Assembly (NCBI GenBank): GCA_011033025.1
Contig: WFMF01000227.1
Coordinates: forward strand, 62,001 to 126,000
Source of the DNA: Beroe forskalii
Lineage: Eukaryota > Ctenophora > Nuda > Beroida > Beroidae
Length of the DNA stretch: 64,000 nt
Direction of reading: 5' to 3'
Shown here: in pieces, positions 1 through 64,000 of the stretch
Position numbering within the stretch: position 1 is the stretch's first letter
Layout: every line of letters begins with the position of its first letter
The notes under the pieces: generated by a model
The model's input: the letters and a program-made list of their open reading frames with translations, nothing else
Told to the model about the DNA's origin: nothing
Databases searched by the model: none
Translations under genes and position numbers: made by a program

Positions 1-19
1 CTAAAAACCCAGTTCAAAC

Positions 20-1312
20 CTGTGTAGTAAGATGCTGTGAGAGGGTTCCCACAGTCGTATCCTTGATATCCCTCAGCAGATGCTCCACTCCCACTTCCTC
101 CGCCTCCTCCGCCCCGATCTCACTCTTCACATGGTCAAAGGTCTTCGTAGTCGGGGTACCGTCGTCATGAACCTGGGACGTAAGTGTTTTGCCCTCAATT
201 TCAGGGATACTGTAGAAATTTATACATTCAATGAAAGATTTCAGAGAACATATTTTGAAAGTTTGAAGGCTTTGAATTTCACTAAGAATAACCGAAGTTC
301 GAACAGAATTAAAGTGACAAAAAACAGTCAATGGAAGAATGAAAGACGTGCAATATCGACCAATCACTAAACCTCTTCCACAGCTATGTAAGCATCAGTT
401 GGCAGTCCCAGATCCCTTGGTTTAGCATCAATGATAACCAGGACACTCTCTGGGCAGTACGACTTGATTATCTCGTTTATCTTTATGTCGTTGGGGTGAA
501 GTTTGGGTCCCGTGTGGTACCAACCCACGATCTTTTCTTTAGCGTTCACCTTGGGTGGAAGAAGGTCTGTTAAATACAGTTATTACAGGGGATACATCTA
601 TACATAATCAATTATGCGAGAAACTTCAGCTACAATACTGAACTCCGAAGTGAAAAACTGGCCTAAAAGAGGAAGATTATTAACTTATCAAGTGTTCGAC
701 CTGTTAGTTTATCAAAACTTCAAAACACAGAATTATCAGATTGTACGTGCTGAGGGGTTACTTGTATTCCCAATTTTGGTGAATTTGGGATTTCGTTGGC
801 CTGTAATAATTAAATCAACAAAATTACCTACCTTTTTGAACATGGCGTACATGGACTCCAGATAGTCATGGTCCAGGAAATAGACATCAGGGTCCTTGTC
901 ATCCTCATCAAACGGAACAGCGAAACTGTTGGAAACGTCCAGCACACCTTTTAGAGAAGTTCATGAAAGTGCTATGAAAATAGGAGTGCCGTGTATTTTA
1001 TACCGGTAGCAATAGTTAAATTAATTCTATTTTTAAGCTTGAAAGATACAGAAATGCAGGTAATTGTCAAGAAAACGAGCATAGGAAGATAATAGAGCAA
1101 GGAATAGAGAAAAGAATACGTTTCATTGAATTACCACCAATCCTACCTTTCCTGAGAGATCCCAGCAGACAACCCACAACCCTCTTCTGACTGCTGACTT
1201 TATCAATTCGGTTGTAGTGGTCCACAACACTTAGCAACACTAGGGGGTGCACCACCACGGTCTCAATGGTGGAGCTGCTGCTGGTAGTGGTAGCACTGCT
1301 ACTGCTTGCCAT
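20..1312 (-). CDS. PSMD7: 26S proteasome regulatory subunit Rpn8 (PSMD7), 5' four exons
   Basis: Structural MPN-domain subunit of the proteasome lid, partner of the Rpn11 deubiquitinase. Four minus-strand exons read without a break: 1147-1312, 832-947, 373-549 and 20-172, each bounded by GT and AG. The protein starts [10 protein letters not shown] (a Ser/Thr-rich leader), then [42 protein letters not shown], the very conserved [19 protein letters not shown] and [18 protein letters not shown]. This matches the Rpn8 MPN domain through about residue 200, followed by the start of the helical region ([12 protein letters not shown]). The C-terminal exons lie beyond the left end of the window. Rpn8 naturally lacks the JAMM zinc ligands of Rpn11, and none are seen. 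Assignment is secure; the exact leader start is the only ATG in the frame that precedes the conserved domain. Confidence 0.95.
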
Positions 1313-2194
1313 GATGCTACGTGGCTAGATGGGTTATTACGTAGATAAAACAAAAGAGCAAAATAGGGGGGTTGATGATGACAAAAAATGATTACGTAAG
1401 CAGCAACAAACTAACTAAATTTTAATCGATTGAAACGAAATTAATTTTTCAATTTCTAACAATACCTCAATTATGATATTAATTTCAGCTTCAATGTCTC
1501 TTTTCAATTTTTCTTAAGCTACACCAATTTTATGTTGACCATACTCAAGAGATTGAAGTTAAAAAGATATAATACAACTGATACGAAGAAGTTGTATTCA
1601 GAAGCTTTCGAAAACCAATTTCTAAATTTACGTACAGTAAATACTTATGAAAAATTTGAAATATTCAACAAAGAGTGAACAATAATTATAAACACTTAAA
1701 AATTAAAAACATCTAACACCTGCTTTTATACAATAGGAATTTTATGTTTTAATCATTGCTTGAGGCTTCAATACCGCGTATGCTATCAGCGCCTGCATAT
1801 AAAATTGACCATTATATATCAAAACATCATAAATAAATCTTTACAATCATTATAGTTTAAATAATCAAAATAAACCATAAAAACAGGATTATAAAATGAT
1901 TAAAAATAGCTTCTTTCCAATTTTGCCAGTCACCAGTTCCAAGTCGTTACTTTTGACAATTTTTGGGAAAAGATTAAAGAACCAACTCTGAGGCCTGAGT
2001 CAAATATCGGCCTGCTGTTAAGTTGAGTTATTTGCTTTAGCTCTCTTAAACAGAATATTGAGTTTCGATCTTCTAAGTCTTTAATAGTTTAATATTAGTT
2101 TCATGGATATAAACAAATCGTCAGAACTTCAGAAGATGGCAATTTATACCCATGAAACTAATAGTATGTAATTAAGTGAAGACTTAGATGTTTT
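1313..2194. other. AT-rich gene-free stretch with a small inverted repeat
   Basis: No coding signal on either strand. It is intergenic DNA between divergently spaced minus-strand genes and presumably contains the PSMD7 promoter just above 1312. A short inverted repeat is visible: ATTAGTTTCATGG near 2,094 and its complement CCATGAAACTAAT near 2,150, about 45 bases apart. This is a possible small hairpin or MITE remnant beside the 3' end of the exonuclease gene. Confidence 0.5.
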
Positions 2195-3259
2195 TCACTT
2201 TATATTTATAAATCCTTTATTAGCCGCCCATTGTGTAAATAGAAGTAATGAAATAGAAGTGATGACCAAACCAAAGAAGTCCTGAAACGATAAGGTGGCC
2301 ACAGCAATAATCCAATCTATTATCTTCTTCAAACAGGACTTATGTTCCTCAGTTTGTGTAGAAGAACTACTGAATTGTTTGCAAACTTTAGTAACATTTC
2401 CTTTGATTTCAGATGAACTTTCGTTGGATTCCATGATATAATCTTCTTTAAAAATGGTCGAAATTCGATCAAATAAATTGTTCATCACCACCTTTCTCAT
2501 ATCTTTTGCGTCATATGGTCTCTCTATGAAGTCGTGATACTCAATCGCATTTTGAGATGCCGATCTATACTTGGAAGTTCCTCTCAAAAAGCCCTGTTTA
2601 TATTCCAGATCAACAAAACAGTTAAACAAGTCCAAGCCTACAGCAGCATCTGTTGCAGCATAGAGAATGTGCTCCCATGGAAGATATAAATTTTCCCAAA
2701 TTGGAGGATTGTTATACTTCCGTGAATCGGGAATTTCCACCCTAAGAAACTGTCTTGCCATTTCCTCCAAACCAAGTTTTGGCATAAAATTTCTACGCAT
2801 TTCTCTCATATAAGAATAAGTGTAAAATTCGTTGTCTCGAAACCTAGCTTCATGGGCATTAAACTGGTGGTATATACTTTTATCAGAAAACCAATCAGCA
2901 CGTGCAAATTGTCGTAAATCCAGCCAACCATGAGCTAATACTCCAAACTGGTGTCGAATTCTTTTCACATCCTCTTCAATGTTAACCCCAACTTTGATAA
3001 TGTAACTACGTACAAGTAAATCACGTAGACCAATGGGGAATCGAAAAGGTGAGAAACACGTTTGGTATAAAAGGACGACATCTTCGGAAGCTATCTGAAT
3101 AAGTGCAACATCATAGATACCTTCATTCTCCCACTCACAATCTAGTCCAACTGTTCGAACACCTTTCCGGAAAAAATAGCGCGTTATGAAATGTGATACC
3201 TCCTGCAGATTTGAGATACGAAATATTTTCCTATTGTCTTGGACATTATAAGATTTCAT
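2195..3259 (-). CDS. DEDDy 3'-5' exonuclease-like protein with C-terminal membrane helix (EXD2/WRN-exo family)
   Basis: Single-exon ORF of 354 residues. All three exonuclease motifs are visible: ExoI as GLDCEWENEG (D and E, about residues 39-41), ExoII as KVGVNIEEDVKRI (D about 99), and ExoIII as YAATDAAVGLDLF (Y and D four apart, about 202-206). The catalytic set therefore looks intact and of DEDDy type, as in WRN, EXD1 and EXD2. About 150 residues follow, ending in a hydrophobic segment FFGLVITSISLLLF, so the protein is probably tail-anchored. EXD2 is anchored at its N-terminus to mitochondria, so the topology differs. The start MKSYNVQDNRK is the first ATG and gives a compact N-terminus. 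Lack of introns among split neighbours hints at a retrocopy origin, but this is inference. Confidence 0.8.
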   Translation of the reverse strand: MKSYNVQDNRKIFRISNLQEVSHFITRYFFRKGVRTVGLDCEWENEGIYDVALIQIASEDVVLLYQTCFSPFRFPIGLRDLLVRSYIIKVGVNIEEDVKRIRHQFGVLAHGWLDLRQFARADWFSDKSIYHQFNAHEARFRDNEFYTYSYMREMRRNFMPKLGLEEMARQFLRVEIPDSRKYNNPPIWENLYLPWEHILYAATDAAVGLDLFNCFVDLEYKQGFLRGTSKYRSASQNAIEYHDFIERPYDAKDMRKVVMNNLFDRISTIFKEDYIMESNESSSEIKGNVTKVCKQFSSSSTQTEEHKSCLKKIIDWIIAVATLSFQDFFGLVITSISLLLFTQWAANKGFINIK

Positions 3260-3329
3260 ATGCAGTACACATTAGCCACCGACCCTAATATATAAGATTT
3301 ATTATATAGTGAGAATCATAGTCATCTGG

Positions 3330-3648
3330 AGCTTATGATTATCAAGTGATAATTGTAGTCGGTCCATCACTAATTTTTATGTTCTGATCCTGTATTGATT
3401 GGTTTCATAATTGCAAGTAGGGAGTTTAATTTTTGGGAATTTGCCCCACTTAAAATAGTTTAATTTTTAGTGGGGCAAATTTTTGGAAATTTGCCCCACC
3501 TTTAAAAATATTCAATTAACTTCATAATTTATAAGATATAAATTGAGCTCCCTTCTTGCAATTATGAAACCGATCAATACAGGATCAGAACATAAAAATG
3601 AGTGATGAACCGACGACAATTATCACTTGATAATCATAAGCTTCAGAT
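3330..3648. mobile_element. Foldback/MITE-like inverted repeat
   Basis: About 95-base arms (3,330-3,425 and 3,550-3,648) are near-perfect reverse complements; they share GCTTATGATTATCAAGTGAT, TTCTGATCCTGTATTGAT and TTTCATAATTGCAAG. The centre holds two inverted copies of AATTTGCCCCAC, giving nested hairpins. No ORF is present. It is best read as a non-autonomous foldback element upstream of the exonuclease gene. Confidence 0.75.
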
Positions 3649-4615
3649 TTTAAATACCCTCTGATGGGTGTACCAAAGTTAATAATCATTCACCTTATCA
3701 AGAAACAGTCAGAAGTAGAAACAGCGATTATTCAAGGTCAGCCTCAAGCCCAATCACATGCCGAGCCGCAAGGGGCCATGGGTTATTAAGCCTGATCATG
3801 AATCTAGAATTTTCACATCACAATAACATGAATACATTTTTTGAGTTGATAGAAATATGCTTTTGGGTTCTGACAAGGGAAAATTCTTTGTCAATCTTAA
3901 AGACTGTTATGTAACAAGGCCTCAAACTAAGGATTTAACAGTACTTTTATTTGAATTATCTTCATCGACACTTATGATGTCACCTTTAAAAGATCTATAA
4001 ATATCTATATTGGACACAATATTTGAAATTACAAATATCAACACCCAATTATTCCATTTAATCAATCTAATACATAAATATTATGCAAAAATTATGATCA
4101 ACTTGATCATCAAAAAATCAAAATAACATGCAGTAAGAAAATTGCAAAATTTGATACTAAGTTTTACCAAGATAAATAGATTATAGAAACTTAGAAAAAT
4201 CCCATTATTATAAATACACAACAACAGTACTATAATTACTATACTATAATAATTGATAAGAATTTCAGAAGTATTTTTCAAAAGTTTTAAAAGAATTAAA
4301 ATTAAAAGAAAGATGCAGAAGCTTATAAACTTCATTTTATAAACTTGACTCTGCATTGGCATTTTGTTGATCGTTAGCACAAAATATAATGCGGATAACT
4401 CATATCACTGAACACCAAAATCTGTTTTCTGTACTCCCAATGCAATGGCTGTCAATGAGATCACAACACTGATACTTGAAAGGTCGTAGTAAAGCAGTAA
4501 TTTAGGTAAATAGGTAAAACCTTAAAATTACATGTTCTTTAAGAGCTGAAGTCTTCAGTTCTAGGTAATGAAGAAGCATTGCAAGGTTTCAGTTGCTTGA
4601 ATATCCAATATAATT
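3649..4615. other. AT-rich gene-free stretch
   Basis: No convincing coding sequence. A 99-codon open frame at 4,081-4,380 (minus) is a low-complexity run of Ile, Leu, Phe, Asn and Tyr produced by AT-rich DNA and is not annotated as a gene. The stretch probably contains the 3' flank of the helicase gene that ends at 4,616. Confidence 0.4.
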
Positions 4616-6774
4616 TTATTGACTATTGGTTTCCTTGAAAGTGTGAATATGGGCATATTGTGCAAGTTTTTGGAACAAGTCTTCAAGCTTCTCCCTTCCT
4701 TCAGTTGTCACTGAGGTTAATGGGCCAATGAGGACTGTACACTTTACTCTGGCCCTTGATATTGTGCGGTATAATAATTCATGCCATATCATCAATTGGC
4801 GAGCTTCACATTTCAGCCTTTCTTCAATATTGATGAGTATTATCAATGCTGGAAACTCTAGTGAATCCAAGGACTGGTATGGGTTGATAAATTGGATTCT
4901 AAACGTGCTGAGTTCTGATACAAAATCTAATCCCCATGATTTTCGTGTATAATCCAAGAGATACATCACACTTTCGTCTTGAAGATCTCTTTGGTCATCA
5001 CTTTTCATGAAATCACTCAACTCATTTTTTAGAATATTTTTGATTTGTGAAACATTTATGTCCTCAAAAATATAAAAACTTGAGCATAGTCCATTAATGT
5101 AATGTCCTTTCCTTTGAAGAGGGGCCACTATTTCTAACAATGTTGACTGACTGGTGATTGGGTCCTTACTATGGAATTCAATTATGGAAGTTCTCAGGAC
5201 GTTCAAAACTGATGCTATATCTGAGGAACAACGTAGGTTTTTAGACAATGAAGCAGTATTATTACTAGTGGGTACCAGACTCAAAAAATCCATATATTTG
5301 TGAACAGGGTGACCATCAGATGAACCTTTCTCCCCCATAATTATACTGTTCATCTGAATTATGTCACACATGATCCAGCAATATAGACTGTTATGATCTC
5401 TGTTGAATAATAGAGTCACTAATTTCATGAAGGCATGATGAAATCTGTTAATCGACCAACGTTCAGTTTGAAAATCGTCCAGGAAAACATTGCAACCTTC
5501 TAGAAATGGAAATTTCTTCTTGCCCAAAACATTGATAGCGTCATCTTTCGGCAAACTACGTAGGAAAAGGAATACAACCTGAGTCTTCGCAAGTTCTCTT
5601 TCTACTGTTTCTGTCATTTTACTCCAGTTGTCATCTGCATCCCATGATACATTTGCATACTTCATATTAGCATTGTTAAGCACATACTTATGCTGAGAAA
5701 GAAACTGGTCATTTTCACTATTATCCAATCTTATGGATAGAATAACGACCTTGTTCTTCTTATTCTCCAGAAGCTCCAACACCTTTGCAATAAGAACAAC
5801 TGTCTTTCCTGATCCAGCTGGACCATTTATCCACATTGTTCGTTTGGGTGATTTCAATATGTCATTTTGCTCTTTTGAAAGGTTATCAATTCCTAAATGC
5901 TGCTTGATTCGTGCTGGTGCAGCTATATTTTCAGGGTTATTTTCCCTGAAAACAAAGCTCCCTTTGAGCAACTGTCCTTCTATTTCTTGGATAGCTCTGC
6001 TTGAACAACATTTAGACATATCAAAATCATTTTTGTCTGTGCACCAAATAGCTAAAAGAAAATTGCGTGTATGAGCATGATTTGCATCAGGAGTTGACAA
6101 AACATTTTTGCAAGCTAATGAATCTACTACCTTTTCTTTCCACCAAAGACTTAATTCGCCAATGTTTTCGAGGAAAATTATAGAGTTGGTATCAAATTTT
6201 CTTTCCTCGAGTTCATATTTGTAATTATTAGAGAAATTGGGGTATGCGATGAAGGTGAGTATTTCAGAGTGACATTTTAGTCTTTCAATCCATTCCACAA
6301 CTCTTTGACTCTGTTTCATACCTTTTTTGAAACTTTTCTGCGATGCTTTATTATAACTTTTCATGCTTTGTGATGTAGGCCTTTCATTCTTTGGTTTTAG
6401 GTTTTCACCTCAATGATAACGAAATAGTTTTTACCAATGACAACAAAATCATTCTCTAGAGACAAATGATTATCCTTACATTCACAGTCCTCTCCTAAGT
6501 GCCATTGATAATGAGTATACTTCATGTTATGGAGAACAATGATTTCCTCATTTAACCTCTCCAGTGCCCTGAAGACCTTGACTTCTGCTTCGTAATCAGA
6601 TTGACGGTTGATGTCATCAGAGAATTCAGAATTTTGCTGGTCTGCACTTGGAAAAATTCCACAAAACTTGTGTTTTGGGGCTTTTGGAAACATTATTGGA
6701 GCTGGAAAGCTAGAATCGAACATACAATATTTCCTACAAACTTCCTCCCCATAGTTGAAATACTCCTGCTCCAT
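4616..6774 (-). CDS. NERD-domain superfamily 1 (UvrD-like) helicase, frame break near 6,395
   Basis: Two abutting minus-strand frames form one protein. The upstream frame (6397-6774, 125 residues, from MEQEYFNYGE) carries a NERD nuclease-related core: EAEVKVFRALERLN, NDFVVIGKNYFVIIEVK. The downstream frame (6364-4616, 582 residues) continues it with a basic helix (SFKKGMKQSQRVVEWIERLK) and then an SF1 helicase: Walker A GPAGSGKT at residues 181-188, Walker B VFLDDFQ near 300, motif IV-like LSKNLRCSSDI, motif V-like SLEFPALIIL and motif VI-like TISRARVKCTVLIG. The frames differ by one base at an A-run just after EVK (GTGAAAACC). One extra A would fuse them, so a homopolymer sequencing slip is the simplest reading; a real pseudogene is possible. 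NERD plus SF1 fusions are scattered in prokaryotes and eukaryotes; the substrate here is unknown. Confidence 0.75.
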
Positions 6775-6840
6775 GTCACACCATCGATTTCTTTAACTGC
6801 AGCATTGCCAGTCCTAGCCCTAAAACCCCTCAACTCCTAA

Positions 6841-7571
6841 AGGAAAATATTGGCTGTAAGGAAGTAATTATTATTAATGACAGGGACTCTATTTATTTAA
6901 TAGTAACTTCCTGAACTTAATTATGTATCTATCAAAGTGAGTAATGTAAAAATCATAATTATATTGTCATTATAATGCAATAGATAACGGGAAGATTTTG
7001 AAACATGCAATTAGGAATTTTAAAACTGATCAAAACAGGACCTTTCAATATCAATACTTCAATAGAAAAGACACATAAAAATGGGTGAGTATTATCACAT
7101 GATATACAACAGGTATACCAAGGACCATATAAAAATGCCAATCAAAGCACGACCTTGACAAGTAGAGGCATCAATGTGGATACTGGATAGGCATTAGACA
7201 TGCCACACTCTAAGTATCATCATGAGGCAATAACTTTTTTGAAATATAATAGATAATCAATTTAGTACCTAGGTAATTAATTCAGTAAGGAAAAACACAG
7301 ATGCTCAGACTTTCAAATAAAATAAAAAATGATATTTTGTTATACTTTGAAAATCTTGCACTAAAGTGCATTGTAACTTAAATTTTAGTCCATGAGTTAT
7401 TTAAAGGATGCCGATGCAATCTACTGGAGTTGCACAATGTCGAATAAAAGCAAATAGTGCTTCGATGAAAACCACCACAAGATCAGCACACTGGTCTGTT
7501 ATTGGATGTCAAGTCCTCAAATGTAGCACTCATAAGTTATATCAAGGATTCAAATATAAAAAGATTGGACT
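6841..7571. other. Gene-free intergenic stretch
   Basis: No supported gene. Short open frames at 6,959-7,141 (minus) and 7,408-7,593 (plus) have no recognisable motif or splice partner. AT-rich sequence lies between the helicase gene promoter side and the 3' end of POLR2L. Confidence 0.4.
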
Positions 7572-8104
7572 TCATTTCTCCAGAGGAGCGTAGTTGAGGA
7601 GCTTATCAATGAGGTTGACGTGGGAGAGTAACATTCTTCTGCAGCAGTACCTCCTCAGACCCAGCATGTCCATCACGTCCCTGGGAGGGGGAGGGATATT
7701 ACCAGACAACTTCATACTTTCATAAAACTTGGTCACTATTCTTAAGAAAGTTCTCATGTAATGTACAAATTTTCTTTAACTATGCCAAAATTTCAAGCAA
7801 AATGTCTGAACATTTATAATAATATGGATATGATAATGGGATTTAAAATTTTCTTTAAATTTACCAATTAGTGCCAAGTTGGCAGGCAACTGCCGCTCTG
7901 ACCTATAATAATTGTTGAACATAGCTGCCATATTATGTCCCAAAACGATTCCCACAATTAAACTAAAATATCATTTTCTTGAATTCATTAATCTTAAATT
8001 AACACTCACGCTTCAGGGTAGTCTGCCTGTAGTAAGGCAAGGTAATTCTCATACTTATTCCCAACAACCTTCCCACAGGTGAAACAACGCACTGGTATTA
8101 TCAT
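7572..8104 (-). CDS. POLR2L: RNA polymerases I, II and III subunit RPABC5 (Rpb10)
   Basis: Small zinc-binding subunit shared by the three nuclear RNA polymerases. Two minus-strand exons: 8010-8104 and 7572-7680. The first encodes [18 protein letters not shown] and [14 protein letters not shown], the second [17 protein letters not shown] and [17 protein letters not shown] then stop. The joined 67-residue product has the usual family length. The atypical zinc site is intact: CFTC near the N-terminus and the adjacent CC of RYCCRRM. Splice sites are canonical (C|gtgagtg and cccag|G), with the codon for Ala split across the junction. The start ATG is fixed by the invariant MI-PVRCF N-terminus. Confidence 0.97.
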
Positions 8105-8384
8105 GGCACCTCAAGGTTAGAATGATTGTAAAGATAAAGTATTAAGTTTTAGTCCCTGGCAACGAGTGTGGTGCTGCACACTGCACAGTGCAGAGGCAAA
8201 CCTCCCATTTCATTGAAATTCTATGAAACATTAATTTATGATTTGCAATCCCACTAAAATAGTAAAATAAAATTTTGTTCACAATAAGCAGCTTCAATAG
8301 ATTGACTGCTTGATGATAAATGAAGATCTGAAGTAAAATGAAACGTTTAAGGATTTATAATTAAGATATGAAATAAATCTATTG

Positions 8385-9818
8385 TTAAACGTTCTGAGAA
8401 TCAAAGTGCATACGTCGCATATGCCTCAGAAGAGCACCACTTTCACGTGAAGCATAATCACAAACACTACACTTGAACGGCCTCTCTCCTGTGTGAATGT
8501 AGATATGAGCTTTGAGAACATTCTTGGTTTTTGCAGCAAATGGGCAAATATTACATTTAAATGGTCTTTCATTAGTGTGCACCCTCAAGTGCTCCTTGAG
8601 CCGTGCTGGACGGTCGAATGCCTTTGCGCATTTGGTGCATTTGAAAGGAAGATCATGGGAATGACTGCTCTTTTTGTGTTGGCTGAGAGAATCGGAGGTT
8701 TTAGATGCAAAACTACACAAATCACATTTGAAAGATTTAACAGAACTGTGAGTATCAACATGTCTGAGTAAAATGGACTTTCTATTGGTGGAATAATTAC
8801 AAACTTCACATATGTGCCTCTTATTAATCTTTTGATGAACATTCGTTGAGTGAGTTCTTAAATTGGCGATATTTGTAGCTGCATAAGGGCATTTTTCACA
8901 CTTGAATGGACGATCGGCTGTGTGCTTCATAAGTAAGTGATGGTCCATTTTAGACTTTTCATAACTAGAGAATTGACAAAATGTACATTGAAATAATTCT
9001 AGATCTCGTATTTGATCTCTACTTAGGCAATCAACAGTACCATGATTATCTTTCTCAGGTTGGTTTGCGTCTAGCTCGGTTAGCAAAATATCACCAAAGT
9101 TCGTATCATTATTAACACGATTTTGTTGAAATTTGCATGCCATCGATTCTTTGTGATAACGAAGCTTACTCTTATGTGTAAAAGACAATTCACAATCTTT
9201 ACACTTGAATGGTTTTACTCCCGAATGTATCCGCAGATGAGCTTTGAGATTGTTTTTCTTTCTTGTCGAATACAGACAATTTCCACATTTGAATGGTTTA
9301 TCAACAACTTCTGATACATAAATAGGCGCAGTTTCTGAGCTTCCTCCAGTATAAGCTGATTTCTGGTTCACTTTAGGGAATTTCCCAAGGAAGACAACAT
9401 CGTTCAAACATTCCTTCTTCTTGTGATGCCTGAGATAGGTCTTATGAGTTGTTGCAAATGCACATCTGTCACATTTATATGGCTTGATACCAGAATGAGT
9501 TCTCATGTGGGCTATGAGGTTATTTCTCTTTCTGGTTGAATAGTAGCACACACCACATTTGAATGGCTTGTAGACACTACTGCTTTCAGTTCGTCTACGT
9601 TTACTGTTCCGTGGGGATAATAATGTTTCTGAAGTTCGATTGTTGGAGAAATCATCCACATCAATAATGAACACATCTTGAGATGGTCTGATTCTGTCAA
9701 ATTCTTTCCACAGTCGAGTAGCATTCCCTAAAACTTCGACATCAGGCATGCTGAAAATAATTCTTTGTGAAGCTATACTGTGGTCCCAAATATGAATTGG
9801 CGACGGCCGACTGAACAT
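8385..9818 (-). CDS. C2H2 zinc-finger protein with 11 fingers
   Basis: Intronless ORF of 477 residues starting MFSRPSPIHI. After an acidic, Ser/Arg-rich N-terminus of about 85 residues come eleven C2H2 fingers. They form two leading pairs (CGVC, CDRC; then CGNC, CKDC) and, after an acidic spacer of about 50 residues (LTELDANQPEKDNH), a block of seven (CTFC, CEKC, CEVC, CDLC, CTKC, CNIC, CSVC). Linkers of the HTGERPFKC and HSGVKPFKC type are canonical DNA-binding linkers. The second and fourth fingers end in Cys rather than His (HHKKKEC, YHKESMAC), giving C2HC-like ligands. No KRAB, BTB or SCAN domain is visible. A transcription regulator is the natural inference; the target is unknown. Aromatic CxYxS finger tips recall invertebrate REST/hunchback-like proteins, but no orthology is claimed. 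Confidence 0.9.
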   Translation of the reverse strand: MFSRPSPIHIWDHSIASQRIIFSMPDVEVLGNATRLWKEFDRIRPSQDVFIIDVDDFSNNRTSETLLSPRNSKRRRTESSSVYKPFKCGVCYYSTRKRNNLIAHMRTHSGIKPYKCDRCAFATTHKTYLRHHKKKECLNDVVFLGKFPKVNQKSAYTGGSSETAPIYVSEVVDKPFKCGNCLYSTRKKNNLKAHLRIHSGVKPFKCKDCELSFTHKSKLRYHKESMACKFQQNRVNNDTNFGDILLTELDANQPEKDNHGTVDCLSRDQIRDLELFQCTFCQFSSYEKSKMDHHLLMKHTADRPFKCEKCPYAATNIANLRTHSTNVHQKINKRHICEVCNYSTNRKSILLRHVDTHSSVKSFKCDLCSFASKTSDSLSQHKKSSHSHDLPFKCTKCAKAFDRPARLKEHLRVHTNERPFKCNICPFAAKTKNVLKAHIYIHTGERPFKCSVCDYASRESGALLRHMRRMHFDSQNV

Positions 9819-10740
9819 GGATTATCTAAAACGATCACTCTATCAAGGGAACATAAATATCAAATTTCAGAGTACCAATTTACCAAGCCAGGCTTTCATG
9901 GCAATTGAGCGTCGAACGATATTAATACCTAAAGAGCTAAAGCGACCGTGGTAAACAAAATTGGGACACACCTGCAAATTACTCCATAAAAATGTGTCTT
10001 TTTTACAATTCATCTTGTCCATAGATGTATATTGTATAATTAACAATCCTTAGGTTATTATTCAGCTATTGATGCACTTCCAAGCTCTGACTTTCAATGG
10101 TGTTCTGCAACTTATAAGTTCAGTTCCATTACTCAATCAATGTTTGCAAGCAATAGTCGACTGAACAAAACACCACAGATATTCAGGAACCATTTGCCAA
10201 GGAGAATATGTTTCTTTATTAATCTATTCAGGTCCCATTAGTAAGATAGTAGAGGTCAAGCACTCCAAAACTCCAATGTGTCACAGAGCAGCAAAGGTAA
10301 CAGGAACAGTCTCAAAGTCTAAACGGTGTGCTTCTTGCAGAGCTTTCCTTATCTGAGAGATTCGCATCGCACTCTGGTTACTTGCACTCACTTGACAAAA
10401 CCGATAGGAAACAACAGAACAATACCTTTCATCAAGCTCTGATTCATACTTTCAAATGATAAAGATAGAATTATGCTAGCACTGTAATCATTTTCGGAAG
10501 GAATTATATCATAAGATCATAGTTTCTACCTAATCAAATTTGTAACAGCAAAAAAATCTAACGTAAAAGAGTGCATATCACAAGTGATTGACGGAGGGCT
10601 CCATAAAAACATGTAATTTCGATGTACTTTTGATGGAATTCATATTGCAAGTTGATGTACAAACAGTAAATTTGCACGTCTTTATCTCGAGCCCGCAGTC
10701 AATTGACTGACGTCTGACCAGCACACATAATATTAAAGTG
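9819..10740. other. Mostly gene-free; possible weak exon near 10,290-10,430 (minus)
   Basis: AT-rich sequence upstream of the zinc-finger gene. A short minus-strand frame at about 10,285-10,437 (containing SAMRISQIRKALQEAHRLD) is open to a stop and could be a terminal exon of the gene beginning near 11,141. Its splice acceptor is not clear and the peptide resembles nothing I recognise. Confidence 0.25.
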
Positions 10741-10752
10741 TTTACTATTTAC

Positions 10753-11141
10753 CTCCTCCGTTGTGAGACCGAGTCTGCCAAGGAACACGAACTTATTCTG
10801 AGGGTTAGTCTTCTTCATTATGGGGTTGAGGAGCTCCCTAACTGCTTCACTAATCTGAGGAGGGGCATCTCGGGTTAATACTTTAATTCTTTGATTCTAG
10901 TAAAATTTAATCTAGTACGAATAACTCCGACGGATTTATGCAGTATTTGAAAAGTGATTTAATTGTCAAAAGCCACAATAGATTCAAAGCGTAATATAAA
11001 TTGAGCGACATGAACAAAAGAAGATAGATGATTTTTCAATGAAAAGTATTTTACTGATACATCGGATCTCACCAACTGATCTCTGGACTGACTTGATTCG
11101 TTATTTTCAATCTTCTTACTCTGTGAGTCCTCCATCTTCAC
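10753..11141 (-). CDS. Possible Pex14 N-terminal-domain-like protein, partial
   Basis: Two candidate minus-strand exons. The first (ATG at 11,141 or 11,135) gives MEDSQSKKIENNESSQSRDQ. The second (about 10,753-10,868, donor GAG|gtaaat) gives PPQISEAVRELLNPIMKKTN and FVFLGRLGLTTEE. The second exon has the spacing of the Pex14 N-terminal helix bundle, in which a helix beginning AVxxL is followed 28 residues later by FLxxxGLTxEE. Pex14 is the peroxisomal import docking protein. The junction between the two exons is not canonical in the frame that keeps this peptide open, and the rest of a Pex14 protein is not found. Treat as an uncertain, possibly partial gene. Confidence 0.25.
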
Positions 11142-11854
11142 GTTTCCAATAATCCAATAGTGTGCGGTTAATCAATTCACGCCATTCAGCTAAACTGTAA
11201 GCGAGAATTGAATTGGCTATGTTTAATCAATCCAAATTTATTACTATTGGAAATTGAAGGGGCAAATTATTTCATAAGTATCTATTGTATATAATATGCA
11301 ATTGCAGATCTATATGAAATCTGAAAATAAAACAAGGTTTTTCAACAAGATCAAACTTAAAATAAATTAAATAGGTAGGTATATTGAAATATGATTGTTG
11401 GAGCAAAATAATTTGAACGAAGAACTGCCACAAATAATAATAATAAGTTCAATTGTTTTTAAGTCAATCAAATTCATTGGAATTTAAGTGGCCTACAGGT
11501 TTCAGAATGATAAAAGATGGGTCAATAAGAACCGGGGCGATACTGAATTAAAGCTGAGGGACCAGCAAAAATGTAAGAACTTAGAAGAATAGTTACTATA
11601 CTTTTGATCAGTCCTCTGAATAGAATAAGCAATCGATCGTGTATTGGTAAAAAAGTATAGCCAGCAATATCAATTGAATACTTGAACAATACAATCAATT
11701 CCACGAATACTGTGTGGAAATTGGGGATAAAAGAGTCTCATCATCAAGGCCATTACCATCAAGGCATCTCTCGAACTGTCATGATGCCTTTATTAATAAA
11801 ATAATGACGTCATGACCTCACTGCTCAGAACACTATGACATCACCTCAATCCCA
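11142..11854. other. Gene-free intergenic stretch
   Basis: No supported gene. A 60-codon open frame at 11,522-11,704 has no motif. AT-rich sequence separates the doubtful Pex14-like exons from the 3' end of RBM8A. Confidence 0.4.
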
Positions 11855-13191
11855 TCACTCGGTATCAGGACTGGGACTGCGACCTCGTCTCCTTTCCTTC
11901 CTCTTGCCCCCTGCTCCGCCCTTCTTGTTGCCAGGCCTCACAAAGGCCCAGTCCACCTTGAGTTCCTGGCCCAGGAAGTCTTCTCCGTTCATTTGCTCCA
12001 CGGCAGCGCGGGCCTCTGAGGAATGATGAATTAATATTTGATATTATACGCCGCGCTCGAGAAATAGGCGGTTCAACGTCATCAACTCACTACATCATGA
12101 CGTGATAATGACGTCATCCTACCCGCCTATTTCTGTGCACGTAACACCTGAGCCGTGCGAGGGCGTTGTCACAAAATGAGAAGGTATTAATTGTCAGCGA
12201 GGGCTTCTGAGTAATGATCCAAGTGAGATACGAGAATTCTAAGATGTTTTCTCACAACATTCATACATCCATCTAGAGAGCTAGAACCATCAGCAATTAA
12301 AAAAGATATTTAGAAATATTGTGACAAAGTACTAAAGTTCTAAGTCAGACTTGCGCATCTTCATCACCTACTACTCTCAAGATTTAAAATTAACTTACTA
12401 ACCGTTATGTTGCTCATACTCAATACAGACGTATCCTTTGAGGTATCCCGTTCTTCTGTCGAGGTTGGCATGCAGGTTCTTGATTTCTCCGAACTCAGGT
12501 TTTTGAATCACACTTTACTAATAACCACAAAAAAGCTTCCTTTTTTCAGCAGCAAACATTGCTTGCTTCATTGAAATTTATTTTTACCTCCGGGGAAAAT
12601 AGGGGATCATTTATAGCAGATATACGACTGATTGATGTATACGGAAATAATACGGCTGTCATACGGTGCATGACTTACCGAACTCAGAGAATTTGTCGAA
12701 GATATCGTTCTCCGTCGCCTCGATGTGAACGTTGGTAACAAAGATGATCCATCCCTCTATAGACTTCTGAGGGGCACCCGGTCTGGAATCCCCTTCCAAC
12801 TCCTCAAAGTCACCCTTCAGGACGTCTGATTTAGCAAGACCTGCGAGACAGTGAAGTCTCAGTAGATGGTTGTTGTCCGAGGGAAATTTTTAATGAAATC
12901 TGATGACGGCTTAGATAATCACTGAAAATGAACACTCCCAAATTTGGAAGTGTTCATTTTCAGAACGTTTCCAAACATCTAAAAGTGGCTCTTGCCAGTG
13001 TGTCATCTATAAAACTATCAAAGTAAACAGCAGGAGTTACTAAAATACCAGAATGGCTAAAAACATGATCAAACTTGTTTAGCAAGACCTCTGCCTTTCC
13101 TCTTGGAAGCAGACTTCTTGAGTCTGTCAATGTCGTCGTCATCATCCATAGCCACATCTTCATTCTCTCGAGTTATCACGATATCAGCCAT
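11855..13191 (-). CDS. RBM8A: RNA-binding protein 8A (Y14/Tsunagi), exon junction complex core
   Basis: Core exon-junction-complex protein that pairs with MAGOH on spliced mRNA. Four minus-strand exons: 13,089-13,191 ([31 protein letters not shown]), 12,679-12,840, about 12,403-12,492 and 11,855-12,015. One RRM is complete: RNP2-like [39 protein letters not shown]1-like [12 protein letters not shown], and [20 protein letters not shown]. The protein ends in the Y14-type basic RS tail, [12 protein letters not shown] then stop. The exon 3/4 join (ACG|gttagt to cctcag|AGGCC) is canonical. Introns 1 and 2 are unusual: each is flanked by a direct copy of exon sequence, AGGTCTTGCTAAA (13 bp) for intron 1 and CTGAGTTCGG (10 bp) for intron 2, and neither has an ordinary boundary that keeps the conserved protein intact at both ends. 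Confidence 0.95.
12050..12138. mobile_element. Short MITE with AAATAGGCGG terminal repeats (copy 1)
   Basis: Lies in the last intron of RBM8A. It begins GAAATAGGCGGTTCAACGTC and ends with the complement, ACCCGCCTATTTC. Inside are CRE-like TGACGTCA and ATGACGTGAT palindromes. The same ends occur at about 39,168-39,248, so this is a repeated element rather than a chance palindrome. Confidence 0.55.
12922..12963. repeat. Near-perfect hairpin in RBM8A intron 1
   Basis: CTGAAAATGAACACT is followed after about 12 bases by its complement AGTGTTCATTTTCAG, giving a stem of about 18 bp with a very short loop. It sits within the intron between exons 1 and 2. No loop feature suggests a known RNA. Confidence 0.6.
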
Positions 13192-13984
13192 CCTCAAATT
13201 TGATTGATTCTGATTACAAAACAAGCACTATGGTGTAATGGTGTGAAGTTATGAAATCTCACTAATTATTATCTCAAGACGTTGTCAACATGCCAGTCGA
13301 TAGTATGAGTTCATAATTTCTCTGACTTAAAGCTTAGCAACTAAGCCTTTCGGTGCTTTCATAAGATTTCGGTGCTTTCATAAGATTTCAATTCATGCAG
13401 TTCACTACCTACTTTATGACATGAAAAGCTAGCTTTCGACAAATGATAATTCATTTCCGGCGAATAATCATTCATGATACCATTGATATTTAACAAAACT
13501 ACAAGTAAACAATAATGCTTTGTACAAGTAAATAGTTATCATTTAATAACAAATATTTGTAATCAAATTATAAAGTCACCATTTTTTGTCCAAATACAAT
13601 ATAGCAATTAGCACATAAATAATAATAATACCATCATAGTTATTGATAACAATATCGGCATAGTGTAGTTGATTATTAGGTACAGTAAATTTCATAAACT
13701 CTTTCAAATTACAAAATAAAATCAACCCTCATTTCATATCTATACTCTAACGCTCTATACTTTGGTACTGGCTGGGATTATATTACAATGGATTAAATTT
13801 CTTCAGAATCATGTGCATTTTGGTTTGAAGATAAGGTATATATGAGTACAAGAACTACAGCGCCTCATCTCATACCACTTTTTACTTTTCAGTGCACTTG
13901 CCACTTGGTACCTATACCTTGTTAATTCTTAGGAGATTCATTCAAAAGGAAAGTAAGTTGTTTGGGGTCTTTATATTACGGAAA
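13192..13984. other. Gene-free, AT-rich promoter-side region
   Basis: No coding signal. It separates the divergent RBM8A (minus) and the arm 1 SRCR receptor (plus) genes, so both promoters probably lie here. A short direct repeat, TTTCGGTGCTTTCATAAGA, occurs twice near 13,350-13,387. Confidence 0.4.
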
Positions 13985-14101
13985 AATCCCTAGAGAGGAA
14001 AAATATCCCTAAATGTCGTAGTGTCGTACCCCCATAATTTTGACCCCTGAGGATTACATCTGTCCCATATAATTATAAATTTCTCCCGTAAGGTAGGTTT
14101 C

Positions 14102-17100
14102 ATGTCGTCCCTCTTTCTCCTCGCTCTGCTCTGTCTCTTCACTCCGGGCTCCTCCTTTTGGAAGTTCTACATCGTAGACAAGGACGGGAACACCGGCGCC
14201 AACCCGGGGCTGCTGATCGCAGACAACGGACGCGTCCGTGGCACCGTGTGCGCAGTCACTGACGACGACTTCGCGATTGGGAAAGGGAGTGGCATTACGA
14301 TGTGTAGAGAAGCTGGTTACAATTATGTGTGGCAATGGTCGCGGGCGGGGAACAACACCTGGCCCATCCAGCACACCTTCCCCTTCGCCTTGTCACACAT
14401 GGACTGCGGGCGCGGAGGACAATCCTCCTTCCAGAGCTGCGAGTACTATCAGCCGCTGCCCGGGGACTGCACCCACGCAGACGACATCCTGCTCTCATGC
14501 GAGGTCGGCCCTCGCTGCCCCGCGGACCACTTCTACAACAACCAGCTGGAGGCGTGCGGGGCGTGCCCCCCTGGGGCCTCCTCGGGAGGTAACTACAGTG
14601 TGGCGTGCGAGTGCCAGGCCATGCACTATTGGAACTCCCACCTGCACACCTGCATGGCGTGCCCTGGCAACTCCACCTCGCAGCCTGGCGCCACGGCGTG
14701 TGTCTGTCCTCAGGGCCTCTACTGGGAGCTCGACTCAGGAATGTGTCTCAAGTGGTCCTTCACTCTGGTGGACCGGTATGGCAACCCAGGGATGCGGAGT
14801 GGGTTGCTTATTGCTGATAACGGACGAGCGCGGGGAACTGTGTGCAGTGATTATATCCAATATTACAACAATGAGACTGCCAGAGTGAACTGTCTGGACA
14901 TGGGATTTCCGGGCTTCAAGAGCTGGTCAAAATGGCAGAGTTGGGCCATCCAGGAACGCTTCCAGTCCCTGGTGAGCAGGTTCTACTGCACAGAAGCAGA
15001 CAAAACTTACGAGGATTGCCGTTTCAAGGTGGCCACCCCTCAAAGAAAATCCTCAGTATGCCCGGAATCGGCCGGAGACGTGTTCTTGGAGTGCAGCACA
15101 GGGGGGTGCCCTGCGAACACCTATTACACGCCCCAGGGGTGTGTGGCTTGCCCCGACCACGCCCCTTCCAAACCCAACTCCACCTACTGCTACTGCCCCG
15201 CCGCGCACTACTGGGCGGGGGACCGTTGCGCGCCGTGCCCTGCGGGCGCCACCTCGCAGTACGGCGCCCTGGCCTGCCAGTGCGCCACGGGGCGCGTGTG
15301 GGACGGTGCGGCAGGCTCCTGCACCCCCCTCACCTTCACTCTCGTGGACAAGACCGGTAAGGAGGGGGGCTCCTCAGGCCTGGTCCTGGCGAGGTATGGG
15401 GCCGCCCGGGGCAAGGTGTGTGGTTACAATACCCATGTCCCCACTAAAGTTAACGGAGAAGTTCTTTGCAGGTCCATGGGCTACCCTGGGTGCATTCGGC
15501 AAACAAATTATGACAACTGGGGTATACAAGGCAATTATACGAGCCTTATCGGCAGCCTGACTTGCAGGAAGGCGGCAGCTCGATAGCAGATTGCTCCTTC
15601 TTCACTGGCTCCAGTTACTTGTACGGGTGCGGGAATGACAACGATTTGTTCCTTCAGTGTGCCTCCTGCCCTGAGAACACATTTTATGACGAACACGGTT
15701 ACTATCACAAATGTGCTGACTGCCCTGGAAACACCACTTCAAAGCGCAACTCCCAGTTCTGCGAGTGTCCTGCGCAGCACTACTGGCACTTTGCCAGTGC
15801 GGGTTGCTTGAAATGCCCCTTCAACTCCACCTCAGGCCCTGGAGCCACTTCCTGCGAGTGCGGGAAGGGCTTCTACTGGGACGCCCTGTCTCGTTACTGT
15901 CTGAGGTACAGCTTCTCACTCGTGGACCAGGACTTGTCCCAGGACATGACGAGCGGCTTGCTGCTGACCACTAACGGCCAGGGCCAGGGCACAGTGTGTG
16001 ATGACCGGTACAGCGACGCCACTGCACGAGTCAACTGCCTGGACATGGGCTTCCCTGGCTTCCAGAGTTGGTGGTTTGGGAGGGAGAGTTGGAGTGTGCA
16101 GCACACCTTCCCCATCCTGCTGGACGAGTTCGTGTGTGCTGACAACGCCTCCTCCTACAGTGACTGCAGCTACTCCACCCTCCACGACTGCACGCACGAT
16201 GAGGACATATTCCTCGCCTGCGCCTCATGCCCCCACAACTCCTTCTACAGTAAGGAGCTGCAGAAGTGTGTGCCATGTCCCCTAGGAGCCTCCTCACGCC
16301 CCAACTCACTGCTGTGTGTCTGTCCTGCAGACACCTACTGGAACTCTGATGCTGGGGATTGTGTCTCCTGCCCTCCCAACTCCACCTCAACACAGGGTTC
16401 TGACGCCTGTGAGTGCTCTGAGGCAGGTTTCTACTGGGACTCAGAGCACCACCAGTGTCTGCAGTGGAAGTTCCGCTTGGTAGCAGAGGATGGAACCCCA
16501 GCAGAGAGCCAGGGCTTGCTAGTGGTGGATAACGGCTACGAGACGGGGCTACCTGTCTCATGTGATCTCAAAGATCAACCCTTCCTGAACTTTGCTCGGG
16601 CTAGCTGCTTGGAGCTGGGCTTCATCGGCCAGGACACCCAGGTATACCCGCACGACTGGGCCATCCAGGAGGAATACCCCGTAGTGATGTCCAACATGAG
16701 CTGCAGCAACTCAGCCAACTCCTTCGCAGACTGCTCCTACCTGCGGGGCCCCGCCCCCCACTGTCTGAACTCCCTGATGGGCGTGTACCTCTCCTGCGTG
16801 ACATGTCCCCCCAACACCACCTTCCACTTCGACAAATACTCCCAGTTCCGGGGGTGCGACCCCTGCCCCCAGGGCAGCACTTCCCCTGCAGACTCATTCT
16901 CTTGTCTGTGTAGTCCAGGCAGCACTTGGAACGCCACCGGCAAGACCTGCGACTACTGCCCTACCAACCACTACTCTGACAAGGACACAGTGAACTGTAC
17001 TCAGTGCCCCTCTGGTACTGTAGCCCCCATGGCTTCTGTGGCGTGCGGGACGTGTCCATTAGGCCACTCCTGGAGTAATTACACCTGTGTGCTGTGTCCC

Positions 17101-17379
17101 AGAGAGGAGTATGGTGACGGGGTGAAGTGCTCCCCCTGCCCTCCTGACCTCCTGGTGGAGAGTGGCAGGTGTGTGAGCAGCCTTCAGGAGCTACTCACCA
17201 TCACTGCTAGCCACATGAAGGCTAGCAAGGACACTATCACGATCCTGGCCATCGCCATAGCCACATTGGTGGTTGCTATTGTGTGTGTAGTGATATGCAC
17301 AAAGCGGAAGTTTACAGTCACCTTCACACCTAGGACTAGCAATAACGAGAATATTCAGCTTGTTCCTAACAGTTACTAA
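14102..17379 (+). CDS. Five-SRCR transmembrane receptor, arm 1 copy, one-base frame break near 15,567
   Basis: Two overlapping plus frames (14,102-15,586 and about 15,562-17,379) together encode about 1,090 residues. Order: signal peptide SSLFLLALLCLFTPGSSF; five SRCR domains starting FWKFYIVDKDG, KWSFTLVDRYG, LTFTLVDKTG, RYSFSLVDQD and QWKFRLVAEDG; after each, two cysteine modules of the ephrin-receptor-like/GCC2-GCC3 type (CxxCPxGxxS...CxCP); an extra run of such modules; one membrane helix (ILAIAIATLVVAIVCVVI); a basic 25-residue tail ending VPNSY. Many NxT/S sites fit an extracellular role. The frame break falls at TGCAGGAAGG, where the arm 2 copy has one more base. It may be a sequencing slip or a real lesion. 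SRCR receptors bind microbial or self ligands; the ligand here is unknown. The gene is intronless in this stretch. Confidence 0.8.
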
Positions 17380-17879
17380 ATGTGATCCATGAAGCACTGA
17401 TCAAGTACAGTGAATTTTTTTGATTTTACGTTTTTAATTTTAATCAATTCGGCAAGTATATAATTATCAAAACTTTCAATTTCATATTCTGAACGAATCA
17501 CAATTTGTTTTGTTGTCCTTTGTATGTATGTTTCTTGTTATCATCATTTATTGGGATATTTACTCTTATCTTAGTAGATTATTAGATCACAGTGATGATT
17601 TCTTTGTTTGTGTTCCTAACTGCTGTGATGTGTACTGATAAAATGGATCTAAATATAATCCCAAAAAGCTACAGTATACAGTTTGAGCGAATTTATCATA
17701 TTCAATGGAAACATTGTGAGCCTATATTAACTTTTTTTGAGATCATGGTATCAATAGTGAAAATATGTGAGGTTTTGGCATGCAATAAAAGAATAAAGTT
17801 GATGTTTTTTGTCCATTGTTATTGTGAAATATAACAACCAACGTCAGTTGGTTAATATTTATTTTTGAAACTTGTAAAC
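17380..17879. other. 3' flank of the arm 1 receptor gene
   Basis: No gene. The first 160 bases match the 3' flank of the arm 2 receptor (33,620-33,778) in reverse complement. ATAAA-type polyadenylation signals occur, for example near 17,785. An 80-codon open frame at 17,592-17,834 has no recognisable content. Confidence 0.5.
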
Positions 17880-18330
17880 CTTGGCACCAGCTCACTCTGA
17901 AACTAGCGCACTCCGGGCTCAGGCACCAGTGCACTCTGACGCCAGCGCAATCTGACAGTTGACACCAGCGCAACCAGTGCTTCATTTTGACACTACTTCA
18001 CCTTGATACCGTTTGCCTTGACACCAAGTCTCCCTGACATCATTCTACCTAGACACCAGTAAACCCTGACACCACTTCACCATGACAGCATTTCATCTTG
18101 ACACCAGTTCAACCTGACACTTCTTCACCTTGACACTGTCTTGACACCAGTGAACCCTGACACCACTTCACCTTGAAACTATTCCATCTTGACACCAGTT
18201 CAACCTGACAATACTTTACCTTGACACTGTCTTGACACCAGTGAACCCTGACACCACTTCACCTTGACAGCATTTCATCTTGACACCAGTTAACCTTGAC
18301 ACCAACCTACCTTGACACTAATCTAATTTA
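17880..18330. repeat. TGACACCAG minisatellite (family member 1)
   Basis: About 25 imperfect units of 16-17 bp around the core TTGACACCAGTTCAACC or TGACACCACTTCACC. The array ends just before gene A exon 1. A degraded reverse-complement copy is in arm 2 (about 33,040-33,420), and related arrays with the same GGTGTCA core lie at 38,235-38,690, 46,005-46,135, 54,014-54,482 and 60,640-60,790. Confidence 0.85.
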
Positions 18331-18359
18331 CCCTGCTCCACATTCAAACTACCCCAGGT

Positions 18360-21300
18360 ATGTTTGGGGAGTTGCCAGCCAGCACCTCGTCCCACAAGGA
18401 TCTCATCCCCCTCATTGAGAAGCTGATAGAGCTACTCAAGAACTCTGGGGGAATCCATAAATTCGTCCAGGTTAAATTATGTTAGACACGGAGGAAAAAT
18501 AAATTGATGAAAAATAAATTGAAATACAGGGTGTTTCATAAATAGTGTGACTATTTTGAAACTATACTGGAAATTCAATGAAAGATTTAGCATTGATTTC
18601 CAATCTTCTTGTTACGTCAATATGTTTTGAATTTATGCCCAAAAAGTTTCCAGATGTTTGCAATGACATATTTTTTCACAAATTGACCTTCTTGCTAGGG
18701 CATGGTTTCAGAAACTAGAAATTTCCGAATTTGATGCATGCCAAGAGATTTGCTGTTTTGCATACCTTTTAGACACTCTACTAAATTTTGTTGGTCCAAC
18801 CTAGGCTGTATGGTGTCTAAACTATCAAAAATACACATCTAAAGGTTTAAGGTAACACTCTGACTAACTTCACGATGAAAAACATTGATCTGCCGCTGCA
18901 GTATCGAGGTGCCGCACTGACTAGCCACAAACAAAAGAACACTTCATGCGTTTCTAAAGGCATTTTCTACTAAAATTGAGGATGCTAAAGGACAGTTTGC
19001 GAGTTCGAAGTGTAGAATAGTCCATACCATAAAGTATCAGTTTCGTATAGGTGAATCAGTAACTATAAAAACCTTTGTAAGTCCAGAGTCAGGTCCAGCT
19101 TATTCTGTTAACAGACTTTATTGGTGGCGACACTTTGCAACTTACTAGGCAGATAAATATTTTTCATCGTGAAGTTGGTTACAGTATCTCCTTAAACCTT
19201 TAGATGTGTATTTTTGATAGTTTAGACACCCTACAGCCTAAGTTGGACCAACAAAATTGAGTAGAGTGTCTAAAAGGTATGCAAAACAGCAAATCTCTTG
19301 GCATGCATCAAATTCGGAAATTTCTAGTTTCTGAAACCATGCCCTAGCAAGAAGGTCAATTTGTGAAAAATATGTCATTGCAAACATCTGGAAACTTTTT
19401 GGGCATAAATTCAAAACATATTGACGTAACAAGAAGATTGGAAATCAGTGCTAAATCTTTCATTGAATTTCCAGTACAGCTTCAAAATAGTCACATTTAA
19501 TATGAAACACCCTGTAAATGACTATTATAACCTTCAAGTTTGGAGAAATTTGGGGAAAACACCCTTGCGAGTTGTAGATTCGAGTGACAACACGGAGTGA
19601 AATTTTACAGTATGAATTTAATTATATTTTTGTTGTCATGAAATATTTAATTTTTTGACTCGCAGGTTTTGACTGGAGGAGGTTTATCTTTGCTACAAGA
19701 CATGCAGAGTGCAATGAAGCAGCCTGCCGTTATCAGACAGGGCTCTGATAGACCAAGCAAGATCCGACTCATTCTGCCAGGTAAGTCAGAAATTATCAGT
19801 CTCAGTTTCCTTAAATTCCGAAGTTTCATCATGAGATTTGATTTACGAGAATTCCTGTAGAATTCTTGTTAGATTTGGTCTCAAAAGCTTATATAATCTC
19901 CTCACAAGGCAAAATAAACTTCCATATTCATTATTCATGAACATATCTCGGAAGCCAGTCTCCCCTCGTTTGCGAATTGACAAAAATCAAAAGATTATGA
20001 AACTGTGCGCCAAAAATTCCTCCCTAATTCCTCTATACTCCAGGAGTCCTTGAAGACGAGGAGGTTGAGGATGAGAGCAGCAGGAAAGGTATCTTCTCTG
20101 ACTATCACTCCTTAATTCCTCCATGTATTTCAGGAGTCCTGGAGGAAGTTGAGGATGAGAGCAGCAGGAAAGGTATCTTCTCTGACTATCACTCCTTAAT
20201 TCCTCCATGTATTTCAGGAGTCCTTGAGGAGGAAGCTGATGAGAGCAGTAGGAAAGGTATCTTCTCTGACGATCCCAGTGAGGACAGGATCTCCCAGGCG
20301 CACTCCTCCGCAGGAGATCTAGTGGATCTGGTGTACCGGGATGGGAAGTTGTATGACAGTGAGGGGAATGTCGTCAATAACCTCTTCAAGGTCAGTCTTT
20401 CTATTGTACCGACTTTTCGCTAAGGCCCACAGAAAAATATATTTCAAGTTGGAAAGCACTTATTTTTTACTTGAATTATTTTCTTGTGTTTCAGCACGGG
20501 GACATAACATACGGAGACGATGGTAAGTTGTACGATAAGGACGGTAACTTGATCACCGAGCTCTTCCGACCGGACGGTACCTCGTATCCCATCAAGTACG
20601 CGAAGCAGAAGAAGAAGAAACCGTCCAGAGCTAAGGTCACCTGCAGCTAAATAGTAGTGCTGTTATGTGCTGATTTGTCCTCGAATTAGTTCCGACGGAG
20701 GCTACCTGATAAGTTCAACCTGGCACTCAGTATTTTTTTGAAAAAGCTGTTAGTGGGTATCTTCCATCCTCTTAACTAACCATCTTTCAGGTCACCTTCG
20801 CTGACTCGGACCCCAAGAAGCTGGCCATGCGCCAAATGCTGGAAAAGCACACCCTTGAAAATGTGGAGCTGGAAGATCAGCTGAACAGACGCAAGATAGA
20901 CCTTCTGAACAGGGTTATTGAGGATGCAGAGACCCAGAAGAAACAGGCTAAACAGGAGATCCAGGGGCAGTTGAAGGATGCTCTGAAGACAGCAGCTCCG
21001 ACGGATGATAAGAATGCCATCCTGCAGACATTCTCTGAGAAATTAGAGAAGAAGAATGATGAAATCGAGAGGGAGAAGAAGAAAGATATGAAGGATGTTA
21101 TGGATAAGCTGGCTGATGAGATTATGGAAAGGAAGACAACATTGAGGAAGAAGCAAATCAATGAGGTAACATTCATTTTATTTTGTTTATTTTCAGCCGT
21201 CATGGTTTCTGCAATCTTCTGCAATCGCCCCCTTATTTGAATCATGACCACATCCATTCCCATGATTTATTCAAAGATGTATTTGATATTTTCGATTCGG

Positions 21301-24300
21301 ATCTTTCACCTTTTTAATAATCTCACCCCTTTTAACCCCTCTTCAGATCGACACTGCTCACCCCTTTTAACCCCTCTTCAGATCGACACTGCTCACCCCT
21401 GTTTACCCCCTCTCCAGATCGACACTGCTCACCCCTTTTTACCCCCTCTTCAGATCGACACCGCCGGCCTCTCCTCTGAAGTAGACACAGCCCTGCCCCA
21501 CCTCCGACACACCGTCTCCCCCTCCCGGTCCAAGATAACGGAGGACCTGGAGCAGCTAGCTAAACAGCAGGAGATCCTGGCGGCAGAGATGAAGAAGTAC
21601 CTAGCCGAGGATATGTCACGTGCTGCCATGATGATGGATGGGGACATGAAGTGAGATTTTTCAGATGGGTGTTTCTTATTTGAATGGGCATTTCTTTGAA
21701 TGGTCATTTCTTGAATACCTAGTCATGAAAATGATACTTCATGATAGATTTCAGACTTCTACAATCTACATGAAGTACGTAAGATACTCAAATAAACACT
21801 CTAAATAATCTTGATCAGTTTATCAAGTTGATAACTTACTCGCATGATCTCAATCCACAGGAAAGAGTTAGATCGTGAGATGGAGGAGAGAGTGCGTCAC
21901 ATGTCCACCCTAGGATCCCAATCCCAGCGGGAGATCTCCAAGAAGATCTCCCAGAGTCGGGAACAGGGCTCTCAGACCCGGATAGGTGTAGACAGGGAGA
22001 AGATGCAGGCTAGTGATCGACCATTTCTCAATGAATCCGGTCTCGGTTTCAGCTAAAAACGCCCGTTTAACCGATATTTCGATTTTGCTTCGGTCAACCG
22101 AACGTTTCCCTAAACAGTTGATTGTAAAATCAAAATATTCTGTTACGGTTTTCTGTTTGCTAAAAACGCCAAGTTAACCGGTATTTCGCTTCAGTTAACC
22201 GGTCGTTCTTTAATGCAGGCTAACATGAAGAAGAGAATGCAGCAGAAGCAGCAAGATAGGAGGAGGAGGAGTGGGGAAAGTGTCAGCACTGAGGTATGTG
22301 ATGGATAAGCAAATACATGATATATTCATTTGAATATCTGTACAATTTTTGAGCGAATAGAATTTTCGTTTTCCTTACTTTTCGTTTTCCCTACTTTTCG
22401 TTTTCCTTATCTTTCGTTTTCCCTACTTTTCGTTTTCCCCTATTCCGTTTTCCTCTATTCCGTTTTCCTCTATTCCGTTTTCCCTACTTTCCTTTTTCCT
22501 CAATTTCCTTTTCCTCTATTCCGTTTTCCCTACTTTCCGTTTTCCCCAGGCACTGGGGGAGTACGCCTCAGAAGGGGACGTGTACCAGACTGACCTGCCT
22601 GAGGATGTCAGGGCGAGGGAGGGTCTCAAGCAGGACATACAGCTGGAGGCGGACATGACGGACGCCATGGTGGCCATGTTGGATGTGGTGGACGAGTGTC
22701 AGAGAGATGAGGAAAATGCAAGGGTTAGAGGAAATATAGAAATATAATTACAGTCTAATTACAGATTGAAAGTAATTTCAGACCGCCTGCTTAGAAAATT
22801 GGGATGAAATAAGCTTTTTTGGCAATTCATAAAATTACACGATATTATCAAGTTTCATGAAAATGAGACAATGGGAAGTGGATAAAACTGGCATTTAAAC
22901 TCCTCCTCCTCTACCAGGTGCTGAGGGATCTAGAGAAGAGTCTGCAGGGTAAGTTAGCTGGGGAGAGCAGTGCTATCATAGCAGCTTACAACGCCAGCGT
23001 GGGGGCCGTGTCAGAGAAACTAGGCAAGGAAAAGGGCAGGGCTAATGACAGGGTGGCAGAGAGACTGGCAGCTAGGAAGAGGATGAGGGAGGAGTTGTAC
23101 AACAAACAGGTCAACGAGGAAGTGGTGCATGAAGTGGGACTAGCAAAGATCGGTCCTTTCATTACTGCAGCATTGTGTCATTATATTTGATATATTTCTT
23201 TTAAGCTTTGTGAGTTTTCGTGGAATAAGGTGTGTTTAACTTGAACGAGGATTATCAGATGGTATTCGAAAGCCTCTGACCTTGTAATCTATCATATCAG
23301 TCAAACCTACCCTATCACCACAAAGTCTTGACTTCCTATTAACATCTTTATCAGATCGGACTCTCTGAAAGTGATGTTATGGAGGAAGTAAACGCTCTCT
23401 CAGACAAGATAACATCCCAAAGTGAGCTGGATCTAAAGGACAAGAAGGAGGAACTCCTCAAGAAACTTGATGAGAAGCGGACATCCCTCGTCAATGATCT
23501 TGCCAAGGTTTGATACTCCGGTGTTATTCTCTTAGTGGCTCAGTGAGTTTGAGATTCGATCGTAGCGTTTTTGAACCAAGCATAATCTTCTCTTTCGTCT
23601 TGATCTCCTTTAATACCTATCTCTCTACTTTAGAAATTTTTCAGGAACATGAGGAGTCTGAAGAGAGAGACTCCCAGGAGGCCAGTGAGCGACACCAGTC
23701 CATCTCCTCCTCCCTTGATGACAAAGTGGCTGCTGTCTTAGCTGCCCGGAGAGCTCAGTTCAAGAAGGAAATGGCAGAGAAGGAGGGTTCTCTTCAGGAA
23801 GATGAGAAGGAGAGGCTGCTAGCAGAACACGCGGCAGAGTTGGCTAAATTAGAGAAGACTCTAGCGGGACAGAAAGATAAGCAGTTGCACAGTTTGAAGG
23901 CAAGGATGGAAGAAAGGATGAAGTTGAAGGCGAAGAGGAGGAAAGAAAGTGGGAAGACTGAGTTACAGAGCATTGAAGAAGCAGAAGAAAAAGAGAAGAA
24001 TAAGTTGGAGGATGAAGAGATAAGGAAGAAGGAGAAAGCTGCGTTATCCACAGTAGTCCATGACATGGTGGATGTTGGGATGGACGCTAAAGCACAGTCT
24101 CTCATTCACCATCTTCTCAACCAGCGACATGTCAAGGAACGGATTGTTCTGGAAAAGCAGCAGAAATCCAACATGAAGACTGCCCTGCAGAAGACTAAGA
24201 GTGACTTCCTGATTGAGAGGGAAGCTGAGAGAGATGAGCTGCTGGCCCATCAGGAGCGAGAAATAGAAGCTGTGATGGAGGAAGCACTGACCTTATCACC

Positions 24301-27300
24301 GGAACTCCTTGCCAAGAAACAGGAAGAACTGAGGAGGCAGCACAACAAGGAACTCAGTAAGTTCGATGAAGACTCCGGGAGACTTCTCAAGGAAAGGGAA
24401 GGTGAAGTGATCGCTGAGAAGAAAGCTGAGTTTGCTGAGGAGGTTCTGAAGTTGAAGGAACGACAGCTCCTAGAACTGAGCAAAACACTGCGTGACATGA
24501 CGGGTAACGATGAACAAGCCTCAAAGTACGCAGATCAAGCGGATAAGATCGCTGCTGAAGCCCAGGAACACCGGGATAGGATCAAAAGGGAGACGGCAGA
24601 GAAGATGGAAAGGTTGAAAGCGGAGAAGTTGCAGCGTGAGGAGGAGATACAGAAGAAGATGGCGGCTGAGTTGCAAACCATGGAGAAGGAGTTGGAGGAG
24701 GAAGAAAAGAGGCACCAGCTCAGAGAGAACGAGATAGACAAACAACACGATCTCCTGGCTAAACGGAAGATGAACGAGAGGGAGAAGGAACTACAGAACG
24801 AGTTGAGGAATGCTAACGAGGTGGAAAAGGACGCTATTCTGGCTAAGTATAACGAGGATGTGAAGAAGATAACGTCCATGATGAACAGCGAGAAGGAGAA
24901 GAGTGTTAACAAGCTGAAGGATCAGTTGGAGGCAAGGCGGAATAAGCGGAAGGTCGCCACGTTGAAGAAGATTGAGGAGAAGAAAAGTCAGGAGATGGAG
25001 GAGCTTGAGACGAAGCTGAGTAAGACTAAATCTGCTGCTCTGATGGAGGAAGCGAACAGTTTGCATGGCATGGCAGGTAACACGTTCCTAACTGCCCCTA
25101 CTCAGTCTTTAGAGGTTTCAGAGGAGGAGAGAAACGCTGCAACCCTCAAAATATTCGAAAATACGGATATTTTCAAGCAGTTGACGTCTATTGAAGAGAT
25201 GTTGGGGTTGGGAGGAGGGAAGAATCTGCAGAAGAGGACAGGGGAGGATAAGGCGAGGCCGTATATAGACTTGAGGGATGCTCAGTGGTCGAATAGTGAT
25301 GCTCTGCGTCCTATGGATGTCTCAAACCTGTCTCCGAGCAACTTTGTCATTTACAGGTACTTAATTTATCAAAATTAATCCGTTCAAATGCTTGATGAAA
25401 GAATTTGATAGAATTTTTTCGAAAGATGTAGAACTATATACCATTTTGAGGTAGAATTCTGCCTGATTGGAAGTTGATACATTGAACGATTATTTGTCAT
25501 TCTCTTCGCAGATTTGGACTGTTCCTGTCAAAGCTTCTGAAACATCGCTGTGGATTCCCAAACACTACGGTCTTGTTGGCTGACACCCTTCCTCATAACA
25601 ACTATCTGAAGAATGCTTACAGACATTCTTATCACTATGAGGTATACTTAGCACTAGGAGGAACTCTCAAAGTATGTCAAACGGAATTTCAAATCTGTTT
25701 TCATATTGCTTTTGAAGCGCGAAGCTCCGCTTTTCCATCGTTGTGTGCATGTCTGAATGAGATTGATTTTCCTAAACATTTCGTATTTTCCTGGAATATA
25801 AAACTTCAGGAGGAGAAAGAGATCCTGTTCGTGAGGAAGGAAAGGACGGAGAGTGTTGGGGAGTTCTGCGTGGTGATAGCACACGCCCTCTCACACATTC
25901 ACATCCAGGGTTAGTTGTACATTGTGTATAGTGTACATTGTACACTCTATACATTATACATTGTACAGGGTGTACAGTGTACATTGCCCATATCCAAAAA
26001 GCCGCGAACCAGCAAACCTGGTTCGGAGGAAATTTTGAGCCGGAGGAAATTTTTGGGGAAAACGGAGGAAATTCTCGGCAGAAAGCTAGTACAGAAAATT
26101 TGATTTTCTGTAATCTGTACTGTACTGTGTTTTACCCGAATTGCATTTGAATGGATCAATAAATGAAATTAGGATGTATAAACCGTATCAGAAAGATATT
26201 CAATGTGGAATGTGCAAAAACGTGCCTGCATGCACACAATCTGAATCGGCATCTTCAGAGGCATCATCCCTCCATGTGAGCACCTTCCCAAGCAAATTAA
26301 ATTGATTCATATGCGAAAAACTTTGAAAATTTTTGCCTTCGACAGGCTGTTGTGATGTCACTAAATTGGTCAGGAATAATTTCAGAAACAGTTTCAGATG
26401 TATTATGTAAGACTTTCAAATTTTTTGCCTGTAATCAATCCAATTATAACTAACATTACGTTTAACAAATTCATATTCAATAAAACTTAAAAATTTTCGC
26501 CTGTGGCGGGCTGTCATGATCAAATTATGCTGCTAGAATGAGGTAAAACAGGTTCCAAATTTTTACGCCTGCGGCGCGTTGTTGTGATCAAATTATGTTA
26601 CTGAATTGGTCCTAGACAGTCTCAGAGGTAAAACAGGTTCCAAATTTTTCGCCTGCGGCACGTTGTTGTGATGAAATTATGTTGCTGAATTGATCCTAGA
26701 CAGTCTCAGAGGTAAAACAGGTTCCAAATTTTCGCCTGCGGCGGGCTGTTGTTATCAATTTATGCTATTAAATTGGCCAAAGACACAGTGTGAGTCTTAG
26801 ACATGTAAAACTTTCGAAGGACAGTGTCAGTAGGATTCGAAATCAAAAAGTCTACATGCAATTGACTGACTGTTCGTGATATTGCAAGTTTATCAAAATA
26901 ATTGCTTTTGTTTGATAATAATCATTGAAGAAGCCAATTTTGAGACCTGTTTGCTTCGCTGGCAAAATGGAATCAATTTCAAAAGCGAAGCAAGTAGACA
27001 GCGAAATAGGCTAAAGTTTTGTGAATGAAGCGAGTAGGCTGCGAAATGGGCAAAAATTTCTGGTTCGGAGGAAATTTTTTATTTTTTGGATATGGGGTAC
27101 ATTGTACTGGACATGTAGTTCTGCGTGGTGATAGCACACGCTCTCTCACACATCCACATCCAGGGTTGGTTGTACATTGTGTATAGTGTACATTGTACAC
27201 TATAAATTGTACAGGGTGTGTACACTGCACACTGTACTGGGTGGAAAGTTTTGTGTGCCCACTCCCCCTCCTAATACTCACTCCCCTTTCATTGCCCACT

Positions 27301-29225
27301 CCTCCCCCTCAACTCCCACTCCTCTCCCCTCCCCTCAACTCCCACTCCTCCCCCTCAACGCCCACTCCTCCCCCCTCAACTCCCACTCCTCCCCTCAACG
27401 CCCACTCCTCCCCTCAACTCCCACTCCTCCCCTCAACGCCCACTCCTCCCCCCTCAAATCCCACTCCTCACTCAATTCCCCCTCAATTCTCCTCTCAACG
27501 CCACTCCTCTCCCCTCCCCTCAACTCCCACTCTTCCCCCTCAACTCCCACTCCTCCTCCCCTCAACTCCCACTCCTCTCCCCTCCCTCAACGCCCATTCC
27601 TACCCCTCAACTCCCACTCCTCCCTCAATTCCCACTCCTCTCCCCCAGATATGCGGGATGACAGCAACCCCTTCTTCCTGCGACACTTCCACCGAGCTCT
27701 GAGAGTTATCTGCGCCGACATGTTCTTTGGGAGGGCTTCCAACGCTCCACTAGCTGCTCTACACATGGGCCTGCAGAACGAAAAGAGGTAACTCCTTATA
27801 TTAGATCTCCTTTATACCAGGTCTCCCTTATATCAGATCTTTATAAGTATAGACCAGATCTGCTTGATTTTTCAATGAGCGTTTACTTCTCCTATAACTC
27901 ACATTCAACCTTCACCCCACCCTAACCCTCTCACCTCTCCTTTTTGACCTTCCTGCTTCCTCTGTTCAATTCACCCTTCCCATGGCTCTCCCACAAACAT
28001 TATGGCAAATAAGTACTTTCTCACTTTGAGAGCTAGGTAGATACCGCACAGACAGCATATAGCTTCTAACAACCCATTTCAGCAATACTTGGGAGTACGC
28101 CCTGTCTCTGGGTCGCTCATCAGCACAGAAGTACGACATCGTCAACTCCCTCATCGACACCAAAGTCAAGGAGCCGAGCAGTCTAGAATTCACTCCACAC
28201 CACCTTCTCTCCAGACTTGAAGTCGCCAAAAATACCGGTAAGAGAAAATGCCCGTGAGCAAAAATACTGGTAAGCAAAAATGACGGTGGTGAGCCTAATG
28301 TTTATTTATGATTTCAAAATCGAGGAGCTAGGTGTTTAATCGATTAACCTACTGATACGAGAGGATTTCGGAAGTTTCTATCTTTGTTTTGCAGATGTTT
28401 CGTTTATTAATTTAACTTGATCCAGGTCTGATGGGAGATTTGCAGTCTCTCCTGAAGTCTGAAGAAACGAATCCTTCTTCATACTTGGAAAGCAAGATTG
28501 AAACACTGGAGAAACTTCCCCCAGGGTCCATCACAACGACGAACAAAAGGATTTGTCCATAATTCTAACTATGTGGTTCTTATTCGTGCTATTTTGAAAC
28601 TTACTTTGATTAATAATTGAATTCAAAAAGACTACTCATACGTATTTTCATAATCTTACTTTTTAATTTTGTCACACCTAAATGGCACAATTTTTGATCT
28701 CCATGATCAGATAGGCATTCTTAAAATGAACTTTTGCCTACAAATCTTGACCCAGATTAAGAATTACGAAGACCTGATGGAGTCCCAGAGGGAAACCATG
28801 GATCTGCAGGTGGACTTACTGTCTGCTGAGCTGTTAGATAACGTCAAGGAATTCCGGAAAACTTCTCAATCTGCGGTATGAACCTTGTGTCTCTATGAGC
28901 CCATTATATTCAAACGTTATAGATAGTGCAATAAGATGTTGATACCGTAGGTAAAATTACGGTGGTGCGAAATACCACGTGCGCGGCTTTTTCAAATCCA
29001 ATGAATAACAGCCATTTTCCTTTTAGTAAAAGGAAAATGGCTGTCAGTCGTTGGATTTGATCGATGCCGTCCTTACACTTACAGCATTAAATTCCGCAGG
29101 CAATAAGTTCTAAGGAAAGTACCACCTCTCGTCTTGAACACCTAAAGAAGTCGAGGCAGTACCTTGCTGAAAAGATAGATCTTATCAACAGGGAGAAGAA
29201 TAAGAAGACTTCTGATTCGTTATAA
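18360..29225 (+). CDS. Gene A: large uncharacterised coiled-coil protein, about 19 exons
   Basis: I do not recognise the family. Supported exons: 18,360-18,470; 19,666-19,780; 20,044-20,390; 20,495-20,635; 20,791-21,165; 21,454-21,650; 21,861-22,008; 22,219-22,293; 22,550-22,723; 22,918-about 23,109 or 23,148; 23,355-23,507; 23,645-25,356; 25,512-about 25,672; 25,810-25,909; 27,649-27,787; 28,083-28,237; 28,426-about 28,520; 28,756-28,875; 29,100-29,225 (stop). Order: a helical N-terminus (KDLIPLIEKLIELLKNSGG); two repeats of the type GKLYDSEGNVV and GKLYDKDGNLI; over 800 residues of charged Lys/Glu coiled coil; then a folded-looking domain (NTTVLLADTLPHNNY, GEFCVVIAHALSHIHI, NPFFLRHFHRALRVICADMF); then a short coiled-coil tail. 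The ATG at 18,360 is the first in frame, but earlier exons cannot be excluded. Length and layout suggest a cytoskeletal or ciliary scaffold, which is inference only. Confidence 0.75.
18527..19514. mobile_element. 988-bp foldback transposable element with TA target duplication
   Basis: Begins CAGGGTGTTTCATA and ends TATGAAACACCCTG, with TA immediately outside each end. Arms of about 355 bp (18,527-18,885 and 19,157-19,514) are near-perfect reverse complements around a unique centre of about 270 bp. No transposase is encoded. A TA duplication and CAGGG ends fit a non-autonomous Tc1/mariner-like element. It lies in gene A intron 1. The arm 2 copy of that intron runs straight across the insertion point. 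Confidence 0.85.
20041..20250 (+). repeat. Tandem copies of gene A exon 3 with its acceptor (three units)
   Basis: Units of 84-90 bp start at 20,044, 20,134 and 20,218. Each has a 3' splice site (ttcag|GAGTCC), coding sequence ending DESSRK, and a run reading GIFSDYHSLIPPCIS before the next acceptor. All three units stay in one open frame, so they can be read through as 28-30 residue protein repeats or spliced from any acceptor. The degraded arm 2 sequence shows about four units. Confidence 0.8.
21335..21460 (+). repeat. Four-fold duplicated 3' splice site of gene A
   Basis: CTCTTCAGATCGACACTGCT or a close variant occurs four times at 35-39 bp spacing. Only the last copy (ATCGACACCGCCGGCC) leads into the exon starting 21,454. 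The three upstream copies carry the same acceptor and the first eight exon bases. Confidence 0.75.
22370..22549 (+). repeat. Pyrimidine-rich array forming a gene A splice acceptor tract
   Basis: Repeats of TTTTCGTTTTCCCTAC and TATTCCGTTTTCCTC run directly into the acceptor CGTTTTCCCCAG at 22,549, so the polypyrimidine tract of this intron is itself a minisatellite. Confidence 0.7.
25912..27175 (+). repeat. Insertion flanked by duplicated gene A exon end
   Basis: The last about 50 bases of the exon ending at 25,909, its donor and the following TTGTACATTGTGTATAGTG palindromic run are repeated at about 27,118-27,245. Between the copies is a block bounded by CCCATATCCAAAAA (near 25,987) and its complement TTTTTTGGATATGGG (near 27,085), with GGTTCGGAGGAAATTTT at both ends in the same orientation. 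The downstream copy is not an obvious functional exon because no acceptor precedes it. This looks like an insertion plus local duplication within one intron. Confidence 0.6.
26330..26760. repeat. Tandem repeat of about 95 bp in a gene A intron
   Basis: At least three good units and older, weaker ones upstream share GGTAAAACAGGTTCCAAATT, CGCCTGCGGCGGGCTGTTGT and AATTATGTTGCTGAATTG. It lies inside the inserted block between 25,985 and 27,105. No coding content. Confidence 0.7.
27265..27648 (+). repeat. CTCCCCTCAACTCCCACTC minisatellite ending in a splice acceptor
   Basis: About 20 imperfect units of roughly 19 bp, purely pyrimidine plus A on the plus strand. The final unit becomes the acceptor CTCTCCCCCAG used by the gene A exon at 27,649. 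Long open frames through it are low-complexity artefacts. Confidence 0.75.
28994..29058. repeat. Palindrome in a gene A intron
   Basis: AAATCCAATGAATAACAGCC and ATTTTCCTTTTAGT are followed at once by TAAAAGGAAAATGGCTGTCA and GTTGGATTT, giving a stem of about 30 bp with almost no loop. It lies between the last two gene A exons. Confidence 0.7.
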
Positions 29226-29769
29226 GACACAGCTGTTTTCAGCATTTCATAAACATTTGCTAACAATTTTTTACAATTTTGTAGCTGTCAATGACTGATT
29301 AGACGACACTTTTTTCAGTTTATAACGTAGGTATTTCGAAATAATTTAGTTTTTAGCAGTAATTATGTATATTTAAAGTTTTATTTAATATGTAATCAAT
29401 TTTTACTGTACAGATCAAACCGTGACATTGACAATTGACATTGCCTTAGCTAACAATCAGTAACCCACATAATTATAAAATCATGCAGACTGATATTAAT
29501 TGAACATTTTAAATTTGATGAAGTTCGACTTTTGATTTCATGTTTATCACTTTTGCATGCTTCAAAACAATTTTTATTGATTTCAAAGTTGATAATTATA
29601 AAATTCATTTGATATTTGCACTTTCAAACAATGAGAATATCGATAATGTTTAGCACTACCAAACTTGTTTGTTGTCGTTTTGCATTTACCATGCCTTTCT
29701 CAAAGTCAGTGTATGAATCGAATCAGAATATTATGGTAACATGTTGATGTTGCATTGCTTGACTATGGT
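29226..29769. other. 3' flank of gene A, no gene
   Basis: AT-rich sequence after the gene A stop codon; no coding signal seen. Confidence 0.4.
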
Positions 29770-30880
29770 TACGATCGAACTTGTCTGACCACTCGCCTTC
29801 GGCGGGCCGCGAAGGTAACGTCAAACTGCACTGCCAAGATCGACCCTTCTAAGAGTAAGACTAAGAGTTAGCTCGCATAGGTCAACTTCAAGGTGTGCCT
29901 TGGCCTTCGGCGGACGCGCGCCGAAGGCGAAGGGGTCAGGCAACGTCTGACAATGCTTACGCGCGCAGTGCTTGAGCTTCATACGAAGAAGCGCGCAACA
30001 CGAACCGGAACGTTGCACCGCACGAGCGATTCCTAAGCCCGCATAGGTTTGCTTAACACGTATACCCCTGTTTGTTCCCCTAACCAGGGGCGTCGCGAAA
30101 CGCTTGCCGCGCACTCCGTGCGCGTAACCAGGGTCCTGGTTAGGTGTTAGGGCAACCCTGTTTGCGTTGCACGCGCCAGTGCTTTCCTATGGGAAGCGCT
30201 CTCATACGGAAAGCGCTTTCCTAAGCCCGCATAGGTGTGTGTACGCGCTACGCAAACAGGGGTATACGTGTTAAGCAAATGCGGGCGAAGGAACGCATAG
30301 TTGTGCATACGCGCACAACGCGCCAGCGCCTCCCTACGGGGAAGCGTACTGGCACTTCGCAACAAAAACAGGGATACACATGTTTAGCAGCACGAGAGCG
30401 AGGGTTGCCCGAGTCTTCAGTCTTGACGCGCGAGAGCGCGTGGAGACCCGGAGGGAGCCTAGCAACGCCTATTCCTAAACCCGCATAGGTGTGTGTACGC
30501 GCGGCGCGGGCGCTTCCAGACTCTGCGAGTCGGACGCGCGCGCGAGGGGGCCTGGGTCAGGATTTGTTAGGTTTAGGATAAGGATTAAGGTTAGGGCTTG
30601 GTTAGGGCAATGGTTAGGTTTAGGATACAAAAAAAATTGACGTTTAGATCTGTGACGTCACTTTGCCCTAACCCAGGCCCTGGTTACGCGCACGGAGTGC
30701 GCGGCGCGGCAAGCGGCAATCGACACCCCTGGTTAGGGGAAGACGTCACTCAGAGCCGTTTATATGGGAGACATACCCTGATTCTTGAGAGGGTCTGTCA
30801 ATGTCAGACAACGCGCAACCTGCAACGCAAACAGGGATATACAAGTTTAGCAATATCTTTGAGCTTTTGTGCTTCGGCGA
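29770..30880. repeat. GC-rich palindromic island
   Basis: Sharply different from its surroundings: CpG-rich with many CGCGCG runs. It contains inverted and direct copies of a module. CCTAAGCCCGCATAGGT occurs near 30,030, 30,220 and 30,475. AACACGTATACCCCTGTTTG near 30,055 is the complement of CAAACAGGGGTATACGTGTT near 30,253, and diverged forms lie near 30,362 and 30,825. CCTGGTTA/TAACCAGG motifs recur. Degenerate TTAGGG-like runs lie near 30,560-30,625. Open frames within it are Arg/Ala-rich by-products of base composition. Confidence 0.75.
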
Positions 30881-31265
30881 TGAGAGAGTGGCAAGCAATT
30901 TTAATTTTCGAAATACCTTAGGTCCTTAGAGAGAGTAGAAGACCAAAAGGGTAAAGATGTTTTCATTTTGTAAGTTTTTTGTAGCAGGGATATTTATTGT
31001 TTCTCTATCTTTTCAATTTTGATACGAGTGTTGATGTTACACCAAAATGGTAAGACATTTCATCACAACCCTGAGAAATGAATGCTCCCTGCATTCATAT
31101 GTACAACCTCGTATTTTGTAAATCCTGATGTTTATGACCCTTGTTTACATCTCCCTCTTACATGCAACTGTCTTGTAAGCATGGCCCAAGTGTTAGAAAA
31201 AGCATTTTAGATGTTCTCAGATTGTATCTGAATGGATTGTATTTCTTATTTGAAATCCATTTTAG

Positions 31266-31923
31266 GCAAAGCTTCAATTTCAGTCATGTATGATCCAAAT
31301 TCAAGCATGTTGCCTAGTCCAAATCGTGGAAAGAGGAGGACAAGCACAGCATCACCTAGATTACCGCATTCCATGCATCAAGGAAATAACTTCAATTCAC
31401 CAAGATTTTCAAGGTTAGTTTATTTTCAATATGAGAAAAATGACTTATGAGATGCTGAAATGATCTTTTATGAAATGATCTTTTATTCTTGCAGTTTGCT
31501 ACATCACGTGCAGTTTTGATACATTTCTCAAACATCCTTTACCTACAGAGCACCAGATCGATTCCAGCCATACCATGGATCTGGAAACAGAGGTTACCAG
31601 CAAGATTCAAGACAATTTACACCAAGATATAGATCTATGAATGGAGCCATGAAGGATCGTCACCGGTAAATTGGTATTCAAATTTTGTGCCTTTATTCAA
31701 ATATTCTACCTGAAGAACAGGAATGGTTCAATGAAAACCAGGTACACACTACACATGCTTGTGAGTAGATACTATTCTCTCCTCTTAGAAATCAATCATT
31801 TCAGAACTGTAGTTATGAAGACATGAAGCACAGAAAATTCACCTCTGGGAATAATTTGTTTCACCCATCAATGTTTGCTGATCCTTGGAAAGATATTTCA
31901 TCTGATGCTAAACCAATTTTCAA
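31266..31923 (+). CDS. MPLKIP (TTDN1)-like protein, three 3'-side exons, end lost at duplication breakpoint
   Basis: Three plus exons with canonical sites and matching phases: 31,266-31,413, 31,549-31,665 and 31,789-31,923. They encode a Ser/Arg/Asn/Gln-rich peptide (YDPNSSMLPSPNRGKRRTS, FQPYHGSGNRGYQQDSRQF) ending GNNLFHPSMFADPWKDI. The last segment matches the conserved C-terminal motif of M-phase-specific PLK1-interacting protein (PSMLEDPW in vertebrates), and the Arg/Ser/Gly-rich lead fits that family. The third exon ends in a donor (AA|gtgagt), so one more exon is expected, but after about 180 bases the arm 2 breakpoint at 32,108 begins. Upstream exons before 31,266 are not identified. 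Orthology rests on one motif and composition. Confidence 0.45.
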
Positions 31924-32107
31924 GTGAGTCCTAAATCTGTGTAATCATTTATTTTTGTCAACAAAATAAATAATACCAATTGACTGTTTATTCCATCCAT
32001 TGTAATTTAGATGATGTGTTACAATAATGTAATATATATTTGAATTGAGTAATTGAATTGTTGATTATCAGCTTTACAGTACAATTACAATTATTTTTCG
32101 TTTCAAA

Positions 32108-33024
32108 TAGTTAGAGACCCTTTCCCGGGATTGTCAAAGAAAGGCCCCTTTTCCCCACTCCCGGGGTTTTTCCCCCTCGGGCCCCCGGGAAGAAAGGAGG
32201 AATTAAGGGGAAAGGGGGAAAACCCCTTTCCCACGTTTCAAACCTCCCCAAAACCCCAAGGGGGCTCCCGGAAAAACAAGGAGAAAAAAGGAGGGATTGT
32301 CAGAGAAATACCCTCCCCCTGCTCTCCTCCTCAACCCCCCAGGGCCCTTTAAAAAAAGGGGGGAATTAGGGTGGGTTGTCAGAGAAGACCCCTCCTCTTT
32401 CACCTCCTCGGACTCCCGGGTATGGAGGAAAGGGGGGGTTTTTAAAATTTTTTGATTTTTTTCCAATTGCAAAGGAGGGGGGGGCTGGTTTTGGGAAAGT
32501 TCATGAATAAAAAATTAATTTTTTTTGTTTTGGGGGGGATTATATGTTTTTATAAAAAGAATTTTAAAAAATCAAATTTTCAGTAAAACTTTGAAAAAAC
32601 AGGGCTGATAAATTTTTGACACCAGGAAAAAGTCGGTCCTTGGTTCTCAGGCCAAGGTTTTAACATGGGCCATTGCACTCTTCTGCTTTTAGCAAAAAAT
32701 TTAAAAAACCCCCAGTCAAAAGCCCCCAAAAAATTTTATTTCGACAACAAAAAAAAATTAAAATTTAAAACTTTAAAATTTCACCCCAAAAAAATTAAAT
32801 CTAAAACCTAAGGGGGTTTTCCCCCAAAATTTTTTTCCCCAAAAAGGGTTAAAAAATTTAAATTTTTTAATTTTTTTTCCCTTTTTTTCCCTTTTTCCTT
32901 TTAAAAAAAATTTTTAAACCCCGGGCGAATTTTTTGATTTTTAAGTTCTTTAAAGGAAACTCACGCTTTCAATGAGGGGGGGTTTAGATCCTTTTGGGAC
33001 CAGGGGCTGGCACCCCCAAACATA
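32108..33024 (-). pseudogene. Truncated copy of gene A exons 1-3 in arm 2
   Basis: On the minus strand the sequence CAGGTATGTTTGGGGGTGCC (near 33,026-33,007) corresponds to the acceptor and first codons of gene A exon 1 at 18,358. GGTTTTGACTGGGGG near 32,720 corresponds to exon 2 at 19,664, and AGAGTGCAATGG lies inside it. About four degraded exon 3 units follow. No later gene A exon is present, so this copy ends at the duplication breakpoint. Because the bases are unreliable, coding capacity cannot be judged. Confidence 0.7.
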
Positions 33025-33640
33025 CCTGAATGTGGGAGGAAGGGGAAAATAAGGTAAAGAAATTCTGTCAAGATGAACTGGTGTCAAAAACGGAAAAAAA
33101 CCAAAAGGGAAAGGGTGTCAAAATTTGCAAAAAAGTGCAAAAAAAGTTTAAATGGGGTCAAAATGGGGAAAAATGTCAAGGTTTAAATGGGGTCAGGGTT
33201 CACTGGTGTTAAAAGTGTCAAAGGTTTTAACTTTGGGGTCCCAAGGGGTGAAACTTAGGTGAATTTTTCAGGGTTTTCTTGCCCAAAGTGGGCAAAGGGG
33301 AATCGGGGTGAAATTTAGGGGGCTTTGTCAAACAACTTATCAAGGGGAAAGTATTAAAAAAAAGGGAATGTCAAAGTGAAGTTGTGTCTTGGTTAAATTG
33401 CCAAAGAAAGAGCCAAAAAAAAACCCCCCGGTTCCAAAAATAACAAACCCGAAAATTTTTTTGGAACCCTTTAAGCCCCCACGCCCCCATACCCCGGAGG
33501 GGTATTGGGTTATAAATTTTTTTTTACCCTACCACTTGCAAAACTCTAAGGGGGTTTTTCGTTAATGGTTTTTTTAAGTAAGGGCAAGACACTTTTCAGG
33601 AAAAAATTTAATAAATGATGATAACAAGAAACATACATAC
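32108..33640. other. Degraded-consensus segment: damaged reverse copy of arm 1
   Basis: Dense runs of A, T, G and C, and few clean words. Read on the minus strand, it follows arm 1 in order: the 17,540-17,640 flank, the TGACACCAG minisatellite (33,040-33,420), gene A exon 1 and exon 2. Next come the intron with ATTCATGAAC, the tandem exon 3 units, and the words TTTGACAATCCCGGG corresponding to arm 1 near 20,265-20,290. Substitution by neighbouring bases and stretching of homopolymers suggest poor base calling, not biology. Confidence 0.8.
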
Positions 33641-33778
33641 AAAGGACAACAAAACAAATTGCGATTCGTTCAGAATATTAAATTGAAAGTTTTGATGATT
33701 ATATAATTGCCGAATTGATTAAAATTAAAAACGTAAAATCCAGAAAATTACACTTGATCAATGCTTCATGGATAACGT

Positions 33779-36700
33779 TTAGTAACTGCCAGGTACAAGT
33801 TGGATATTCTCGTGATTGTCAGTCCTGGGTGTGAAGGTGACTGTAAACTTGCGCTTTGTGCATACCACTACACACACAATGGCAACCACCAATGTGGCTA
33901 TGGCGATGGCTAGGATCGTGTTAGTGTCCTCGCTAGCCTTCAAGTGACTGTCTTTACTCTGCAACTTATTGAGGAGGTTAGCAGTGATGGTGAGTAGCTC
34001 CTGAAGGCTGCTCACACACCTACCACTCTCCACCAGGAGGTCAGAGGGGCAGGGGGAGCACTTCACCCCATCACCATACTCTTCTCTGGGACACAGCACA
34101 CAGCTGTAATTACTCCAGGAGTGCCCTAACGGACACGTCCCACACGCCCCAGAAGCCATGGGGGCTACAGTACCAGAGGGGCACTGTGTACAGTTCACTG
34201 TGTCCCTGTCAGAGTAGTGGTTGGCAGGGCAGTAGTCGCAGGTCTTGCTGGTGGCGTTCCAAGTGCTGCCTGGACTACACAGACAAGAGAATGATTCTGC
34301 GGGGGAAGTGCTGCCCTGGGGGCAGGGGTCGCACCTCAGGAACTGGAAGTGTGTGTCGAAGTGGAAGGTGGTGTTGGGGGGGCACGTCACGCAGGAGAGG
34401 TACACGCCCATCAGGGAGTTGAGACAGTGGGGGGCGGGGCCCCGCAGGTAGGAGCAGTCTGCGAAGGAGTTGGCTGAGTTGCTGCAGCTCATGTTCGACA
34501 TCACTACGGGGTATTCCTCCTGAATGGCCCAGTCGTGCTGGTATACCTGGGTGTCCTGGCCGATGAAGCCCAGCTCCAAACAGCTAGCCCGAGCAAAGTT
34601 CAGGAAGGGTGCAGCTGAGAGATCACATGAGACAGGTAGCCCCGTCTCGTAGCCGTTATCCACCACTAGCAAGCCCTGGCTCTCTGCTGGGTTTCCGTCC
34701 TCTGCTACCAAGCGGAACTTCCACTGCAGACACTGGTGGTGCTCCGAGTCCCAGTAGAAACCTGCCTCAGAGCACTCACAGGCATCAGAACCCTGTGTTG
34801 AGGTGGAGTTGGGAGGGCAGGAGACACAATCCCCAGCATCAGAGTTCCAGTAGGTGTCTGTAGGACAGACACACAGCAGTGAGTTGGGGCGTGAGGAGGC
34901 CCCTAGGGGACATGGCACACACTTCTGCAGCTCCTTACTGTAGAAGGAGTTGTGGGGGCATGAGGCGCAGGCGAGGAATATGTCCTCATCGTGCGTACAG
35001 TCGTGGAGGGTGGAGTAGCTGCAGTCACTGTAGGAGGAGGCGTTGTCAGCACACACGAACTCGTCCAGCAGGATGGGGTAGGTGTGCTGTACACTCCAAC
35101 TCTCCCTCCCAAACCACCAACTCTGGAAGCCAGGGAAGCCCATGTCCTGGCAGTTGACTCGCGCAGTGGCGTCGCTGTACCGGTCATCACACACCGTGCC
35201 CTGGCCTTGGCCGTTAGTGACCAGCAGCAAGCCGCTCGTCATGTCCTGGGACAAGTCCTGGTCCACGAGTGAGAAGCTGTACCTCAGACAGTAACGAGAC
35301 AGGGCGTCCCAGTAGAAGCCCTTCCCGCACTCGCAGGAGGTGGCTCCAGGGCCTGAGGTGGAGTTGAAGGGACATTTCAAGCACCCCGCACTGGCAAAGT
35401 GCCAGTAGTGCTGCGCAGGACACTCGCAGAACTGGGAGTTGCGCCTTGAGGTGGTGTTCCCGGGGCAGTCAGTGCATGTGATCCAGGAGTTTTTATTATA
35501 GTAGGTGTTCTCAGGGCAGGAGGTACACTGAAGGAACAAATCTGTTTCATTCCCGCACCCGTACAAGTAACTGGAGCCAGTGAAGAACGAGCAGTCCGCC
35601 ATCGAGCTGGCGCCCTCGCTGCATGTCAGGCTGCGAATGAGGCTCGTATAATTGCCTTGTATACCCCAGTCGTCATGATTAAACTGCTTATAGCACCCAA
35701 CGTAGCCCATGGTTCTGCAAATCAGGTTATATTCAGTGGTGACATGAGAACTGTGAACTGAGTAACCACACACCTTGCCCTGGACGGCCCCATACCTCGC
35801 TAGGACCAGGCCTGAGGAGCCCCCCTCCCTGCCGGTCTGGTCCACCAGAGTGAAGGTGAGGGGGGTGCAGGAGCCTGCCGCGCCGTCCCACACGCGCCCC
35901 GTGGCGCACTGGCAGGCCAGGGCGCCGTACTGTGAGGTGGCGCCCGCAGGGCACGGCGCGCAGCGGCCCCCCGCCCAGTAGTGCCCGGCGGGGCAGTAGC
36001 AGTAGGTGGAGTTGGGTTTGGAAGGGGCGTGGTCGGGGCACGCCACACACCCCTGGGGCGTGTGATATGTGTTCGCAGGGCACCCCCCTGTGCTGCACTC
36101 CAAGTATATGTCTCCGGCCCATCCATTGCATAATAATAATGGGTTAGCTCCTTGGGTGGCCACCCAGAAACGGCAATCCTCGTAGGTCGTGGCTGATTCT
36201 GGGCAGGAAAACCTGCTCATTAGGACCTTGAAGCGTTCCTGGACAGCCCATCTCCGCCGTTTTGAAGCGCGGGACCAGCTCCTGAAGCCGGGAAATCCCA
36301 TATCCTGACAGTTAACTCTGGCGGTCTCATTGGTATAATACCGGATATCATCATTGCACACAGTCCCCTGCGCTCGTCCGTTATCAGCAACAAGCAACCC
36401 ACTCCGCATCCCTGGGTTGCCATACCGGTCCACCAGAGTGAAGGACCACTTGAGACACATTCCTGAGTCGAGCTCCCAGTAAAGGCCCTGAGGACAGACA
36501 CACGCCGTGGCGCCAGGCTGCGAGGTGGAGTTGCCAGGGCACGCCATGCAGGTGTGCAGGTGGGAGTTCCAATAGTGCATGGCCTGGCACTCGCACGCCA
36601 CACTGTAGTTACCTCGCGAGGAGGCCCCAGGAGGGCACGCCTGGCACGCCTCCAGCTGGTTGTTGTAGAAGTGGTCCGCGGGGCAGGCGAGGCCCTCACA

Positions 36701-37096
36701 GGTTAGCAGGACGTCGTCTGCGTGGGTGCAGTCCCCGGGCAGCGGCTGATAGTATCTGCAATGCTGGAAGGAGGAGGTTCCACTGTTCCCGCAGTCCATG
36801 TGGGACAAGGCGAAGGGGAAGGTGTGCTGTATGGGCCAGGTGGCGTTCCCCGCATGCCACCACTGCCGGGCTGTCTTGTAACCAGCGTCTTTACACATCG
36901 TAATGGCACTCCCGTCCCCATACCCGAAGTCGCTGTATTTGACAGCGCACACGGTGCCCCGGACGCGTCCGTTGTCTGCTATCAGCAGCCCCGAGTTGGT
37001 GCCGGTCTGCCCGTCCTTGTCTACGACGTAGAACTTCCAGAAGGAGGAGCCCGGAGTGAAGAGACAGAGCAGAGCGAGGAGAGGGAGGGACGACAT
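33779..37096 (-). CDS. Five-SRCR transmembrane receptor, arm 2 copy, intact
   Basis: Uninterrupted 1,105-residue ORF with the same order as the arm 1 copy: signal peptide (MSSLPLLALLCLFTPGSSF), five SRCR domains beginning near residues 19, 215, 414, 610 and 795, two cysteine-rich ephrin-receptor-like modules after each, a membrane helix (ILAIAIATLVVAIVCVVV) and a short basic tail ending VPGSY. Relative to arm 1, the linkers and SRCR 4 and 5 are almost identical. SRCR 1-3 differ in clustered blocks, for example CAVKYSDFGYGDGSAITMC against CAVTDDDFAIGKGSGITMC. The juxtamembrane region here has about 11 extra residues (NLLNKLQSKDS). Cysteines are conserved through the variable blocks. The intact frame shows that the break in arm 1 is local. 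Likely a cell-surface recognition or scavenger receptor. Confidence 0.9.
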   Translation of the reverse strand: MSSLPLLALLCLFTPGSSFWKFYVVDKDGQTGTNSGLLIADNGRVRGTVCAVKYSDFGYGDGSAITMCKDAGYKTARQWWHAGNATWPIQHTFPFALSHMDCGNSGTSSFQHCRYYQPLPGDCTHADDVLLTCEGLACPADHFYNNQLEACQACPPGASSRGNYSVACECQAMHYWNSHLHTCMACPGNSTSQPGATACVCPQGLYWELDSGMCLKWSFTLVDRYGNPGMRSGLLVADNGRAQGTVCNDDIRYYTNETARVNCQDMGFPGFRSWSRASKRRRWAVQERFKVLMSRFSCPESATTYEDCRFWVATQGANPLLLCNGWAGDIYLECSTGGCPANTYHTPQGCVACPDHAPSKPNSTYCYCPAGHYWAGGRCAPCPAGATSQYGALACQCATGRVWDGAAGSCTPLTFTLVDQTGREGGSSGLVLARYGAVQGKVCGYSVHSSHVTTEYNLICRTMGYVGCYKQFNHDDWGIQGNYTSLIRSLTCSEGASSMADCSFFTGSSYLYGCGNETDLFLQCTSCPENTYYNKNSWITCTDCPGNTTSRRNSQFCECPAQHYWHFASAGCLKCPFNSTSGPGATSCECGKGFYWDALSRYCLRYSFSLVDQDLSQDMTSGLLLVTNGQGQGTVCDDRYSDATARVNCQDMGFPGFQSWWFGRESWSVQHTYPILLDEFVCADNASSYSDCSYSTLHDCTHDEDIFLACASCPHNSFYSKELQKCVPCPLGASSRPNSLLCVCPTDTYWNSDAGDCVSCPPNSTSTQGSDACECSEAGFYWDSEHHQCLQWKFRLVAEDGNPAESQGLLVVDNGYETGLPVSCDLSAAPFLNFARASCLELGFIGQDTQVYQHDWAIQEEYPVVMSNMSCSNSANSFADCSYLRGPAPHCLNSLMGVYLSCVTCPPNTTFHFDTHFQFLRCDPCPQGSTSPAESFSCLCSPGSTWNATSKTCDYCPANHYSDRDTVNCTQCPSGTVAPMASGACGTCPLGHSWSNYSCVLCPREEYGDGVKCSPCPSDLLVESGRCVSSLQELLTITANLLNKLQSKDSHLKASEDTNTILAIAIATLVVAIVCVVVCTKRKFTVTFTPRTDNHENIQLVPGSY

Positions 37097-37196
37097 GAAA
37101 CCTACCTTACGGGAGAAATTTATAATTATATGGGACAGATGTAATCCTCAGGGGTCAAAATTATGGGGGTACGAAAGTTAGGGATATTTCTTCCTC

Positions 37197-38234
37197 TCCC
37201 GATGGCCTTTCTGTTTTACAAAAAGGCATTGATAAAAGATAAGCAGAGATCGTGTTTTGTGGGGGTTGTGTGTATACTACCTTGATCCGTACTGTTAAAT
37301 TTGAAATAGATGCTGATGCTGTGCGCGACCAGATGTGGTTGTACGTAAGTACGTATGTCGTGGTACGTCGCAGCATGCTACTCCTTTATAAAATGCGTCG
37401 AATTGGTGTAGTGGTATCGTGTGCAGTTCACACACTCCCTACTCGGGTTCTTCTGATTGTAGTACGGTACAAAAAAAATGAAAAAAATATGGAGAAGAGA
37501 GATGAGTAGGAAGATTGGTGAGGGAAATAAAGCGGTCGTTAAATTCAGCCAAAAACGGCCACAATTCTTGCTCGAATACATTGCCCATGATAACGTCTGA
37601 TGATGACGTCATAACGAGATTTTGTGTGATACAAAAATATAGAGTTTTTCCGTAATATAAAGCCCCAAACGAGTTACGTTCCATATGAATGTGTCTCGTA
37701 ATAAGAAATAACAAGTGCAGTTGAAAAGTAGAAATTGGCATGAGCTGTAGATTATGTACTCTTATCTTCAAACCACAATGCACATGATTCTGAAGAAATT
37801 TGATCTGTTGTAATATAATCCATAATTCTTTAAATACCCGGCCCTATGGAGTATGGCCAAAATCAAACTTTACTCCATGTTACGTACCTACTCGTGATTC
37901 GTTTCTGACTCTGTTGCACGTGATTGTCACGTGGTTACCACGTGATTGTCACGTGGTTACCACGTGATGACCACTTGACGGCCGCCTTTGGGGTAGGAAT
38001 TTACCACGTGACCGTATCAGGGACTACCTTATCCAACCGGCCATTTTAATCAAGTACCAACCTTTTCTCAACCGGCCCTTGTGACCAAAATTGTAAAGTC
38101 AAATTGGTCCTAAATGACCAGTTGATTAAGAGCCAACTTACTATGAAAAACGTGGTATCGAGGCTTTACTGCAGTGTCCACGACTGGACCTTCCCTCTCC
38201 AAGCACCGTATTGTTTACAAAAAGGTATCTTTCG
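37197..38234. other. Gene-free stretch with an E-box cluster
   Basis: No supported gene. Short open frames at 37,161-37,783 have no motif. A tRNA-like A-box (TGGTGTAGTGGTATC, near 37,402) is present without a matching cloverleaf. Confidence 0.4.
37917..38012. promoter_or_regulatory. Cluster of CACGTG palindromes
   Basis: CACGTG occurs six to seven times in about 95 bases, largely through tandem copies of a 22-bp unit with CACGTGATTGTCACGTGG. CACGTG is the E-box bound by bHLH factors of the Myc/MITF/USF type. Position about 0.8 kb upstream of the arm 2 receptor start could be regulatory. A simple repeat of no function is equally possible. Confidence 0.35.
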
Positions 38235-38690
38235 TCGAGTTTAGTGTCAAGGTAGATTGGTGTTAAGGTAGATTGGTGTCAAGATAAACTGGTGTCAAGA
38301 TGAAACAGTGTCAAGGTGAAGTGATGTCAGGGTTCACTGGTGTCAAGACAGTGTCAAAGTAAAGTAGAGTCAGGTTTAACTGGTGTCAAGATGAAATACT
38401 GTCTTGGTGAAGTGGTGTCAGGGTTTACTGGTGTCAAGGTAGTGCCAAGGTGAAGAAATGTCAAGGTGAAGTAGTGTCAAGGGTAAGTGGTGTCAAGGTA
38501 GACTGTTGTCAGGGTGAGTTGGTGTCAAGGCAAACTGGTATCAAGGTGAAGTAGTGTCAGGGTAAAGTGCCAAACTGGTGTCAAGGTAAAGTAGTGTCAA
38601 GATGACGCAATGTCAGGATTAAATACTGGTGTCAAAGTGAAGTTGTGCCATGGTAAATTGGTGACAAAGTAAAGAGGCTAGGAGTCCATA
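38235..38690. repeat. GGTGTCAAG minisatellite (family member 2)
   Basis: About 26 imperfect 16-17 bp units such as GGTGTCAAGGTGAAGTA and GGTGTCAGGGTTCACT. Same family as the array beside gene A, in opposite orientation. It lies directly after the stop codon of gene B. Confidence 0.85.
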
Positions 38691-38700
38691 AAAGTAGTTG

Positions 38701-41700
38701 TCAGGCCTCATGAAGCCAGCACTTGTTATAAAACGTAGTCATACCGTGAGTTTTCATACCGTGAGTTTTCATACCGTGAGTTTTGATAGTCCACGACACG
38801 GGCCCCTTGCCACTTAGCCACAGTTTGGCCTCCAAGCCACACAACTCAGCCCGTTCCCGGATATACTCCACACTTGACACCTTCTCATCTGTTGCTTGGA
38901 ATCTGAAACACATAAATAATAGATAATAAATGCTTATGTATTAAGTCATCACACGAACTAAATAAAAGATAAGTTCACTGGCAGCGATTGAAGAAAATGT
39001 GAAAATTTCGGCACCCCAAATTCTACCTATAAGCTAAAGCTCAGATAATCGCTTTATTCATCAGTCTTTTTACAATAAACACTTCCCTAACTCCCAGCTA
39101 ATTGCTGAGTAAAATTTAAAAACTCCCCAAATTCTCAGTGACATTCAAAAACCCCAATATGCCCGCGTACGAAAAATAGGCGGTTAATTTCAACAATATT
39201 TGGCGGCGCACACAGTGTAAATGACGGCATTACGACCGCCTATTTATCCTGAGCGCATAGTAATTTACCTGTTGATATTATAACTTCCGATATCGCGGCG
39301 CCATGTACCTTCTAGTTCTAACTGCTGAGTAAAATCTATAAATGGCAAAACCCCACTCAAGTGGCGACTAATAATACCTGTTGGTGAGTTGGACGCTGAT
39401 ATCTGTCTGCAGCCTCTCCGTCATGGCTTCGTGTCTCTCTCTGGCAGCTTCCACCCCCTGGGCTGTGCTCTTCTCACACTTCTCAAGGTACTTCACAAGC
39501 TCGGTTTCTACCTGGCAGATAAGTAGATAAGGGTCTGTTTCTATAGGGGCAAATCCGTTATGGTTTTGCTTTGTATGCAACATATGAACTGCTTATTGGA
39601 GTTAATTGGTCTGCTTTTGCAAATGGGAATAAGATGAAGAGTTCATATCAACTCGAGCTTAATCAGTAAACCAGATTGCTATCTTCCTGATGCAATCTCC
39701 CTTTAAAACTAACCTTCTTCATGTGTCTGTGGACCACCTCGGGCACCCTCCCGAACACCTTACTCAACTCCGCCTCCCTCGTCCTTTCCTCCTCGTCATT
39801 CTCCGTCACCATGGCAACCGGCACGTGCGGCAACTGCTGAGCAAACACCAGCAACATGTCCCCTCGTCTCTTCTGCTCCTGCAGAATAAATAACAATGAT
39901 CACATGGTACATTACAATCACCAATAATCTGCTCCTCTAAATGGTCTTATTTACTAAAGATGGTTTTATTTAAGTTGGACAACCAATATAAGATAAACAA
40001 TTATTGACTGGAACTTGATATCTTCGTGTAAAACTTCCTTAGGAATCCACCCATAAATTTAATAGTATTAAGTAACTTGTTGCTTGTTTAAAACCTTGAG
40101 ATGGTTATCAGTTAGAAGCTGAGTATCCCGCTCTATGGCTGCTAGCATCTCGTCCACATCGCGGTTAAACTCCTCCATCTCATGTAAAGTTTCAGGAAGC
40201 GCATCTAAGATGATCGTCTTCATCTGCAGCAGGGTGGTGTTGAGGTGTTCCTCGGTAGCCCTCTGTCTCCTCCAGAACATGGATCTACTCATCAGCTCCT
40301 CCTCCAGCATGGAGATCTGGATTGGGGAGCCCCGGGTAGAGGGAGGCGGGGTGTCGCCCATAGTGATGGGGACCACCAGCTTGCTCTGGGGGTCCAGCCG
40401 GGCTCCACAGACAGGACCAACCTAGGGAGGGGAGGGGGTTAGGGACTGGTTACTGGTAACTGGGGGGGGGGGGAGCCCCGGGTGGAGGGGGGCGGAGTGT
40501 CGCCCATAGTGATGGGGACCACCAACTTGCTCTGGGGGTCCAGCCGGGCTCCACAGACAGGACCAACCTAGAGAGGGGAGGGGGTAAGGGACTGGTTACT
40601 GGTAACTGGGGGGGAGCCCCGGGTAGAGGGGGCGGGGTGTCGCCCATCGTAATGGGGACCACCAACTTGCTCTAATGCTCTGGGGGTCCAGCCGGGCTCC
40701 ACAGACAGGGGGGACTGGTTACTGGTAACTGGGGGGGGGAGCCCCGGGTGGAGGGGGGCGGGGTGTCGCCCATAGTGATAGGGACCACTAGCTTGCTCAG
40801 GGGGTCCAGCCGGGCTCCACAGACAGGACCAACCTAGGGAGGGGAGGGAGTTAGGGACTGGTTACTGGTAACTGGGGGGGGGGGAGGGAGCCCCGGGTGG
40901 AGGGAGGCGGGGTGTCGCCCATAGTGATGGGGACCACTAGCTTGCTCTGGGGGTCCAGCCGGGCTCCACAGACAGGACCTACCTGGAGAGGGGAGGGAAT
41001 TAGGGACTGGTAACAACTAGAAGGGGGATGGGCCTGCAAGGGCCTAAGCGGCACCCAGGTGAGGGAGCTACAGGCCGGAGACGAGCGCTGCCAGGCTCCC
41101 AGATGGGGAGAGAGTCCCGCTCTTCCCTTTTAAGGGACTGGTTACTGGTCAGACTTTAGAGACTGGTTGTGCTTACTGGTAAGAGGCTGGCTTGGGACTG
41201 ATAAAGAGCATTCAGGGGGTATCCAGTAAGTCTTCCATTTAGAAGTAAAGTGAGAAAGTGCCTATTTTGTATTGGGATTGGGTTGCCAACTTCTGATTCT
41301 CATTCAAACATCTCAATTCTAAACCACGTTACCAAACAAATAATAGGTGCCAGAGTTGAGACTTGGAATTGTAACTTGTAAGGAATTCAACTTGAATTCA
41401 GTACATATAGGTACAATATTTGAATGTTTATTAGCCAATATATCAAGATTTTACCTGTCCACTGTTGGTATCGAGCGCCAGTGCTCCCAATGAAATAGGA
41501 ACTGGTCCCCCACCCTTGGGATCCTCCATACTTCCACCCACAGGAACCAGCAAACCAGACTCACTGTCTCGGGCTGCGTCCAGTATGGGAACCTGATATA
41601 GGAACTTGCTAGGAATCTGGGGTCGTGTTGAGAAACACACTTGGTATAATATATGCCAACACTTGACACAATAGCTGTTCGAAAAAATAAAAAAACAACA

Positions 41701-44700
41701 GGGAAAGCTCGAAAAATCTGCCAATTATCCAAGATTCCAAGCTCTTTCATTTTACGCATGACGCATCCAAAATACGAGCATTTAAAAGGAACCAGAAGAA
41801 TTATGATATCATCATCTTGTGAATAATTTGGCCGGGGACTGGACCTACGATAACTCAAAATCAAATTATCATCTTATTCAGGAATACACAGATGTAACAT
41901 TACCTCGAGACCCGTTCCAGCTGGATCAGCGATCCACCCTCCAATGAGGAGAGGCAGGAGCTGCCCAGTGGATCTGTGCTCCATGTTCCCTGGACACCCT
42001 CCCGTCTCCTGAGGAAAACAAGAGAATTTAGGGAACAAGAAAATTGAAGGAAAAAGAGAATTGAGGAAAACAAGAGACTTTAGGACAACAAGAGAATTGA
42101 GGAAGTCAATAGAATTGTGGAAAACAAGAGAATTGAGGAAAACAAGAGAATTGAGGAAAACAAGAGAATTGAGGAAAGCAAGAGAATTGAGGAAAACAAG
42201 AGCCTTGAGGAAAACAAGAGAATTGAAGGAACAAGAGAATTGAAGAGAGCATGAGAATTAAGGAAAGCAAGAGAATTGAGGAAAACAAGAGAATTGAGGA
42301 AAGCAAGAGAATTGAGGAAAACAAGAGAATTGAAGGAGCAAGATAATTGAGAAAAGCAAGAGAATTGAGGAAAACAAGAGAATTGAAGGAACAAGATACT
42401 TGAGGAAAGCAAGAGACTTGGCATGAGCTCGAGAAACAAGAGAATTGAGGAAAGCAAGAGAATTGAGGAAAACAAGAGACTTGACATGGGCTCGAGAAAC
42501 AAGAGAATTGAGGAAAACAAGATACTTGAGGAAAGCAAGAGACTTGACATGGGCTCTAGAAACAAGAGAATTGAGGAAAGCAAGAGAATTGAGGAAAACA
42601 AGAGACTTGACATGGGCTCGAGAAACAAGAGAATTGCAGCACCTGCAGAACCACGGAGTGCTCTATCTCCCTCTGCAGCTGATGCTCCTCCAGCAGTCTC
42701 GCTGTCTTACGCCTCATCCGGGCAGAGTACACCTCATCCACCAGAGCTGACAGCTTGGTGGACAGCTCGGTGATGTCTCCGTGTTCAGCAGCAAGCTCCT
42801 TGATGGTGTCGATGGTCTCGATAACGGCGAGTTCAGTGGCCATTTCAGTGCTGGTAAGCAGGGTGAGTGTAGTTGGAGTGTCCACGAGAGGTGAGGATGT
42901 CGTTAGGGGTGGAGTTCAGATACAAACCTGCAGATTAATAAGTATCAGAGTATTAGAGATGGGTGGAGCAAGTGGTTAGTGGTTGGATGGAAACAGAGAT
43001 TGTTCAACATAAGTTAAAACTTTAAAAGATCACTCAATAATGTTGAAATACAATTAATGAAGTCACACAAACGTCCAGTACCGCAGGTGAAGAGATTGAG
43101 TGAGGAGTAAGGGTCGCTGAAGGGCTCGCCCGGAACTGCCACCTCGTAGCCATCACTAGGCCGCCCTCCTACTGGCTCTATCTCCCCCGTGTCAGGGTGG
43201 ATGGAGATGCCCATTATGGGCACGGACACGCCCAGGGAGTGGTCTGTCATCATGCCCCCGATCTGTATGGGAACCCTGGACACAGTGGGTTAGCAGGTCA
43301 TGAAAATTAGGGGAATGGTACACGCACAATAGGTGTAAATGATGAAATTTAACCAAGATATTATTCGCTCGAATCATTAAATATCAGTATTTCAATCCAC
43401 TCAGCTCTCATCCACTACAAGGCAGCCGCTAACCTGAGCCTGGTAACAGGGTGGATGTAAGTGCCAGAGACAGGCAGCAGTTCGTTGGTCTGCGGGTGGA
43501 TGGTGACTGCCAGCAGCGGTGCGAATAACCCACTGTCCGGATCAGGGATGGGGGCTTCGTACTGAAGATCAGACTTCTTGCTGACCTGCCCAGATAAGTG
43601 AAGTTATAACCAGAAACAGCTGACTGGAAATTATCACTTTATTTCCGAGATTTATCTCGATTTGAGAATTTGCCCTCAGAAGTGCTAAACTTTGAACTCG
43701 CACCCCAGGCCACGCCAAAAACTCAGAGCTGCAATTTGCTGAACCTGACCTGTTTAAGCTGCGTGGGGACTGCCACGCCGCCTGGTGTGGTAGGATGGGA
43801 GATGTAAGGGATGAGAGGGGTGGTGGGACACATGGTCTGATGAAACTAACCTGTTTGAGCTGAGTGGGGACTGCCATGCCGCCTGGTGTGGTAGGATGGG
43901 AGATGTAAGGGATGAGAGGGGTGGTGGGACACATGGTCTGATGAAACTAACCTGTTTAAGCTGAGTGGGGACTGCCATGCCGCCTGGTGTGGTAGGATGG
44001 GAGATATAAGGGATGAGAGGGGTGGTAGGACACATGGTCTGATGAAACTAACCTGTTTAAGCTGAGTGGGGACTGTCATGCCGCCTGGTGTGGTAGGATG
44101 GGAGATGTAAGGGATGAGATGGGTGGTGGGACACATGGTCTGATGAACTCAACCTGTTTAAGCTGGGTGGGGACTGCCATGCCGCCTGGTGTGGTAGGAT
44201 GGGAGATGTAAGAGATGAGAGGGGTGGTAGGACACATGGTCTGATGAAACTAACCTGTTTAAGCTGAGTGGGGACTGTCATGCCGCCTGGTGTGGTAGGG
44301 TGGGAGATGTAAGGGATGAGAGGGGTGGTAGGACACATGGTCTGATGAAACTAACCTGTTTAAGCTGAGTGGGGACTGCCATGCCGCCTGGTGTGGTAGG
44401 GTGGGAGATGTAAGGGATGAGAGGGGTGGTAGGACACATGGTCTGATGAAACTGACCTGTTTAAGCTGAGTGGGGACTGCCATGCCGCCTGGTGTGGTAG
44501 GATGGGAGATGTAAGGGATGAGAGGGGTGGTGGGACACATGGTCTGATGAAACTAACCTGTTTAAGCTGAGTGGGGACTGCCATGCCGCCTGGTGTGGTA
44601 GGGTGGGAGATGTAAGGTATGAGAGGGGTGGTGGGACACATGGTCTGATGAAACTAACCTGTTTGAGCTGAGTGGGGACTGCCATGCCGCCTGGTGTGGT

Positions 44701-45612
44701 AGGATGGGAGATGTAAGGGATGAGAGGGGTGGTGGGACACATGGTTTGATGAAACTAACCTGTTTGAGCTGAGTGGGGACTGCCATGCCGCCTGGTGTGG
44801 TAGGATGGGAGATGTAAGGGATGAGAGGGGTGGTAGGACACATGGTCTGATGAAACTAACCTGTTTGAGCTGAGTGGGGACTGCCATGCCGCCTGGTGCG
44901 GTAGGATGGGAGATGTTAGGGATGAGAGGTGTGGTAGGACACATGGTCTGATGAAACTAACCTGTTTAAGCTGGGTGGGGACTGCCATGCCGCCTGGTGT
45001 GGTAGGATGGGAGATGTAAGGTATGAGAGGGGTGGTAGGACACATGGTCTGATGAAACTAACCTGTTTAAGCTGAGTGGGGACTGCCATGCCGCCTGGTG
45101 TGGTAGGGTGGGAGATGTAAGGGATGAGAGGGGTGGTGGGACACATGGTCTGATGAACTCAACCTGTTTAAGCTGGGTGGGGACTGCCATGCCGCCTGGT
45201 GTGGTAGGATGGGAGATGTAAGGGATGAGAGGGGTGGTAGGACACATGGTCTGATGAAACCAACCTGTTTGAGCTGAGTGGGGACTGCCATGCCGCCTGG
45301 TGTGGTAGGATGGGAGATGTAAGGGATGAGAGGGGTGGTAGGACACATGGTCTGATGAAACTAACCTGTTTAAGCTGAGTGGGGACTGCCATGCCGCCTG
45401 GTGTGGTAGGATGGGAGATGTAAGAGATGAGAGGGGTGGTGGGACACATGGTCTGATGAAACTAACCTGTTTAAGCTGAGTGGGGACTGCCATGCCGCCT
45501 GGTGTGGTAGGATGGGAGATGTAAGGGATGAGAGGGGTGGTAGGACACATGGTTTGAGCGTGGTCTGGAACTATCACCAGCTGAGCAGTGCTAGGGTCGA
45601 ACATCACGTTGC
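38701..45612 (-). CDS. Gene B: uncharacterised protein with Pro/Gly repeat motifs and coiled coils
   Basis: Minus-strand exons with good sites: 45,467-45,612; 43,434-43,585; 43,275 to about 43,080; 42,643-42,850; 41,904-42,008; 41,455-41,592; about 40,095-40,421; 39,714-39,878; 39,378-39,511; 38,701-38,902 (stop). The first half carries a loose repeat in which a hydrophobic segment is followed by HPxT(N/G)E and PVxG: VTIHPQTNELLPVSG, ISIHPDTGEIEPVGG, SESGLLVPVGGSMEDPKGG, LDPQSKLVVPITMGD. The second half is coiled coil (ATELAVIETIDTIKELAAEH, MLEEELMSRSMFWRRQRA, ARERHEAMTERLQTDIS). I do not recognise the family; upstream exons above 45,612 are not found and the join 43,080/42,850 is uncertain. 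Two exon boundaries are expanded into tandem arrays, and the last exon ends in three copies of KTHGM. Confidence 0.7.
38740..38784 (-). repeat. Three 15-bp copies at the end of the last gene B exon
   Basis: AAAACTCACGGTATG on the minus strand occurs three times, coding KTHGM each time. Each copy contains a possible donor (CACG|GTATG), so an exon-end plus donor seems to have been tripled. Confidence 0.75.
39168..39248. mobile_element. Short MITE with AAATAGGCGG terminal repeats (copy 2)
   Basis: Starts AAAAATAGGCGGTTAATTTC and ends ACGACCGCCTATTTATC, matching the ends of the element at 12,050-12,138. The internal sequence differs. It lies in a gene B intron. Confidence 0.5.
40321..41000 (-). 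repeat. Five copies of a gene B exon start with its acceptor
   Basis: Units of about 125-150 bp. Each reads on the minus strand as a pyrimidine tract and acceptor (CCCTCCCCTCCCTAG), then coding sequence for GPVCGARLDPQSKLVVPITM and GDTPPPSTRG. Only the copy at 40,421 downward continues into the long exon. The others, at about 40,475-40,570, 40,617-40,715, 40,741-40,838 and 40,890-40,985, break off after GTRG-like residues. Confidence 0.8.
41015..41115 (-). repeat. Dispersed repeat, copy 1
   Basis: On the minus strand it includes GCGCTCGTCTCCGGCCTGTA, GCTCCCTCACC and GGCCCATCCCCCTTCTAGT. The same words in the same order occur on the plus strand at about 56,815-56,935. No RNA polymerase III boxes or ORF are evident. 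Confidence 0.6.
42010..42640 (-). repeat. 18-bp minisatellite forming a gene B intron
   Basis: About 33 units of GAGAATTGAGGAAAACAA (plus strand) with GAAAGC variants and interspersed GACTTGACATGGGCTCGAG. On the minus strand it is TTCTCTTGTTTTCCTCAA, and the intron acceptor at 42,009 (TTCTCTTGTTTTCCTCAG) is one unit with a single change. The whole intron is thus an expanded acceptor tract. Confidence 0.85.
43740..45555 (-). repeat. 101-bp tandem array of about 18 units, each with a gene B exon end and donor
   Basis: Near-identical units. On the minus strand each holds CCTACCACACCAG, then GGCATGGCAGTCCCCACTCA and GCTTAAACAG followed by a donor gttagtttc. The first unit (top, 45,550) is continuous with the exon beginning 45,612, and its donor at 45,467 joins in phase to 43,585. 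Because 101 is not a multiple of three, using a later donor would shift the frame. Many open frames (MCPTTPLIPYISHPTTPGG) are by-products of the array. Units vary at few sites, for example GCTTAAACAG against GCTCAAACAG. Confidence 0.9.
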
Positions 45613-46004
45613 CTGTAACAATGCCCAGGTAACTTTTCAACATATTAGTGTATTACAATCAAATTTGAGCTCCTTATAAAGACGTCTTTACATGGGAGTC
45701 ATACTAATTATAGAGACTTAACTAAGCTAAGCTATGCTAAGCTCAGCTAGTAAGCTATGATAAGCTGCTCCACCCAACACCGGGCAGAAGTCATTTTCCT
45801 GAAACCCCAGTCCCCTGCGACGGGATGTCTGTCTGAATCTTTCGCAGATCCATGCATGAAACATGGAAGGGGACAAAGCCTCTGCTGAACTCTGTGGGGC
45901 GATAATGGACATATCTGAGCTCTCATACGTGATGTAGCACAACTTGAATGCCTTTGTTTTGGAAATTCTAACTCAAAGTTTTTCCACGATTTAATGATGG
46001 GTTC
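45613..46004. other. No confident gene; possible upstream end of gene B
   Basis: Minus-strand open frames at 45,727-45,942 and 45,747-46,124 have no recognisable domain and the second runs into a minisatellite. Earlier gene B exons may lie here, but none can be supported. Confidence 0.3.
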
Positions 46005-46135
46005 TGACACCAGTTTTACGGAAACCCAGTATTTACTGACACCAGTTTTTACTGACACCCAGTTTTTACTGACACAAGTTTTTAATGGCACCCAGTTTTC
46101 ACTGACACCAATATTTACTGACACCAGTTTTGACT
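46005..46135. repeat. ACTGACACCAGTTTTT minisatellite (family member 3)
   Basis: About seven units of 16-18 bp such as TTTACTGACACCAGTTTT. The TGACACCAG core is that of the arrays beside gene A and gene B. Confidence 0.75.
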
Positions 46136-46479
46136 GTGTAGATTAATCAATACTCAATCAAACACTTATAAAATTTATGTGATTTTCCCAGTGAATATGT
46201 AAGGTGAATGCATATTATGCTCACTTGAAGGTGCAGAAGTGAGTCGATTGGCACTTCGGCAATAGCTTGGATTTGCACGCTGTCACGTGCAGCAAAAAAG
46301 CACCCAGGCGCGGCGTGATGAACCGCGCCATAAAAGGTCGAGACACGTCCTGGGTCGTCCTGTGAGTACTGAGTATATGCTGTAGCTCCACAATAGATTT
46401 ATGACAATATAACTCATACCGGGTGGTCCAAAAAGAACGTTACAAAAGGCCTCCTGACACACGGTACCCCGTCCACTTT

Positions 46480-46845
46480 TGATGGACAGGTTGTTGACAG
46501 GCGAATGCCAGGTTCGCAGACAGGTCAGGTACAGGTTCTGATCTGAATTAAAACAGGTTTCAACATTTTAAAAGAAATTTCCGACGGGTTCTTGACGGGT
46601 TCTTGACGGGTTTTGGACAGGATTTAGACAGGTTCTTGACGGGTTGACAGGTTCTCGACAGGATTTGGACGGGTTCTAGATAGATTTTAAAGAAATTCTA
46701 GACGGGTTTTGGACGGGTATTTATGCAAGTTTGGACAGGTTTTGGACGGGTTTTGGAAAGATTTAAGACAGTTTTTGACAAGTTTTGAACAAGTTTGGTC
46801 AGGTTTTGAACAGATTTTGACGGTTTTGGTTCATTTGATGTAATA
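46480..46845. repeat. GACGGGTTTTGGACAGG minisatellite
   Basis: About 20 imperfect units of 12-18 bp alternating GACGGGTT and GACAGGTT cores. Just upstream, ACCGGGTGGTCCAAAAAGAA near 46,419 resembles the end of a DNA transposon, but no partner end was found. Confidence 0.6.
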
Positions 46846-47079
46846 TTAATTGAATGTAATTATATTAATTTTGTTACACACTCGAGTTACATTTTCCATG
46901 CGCGAGCTATTTTTCTTCAATCTGTGGAGCTGTTAGATTTTGAAGTCTTTTCATTCCACGACAACAAGCAATAATGCGAAAGAACAGGAAGACAGGACAT
47001 ATCTACCTACATATTATAAAGTTATAATATACGGGAAGAAAATGGAGACGATCTGAAGATGATTTTTTCTCTCCATTGG

Positions 47080-48440
47080 CCTTTTGTATACAAAAGGATA
47101 AAAAAACCAATTTTTTTTTCCTTATTTTTGGATCTTAAAAAGGGGGTTTTTGGGGGTTTGGGCCCCAAAAAAGTGGGGTCCCCCGGGGGCCCCAGTTTTA
47201 AAAGGGGCCCTTAAAGGGGTTTTAAAAAATTCTAATTAGGGGGCCAATCCTTTAAATTAAATTTTTTTTTTAAAACAAAACCAGAAATTTTTCCATTTTT
47301 GATCCTGTTGTTTTAAAAACATCTCACCCCCTTTTACATATTTTGGGATTCGAACCTTTTTTTAAGACCAGCACCCAATAAAGCCCCCACGGGAAAAATG
47401 CCCTGCCCCCGAATGCCCCCAAGCAATCCAATTATTTGGGGATTGTTTCCCCCCTTGGTTAATTGGGTTTGGGATTCCCCTTCCCCTTTTTTAACCCCCC
47501 ACTTCTTTAAAACCCCCCTCCCTCCCCTCTAAAACCATCAAACCATTCTATTCAGGACCCCCAGCAAAAACACACAACAGCAAAAACAGGGGGTGAAAAT
47601 TACAACAGCATAAACCTCCCTTTTAAAGTGCAAGATTTACCCCCATTGCAGTTTTGTGTTTTAAAAACCCCAAATTGGGTTTTTAAATTTACCCCGAGTC
47701 GAAAATCTCTCCCCCCCGGGTTAGCTAAAATTTGACCAATTGCACCCAGCCAGCGACGGGGGGGTTGCGGATCAAAAGCACAAACCCAAAAAAATTTTTT
47801 TAAGCGAAAGTGTTTCAGTGCTTTTATGCCCGGTATGGTTTTTATTTTTTCCCGGATAAAAAGTCGTCAAGGTCTTTCCCATGGTGTTAGACAGAGAAAG
47901 GTTGAGGTAAGGGTACCCTGCCTTGTTTTTTAATTGATTACAGAATTGGGTAACTTTTGGGGATTTCCCTCAAGAGTTTTTCCCTTTTTGCTTGCATAAA
48001 TCGTTTAACCCTTCCCCCCAATATTGAGATGGTAGGGGGAAGCTGGTGGGCGTCCCCTTTCTGGGGGTCTCTGATTGCCGGGTTAATGGAAATATCTAGG
48101 ACCCCTCCCCAGTACTTTCAGTGTCATGACCATACTTCTCAGTTTTCCAAAAAGAAATAACCACAACCGATGGTTTTTGTATTCTGGAACAAACCCTTGG
48201 ACTTGCACCAAGCCCGGGCTTATCCAGGGGTTTAAAGAACTTCATGGTTAGAAACCCCTTAAAATTTAAGCCATGAAAAAAAGATTAAAAATTTTTCCTG
48301 TTTGAAGTGTTCAAAGGGTAAAATTTCCTTTTTAAAGTTCCATTTACCCCTAACCCAACAAAATTTCTTAGTTTCCCCGGAAAAACTCTCGTTAAAAAAT
48401 TGTTTAAACTTCGTGGTTCAAAAAACCCTTTTTTTGGATC
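47080..48440. other. Second degraded-consensus segment
   Basis: Homopolymer-rich sequence of the same character as 32,108-33,640. It joins directly to the LINE reverse transcriptase on its right, so it probably represents the 3' part of that LINE and its flank in damaged form. No reliable feature can be called. Confidence 0.6.
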
Positions 48441-51400
48441 AAAGCCAACCGCTCTAAATCATTTATAAACAGAATGAATAAGAGTGGCCCAGGACACTTC
48501 CCTGAGGAACACCACTGAGCACTTTGGCGTTGACTGAGTGGACACCATTAAGAACCACCATTGGTGCGGTCCGTGAGGTGGCTGAATCCATTTAATAAGC
48601 ATCATCGTGAAAGCCATATCTCTTAGCTTCTTGATGAAATATCAGATCCACTTTATCAAATGCTTTAAGCATAATCGAGATATATTAGTCTGTATCTTGA
48701 CTCTGGTAAATCCTTGAATATGTCGTCAAAATGATCCAAGCATTTAGTCAGGCAGCTTCTGTTAAGATCTGAAACCGTGCTGCTTATCCGTCCAGTAGGT
48801 TGTTCGATTCCAGATGGTGAATCATGTGTTTTCTGACTACTCTCATAGACTTTAACAACATGTGATTAAGGTAACAGGTCTGTAGTTAGCAACTTCACAT
48901 CTGCTACCTCTTAAATAACGGCGTTATGAACCCTGTCTTGTAGATTTTTGGCACAACGCCAGATGACATGGACTCCGACCACAAAAGATGGATTGGCAAA
49001 CTGAGGCTTGCTGCACATTTTCTTTAGGAGAATATGGCCGGGATACCATCGGGTCAGGGGCAGAGTCAGAGCTTAATTTCGGATATAGCTTCCTTTATGC
49101 TCTCAGTGTTAGTTCAACTTCTGTGTCACTACTGGTTAGGGGTGGTACGGTAAAAGAAGGATCTGACTTTTTCTGTACAGTTCCGGGTCACTGAAAACAA
49201 ACAAAACTGTTGCTGAAGAATGTTAGCCATCTCCTTTCTGTCAGTCACCAGTTCCTTGTCAGCATTCAAGAGAGTGTTGATACTGTGCTTAACTTTGGAG
49301 AAGGGGATTTAGCGTAGGAGTAGAAGAACCGGGTTAGTCTTGATTCTTTCTACTGCTCGTCTTTCTCCTTGATCAAAGGTAATTGGATGATAGCTTCCTT
49401 TATGTCGTAGGACACCAACCCGATCTCATCTTCAAGTTCCTTGATTCCGGGCCAAGTCACCTGAGCACTTTGCAGCAGAGAGCCGACCCTCTCAGCTTCG
49501 ACTTTCTGCGTCTCAAGGGTTGTAAAGCTTAGGTCGACCAGTCGGCGGTCGTTTGCGAGGGACATTCTCCAGGCACATCGAGAACTTTTTGATTGAATTT
49601 TTGCAGGAAATTCTCGAATGCGCATGCTTCTCGCAATTCTGTCCAATCCACATCGTTAAACAGCTCATTGAGTAGGACAAAAAGTCAGCTTGATTGAAAA
49701 CCAGAGACCTGAAGTTCATTTCGTCGAGATAAGCTGCCTGCGCATCGTCCATGGCACCAGGATTGAAGGACAGAAGGACATTGAGCCATTTCATGATCCG
49801 ATAGCTCTGTAGATTCAGCTTTGACATCTGAAATAAGTCTGTCATTATTACAGAGAACAAGGTCCAGGATGTTGCTCCCTCTGGTGTGGGCACTCGTTAC
49901 CATTCTGACTGAGGAGGAATGTAGACATGAAATTCAGCATGACACTGAGCTGAGAAGTTGGACTCAGACGTTCCTCCGCTCAAGACATTGAAGGAGTCCC
50001 AGTTAATCTGAGGCAGGTTGAAGTCACTGTAATGAATATGTCATAGTCAGTACTTTGGGAGACTTTCAATAGTGCACTTCAGGTGCTCTATCAGGTTAGA
50101 GAAGCTGGAGAAGCTTGCATCAGGCGGTCTGTATACCACTGCCACCAATAGCTTTGCAGAAGGGTACACATTACAGATGCCCTGGCAGAAACCGTCATCG
50201 TAGCACTCCGACGAAGAGATGGGGAGCGAAGACAGTGAGTATAGTAGAACTCCGCCGCCGTTCCTTTTATCGCGGTCACTCCGAGATACACAGTAGCCTG
50301 GGATTTGCAGTTGAGCGTCACTGATGTAAGATTTCAGCCACGACTCCGTGATGGCAATAAACGGAAACATCTTCCCGAGAGGCGTTTCTCTTCAACATGC
50401 CCAATTAGGTCGTTGAGCTTCCATCTGCCGACACTCTGCGCAGATGGGTTGAGGCTCTAGCATTTAGTAGTAGGAGTGATGAGAGAAGGGGATGTGGTGG
50501 GGAGGAAGTCTGGACACTCCTAGCGGCATCATGGGAGGGGGTGGTGGGGCTTGGTAAGACATGGGTGGGGGCTGCAAGCCGTCACTGGCGGAGGAGGTGG
50601 AGCTGCACCTTGTTCCACTCTCTTCTCCAACGAGTCCAACTTGGCCGCCATCCCTACAACCAAGTCTCGCAACTCTAAAAAAATCACTCGAATTAGAGTT
50701 GCTGCTGACATTCTTCTGCTTTGTGGCTCCTCCCCTTGCCAGCTCGTGGGTTAGCTTTTGGAGTCACTTCGTGGTTTCTTCCTGGCAGACCTGGGATGAA
50801 ACTTGGAGCAGTCTTTTTTAGCACATGAACCCTTCTGTACCACCGTATTACAGATTTCAGGATGGAAGTAGGGCAGTTGTTTCCTTTCTTACACCCTTTG
50901 CTGTCAGAAGATCCCGCTGATCTGTACTTATAACAAATTCTGGGAGAATGAGAATAGGGACATCTACCCTCAATCACCTTCTTCCCGCTGATACCATGAG
51001 GGCAGTTCAGTTGAGGTACCTCTGACAAGCCGGAGTGTCTGTCTGAGACGAGCTGGGAGATTCTCTGGTACTTGAGAAGAGGGGGTTTCTGTAGGGGTTC
51101 CATGCATCACCTGATCCTGGGTGGATGATAGCGCGCCCGAAAAGATTGGAGAGATCAGCCATACTGTCCGAAATCTGACTGCCGGACGGTACGACCCTGA
51201 AGTGTGACGTGATCTCTGTTTCCTGGGCTCTATCGGGTCAATAACACTATGGCATTCGTCACAAAGCCAAACAAATCCGCCGGGTGCATCGGAGTGCTGA
51301 TAGAGTCTGATGAAGGGGTTCTGTTCTCTCGCACTGATGGGCCCCTCTGAAACACTTGAAGCAGCGAAACAAGGGCGCAGTCTCAGGCTCATGATCAATG

Positions 51401-51615
51401 ACGTAGTCACAACCGCAGTCACCACACTTCGCAGGCATCAGTGCCATCAATCCTTGAGATATATGCGAGTGACAAGGGTCGACTTCGTGAACAATTTGTA
51501 ACCTGATCGTCTGAGAGAGCAATGCCAAGGAACGTAGCACAACTTTCAAGCAACGCAACGTTGAACTGATTGAGACGCTGAATGTTACCTGAGCGATTAG
51601 TCTGAAAACAATCAA
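48440..51615 (-). mobile_element. Decayed LINE (non-LTR retrotransposon)
   Basis: Minus-strand fragments in LINE order. ORF1-like region (about 51,615-50,690): a zinc-binding CGDCGCDY...FRCFKCFRGAH...CDECH segment and a Cys/His cluster (CPHGISGK...GRCPYSHSPRICYKY...CKKGNNCP). Endonuclease region (50,370-50,047 and on): FPFIAITESWLKSYISDA, GGGVLLYS and LVAVVYRPPDA, typical of the apurinic-type endonuclease of LINE ORF2. Reverse transcriptase remnants (about 48,830-48,450): KAFDKVD, SGVPQGSVLG and LFINDLE-like words in shifting frames. Stops and frame shifts show that it is dead. CR1/L2-like clades have this layout; a precise clade is not claimed. It lies just upstream of, or in an early intron of, TFDP in opposite orientation. 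Confidence 0.8.
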
Positions 51616-52001
51616 AGTTTGAAATAACTGGTCTTATAGAAATGTCAGCCTTTTCATCAGTTTTCCAATGATAACCTTAATGTTTTCACTGTCATTTTTG
51701 GGACAATTTTTGCCAAATTAACCATTGTACAATGTATGCTGTATTGTAGTGTTATACTATACGCACAGCAATGCAGCAGCAGCTGATACCTATATCGTTA
51801 TCAAAAGCAGATAAGAGAGCTACTTAAATCGATACAAAATGCAAAGTATGATATGGATATATTCCATTCTTTTTGAAATACGAGTTAACGAATACCTGTA
51901 AAATGAATTATTTGCCAGTGTACTCATTTGACACAATAAATTCCAAATAACCATTTATTTCAAGCGGTTTTCCATTTAATTTCATTCCCTCAAATCAGCA
52001 G

Positions 52002-55000
52002 GTATCCACGAAACGGACTACACCTCAACTCTCGTGGAACCCAACAACAATCTCTCCGTGAAGAGAATGATGTACCACACGAACAACAAGACAACCCCAA
52101 AACAACCCCCAATGAACCCCCAGACCCGCTCAACTGCCCATGGTAACAGGGGTGTTGCTATGACAACAGCAGCAGGGGGTACTACCCCAGCCAGATCAGC
52201 TAACAATGCAGCTACAGACCGGTGGAATAACTCCGTGCTCAATGGCATTATAAACCTTGTTTCAGTATGTATATCCCTGTGGCAGAACACTGCTGATCTG
52301 CCACGCTCAGCGTGGCGACAAGTCGGCTTCTCCAGACGTGATTTTGGGGAAAGATGAAAGGTGAAATTAATCAAAATTGATTATAATCACTAAAGCTTTG
52401 GACGCAAAAGTTCGATACAACATTCATGAAATTGGCAATTTCACCAAATTTCGTCGTTATATAAATACACAATTTTAAATGGCACGACGTGGCCATGGAA
52501 TCGATGTTGGGTCTGAAAATGTCGTCATTGCTCAAACAGTGACTGAAATCGTTATTAGACTATTAGAGTGAGGACGTGATTTCAGATCACGTCTGCACTC
52601 TCAGATCAGCGTTTTACCACTCTCAGCGCGGAGACGTGATTTGGAAATCACGTCTCCGCGCTGAGCGTGGCAAAATGCTGATCTGAGCGTGCAGACGTGA
52701 TCTGAAATTACGTCTACGCTCTGAAAGTGAAGACTGGATTTCAGATCACGTCTGCACTCGCATATCAGCGTTTAACCATTCTCGGCGCGGAGACGTGATT
52801 TGAAAATCACGTCTCCGCGCTGAGCGTGGCAAAATGCTGATCTGAGCGTGCAGACGTGATCTGAAATCACGTCTACTCTTTGAAAGTGAGAAAACACTGA
52901 TCTGAGTTTGAAGACATTACCTGATGGCTGCAAAACTTTTCGGTGCGATTGACCATGACATTTGAACGGTATTTTGATTTCATTTGTTTATAAATCTTTG
53001 CTTAATTACACACATTATTCAAACACAAGGAAAATGTTTAAAAGTACATTTAAAATTATCATCTTGTTGCGACGCGAGATGCCGTATTTAAGAAGCAAAT
53101 GCTTGCTCCATTATTTTCAGCAAGGCTGTCACTGAAAATACCTTGGCTTTTTAATTTTGATGTCATGGCATGTGAACCATACACCGCAACGTGTAATCAC
53201 CATAAACAAAACAATGATCAAAACACACTACCTAAGTAGGTTCATGCCATACTGTGAGTCGATACAAAATTGATATAAGGTAAAATTTCGGGAAAATTGA
53301 AAAAAATATGCCGCCAATGGAAGACGTGATTTGGTACTCCTGAAATTTGGGATCGGCGAGTTGCTGACTGTGTTCTGTCACTGGGATGTATATTGTAAAC
53401 GTATGATGTTAGAAGTTTCAAAGTGAACTTTAAAATTTTGTCCAATCACATTGTGGATTGTAGCGATGGAAACATATTTCTCACAGCTCTAATCTTCTTC
53501 TAGTTCTTATTCCCATTTTTACCATTTTTAGGTATCTCGACTATTCGTAATGGAGGGGTAGGTGTGAGTAGTGGCACCAGGAAACGAGCCTCTCCAGTCC
53601 AGTTTGATGTCAAACCCACCCCGCCTACTGACAGGAAATGTTTGGCAAATATTAGGCCTGGATTGGCTTCCGTTTTTGCCAAGGATAATCCTGTTTCACC
53701 GAGGCATCGGTAAAAACCTGCCCTCATTGACGAACATGCCCTCGGTTGATCATTGACTATGATGGGTGTTAATATATAAATTTGCTAATTGGGGTTTAAT
53801 TTTCGGGGTTTATGGGAGTTCTTTGGCGTTGTCCCTCCACAAAAAGTGACTTTACACAGGAAACGGCCGCGATGTAGCTCTGAACGAGGTGGGAAGGGTC
53901 TCCGTCATTTCTCCAGCAAAGTGTGTGAGAAGGTGAAAAGCAAGGGAGTGACAACCTACCTGGAGGTTTCAGAGGAGCTGGTGGAAGAGTTCTCGCAGCA
54001 GAGTGCTATGACTGGTGTCAACGTGAGTTGGTGTCAATGTGGGCTGGTGTCAATATCAATATGGTTGGTGTCAATATGAGTTGGTGTCAATGTGAGTTGG
54101 TTTCAATGTGAGTTGGTGTCAACGTGAGTTGGTGTCACCGTGAGTTGGTGTCACCGTGAGTTGGTGTCAACGTGAGTTGGTGTCACCGTGAGTTGGTGTC
54201 AACGTGAGTTGGTGTCACCGTGAGTTGGTGTCACGGTGAGTTGGTGTCAACGGGAGTTGGTGTCAATGTGAGTTGGTGTCAACGTGAGTTGGTGTCATTG
54301 TGAGTTGGTGTCAATGTGATTTGGTGTCATTGTGAGTTGGTGTCAACGTGAGTTGGTGTCAATATGGTTGGTGTCAATGAGAGTTGATTTCGATGTGAGT
54401 TGGTGTAAACTTGAGTGGAGAGTGGGTATCAATGTGAGTTGGTGTCTATGAAAGTTGGTGTCAACGTGAGTTGGTGTCAATAAATACATCCAAATTTATT
54501 TTCCACCATCCAAGCTCAAACTCCTCCCCCAGGGCTGCACCCCATCTCCTTCCATCGCTCAATCATTCGACGTTAAGAACATCCGGCGTCGAGTGTACGA
54601 TGCCCTTAACGTGCTGTGTGCTATGAACATCATCAGTAAGGATAAGAAGGAGATCCGGTGGATTGGCCTGCCTACCAACTCACTGCAGGAGTGCAGACAG
54701 CTAGAGGTGAGGACTCCGTAACTAAGGTATGTAGACAACGAGATATATTCATTGGGAATGAAAGTTGGGTATTTTACGGAAAAAAATTCCATGACCATAT
54801 TTTCGAGTGGCGCGAATCGCGCCACATAAAATCTCAATATGACGTCATCATAATACGTTAACATGGATATCTCGTGATATTTCAAAATCCCCACATTTTC
54901 GTACCCCCAAAATTTCCTGTTTTAAATACCATCCATAGAGTCAACTTAAAATATGATGTTTGCTCTACGTACTTACGTAATGTGGTTTTCCTTCTCAGAA

Positions 55001-58000
55001 GTACAAGGCTGAGCTGCAGCAGCGAATCAAGGAGAAGAAGAAGCGAGCTCAGGAGTTTATGTTACAGTTGGTGGCCTACAAAACCCTCATAGAGAGGAAC
55101 AGGAAGATGGAGGAGAGAATGGGACGGTCACTACCGGAAAACGCCAGGATTCAGGTACTAAGGGTACAACTGTAAGGGTACGACTGTAACCCCCTGTGAG
55201 AACGTTTTTCGGTAGTTTATAGTCTATAGTCTATAGAAAAGACAAAACAACGTTCCAAAATCCAAGTTGGGGAAACTCCTTTTTTGGGCCCCTTTCATCC
55301 CGAGTTGGGCACAAAGTTCAACCGGTCCCTCCCCGAAAAACGCTAGAACTTACGTACTTGGGTTTTACAGATTTCAAACTGTGTGCAACAAATGAGCAAC
55401 GCAAATAAAATGTGGGGCAGTACCTACCCTCAAGAAACCATATTCAGTTTTTCAGTTCTTACTGGTAAAACAGATAGCAAGTTGAAATAAAAATGAAAAA
55501 TACGGCCATGAGAGTTTGGAACTAATTGTTTTAGAAGATTACAGAAAATCTAATTTGTACGCTACACGATACTTATCTAATTAATTTATTCAAATAACTG
55601 TACATACAAGTTAACTTGTTACACGTATACATATTTTCATTTTCGCCGGCCCTTTCCATTAGATATTTCTGAAATTCATAAGAATTATTCTCAAATCTTG
55701 AAATTAAGTTTAATCCTAGTTATATTTTGTTTTCAGAAAATTACCATATTAATTTCTTGTTACATTCCTCAGATTTTCGAAAACTGTCAACATTCTCTTT
55801 TAACATTGAATTCTTTAAATCAACTCTCTTTTAAAAACTCAGGTGTACACAACATGCGCTGGGCAGTTAAAATTTATGAAATTACATGACAAACAATTCG
55901 TTATGCGACGACATTAAAGGGTGATAACTAAAAAAGGGCGTTTTTAAAGCCCCATTCCCGTTATTTACGTATCACTTTAAAAAATTTTTTAAAAATTTTT
56001 AAAAAAAAAAGGGGTTTTTGTTTTTTTTTTTTTTTTTTTTTAAAAAAATTTAAATTTTTTTTTTTTTTTAAAAAATTTTTTTTGTAAAAAAAAAAAATTT
56101 TAAAAAAAAAAATTTTTGGAAAAAATTAAAGGGTGATAATTTGGGGTTTTTAAACCCATTCCCGTTATTTACGTATCACTTTTGCAAACTCCTTTCAATT
56201 TGCAGGTTCCGTTTATCATACTGAGCACCGGGGCCAACACACAGATTGGACTGGAAGTCGCTGACGACAAGTATGTGTATACATTATACATTTTGTGTAA
56301 TTTCACATTATATTAAAAGGTTTTTTGAAAAGGGCCCTTTGAACAATCTTTAGGGGGCCTTGGCCTTCCCTAGGATTTTCTCAAACATCAATTTTTTCCC
56401 TTTATTTGCAAATTTGGGGGTGCAACTTTTCAATTTTCCCCGTCCCAACTTTTAATGGGAAAACCAAATTTGGGGCAGGAAGGTGGAAATGACCCCTTTC
56501 TTTTATGCACAACTTTTTAGCTTCATTGGTGGTCAATTGGTATGGACTTGGCCTTTTTTCCTTTAAATTTCCTGAAAATTAGTGATTACATACAATAGTA
56601 CACGTTTCAATTAGATCGTAACTTATAGTTACAATTGTCTTCAGATATTACAGTACACAAATACACAATGTTTTTTTTAAAAAACTTTCTTTAAAACCCA
56701 TTGGGATAAATTTACGTATTATCGCCTTTTGGTAGTTATTTACGTGGTATCGGGGGGAAGTTTGGTTTGGGAAAACCATCCCGCCGTCAAGGTGGCAACC
56801 CGGGGGGGCCGGCCGGCCCCTCCGGGGGCCAAGAGCATGGGAGCGCTCGTCTCCGGCCTGTAGCTCCCACTGTTGTGCGCCGCCTGGGCCCTTGCTGGCC
56901 CATCCCCCTTCTAGTAGTAATGTGCAGGCGCCTAGTAGTAATGTGCCGTCATTATCATAACGCTATGTAGTAAGTTGATGTCGTCATTTAATTATCATTT
57001 AATTATCATAGCGCAATGTGATAAGTTGTTGTCGTCATTATCATAACGCAACATGTGATGAGTTGATGACGTCATTATCATAGCGCAATGTAGTAAGTTT
57101 AAGGGGGGTTTATCATAACGCAAATTGATGAGTTGATGAAAAACATAGTTTGAGATAATGGTTGACCCAAAAGGCACTACGGGCCAACTTTTCGGCCGGG
57201 TTTGGTACCCCAGACCCACTGGCGCCGCCGTGGCGCCATGCCCAAATATGGGTCTAAATGTATATTTTTCAAAAGCGACGGACGATCTGAGGTGCAATCG
57301 ATAGATACAATGGTCCCTGAGTTACCATAAAAATTTGAAGTCGATATCTCAAAAAATGGTCGAGTTATGTTTCGAAAACGCTCAGGCGTTACGCGTCGCG
57401 CAAGCTTGTTTTGGCCCATAATCTGCTCCAAATATCAATATTTTGAATGAAACCAACTTTATTCGATAGATAGCATTGGTTTATGTATTCTCTGCAAGTA
57501 TGGGGTTGATTGCTACTAAATGGCCATTTGAGGTCCAAAAACCTCTAAAAACCACAAAATCGCCATTTTCTCGGTTTGCGGTTTTGCGAAAAATCGACTT
57601 TACATTTTCGCCTCCTCCGCCATTTTTTAATATTTTTGCACGAAATTTTCAGAATCGCTTTGAAACTTAATTTCGCACTTATGTTATTGATCGAAATTTT
57701 GAGTTAGGCCCCCAAAAAATTTTTTTGGTCCTCGGACCAAAAATCCCCGGGGATTTTTGGTCCGGCCATTTTAGTAGCAATCAACCCCATTTTAGTAGCA
57801 ATCAACCCCATACTTGCAGAGAATACATAAACCAATGGTATCTATCGAATAAAGTTGGTTTCATTCAAAAATATTGATATTTGGGCAAGTTATGGGCCAA
57901 AATAAGCTTGCGATGCCCGTATGCCCATATATGGCATACGTTTTTCGGCCATAACTCGGCCATTTTTTGAGATATCGACTTCAAATTTTTTATGGTAACT

Positions 58001-59553
58001 CAGGGGACCATTATCTATCGATTGCACACCTCAGATCTCGTCAAAAGTCGCTTTTGAAAAATATGCCCATTTTAGGCCCATATTTGGGCATGGCGCCACG
58101 GCGGCGCCAGTGGGTCTGGGGGTACCAAACCCGGCCGAAAAGTTGGCCCACGTGGTGTACCTTTTGGGTCAACCATTATCTCAGAAACGTGTTTTCCAAA
58201 AAATTTGGGTTGAACCCCCCCCCCTTAAAGTTGATGACGTCATCATCATAACCCGACGTAATTCACCAGATCTCCAAATACATTGTAATTTGTATCAATA
58301 CCAGCGTATTATGAATGGAGGTTGTTGGTGAGTACACTGTAAATTCTGGGAATTTGCCAACTTTTATACACAACGCATTATATCCCGGGGAGTTGTGACT
58401 CTATTGGAAGGATATTTGATATAGCTCCTAACGCTGAAATATGCGGGAAAATATGCGTTCTACATCATCAAGTTACTGTGTTAAGCTATGATAATGACGT
58501 CATCTGACATCCGCCTGTTGATCATGAACGTCCTATGTATCATGGAGTAGGTACTATGTATCTCAAGGTTATTGTCCGTTAGTTTTAGTGTTTGAGCAAG
58601 TTCATCTAGCATTGCTAAATGAACAGTTTTCCTGAACCCCTGAACTTGCTAAATTAGCAAGTTCAGGGGGTCAGGCAAACTGTTACCTTTTGTGCGCGCG
58701 GCTTGAGTTTGCGCAGCGTATAGACATAGGGATCGTTCACATATTACGTAATCACCTAGGGGAGGGGGTTTCAAAATGATTACGTTGCATGTAATTGTAA
58801 CAAATAAAACTGCTGTTAACTTGATTACGAGGGGGGGGGATAAAATCGGACAAAAATTTATTTCGTAACATGTGAACGATACCTTATTATTTCAAAATAA
58901 TAATACTTATTTCACTTCAAGACAGAGTACGAATTCACGTTTGATGAGATATTTGAAATCCACGATGAGATCGGGATCCTCAAGAAAATGGGCTTCTGTT
59001 ATGGGCTCGATACAGGTATTGGAAAACTTTATGAAGTTGGGTCTTATCAACAGGGGTGTGTAGAACTCCTACTTGCGCGGCTCACTGCCTGTCTTTAACA
59101 GGCAGTGAGCCGCGCACGATAACGCCGCGCACGTAGGAGTTAAGCACGCAACTATCAGAGTAAATACATACATGTCAATTTGAACATTTTCATCTCGATA
59201 TGGTTTGTTTTCTGTGATAGTAACCTTAAAGTTAACAAGCTACCGTCTCAACATGAGAAACTTTCCTTCAAGAAACAAGACGCTTAATCATGTATGCTAA
59301 TTCTTTTTTTGAAGAATACCACGATAATTAAAAAGACTTCCGCGATTTTTGTGTCGTCAAACCAGATCAAAAACAGCAAGGTGTCAACTATCAGTGTACG
59401 ACAACTCTTACATACTCGTTATTACTTCACAGTTCCTATATCGATACAGCTGTTGGAAAAATGTCAGGCCTTTCTACAAATATGTGCTCTCTATGTTGTG
59501 GCGTGATGTATGTATGTATGTATGTATGTATGTTTGTATGAAATATGTATGAA

Positions 59554-59584
<31 letters not shown>

Positions 59585-62500
59585 TGTATGTATGTATGTA
59601 TGTATGTATGTATGTATGTATGTATGTATGTATGTATGTACAATAAGATTCGGTAATCTTTCACTCACAGTGCTCGACTATCTCTGTGGAAAGGAGCTGA
59701 ATACGAGTAGAAATAAAACAATCTGTTCACCAACTCCGAGTTTCATGCAAAATATTGAAATTTTTGTGTCAAAGGTGCGATGATTGGCGAAAAATATTTG
59801 AAAATACAAACCCAGTTACTCCTTTATCAAACACTAACATTTTAAACTGTAAAAAATCTTAAAATCATGGTATCCGCTTCGTGATCTGTACGCATCAAAT
59901 GTTTGAAAATTTAAAATCTGAAAATTTGTATTAAAATCGTTGTTAATAATCGGGAAATTAAGTTGATAATTAATTTTTCTACTATTCTGTCCGTTATTTC
60001 TGAGTACTGAGGCTTAGTGATTTTAGCGATTTATCAACTTAATTTCCCGATTATTAACAATGATTTTAATACAAATTTTCAGATTTTAAATTTTCAAACA
60101 TTTGATGCGTACAGATCTTCCAATGTTTAGGCGGATACCATGATTTTAAGTATTTTTACGAGTTTAAAGTGTTAGTGTAGTTTTATAAAGGAGTAACTGG
60201 GTTTGCATTTTCGTCATTTTTCGCCAAATTTGTCATCGCACCTTGACAATTGTAAAATTTCAATATTTTGCATGAAACTCGGAGTTGGTGAACAGATTGT
60301 TTTATTTCTACTCGTATGTATGTATGTATGTATGTATGTACTATATAAGTATGTATCACATGGGTCTACTTGAGAAACTTGTGAGAAATGTCCACCCTCG
60401 AATTAGGTCGCTGAGTAGGGCAGGTAAAATACGCGCGAAATATCGGCAACATGACGTCATCAATTCACTGTCTTACACACCGATAATAACGTCACCTGCA
60501 AACGCCTTTTTGTTTGGTCCGATTGTAACACATTTTACAACATTGGCGCGAATATAGCAACAATACCTATGTATATCGTTTGATACACGCGGGGTGAAAA
60601 ATATGTGGTTTAAGCAGAGTGCTATCTTAAAATTGTGTCAAGCAGTGTGGATGTTAAGTGGTGTCAAGTCAAAAAGGGTTAAAGTCAATATTGGTGTCAA
60701 AATTCACGCTAAATGGTGTCTAAGAGGTCAGAATTGTACGTATTTCCCGGTCGAAAGCGGTTCCTGAGTAAAGTGGTGTCAACCACGAATTTAGAAATAG
60801 ACAGCTCATAGATTAAAATAAAAGTTGTTATTTTAAAAGTTGTTTTCTTGAAATTTGTTTTCTTAAAACTTGTGTTTTCTTAAAACTTGTGTTTTCTAAT
60901 TTGTTCTTACTTCAGGTGAGTACACGGCAGAGGGATTCGCAGAAGCTGAGAAATTGTTGCCAAAATCAGCAAAACTATTCCTTCAAGAGCTCTTCCCTAA
61001 GAAATCAGAGGGGGAAGTTTACATGAATTGCTGGTAAGGAAACGTTCAAATGGGGTCTTATATATGTGCATTTTGGGGCATAAAATCCTGGGGATTCCTT
61101 GATATGGCAACCATCTGTTGAAAACTTTTTGTCCAGGAGGCCGGTTAGAATGGTCCAAAAATAAGTTGATTTTTGTCCATTGGGCCGGTTAAATAAAGGT
61201 CAATACCTAACCACACTTAAGAACTGCATCACGTAATTGGTGCGCACTAAATAATTAGTAAAAGTTAATCAAAATCGCAAAAATTATAAGTGTCGCTTGA
61301 GTTAAGGAAAGATATTTAGCAACCGCTATCACCGACTTTCCTATAATCCTGCAAGTCCTTAACATATTGCCGCGCATTGCATAGTTGGGTCACATTCGCG
61401 CGCAACCCTTAGTTGCCTTAATTTTGCAAAACTTCTGGTTTGGTGACCCATTGGTGACCAATTATCGTTAATTGGATGTAATTTGCTGGTCTTTCCCGAA
61501 ATTTAACATGTTTTTCGAGAAAATCTCTGTTCCATAGCATTTTAGCGGAATATTCAAAACAAATATTTACAGATCTTCTTGGAATGCTCACAATTTTTGC
61601 GCGCCAAAGTCATGAAAAGGCCCCGAATTTCAGTAGTTTTGGCGCCGCGCGCACAGGTCTGCACGCATCAATCTTAATGTGACCAAAATAGACCGTAGTT
61701 GGCGGCATTTCCATTGGTTGCTTCAACAGTGCATTATGTGTAAAGTGTGTACATTCTTTAATCTTTAGTTGCAGTGTACATTGTTAGTGTTAAGTTAATA
61801 TATGCCACGACGGTTTCTTGAAACCATAGTGCGTTACATTTCTTATGAGGTACAGGTAGTATGCAGGCTCGAGCAAGGATAAACTTGTTAACACAATTCC
61901 TCAGAAATTGTCAGTATTCGTATGTTAAAGCCTTTACATCTGTCAAGAAACCCGTTTTGTATGGTCTGATCCAATCTTACAAGGGTCAAATTGTATTGTC
62001 GCTCGATCGCTCGTGTATAATTGAGTATGTGTGAATGTAATCCGATTAAATCTAGTTTATTATAATTTAGAATTATATGATTCTTGTGTTTAAACTACCA
62101 GGTCTATTTCATGATGGAGGAAAAGCCGTTATATCTTGACATGCCATTTTATGGCAAGGATGAACTATTGAACTGATACTTGCTTGATAATTTTACACGA
62201 CTTGGTCATAATTGGGACCTATATAATCAGTTGTTCGAATAGAGTTGATCGATAGATCAATTCCATTGATCTACAGGCCCCTATCTTCCTATATCTGCAT
62301 GTTCTTGTTAACATAAGAAGTACTTTTGTATCAGGGAAGAGTACTATTCTAGTCAGATTGGTCTGGCATGCATAAATTTCAAGCATATCACTTTATTATT
62401 TCTTCAAAGATTAATTGCAATTCGGTGTCGAGTTGCATAATAAGAGAGTTAACTGTTTTTAATGCATCAATCCATAATTTCCATATTATGAAATTTGTAC

Positions 62501-63357
62501 ATTACTTGCTCAGTCATTAATTTGTTCATTGATTGCTAAATTTGAAGGGACTTTTCGTACCTACCTACCTGACGACGATTTTAATCGCATAATTTTCGAA
62601 AACTCCCGATTTTCAAACTTATCGTTTAACCCTCTCTCCGCTTGTTTTCAGGGAAGCACCAGTGAGCGAGGAAGTACCTTCTGCTGAAGCGGTGGCTGCT
62701 GGAGCAGGGGAACCACAGGTGGAAATAGTGAAACACCCGCAGCAGATATCAGTCAAACACGAACCTCAGGTAACCTTGGAATTTCGAGCTGCATTTTGCG
62801 CGCGTGCGCGGCTTCAGTTTGCGCGGCCTACAGAATTTTCACCAGGGACCAACCCCGATAAACACCCCTGGTAAATAAACGAAAATTGTCAAATATATTA
62901 AATTATCCCTGGTTTATCGGGGTTGCCCCTAACGGTATTCTAATGCTTTTTATCTGCTTCGGCAGGAGTTGACGGAAGTGGAGAAACAAGCCTTGGAAAC
63001 GTACTCCTTCGATGGTCCTATCTACAGCTCTGGATACCCAGAATACAACAGGTACGTGCTTTATTGGTACAATCAGACGCTTATCTAATGCAATGAAACT
63101 ATCGTTCAAATTCCTTAATTCCAACACGTATCGGTGACATTTCGAACTGCAGTTTGTTCGGCATAAATACATGTCCCTACGCCGCACAAACTTAAGCTGC
63201 GCACACAAAAGATGCGAACACTACAGTTCGAACTGCCCCTGATAAACCATTTTATTTCAGCGAGCAGCCGAAAGTGGAGGAAACCCAGGGCCCCTCGTCG
63301 GCCGACAAATCCCGAGACGCTGCCAACACACTGCTCAGTCTCACAACTGTCTCATAG
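52002..63357 (+). CDS. TFDP1: Transcription factor DP (E2F dimerisation partner)
   Basis: DP partners of E2F control S-phase genes. Eleven plus exons: 52,002-52,142; 53,532-53,709; 53,860-54,022; 54,533-54,706; 54,999-55,154; 56,206-56,270; 58,922-59,015; 60,916-61,033; 62,652-62,769; 62,966-63,051; 63,261-63,357 (stop TAG). The winged-helix DNA-binding domain is clear: [19 protein letters not shown], then [17 protein letters not shown] (with the DNA-contacting RRxYD) and [13 protein letters not shown]. The heptad-rich dimerisation helix ([20 protein letters not shown]) and the marked-box region ([34 protein letters not shown]) follow. The N-terminal exon(s) with the start codon are not identified, and the 52,002 exon starts mid-codon. 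The 56,270/58,922 junction is one base short: GACAA|gtatgt joined to ACAGAG breaks the frame, whereas one extra G would restore it. Symbol is used for the TFDP1/2 family; vertebrate-level orthology is not implied. Confidence 0.93.
52571..52905. repeat. Tandem array of long palindromes in a TFDP intron
   Basis: Two units of about 175 bp. Each contains a stem AGCGCGGAGACGTGATTT / AAATCACGTCTCCGCGCT with almost no loop, and outer stems CAGACGTGATCTGAAAT / ATTTCAGATCACGTCTG and GCTGATCTGAG. A related fragment (CTGATCTGCCACGCTCAGCG) sits near 52,291, so the element may extend leftwards. Confidence 0.8.
54014..54482 (+). repeat. 16-bp minisatellite containing the TFDP exon donor (family member 4)
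   Basis: About 28 units of GTGTCAACGTGAGTTG with AATG, ACCG and ATTG variants. The first unit includes the end of the exon (GGT GTC AAC) and its donor gtgagt at 54,023, so most later units carry an equally good donor. The array belongs to the GGTGTCA family. Confidence 0.85.
55200..56770. other. TFDP intron sequence with low-quality patches
   Basis: Patches near 55,240-55,340, 55,970-56,130, 56,320-56,590 and 56,670-56,770 have stretched homopolymers as in the other degraded segments. Around the poly-A/T patch, GGGTGATAA and CCCGTTATTTACGTATCACTTT occur on both sides (near 55,920-55,978 and 56,130-56,182), so a local duplication or misassembly is likely. The exon at 56,206-56,270 itself reads cleanly. 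Confidence 0.5.
56815..56945 (+). repeat. Dispersed repeat, copy 2
   Basis: GCGCTCGTCTCCGGCCTGTA, GCTCCCACTG and GGCCCATCCCCCTTCTAGTA match the minus-strand repeat at 41,015-41,115, with base differences in between. Lies in a TFDP intron. Confidence 0.6.
56935..57115. repeat. Tandem repeat of about 40 bp with CRE-like sites
   Basis: About four units of the form ATTATCATAACGCAATGTAG, TAAGTTGATGACGTC. Some contain TGACGTCA, a CREB/ATF half or full site; function is not implied. Confidence 0.6.
57098..58230. mobile_element. 1.1-kb foldback element in a TFDP intron
   Basis: Left arm 57,098-57,540 and right arm 57,780-58,230 are reverse complements. Shared words include ATAATGGTTGACCCAAAAGG, CACTGGCGCCGCCGTGGCGC and ACCAATGCTATC/GGTATCTATCG. 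The centre (57,540-57,780) also folds around CCGGGGATTTTTGGTCC. No transposase ORF is seen. Confidence 0.8.
59064..59142. repeat. Hairpin in a TFDP intron
   Basis: GCGCGGCTCACTGCCTGTC is followed within a few bases by ACAGGCAGTGAGCCGCGC, and outer ACTCCTACTTGCGCGG / GCGCACGTAGGAGT pairs extend the stem. A second hairpin with AGCAAGTTCA lies near 58,600-58,680. Confidence 0.65.
59505..59640 (+). repeat. (GTAT)n microsatellite
   Basis: Tetranucleotide ATGT run of about 30 units, interrupted by two GAAATATGT units. It creates open frames of alternating MYVC or THTYI, which are not genes. A shorter run occurs at 60,312-60,340 on the far side of the adjacent foldback element. Confidence 0.95.
59697..60318. 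mobile_element. Foldback element bordered by GTAT repeats
   Basis: Arms of about 290 bp (59,697-59,985 and 60,020-60,318) are reverse complements. They share AACTCCGAGTTTCATGCAAA, AACCCAGTTACTCCTTTAT and AATCATGGTATCCGC. The outer end reads ACGAGTAGAAATAAAAC and its complement GTTTTATTTCTACTCGT. The right end abuts (ATGT)n directly, and the left lies about 55 bases from the larger (ATGT)n tract. Confidence 0.8.
60640..60790. repeat. Short GGTGTCAA array (family member 5)
   Basis: Six to seven degenerate copies of GTGGTGTCAA at irregular spacing in a TFDP intron. Weakest member of the family. Confidence 0.5.
61034..62651. other. TFDP intron, no further gene seen
   Basis: No coding signal on either strand. 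Some short inverted segments (for example around GATCGATAGATC near 62,247) but no defined element. Confidence 0.4.
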
Positions 63358-64000
63358 AGACACAATGAAGCCTACCCGGATAAAGAGACTCAAGGATGAG
63401 GTCTAATCAATGCTCTGTCTCATGGAGACGAAATGAAGTTTGCTCAGTATCACTACTCAGTGCTCAGTCGCAGAAACACAATCTGTGATGGTTATAGTCT
63501 GCCCAGTCTCAGCACTACAACTGCATCATTGAGACACAATCTCTGATGATAAGTGAGGTCTGCTCAGTAGGGATGTTCAGAAAACACGTTTTGTGCCAAA
63601 TCAGTCTGAATACTTGATTATATATTGCGTTTGGGGCCACTGAACCACCAGAAAATTTTTTTCGGCCCAACTCCATCGGGAAACACTGGCACATGCCACG
63701 CCCATTTTTGGCCATTCCTTATACCTGTTCAGTCTCAATTCTGTGTGAGGTAGATGAAGGACCGTTCCTGTAATGTGTGGTGTACCAATGCTGCTGCTAG
63801 AGAAGAATAGTGAGGAGTTTCATAGAACATATTGCCAATATTATGTGTGCATCGATCGATGAAACGTTTGATAGAGACGCGCATTTTACTTTTATTGAAT
63901 TTGCGTTAAATTTCCCGATCCATGTGCAGAGATACGGAACAGAGGAGTATCACGGGTGCTACCTGCTGTCACAAAAAGCAATCTGGCAGACAGTATCAAA
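63358..64000. other. TFDP 3' untranslated region and flank
   Basis: No gene. Degenerate tandem copies of a segment overlapping the end of the coding sequence are visible: CTGCTCAGTCTCACAACTGT and AGACACAATGAAG at the stop codon, then related text near 63,450-63,480 and 63,505-63,570 (CAGTCTCAGCACTACAACTG, GAGACACAATCTCTGATG). Confidence 0.5.

Follow-up and report, generated by a model that had tools for sequence, protein, structure and literature searches.

An 18-unit minisatellite across an exon-intron boundary in Beroe forskalii and its probable splicing from the first donor

Structure of the array and the surrounding gene

We analyzed a 64,000-nt stretch of the Beroe forskalii genome (contig WFMF01000227.1, positions 62,001 to 126,000; hereafter the window), in which a minus-strand gene carries 18 similar units of 101 bp in a row. 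The array is, with good probability, a minisatellite that expanded across an exon-intron boundary, a so-called mirage, and that is tolerated because splicing from the first donor would render all of the remaining units intron. Most likely, then, the additional units merely fill an intron and do no harm. The points counted for this reading were the geometry of the array, the presence of a one-unit copy on contig C199, the low and wholly synonymous divergence of the exons between the two copies, the reading frame obtained from donor 1, the identity of unit 1 with the array consensus together with the divergence of the far-edge unit 18, the changed donors in 5 of the 18 units, and the same architecture in amphioxus (PMC3087553).

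TRF detected 18.0 head-to-tail copies at 43740-45557 (96% matches, 0% indels, score 3331), in agreement with the 18-copy, 101-bp array reported in the preliminary description of this DNA. In the register used here, unit 1 lies at 45553-45453 and unit 18 at 43836-43736 on the minus strand, and all 18 units are spaced by exactly 101 bp. The period, as already pointed out, is not a multiple of three. Each unit is composed of 87 nt of exon end and 14 nt of intron, the consensus on the minus strand being 87 nt that read TMCPTTPLIPYISHPTTPGGMAVPTQLKQ, followed by GTTAGTTTCATCAG. The pairwise difference between units was 4.3% on average (range, 0 to 10.9%), and the copies are alike enough for the recent expansion proposed earlier. 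The coding tail GGMAVPTQLKQ was exact in 15 of the 18 units, the exceptions being GGMTVPTQLKQ in units 13 and 15 and GGVAVPTQLKQ in unit 18. The donor CAG|GTTAGT was found in 13 units and was changed in the other five (GTTGAG in two; GTTGGT, GTCAGT, and GTCAGG in one each). The statement that every unit has the same tail and the same donor therefore holds for most units and fails as a rule for all. The upstream AG attributed to each unit was indeed present in all 18, where it opens a 32-nt stretch (CACACCAG|GC in 17 units, CGCACCAG|GC in one). A second AG, in TCAG|ACC, was present at 16 of the 17 unit junctions; at the corresponding place, unit 1 starts with CAAACC, as does the unit on C199.

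A 146-nt exon (exon 1 of the pair; 45467..45612, minus strand, ending in NVMFDPSTAQLVIVPDHAQTMCPTTPLIPYISHPTTPGGMAVPTQLKQ) runs into the array, unit 1 supplying its final 87 nt; an acceptor at 45613 would mark the 5' end of this exon. The first donor, CAG|GTTAGT at 45461..45466, is probably functional, judging from the same donor in the one-unit C199 copy and from its complementarity to U1. Counted by eye, it pairs with the U1 5' end ATACTTACCTG at 8 of 9 positions. A search of the genome for U1 gave 10 matches over the cut-off, and this 5' end was present in seven of the eight U1 loci examined, indicating that donors of the GTTAGT type are ordinary here. Exon 2 of the pair (152 nt, 43434..43585, minus strand, beginning with VSKKSDLQYEAP) joins donor 1 in frame with zero added residues; its 3' end at 43434 was taken from the window sequence, and the comparison with C199 covers 129 nt of it. 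Based on that comparison, the two exons would be separated by a 1,881-nt intron (43586..45466) that contains units 2-18, consistent with the earlier count of about 17 decoy units within one intron.

A scan for the motif of the protein revealed no further exon upstream of 45612 in the frames covered. Of nine pieces searched against Pfam, the six from the array-bearing gene were assigned to no family, the sole match being insignificant (13.8 bits, E 0.054). A joined three-exon piece had no counterpart among solved structures at E up to 1. When the joined two-exon protein was compared with the assembly, all 21 matches (E ≤ 0.001) lay on contigs C278 or C199.

The comparison with the one-unit copy supports a start of the array by tandem duplication of a 101-bp stretch straddling the boundary (87 nt of exon end and 14 nt of intron); the array would then have grown through further duplication and exchange between units. 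Donor 1, the only donor attached directly to the whole exon, would be joined with the acceptor at 43586/43585, so that units 2-18 would leave the pre-mRNA as part of the 1.9-kb intron. Expansion would be tolerated because any copy number leaves the mRNA unchanged while the first donor is used. By contrast, a 101-bp repeat wholly within an exon would break the frame.

A one-unit copy on a second contig

The assembly (216 Mb, 1,134 contigs) was searched with one unit, and 19 matches were obtained, of which 18 fell in the window and the remaining one on contig C199. The latter belongs to a second copy of the locus that corresponds to window positions 46446 to 43457, lacks the additional units, and is truncated within exon 2. 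It contains one unit, with the exon at 75616-75761, the donor GTTAGT, the same start of exon 2, and an intron of 407 nt. The claim that the array duplicates an exon end together with its splice donor was borne out by the same exon and donor in this copy. In the shared exon sequence, 272 of 275 sites matched without a gap, and the three changes (two in the 146 nt of exon 1 and one in the 129 nt common to exon 2) were all synonymous. Among the aligned non-coding sites, which comprise the intron and an upstream side that is itself probably intron, 949 of 1,001 matched and 52 differed, in addition to 252 gapped columns. The difference in divergence between exon and non-coding sites was significant when pooled (Fisher p 0.0013). 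Taken apart, exon 2 differed from the intron (p 0.0001), and exon 1 gave p 0.15 against its own upstream side, in part because 46446-46173 is without mismatch between the copies. These comparisons support the predicted exons, their frame, and donor 1.

Since the C199 copy has one unit with the same exon and donor, it likely preserves the starting structure of the locus. One unit would then be the starting state of the array, contraction from more units being the alternative. The copy numbers seen were 18 in the window and 1 on C199, the latter in a truncated copy that may be something other than an allele; polymorphism in array length, as the preliminary description anticipated, is likely. The intron (407 nt) is already present in the one-unit copy, so that the array only lengthens an existing intron and creates no new one inside a former exon.

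The single unit on C199 also bears on the idea that the array is an assembly or haplotype artefact and that the true unit number is small or different, which would be compatible with any of the other explanations discussed here. There is a precedent in amphioxus, where the draft-genome version of one mirage was apparently misassembled (PMC3087553). Against it, 15 of the 18 units carry two or more differences from the consensus, unlike simple assembly stutter, and the array is internal to its contig, where its flanks (43000-43740 and most of 45556-46446) are mostly found only once or twice in the assembly. We regard an artefact as very unlikely.

Next to the C199 copy lies an ORF that, by its look, we take to be Helitron-like. 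Capture of the gene piece by such an element was considered, but other copies of that sequence begin at least 41 nt past the break in exon 2 and give no sign that the gene piece lies within the element; the C199 piece is thus called a truncated copy only. In the window, a dispersed repeat starts at 46446-46600, and among the 40 matches listed, 36 were other places alike to it at 84-100%. The C199 copy also runs into sequence similar to this repeat.

Variation among units and candidate splice routes

Unit 1 was identical to the array consensus, and unit 18, at the far edge, was the most different (7 of 101 sites), with 0 to 5 differences in the other units. Neighboring units were no more alike than distant ones; a lag of 10 gave a permutation p of 0.036, although this lag was picked after the table had been seen. 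Variable sites were less frequent in the exonic part (13 of 87) than in the intronic part (6 of 14; p 0.023), and in units 1-17 the counts were 12 and 5 (p 0.057). The distinct exonic variants were synonymous in 8 of 14 cases against 4.7 expected (p 0.051; in units 1-17, 7 of 12, p 0.075). Weighted by copy, 25 of 33 were synonymous against 12.6 expected (p 0.015), and among variants in at least two copies, 5 of 7 against 2.6 expected (p 0.067). All of these p values for synonymy are rough, because the tests assume independent variants, an assumption violated by exchange between units, and several tests were run.

Reduced exonic variation and a synonymous lean are unexpected for wholly free copies unless these exchange with unit 1, and both were counted against the mirage reading. 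We read this pattern, in which the lean is weak, as the outcome of exchange between the copies and unit 1, whose coding role limits the variants that can spread, because donors are not conserved among the copies. The same lean would result if some copies were translated. This possibility corresponds to a model in which the units serve as alternative cassettes of 87 nt (29 codons), running from TCAG|ACC to CAG|GT with at least one unit skipped, and give variable in-frame repeats of 29 residues. The length of 87 nt is a multiple of three, and when chains of 0 to 17 such exons were built in order from unit 2, all 18 were open and in frame. The AG that such cassettes require is found at 16 of the 17 junctions, with CAAACC in its place at the start of unit 1 and in the C199 copy, and the lean of the copy variants would reflect selection on translated units. 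However, adjacent 87-nt exons leave an intron of 14 nt, so that this route needs the skipping of units; spliceosomal splicing is not known for introns as short as 14 nt. Moreover, the pyrimidine fraction in the last 25 nt before the AG of TCAG|ACC is 0.48, and the donors are changed in 5 of the 18 units. Splicing of a subset of the 18 units as 29-codon cassettes is therefore unlikely; if it did occur, the number of repeats in the protein would vary both by splice choice and by array length.

The preliminary description had offered three outcomes, namely use of the first donor, skipping of the copies as 32-nt microexons, or variable products. The first is the best supported, given that donor 1 is in frame, that five donors are changed, and that microexon chains stay open and in frame solely at lengths of 0 and 3. 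We computed the 18 read-through products in which donor k is used and all earlier units are kept, and these were open and in frame with exon 2 only at k = 1 and k = 4. Among the routes computed, splicing from donor 1 is the simplest that keeps the frame.

Microexons would have the required signals, as CACCAG|GC is followed by the donor 32 nt on in all 18 units, leaving introns of 69 nt, and the resulting variable or frame-shifted products could lower expression via nonsense-mediated decay. The acceptor opening the 32-nt stretch has a pyrimidine fraction of 0.68 in its last 25 nt versus 0.56 for the acceptor of exon 2, and these decoy acceptors are thus not obviously weak, a point that was counted against the mirage reading. 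Nevertheless, when 0 to 17 microexons were joined in order from unit 2, only two of the 18 chain lengths, 0 and 3, were open and in frame, and regular use of mostly out-of-frame chains would ruin a protein that, judging from its exons, is under constraint. We consider this route improbable, a little more so than cassettes. Also counted against the mirage reading was the last donor, which lies 164 nt from the acceptor of exon 2 and could be favored in an intron-definition mode.

Recursive removal of the intron in steps of 101 nt would produce the same mRNA as direct splicing from donor 1, with each AAACAG|GTTAGT serving as a zero-length exon site. Since AG adjoins GT in each unit, its use as an acceptor would regenerate a donor, and 13 of the 18 units keep CAG|GTTAGT. 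No clear pyrimidine tract precedes this AG, however (0.52 in the last 25 nt), and stepwise removal seems highly improbable. Direct splicing from donor 1 across the array, as in the mirage reading, remains our preferred account.

Comparable repeats and other features of the window

Minisatellites straddling exon-intron boundaries were named "mirages" in amphioxus, where they show length instability in the Adh3 and globin genes, and Adh3 data together with RT-PCR of globins suggest that they are regularly spliced (PMC3087553). The array shares with the amphioxus examples (Adh3, BflGb6, and BflGb9) tandem repeats across a boundary, many with AG/GT signals. In amphioxus, the copy number varies between haplotypes of BflGb6, and a homogenized interior is accompanied by a divergent edge unit (PMC3087553). 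Likewise, the unit described here holds an exon end, a splice site, and adjacent intron, the boundary being backed by the C199 copy and the use of the site being inferred by us. It differs in having a 101-bp unit that is repeated 18 times on the donor side, whereas the two BflGb6 haplotypes have six and three units, each of 150-160 bp (PMC3087553).

Three further reports provide partial parallels. Human internal tandem repeats at boundaries, from segmental duplications, are also minisatellites that alter gene structure and differ in number between copies of a locus, but they average four units of 30 bp, may form new introns, and often remain within an exon of the transcript (PMC2812944). The 31-bp VNTR of human CBS at exon 13-intron 13 is listed as spanning the exon end and the following intron, with a unit shorter than that of the array (PMC1395315). 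In a potato RdRp gene, a tandem duplication across a boundary likewise supplies splice signals, but there the duplication created a new intron (PMC4974935), whereas the array here lengthens an existing one. Among the titles and abstract openings retrieved, mostly of papers available without subscription, none announced a boundary-straddling array of greater length. As a long example of a known but little-studied kind of repeat, the array is well accounted for.

Three smaller acceptor-side arrays were found in the window, with boundaries that rest on reading frame and splice consensus. In the same gene, 40324..41011 (minus strand) contains five copies of the start of exon 40421-40071, the apparent last exon, and the end of the preceding intron. 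These copies are spaced by 149, 118, 148, and 146 bp, and four of the five keep the junction AG|GT(A/T)GGTCC. In a neighboring gene on the plus strand, an acceptor-like site CAG|GAGTCCT with an exon start occurs in three copies at 20041-20274 (84-bp unit, spaced 90 and 84 bp), and the frame is open throughout. The same neighboring gene has, at 21322-21461 on the plus strand, four copies of a pyrimidine tract, an acceptor-like site, and ~12 nt of exon (CAG|ATCGACAC), with a 36-bp unit spaced by 35-36 bp. Should these boundaries be correct, arrays across splice sites may be common in this genome. The 18-unit array and its one-unit second copy offer a natural system for asking which of many consecutive, near-identical donors the spliceosome selects, and how arrays of this type might give rise to new exons or introns.

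Two closely similar long coding stretches lie in opposite orientation at 14051-17379 (plus strand) and 33779-37147 (minus strand). The former is listed as two ORFs in different frames, and the latter contains SRCR and ephrin-receptor-like domains (Pfam). Finally, TRF detected a 16-bp motif like TGACACCAGTTTTTAC in arrays at four places (17980-18319, 38244-38566, 46004-46136, and 54013-54480), with both orientations represented.
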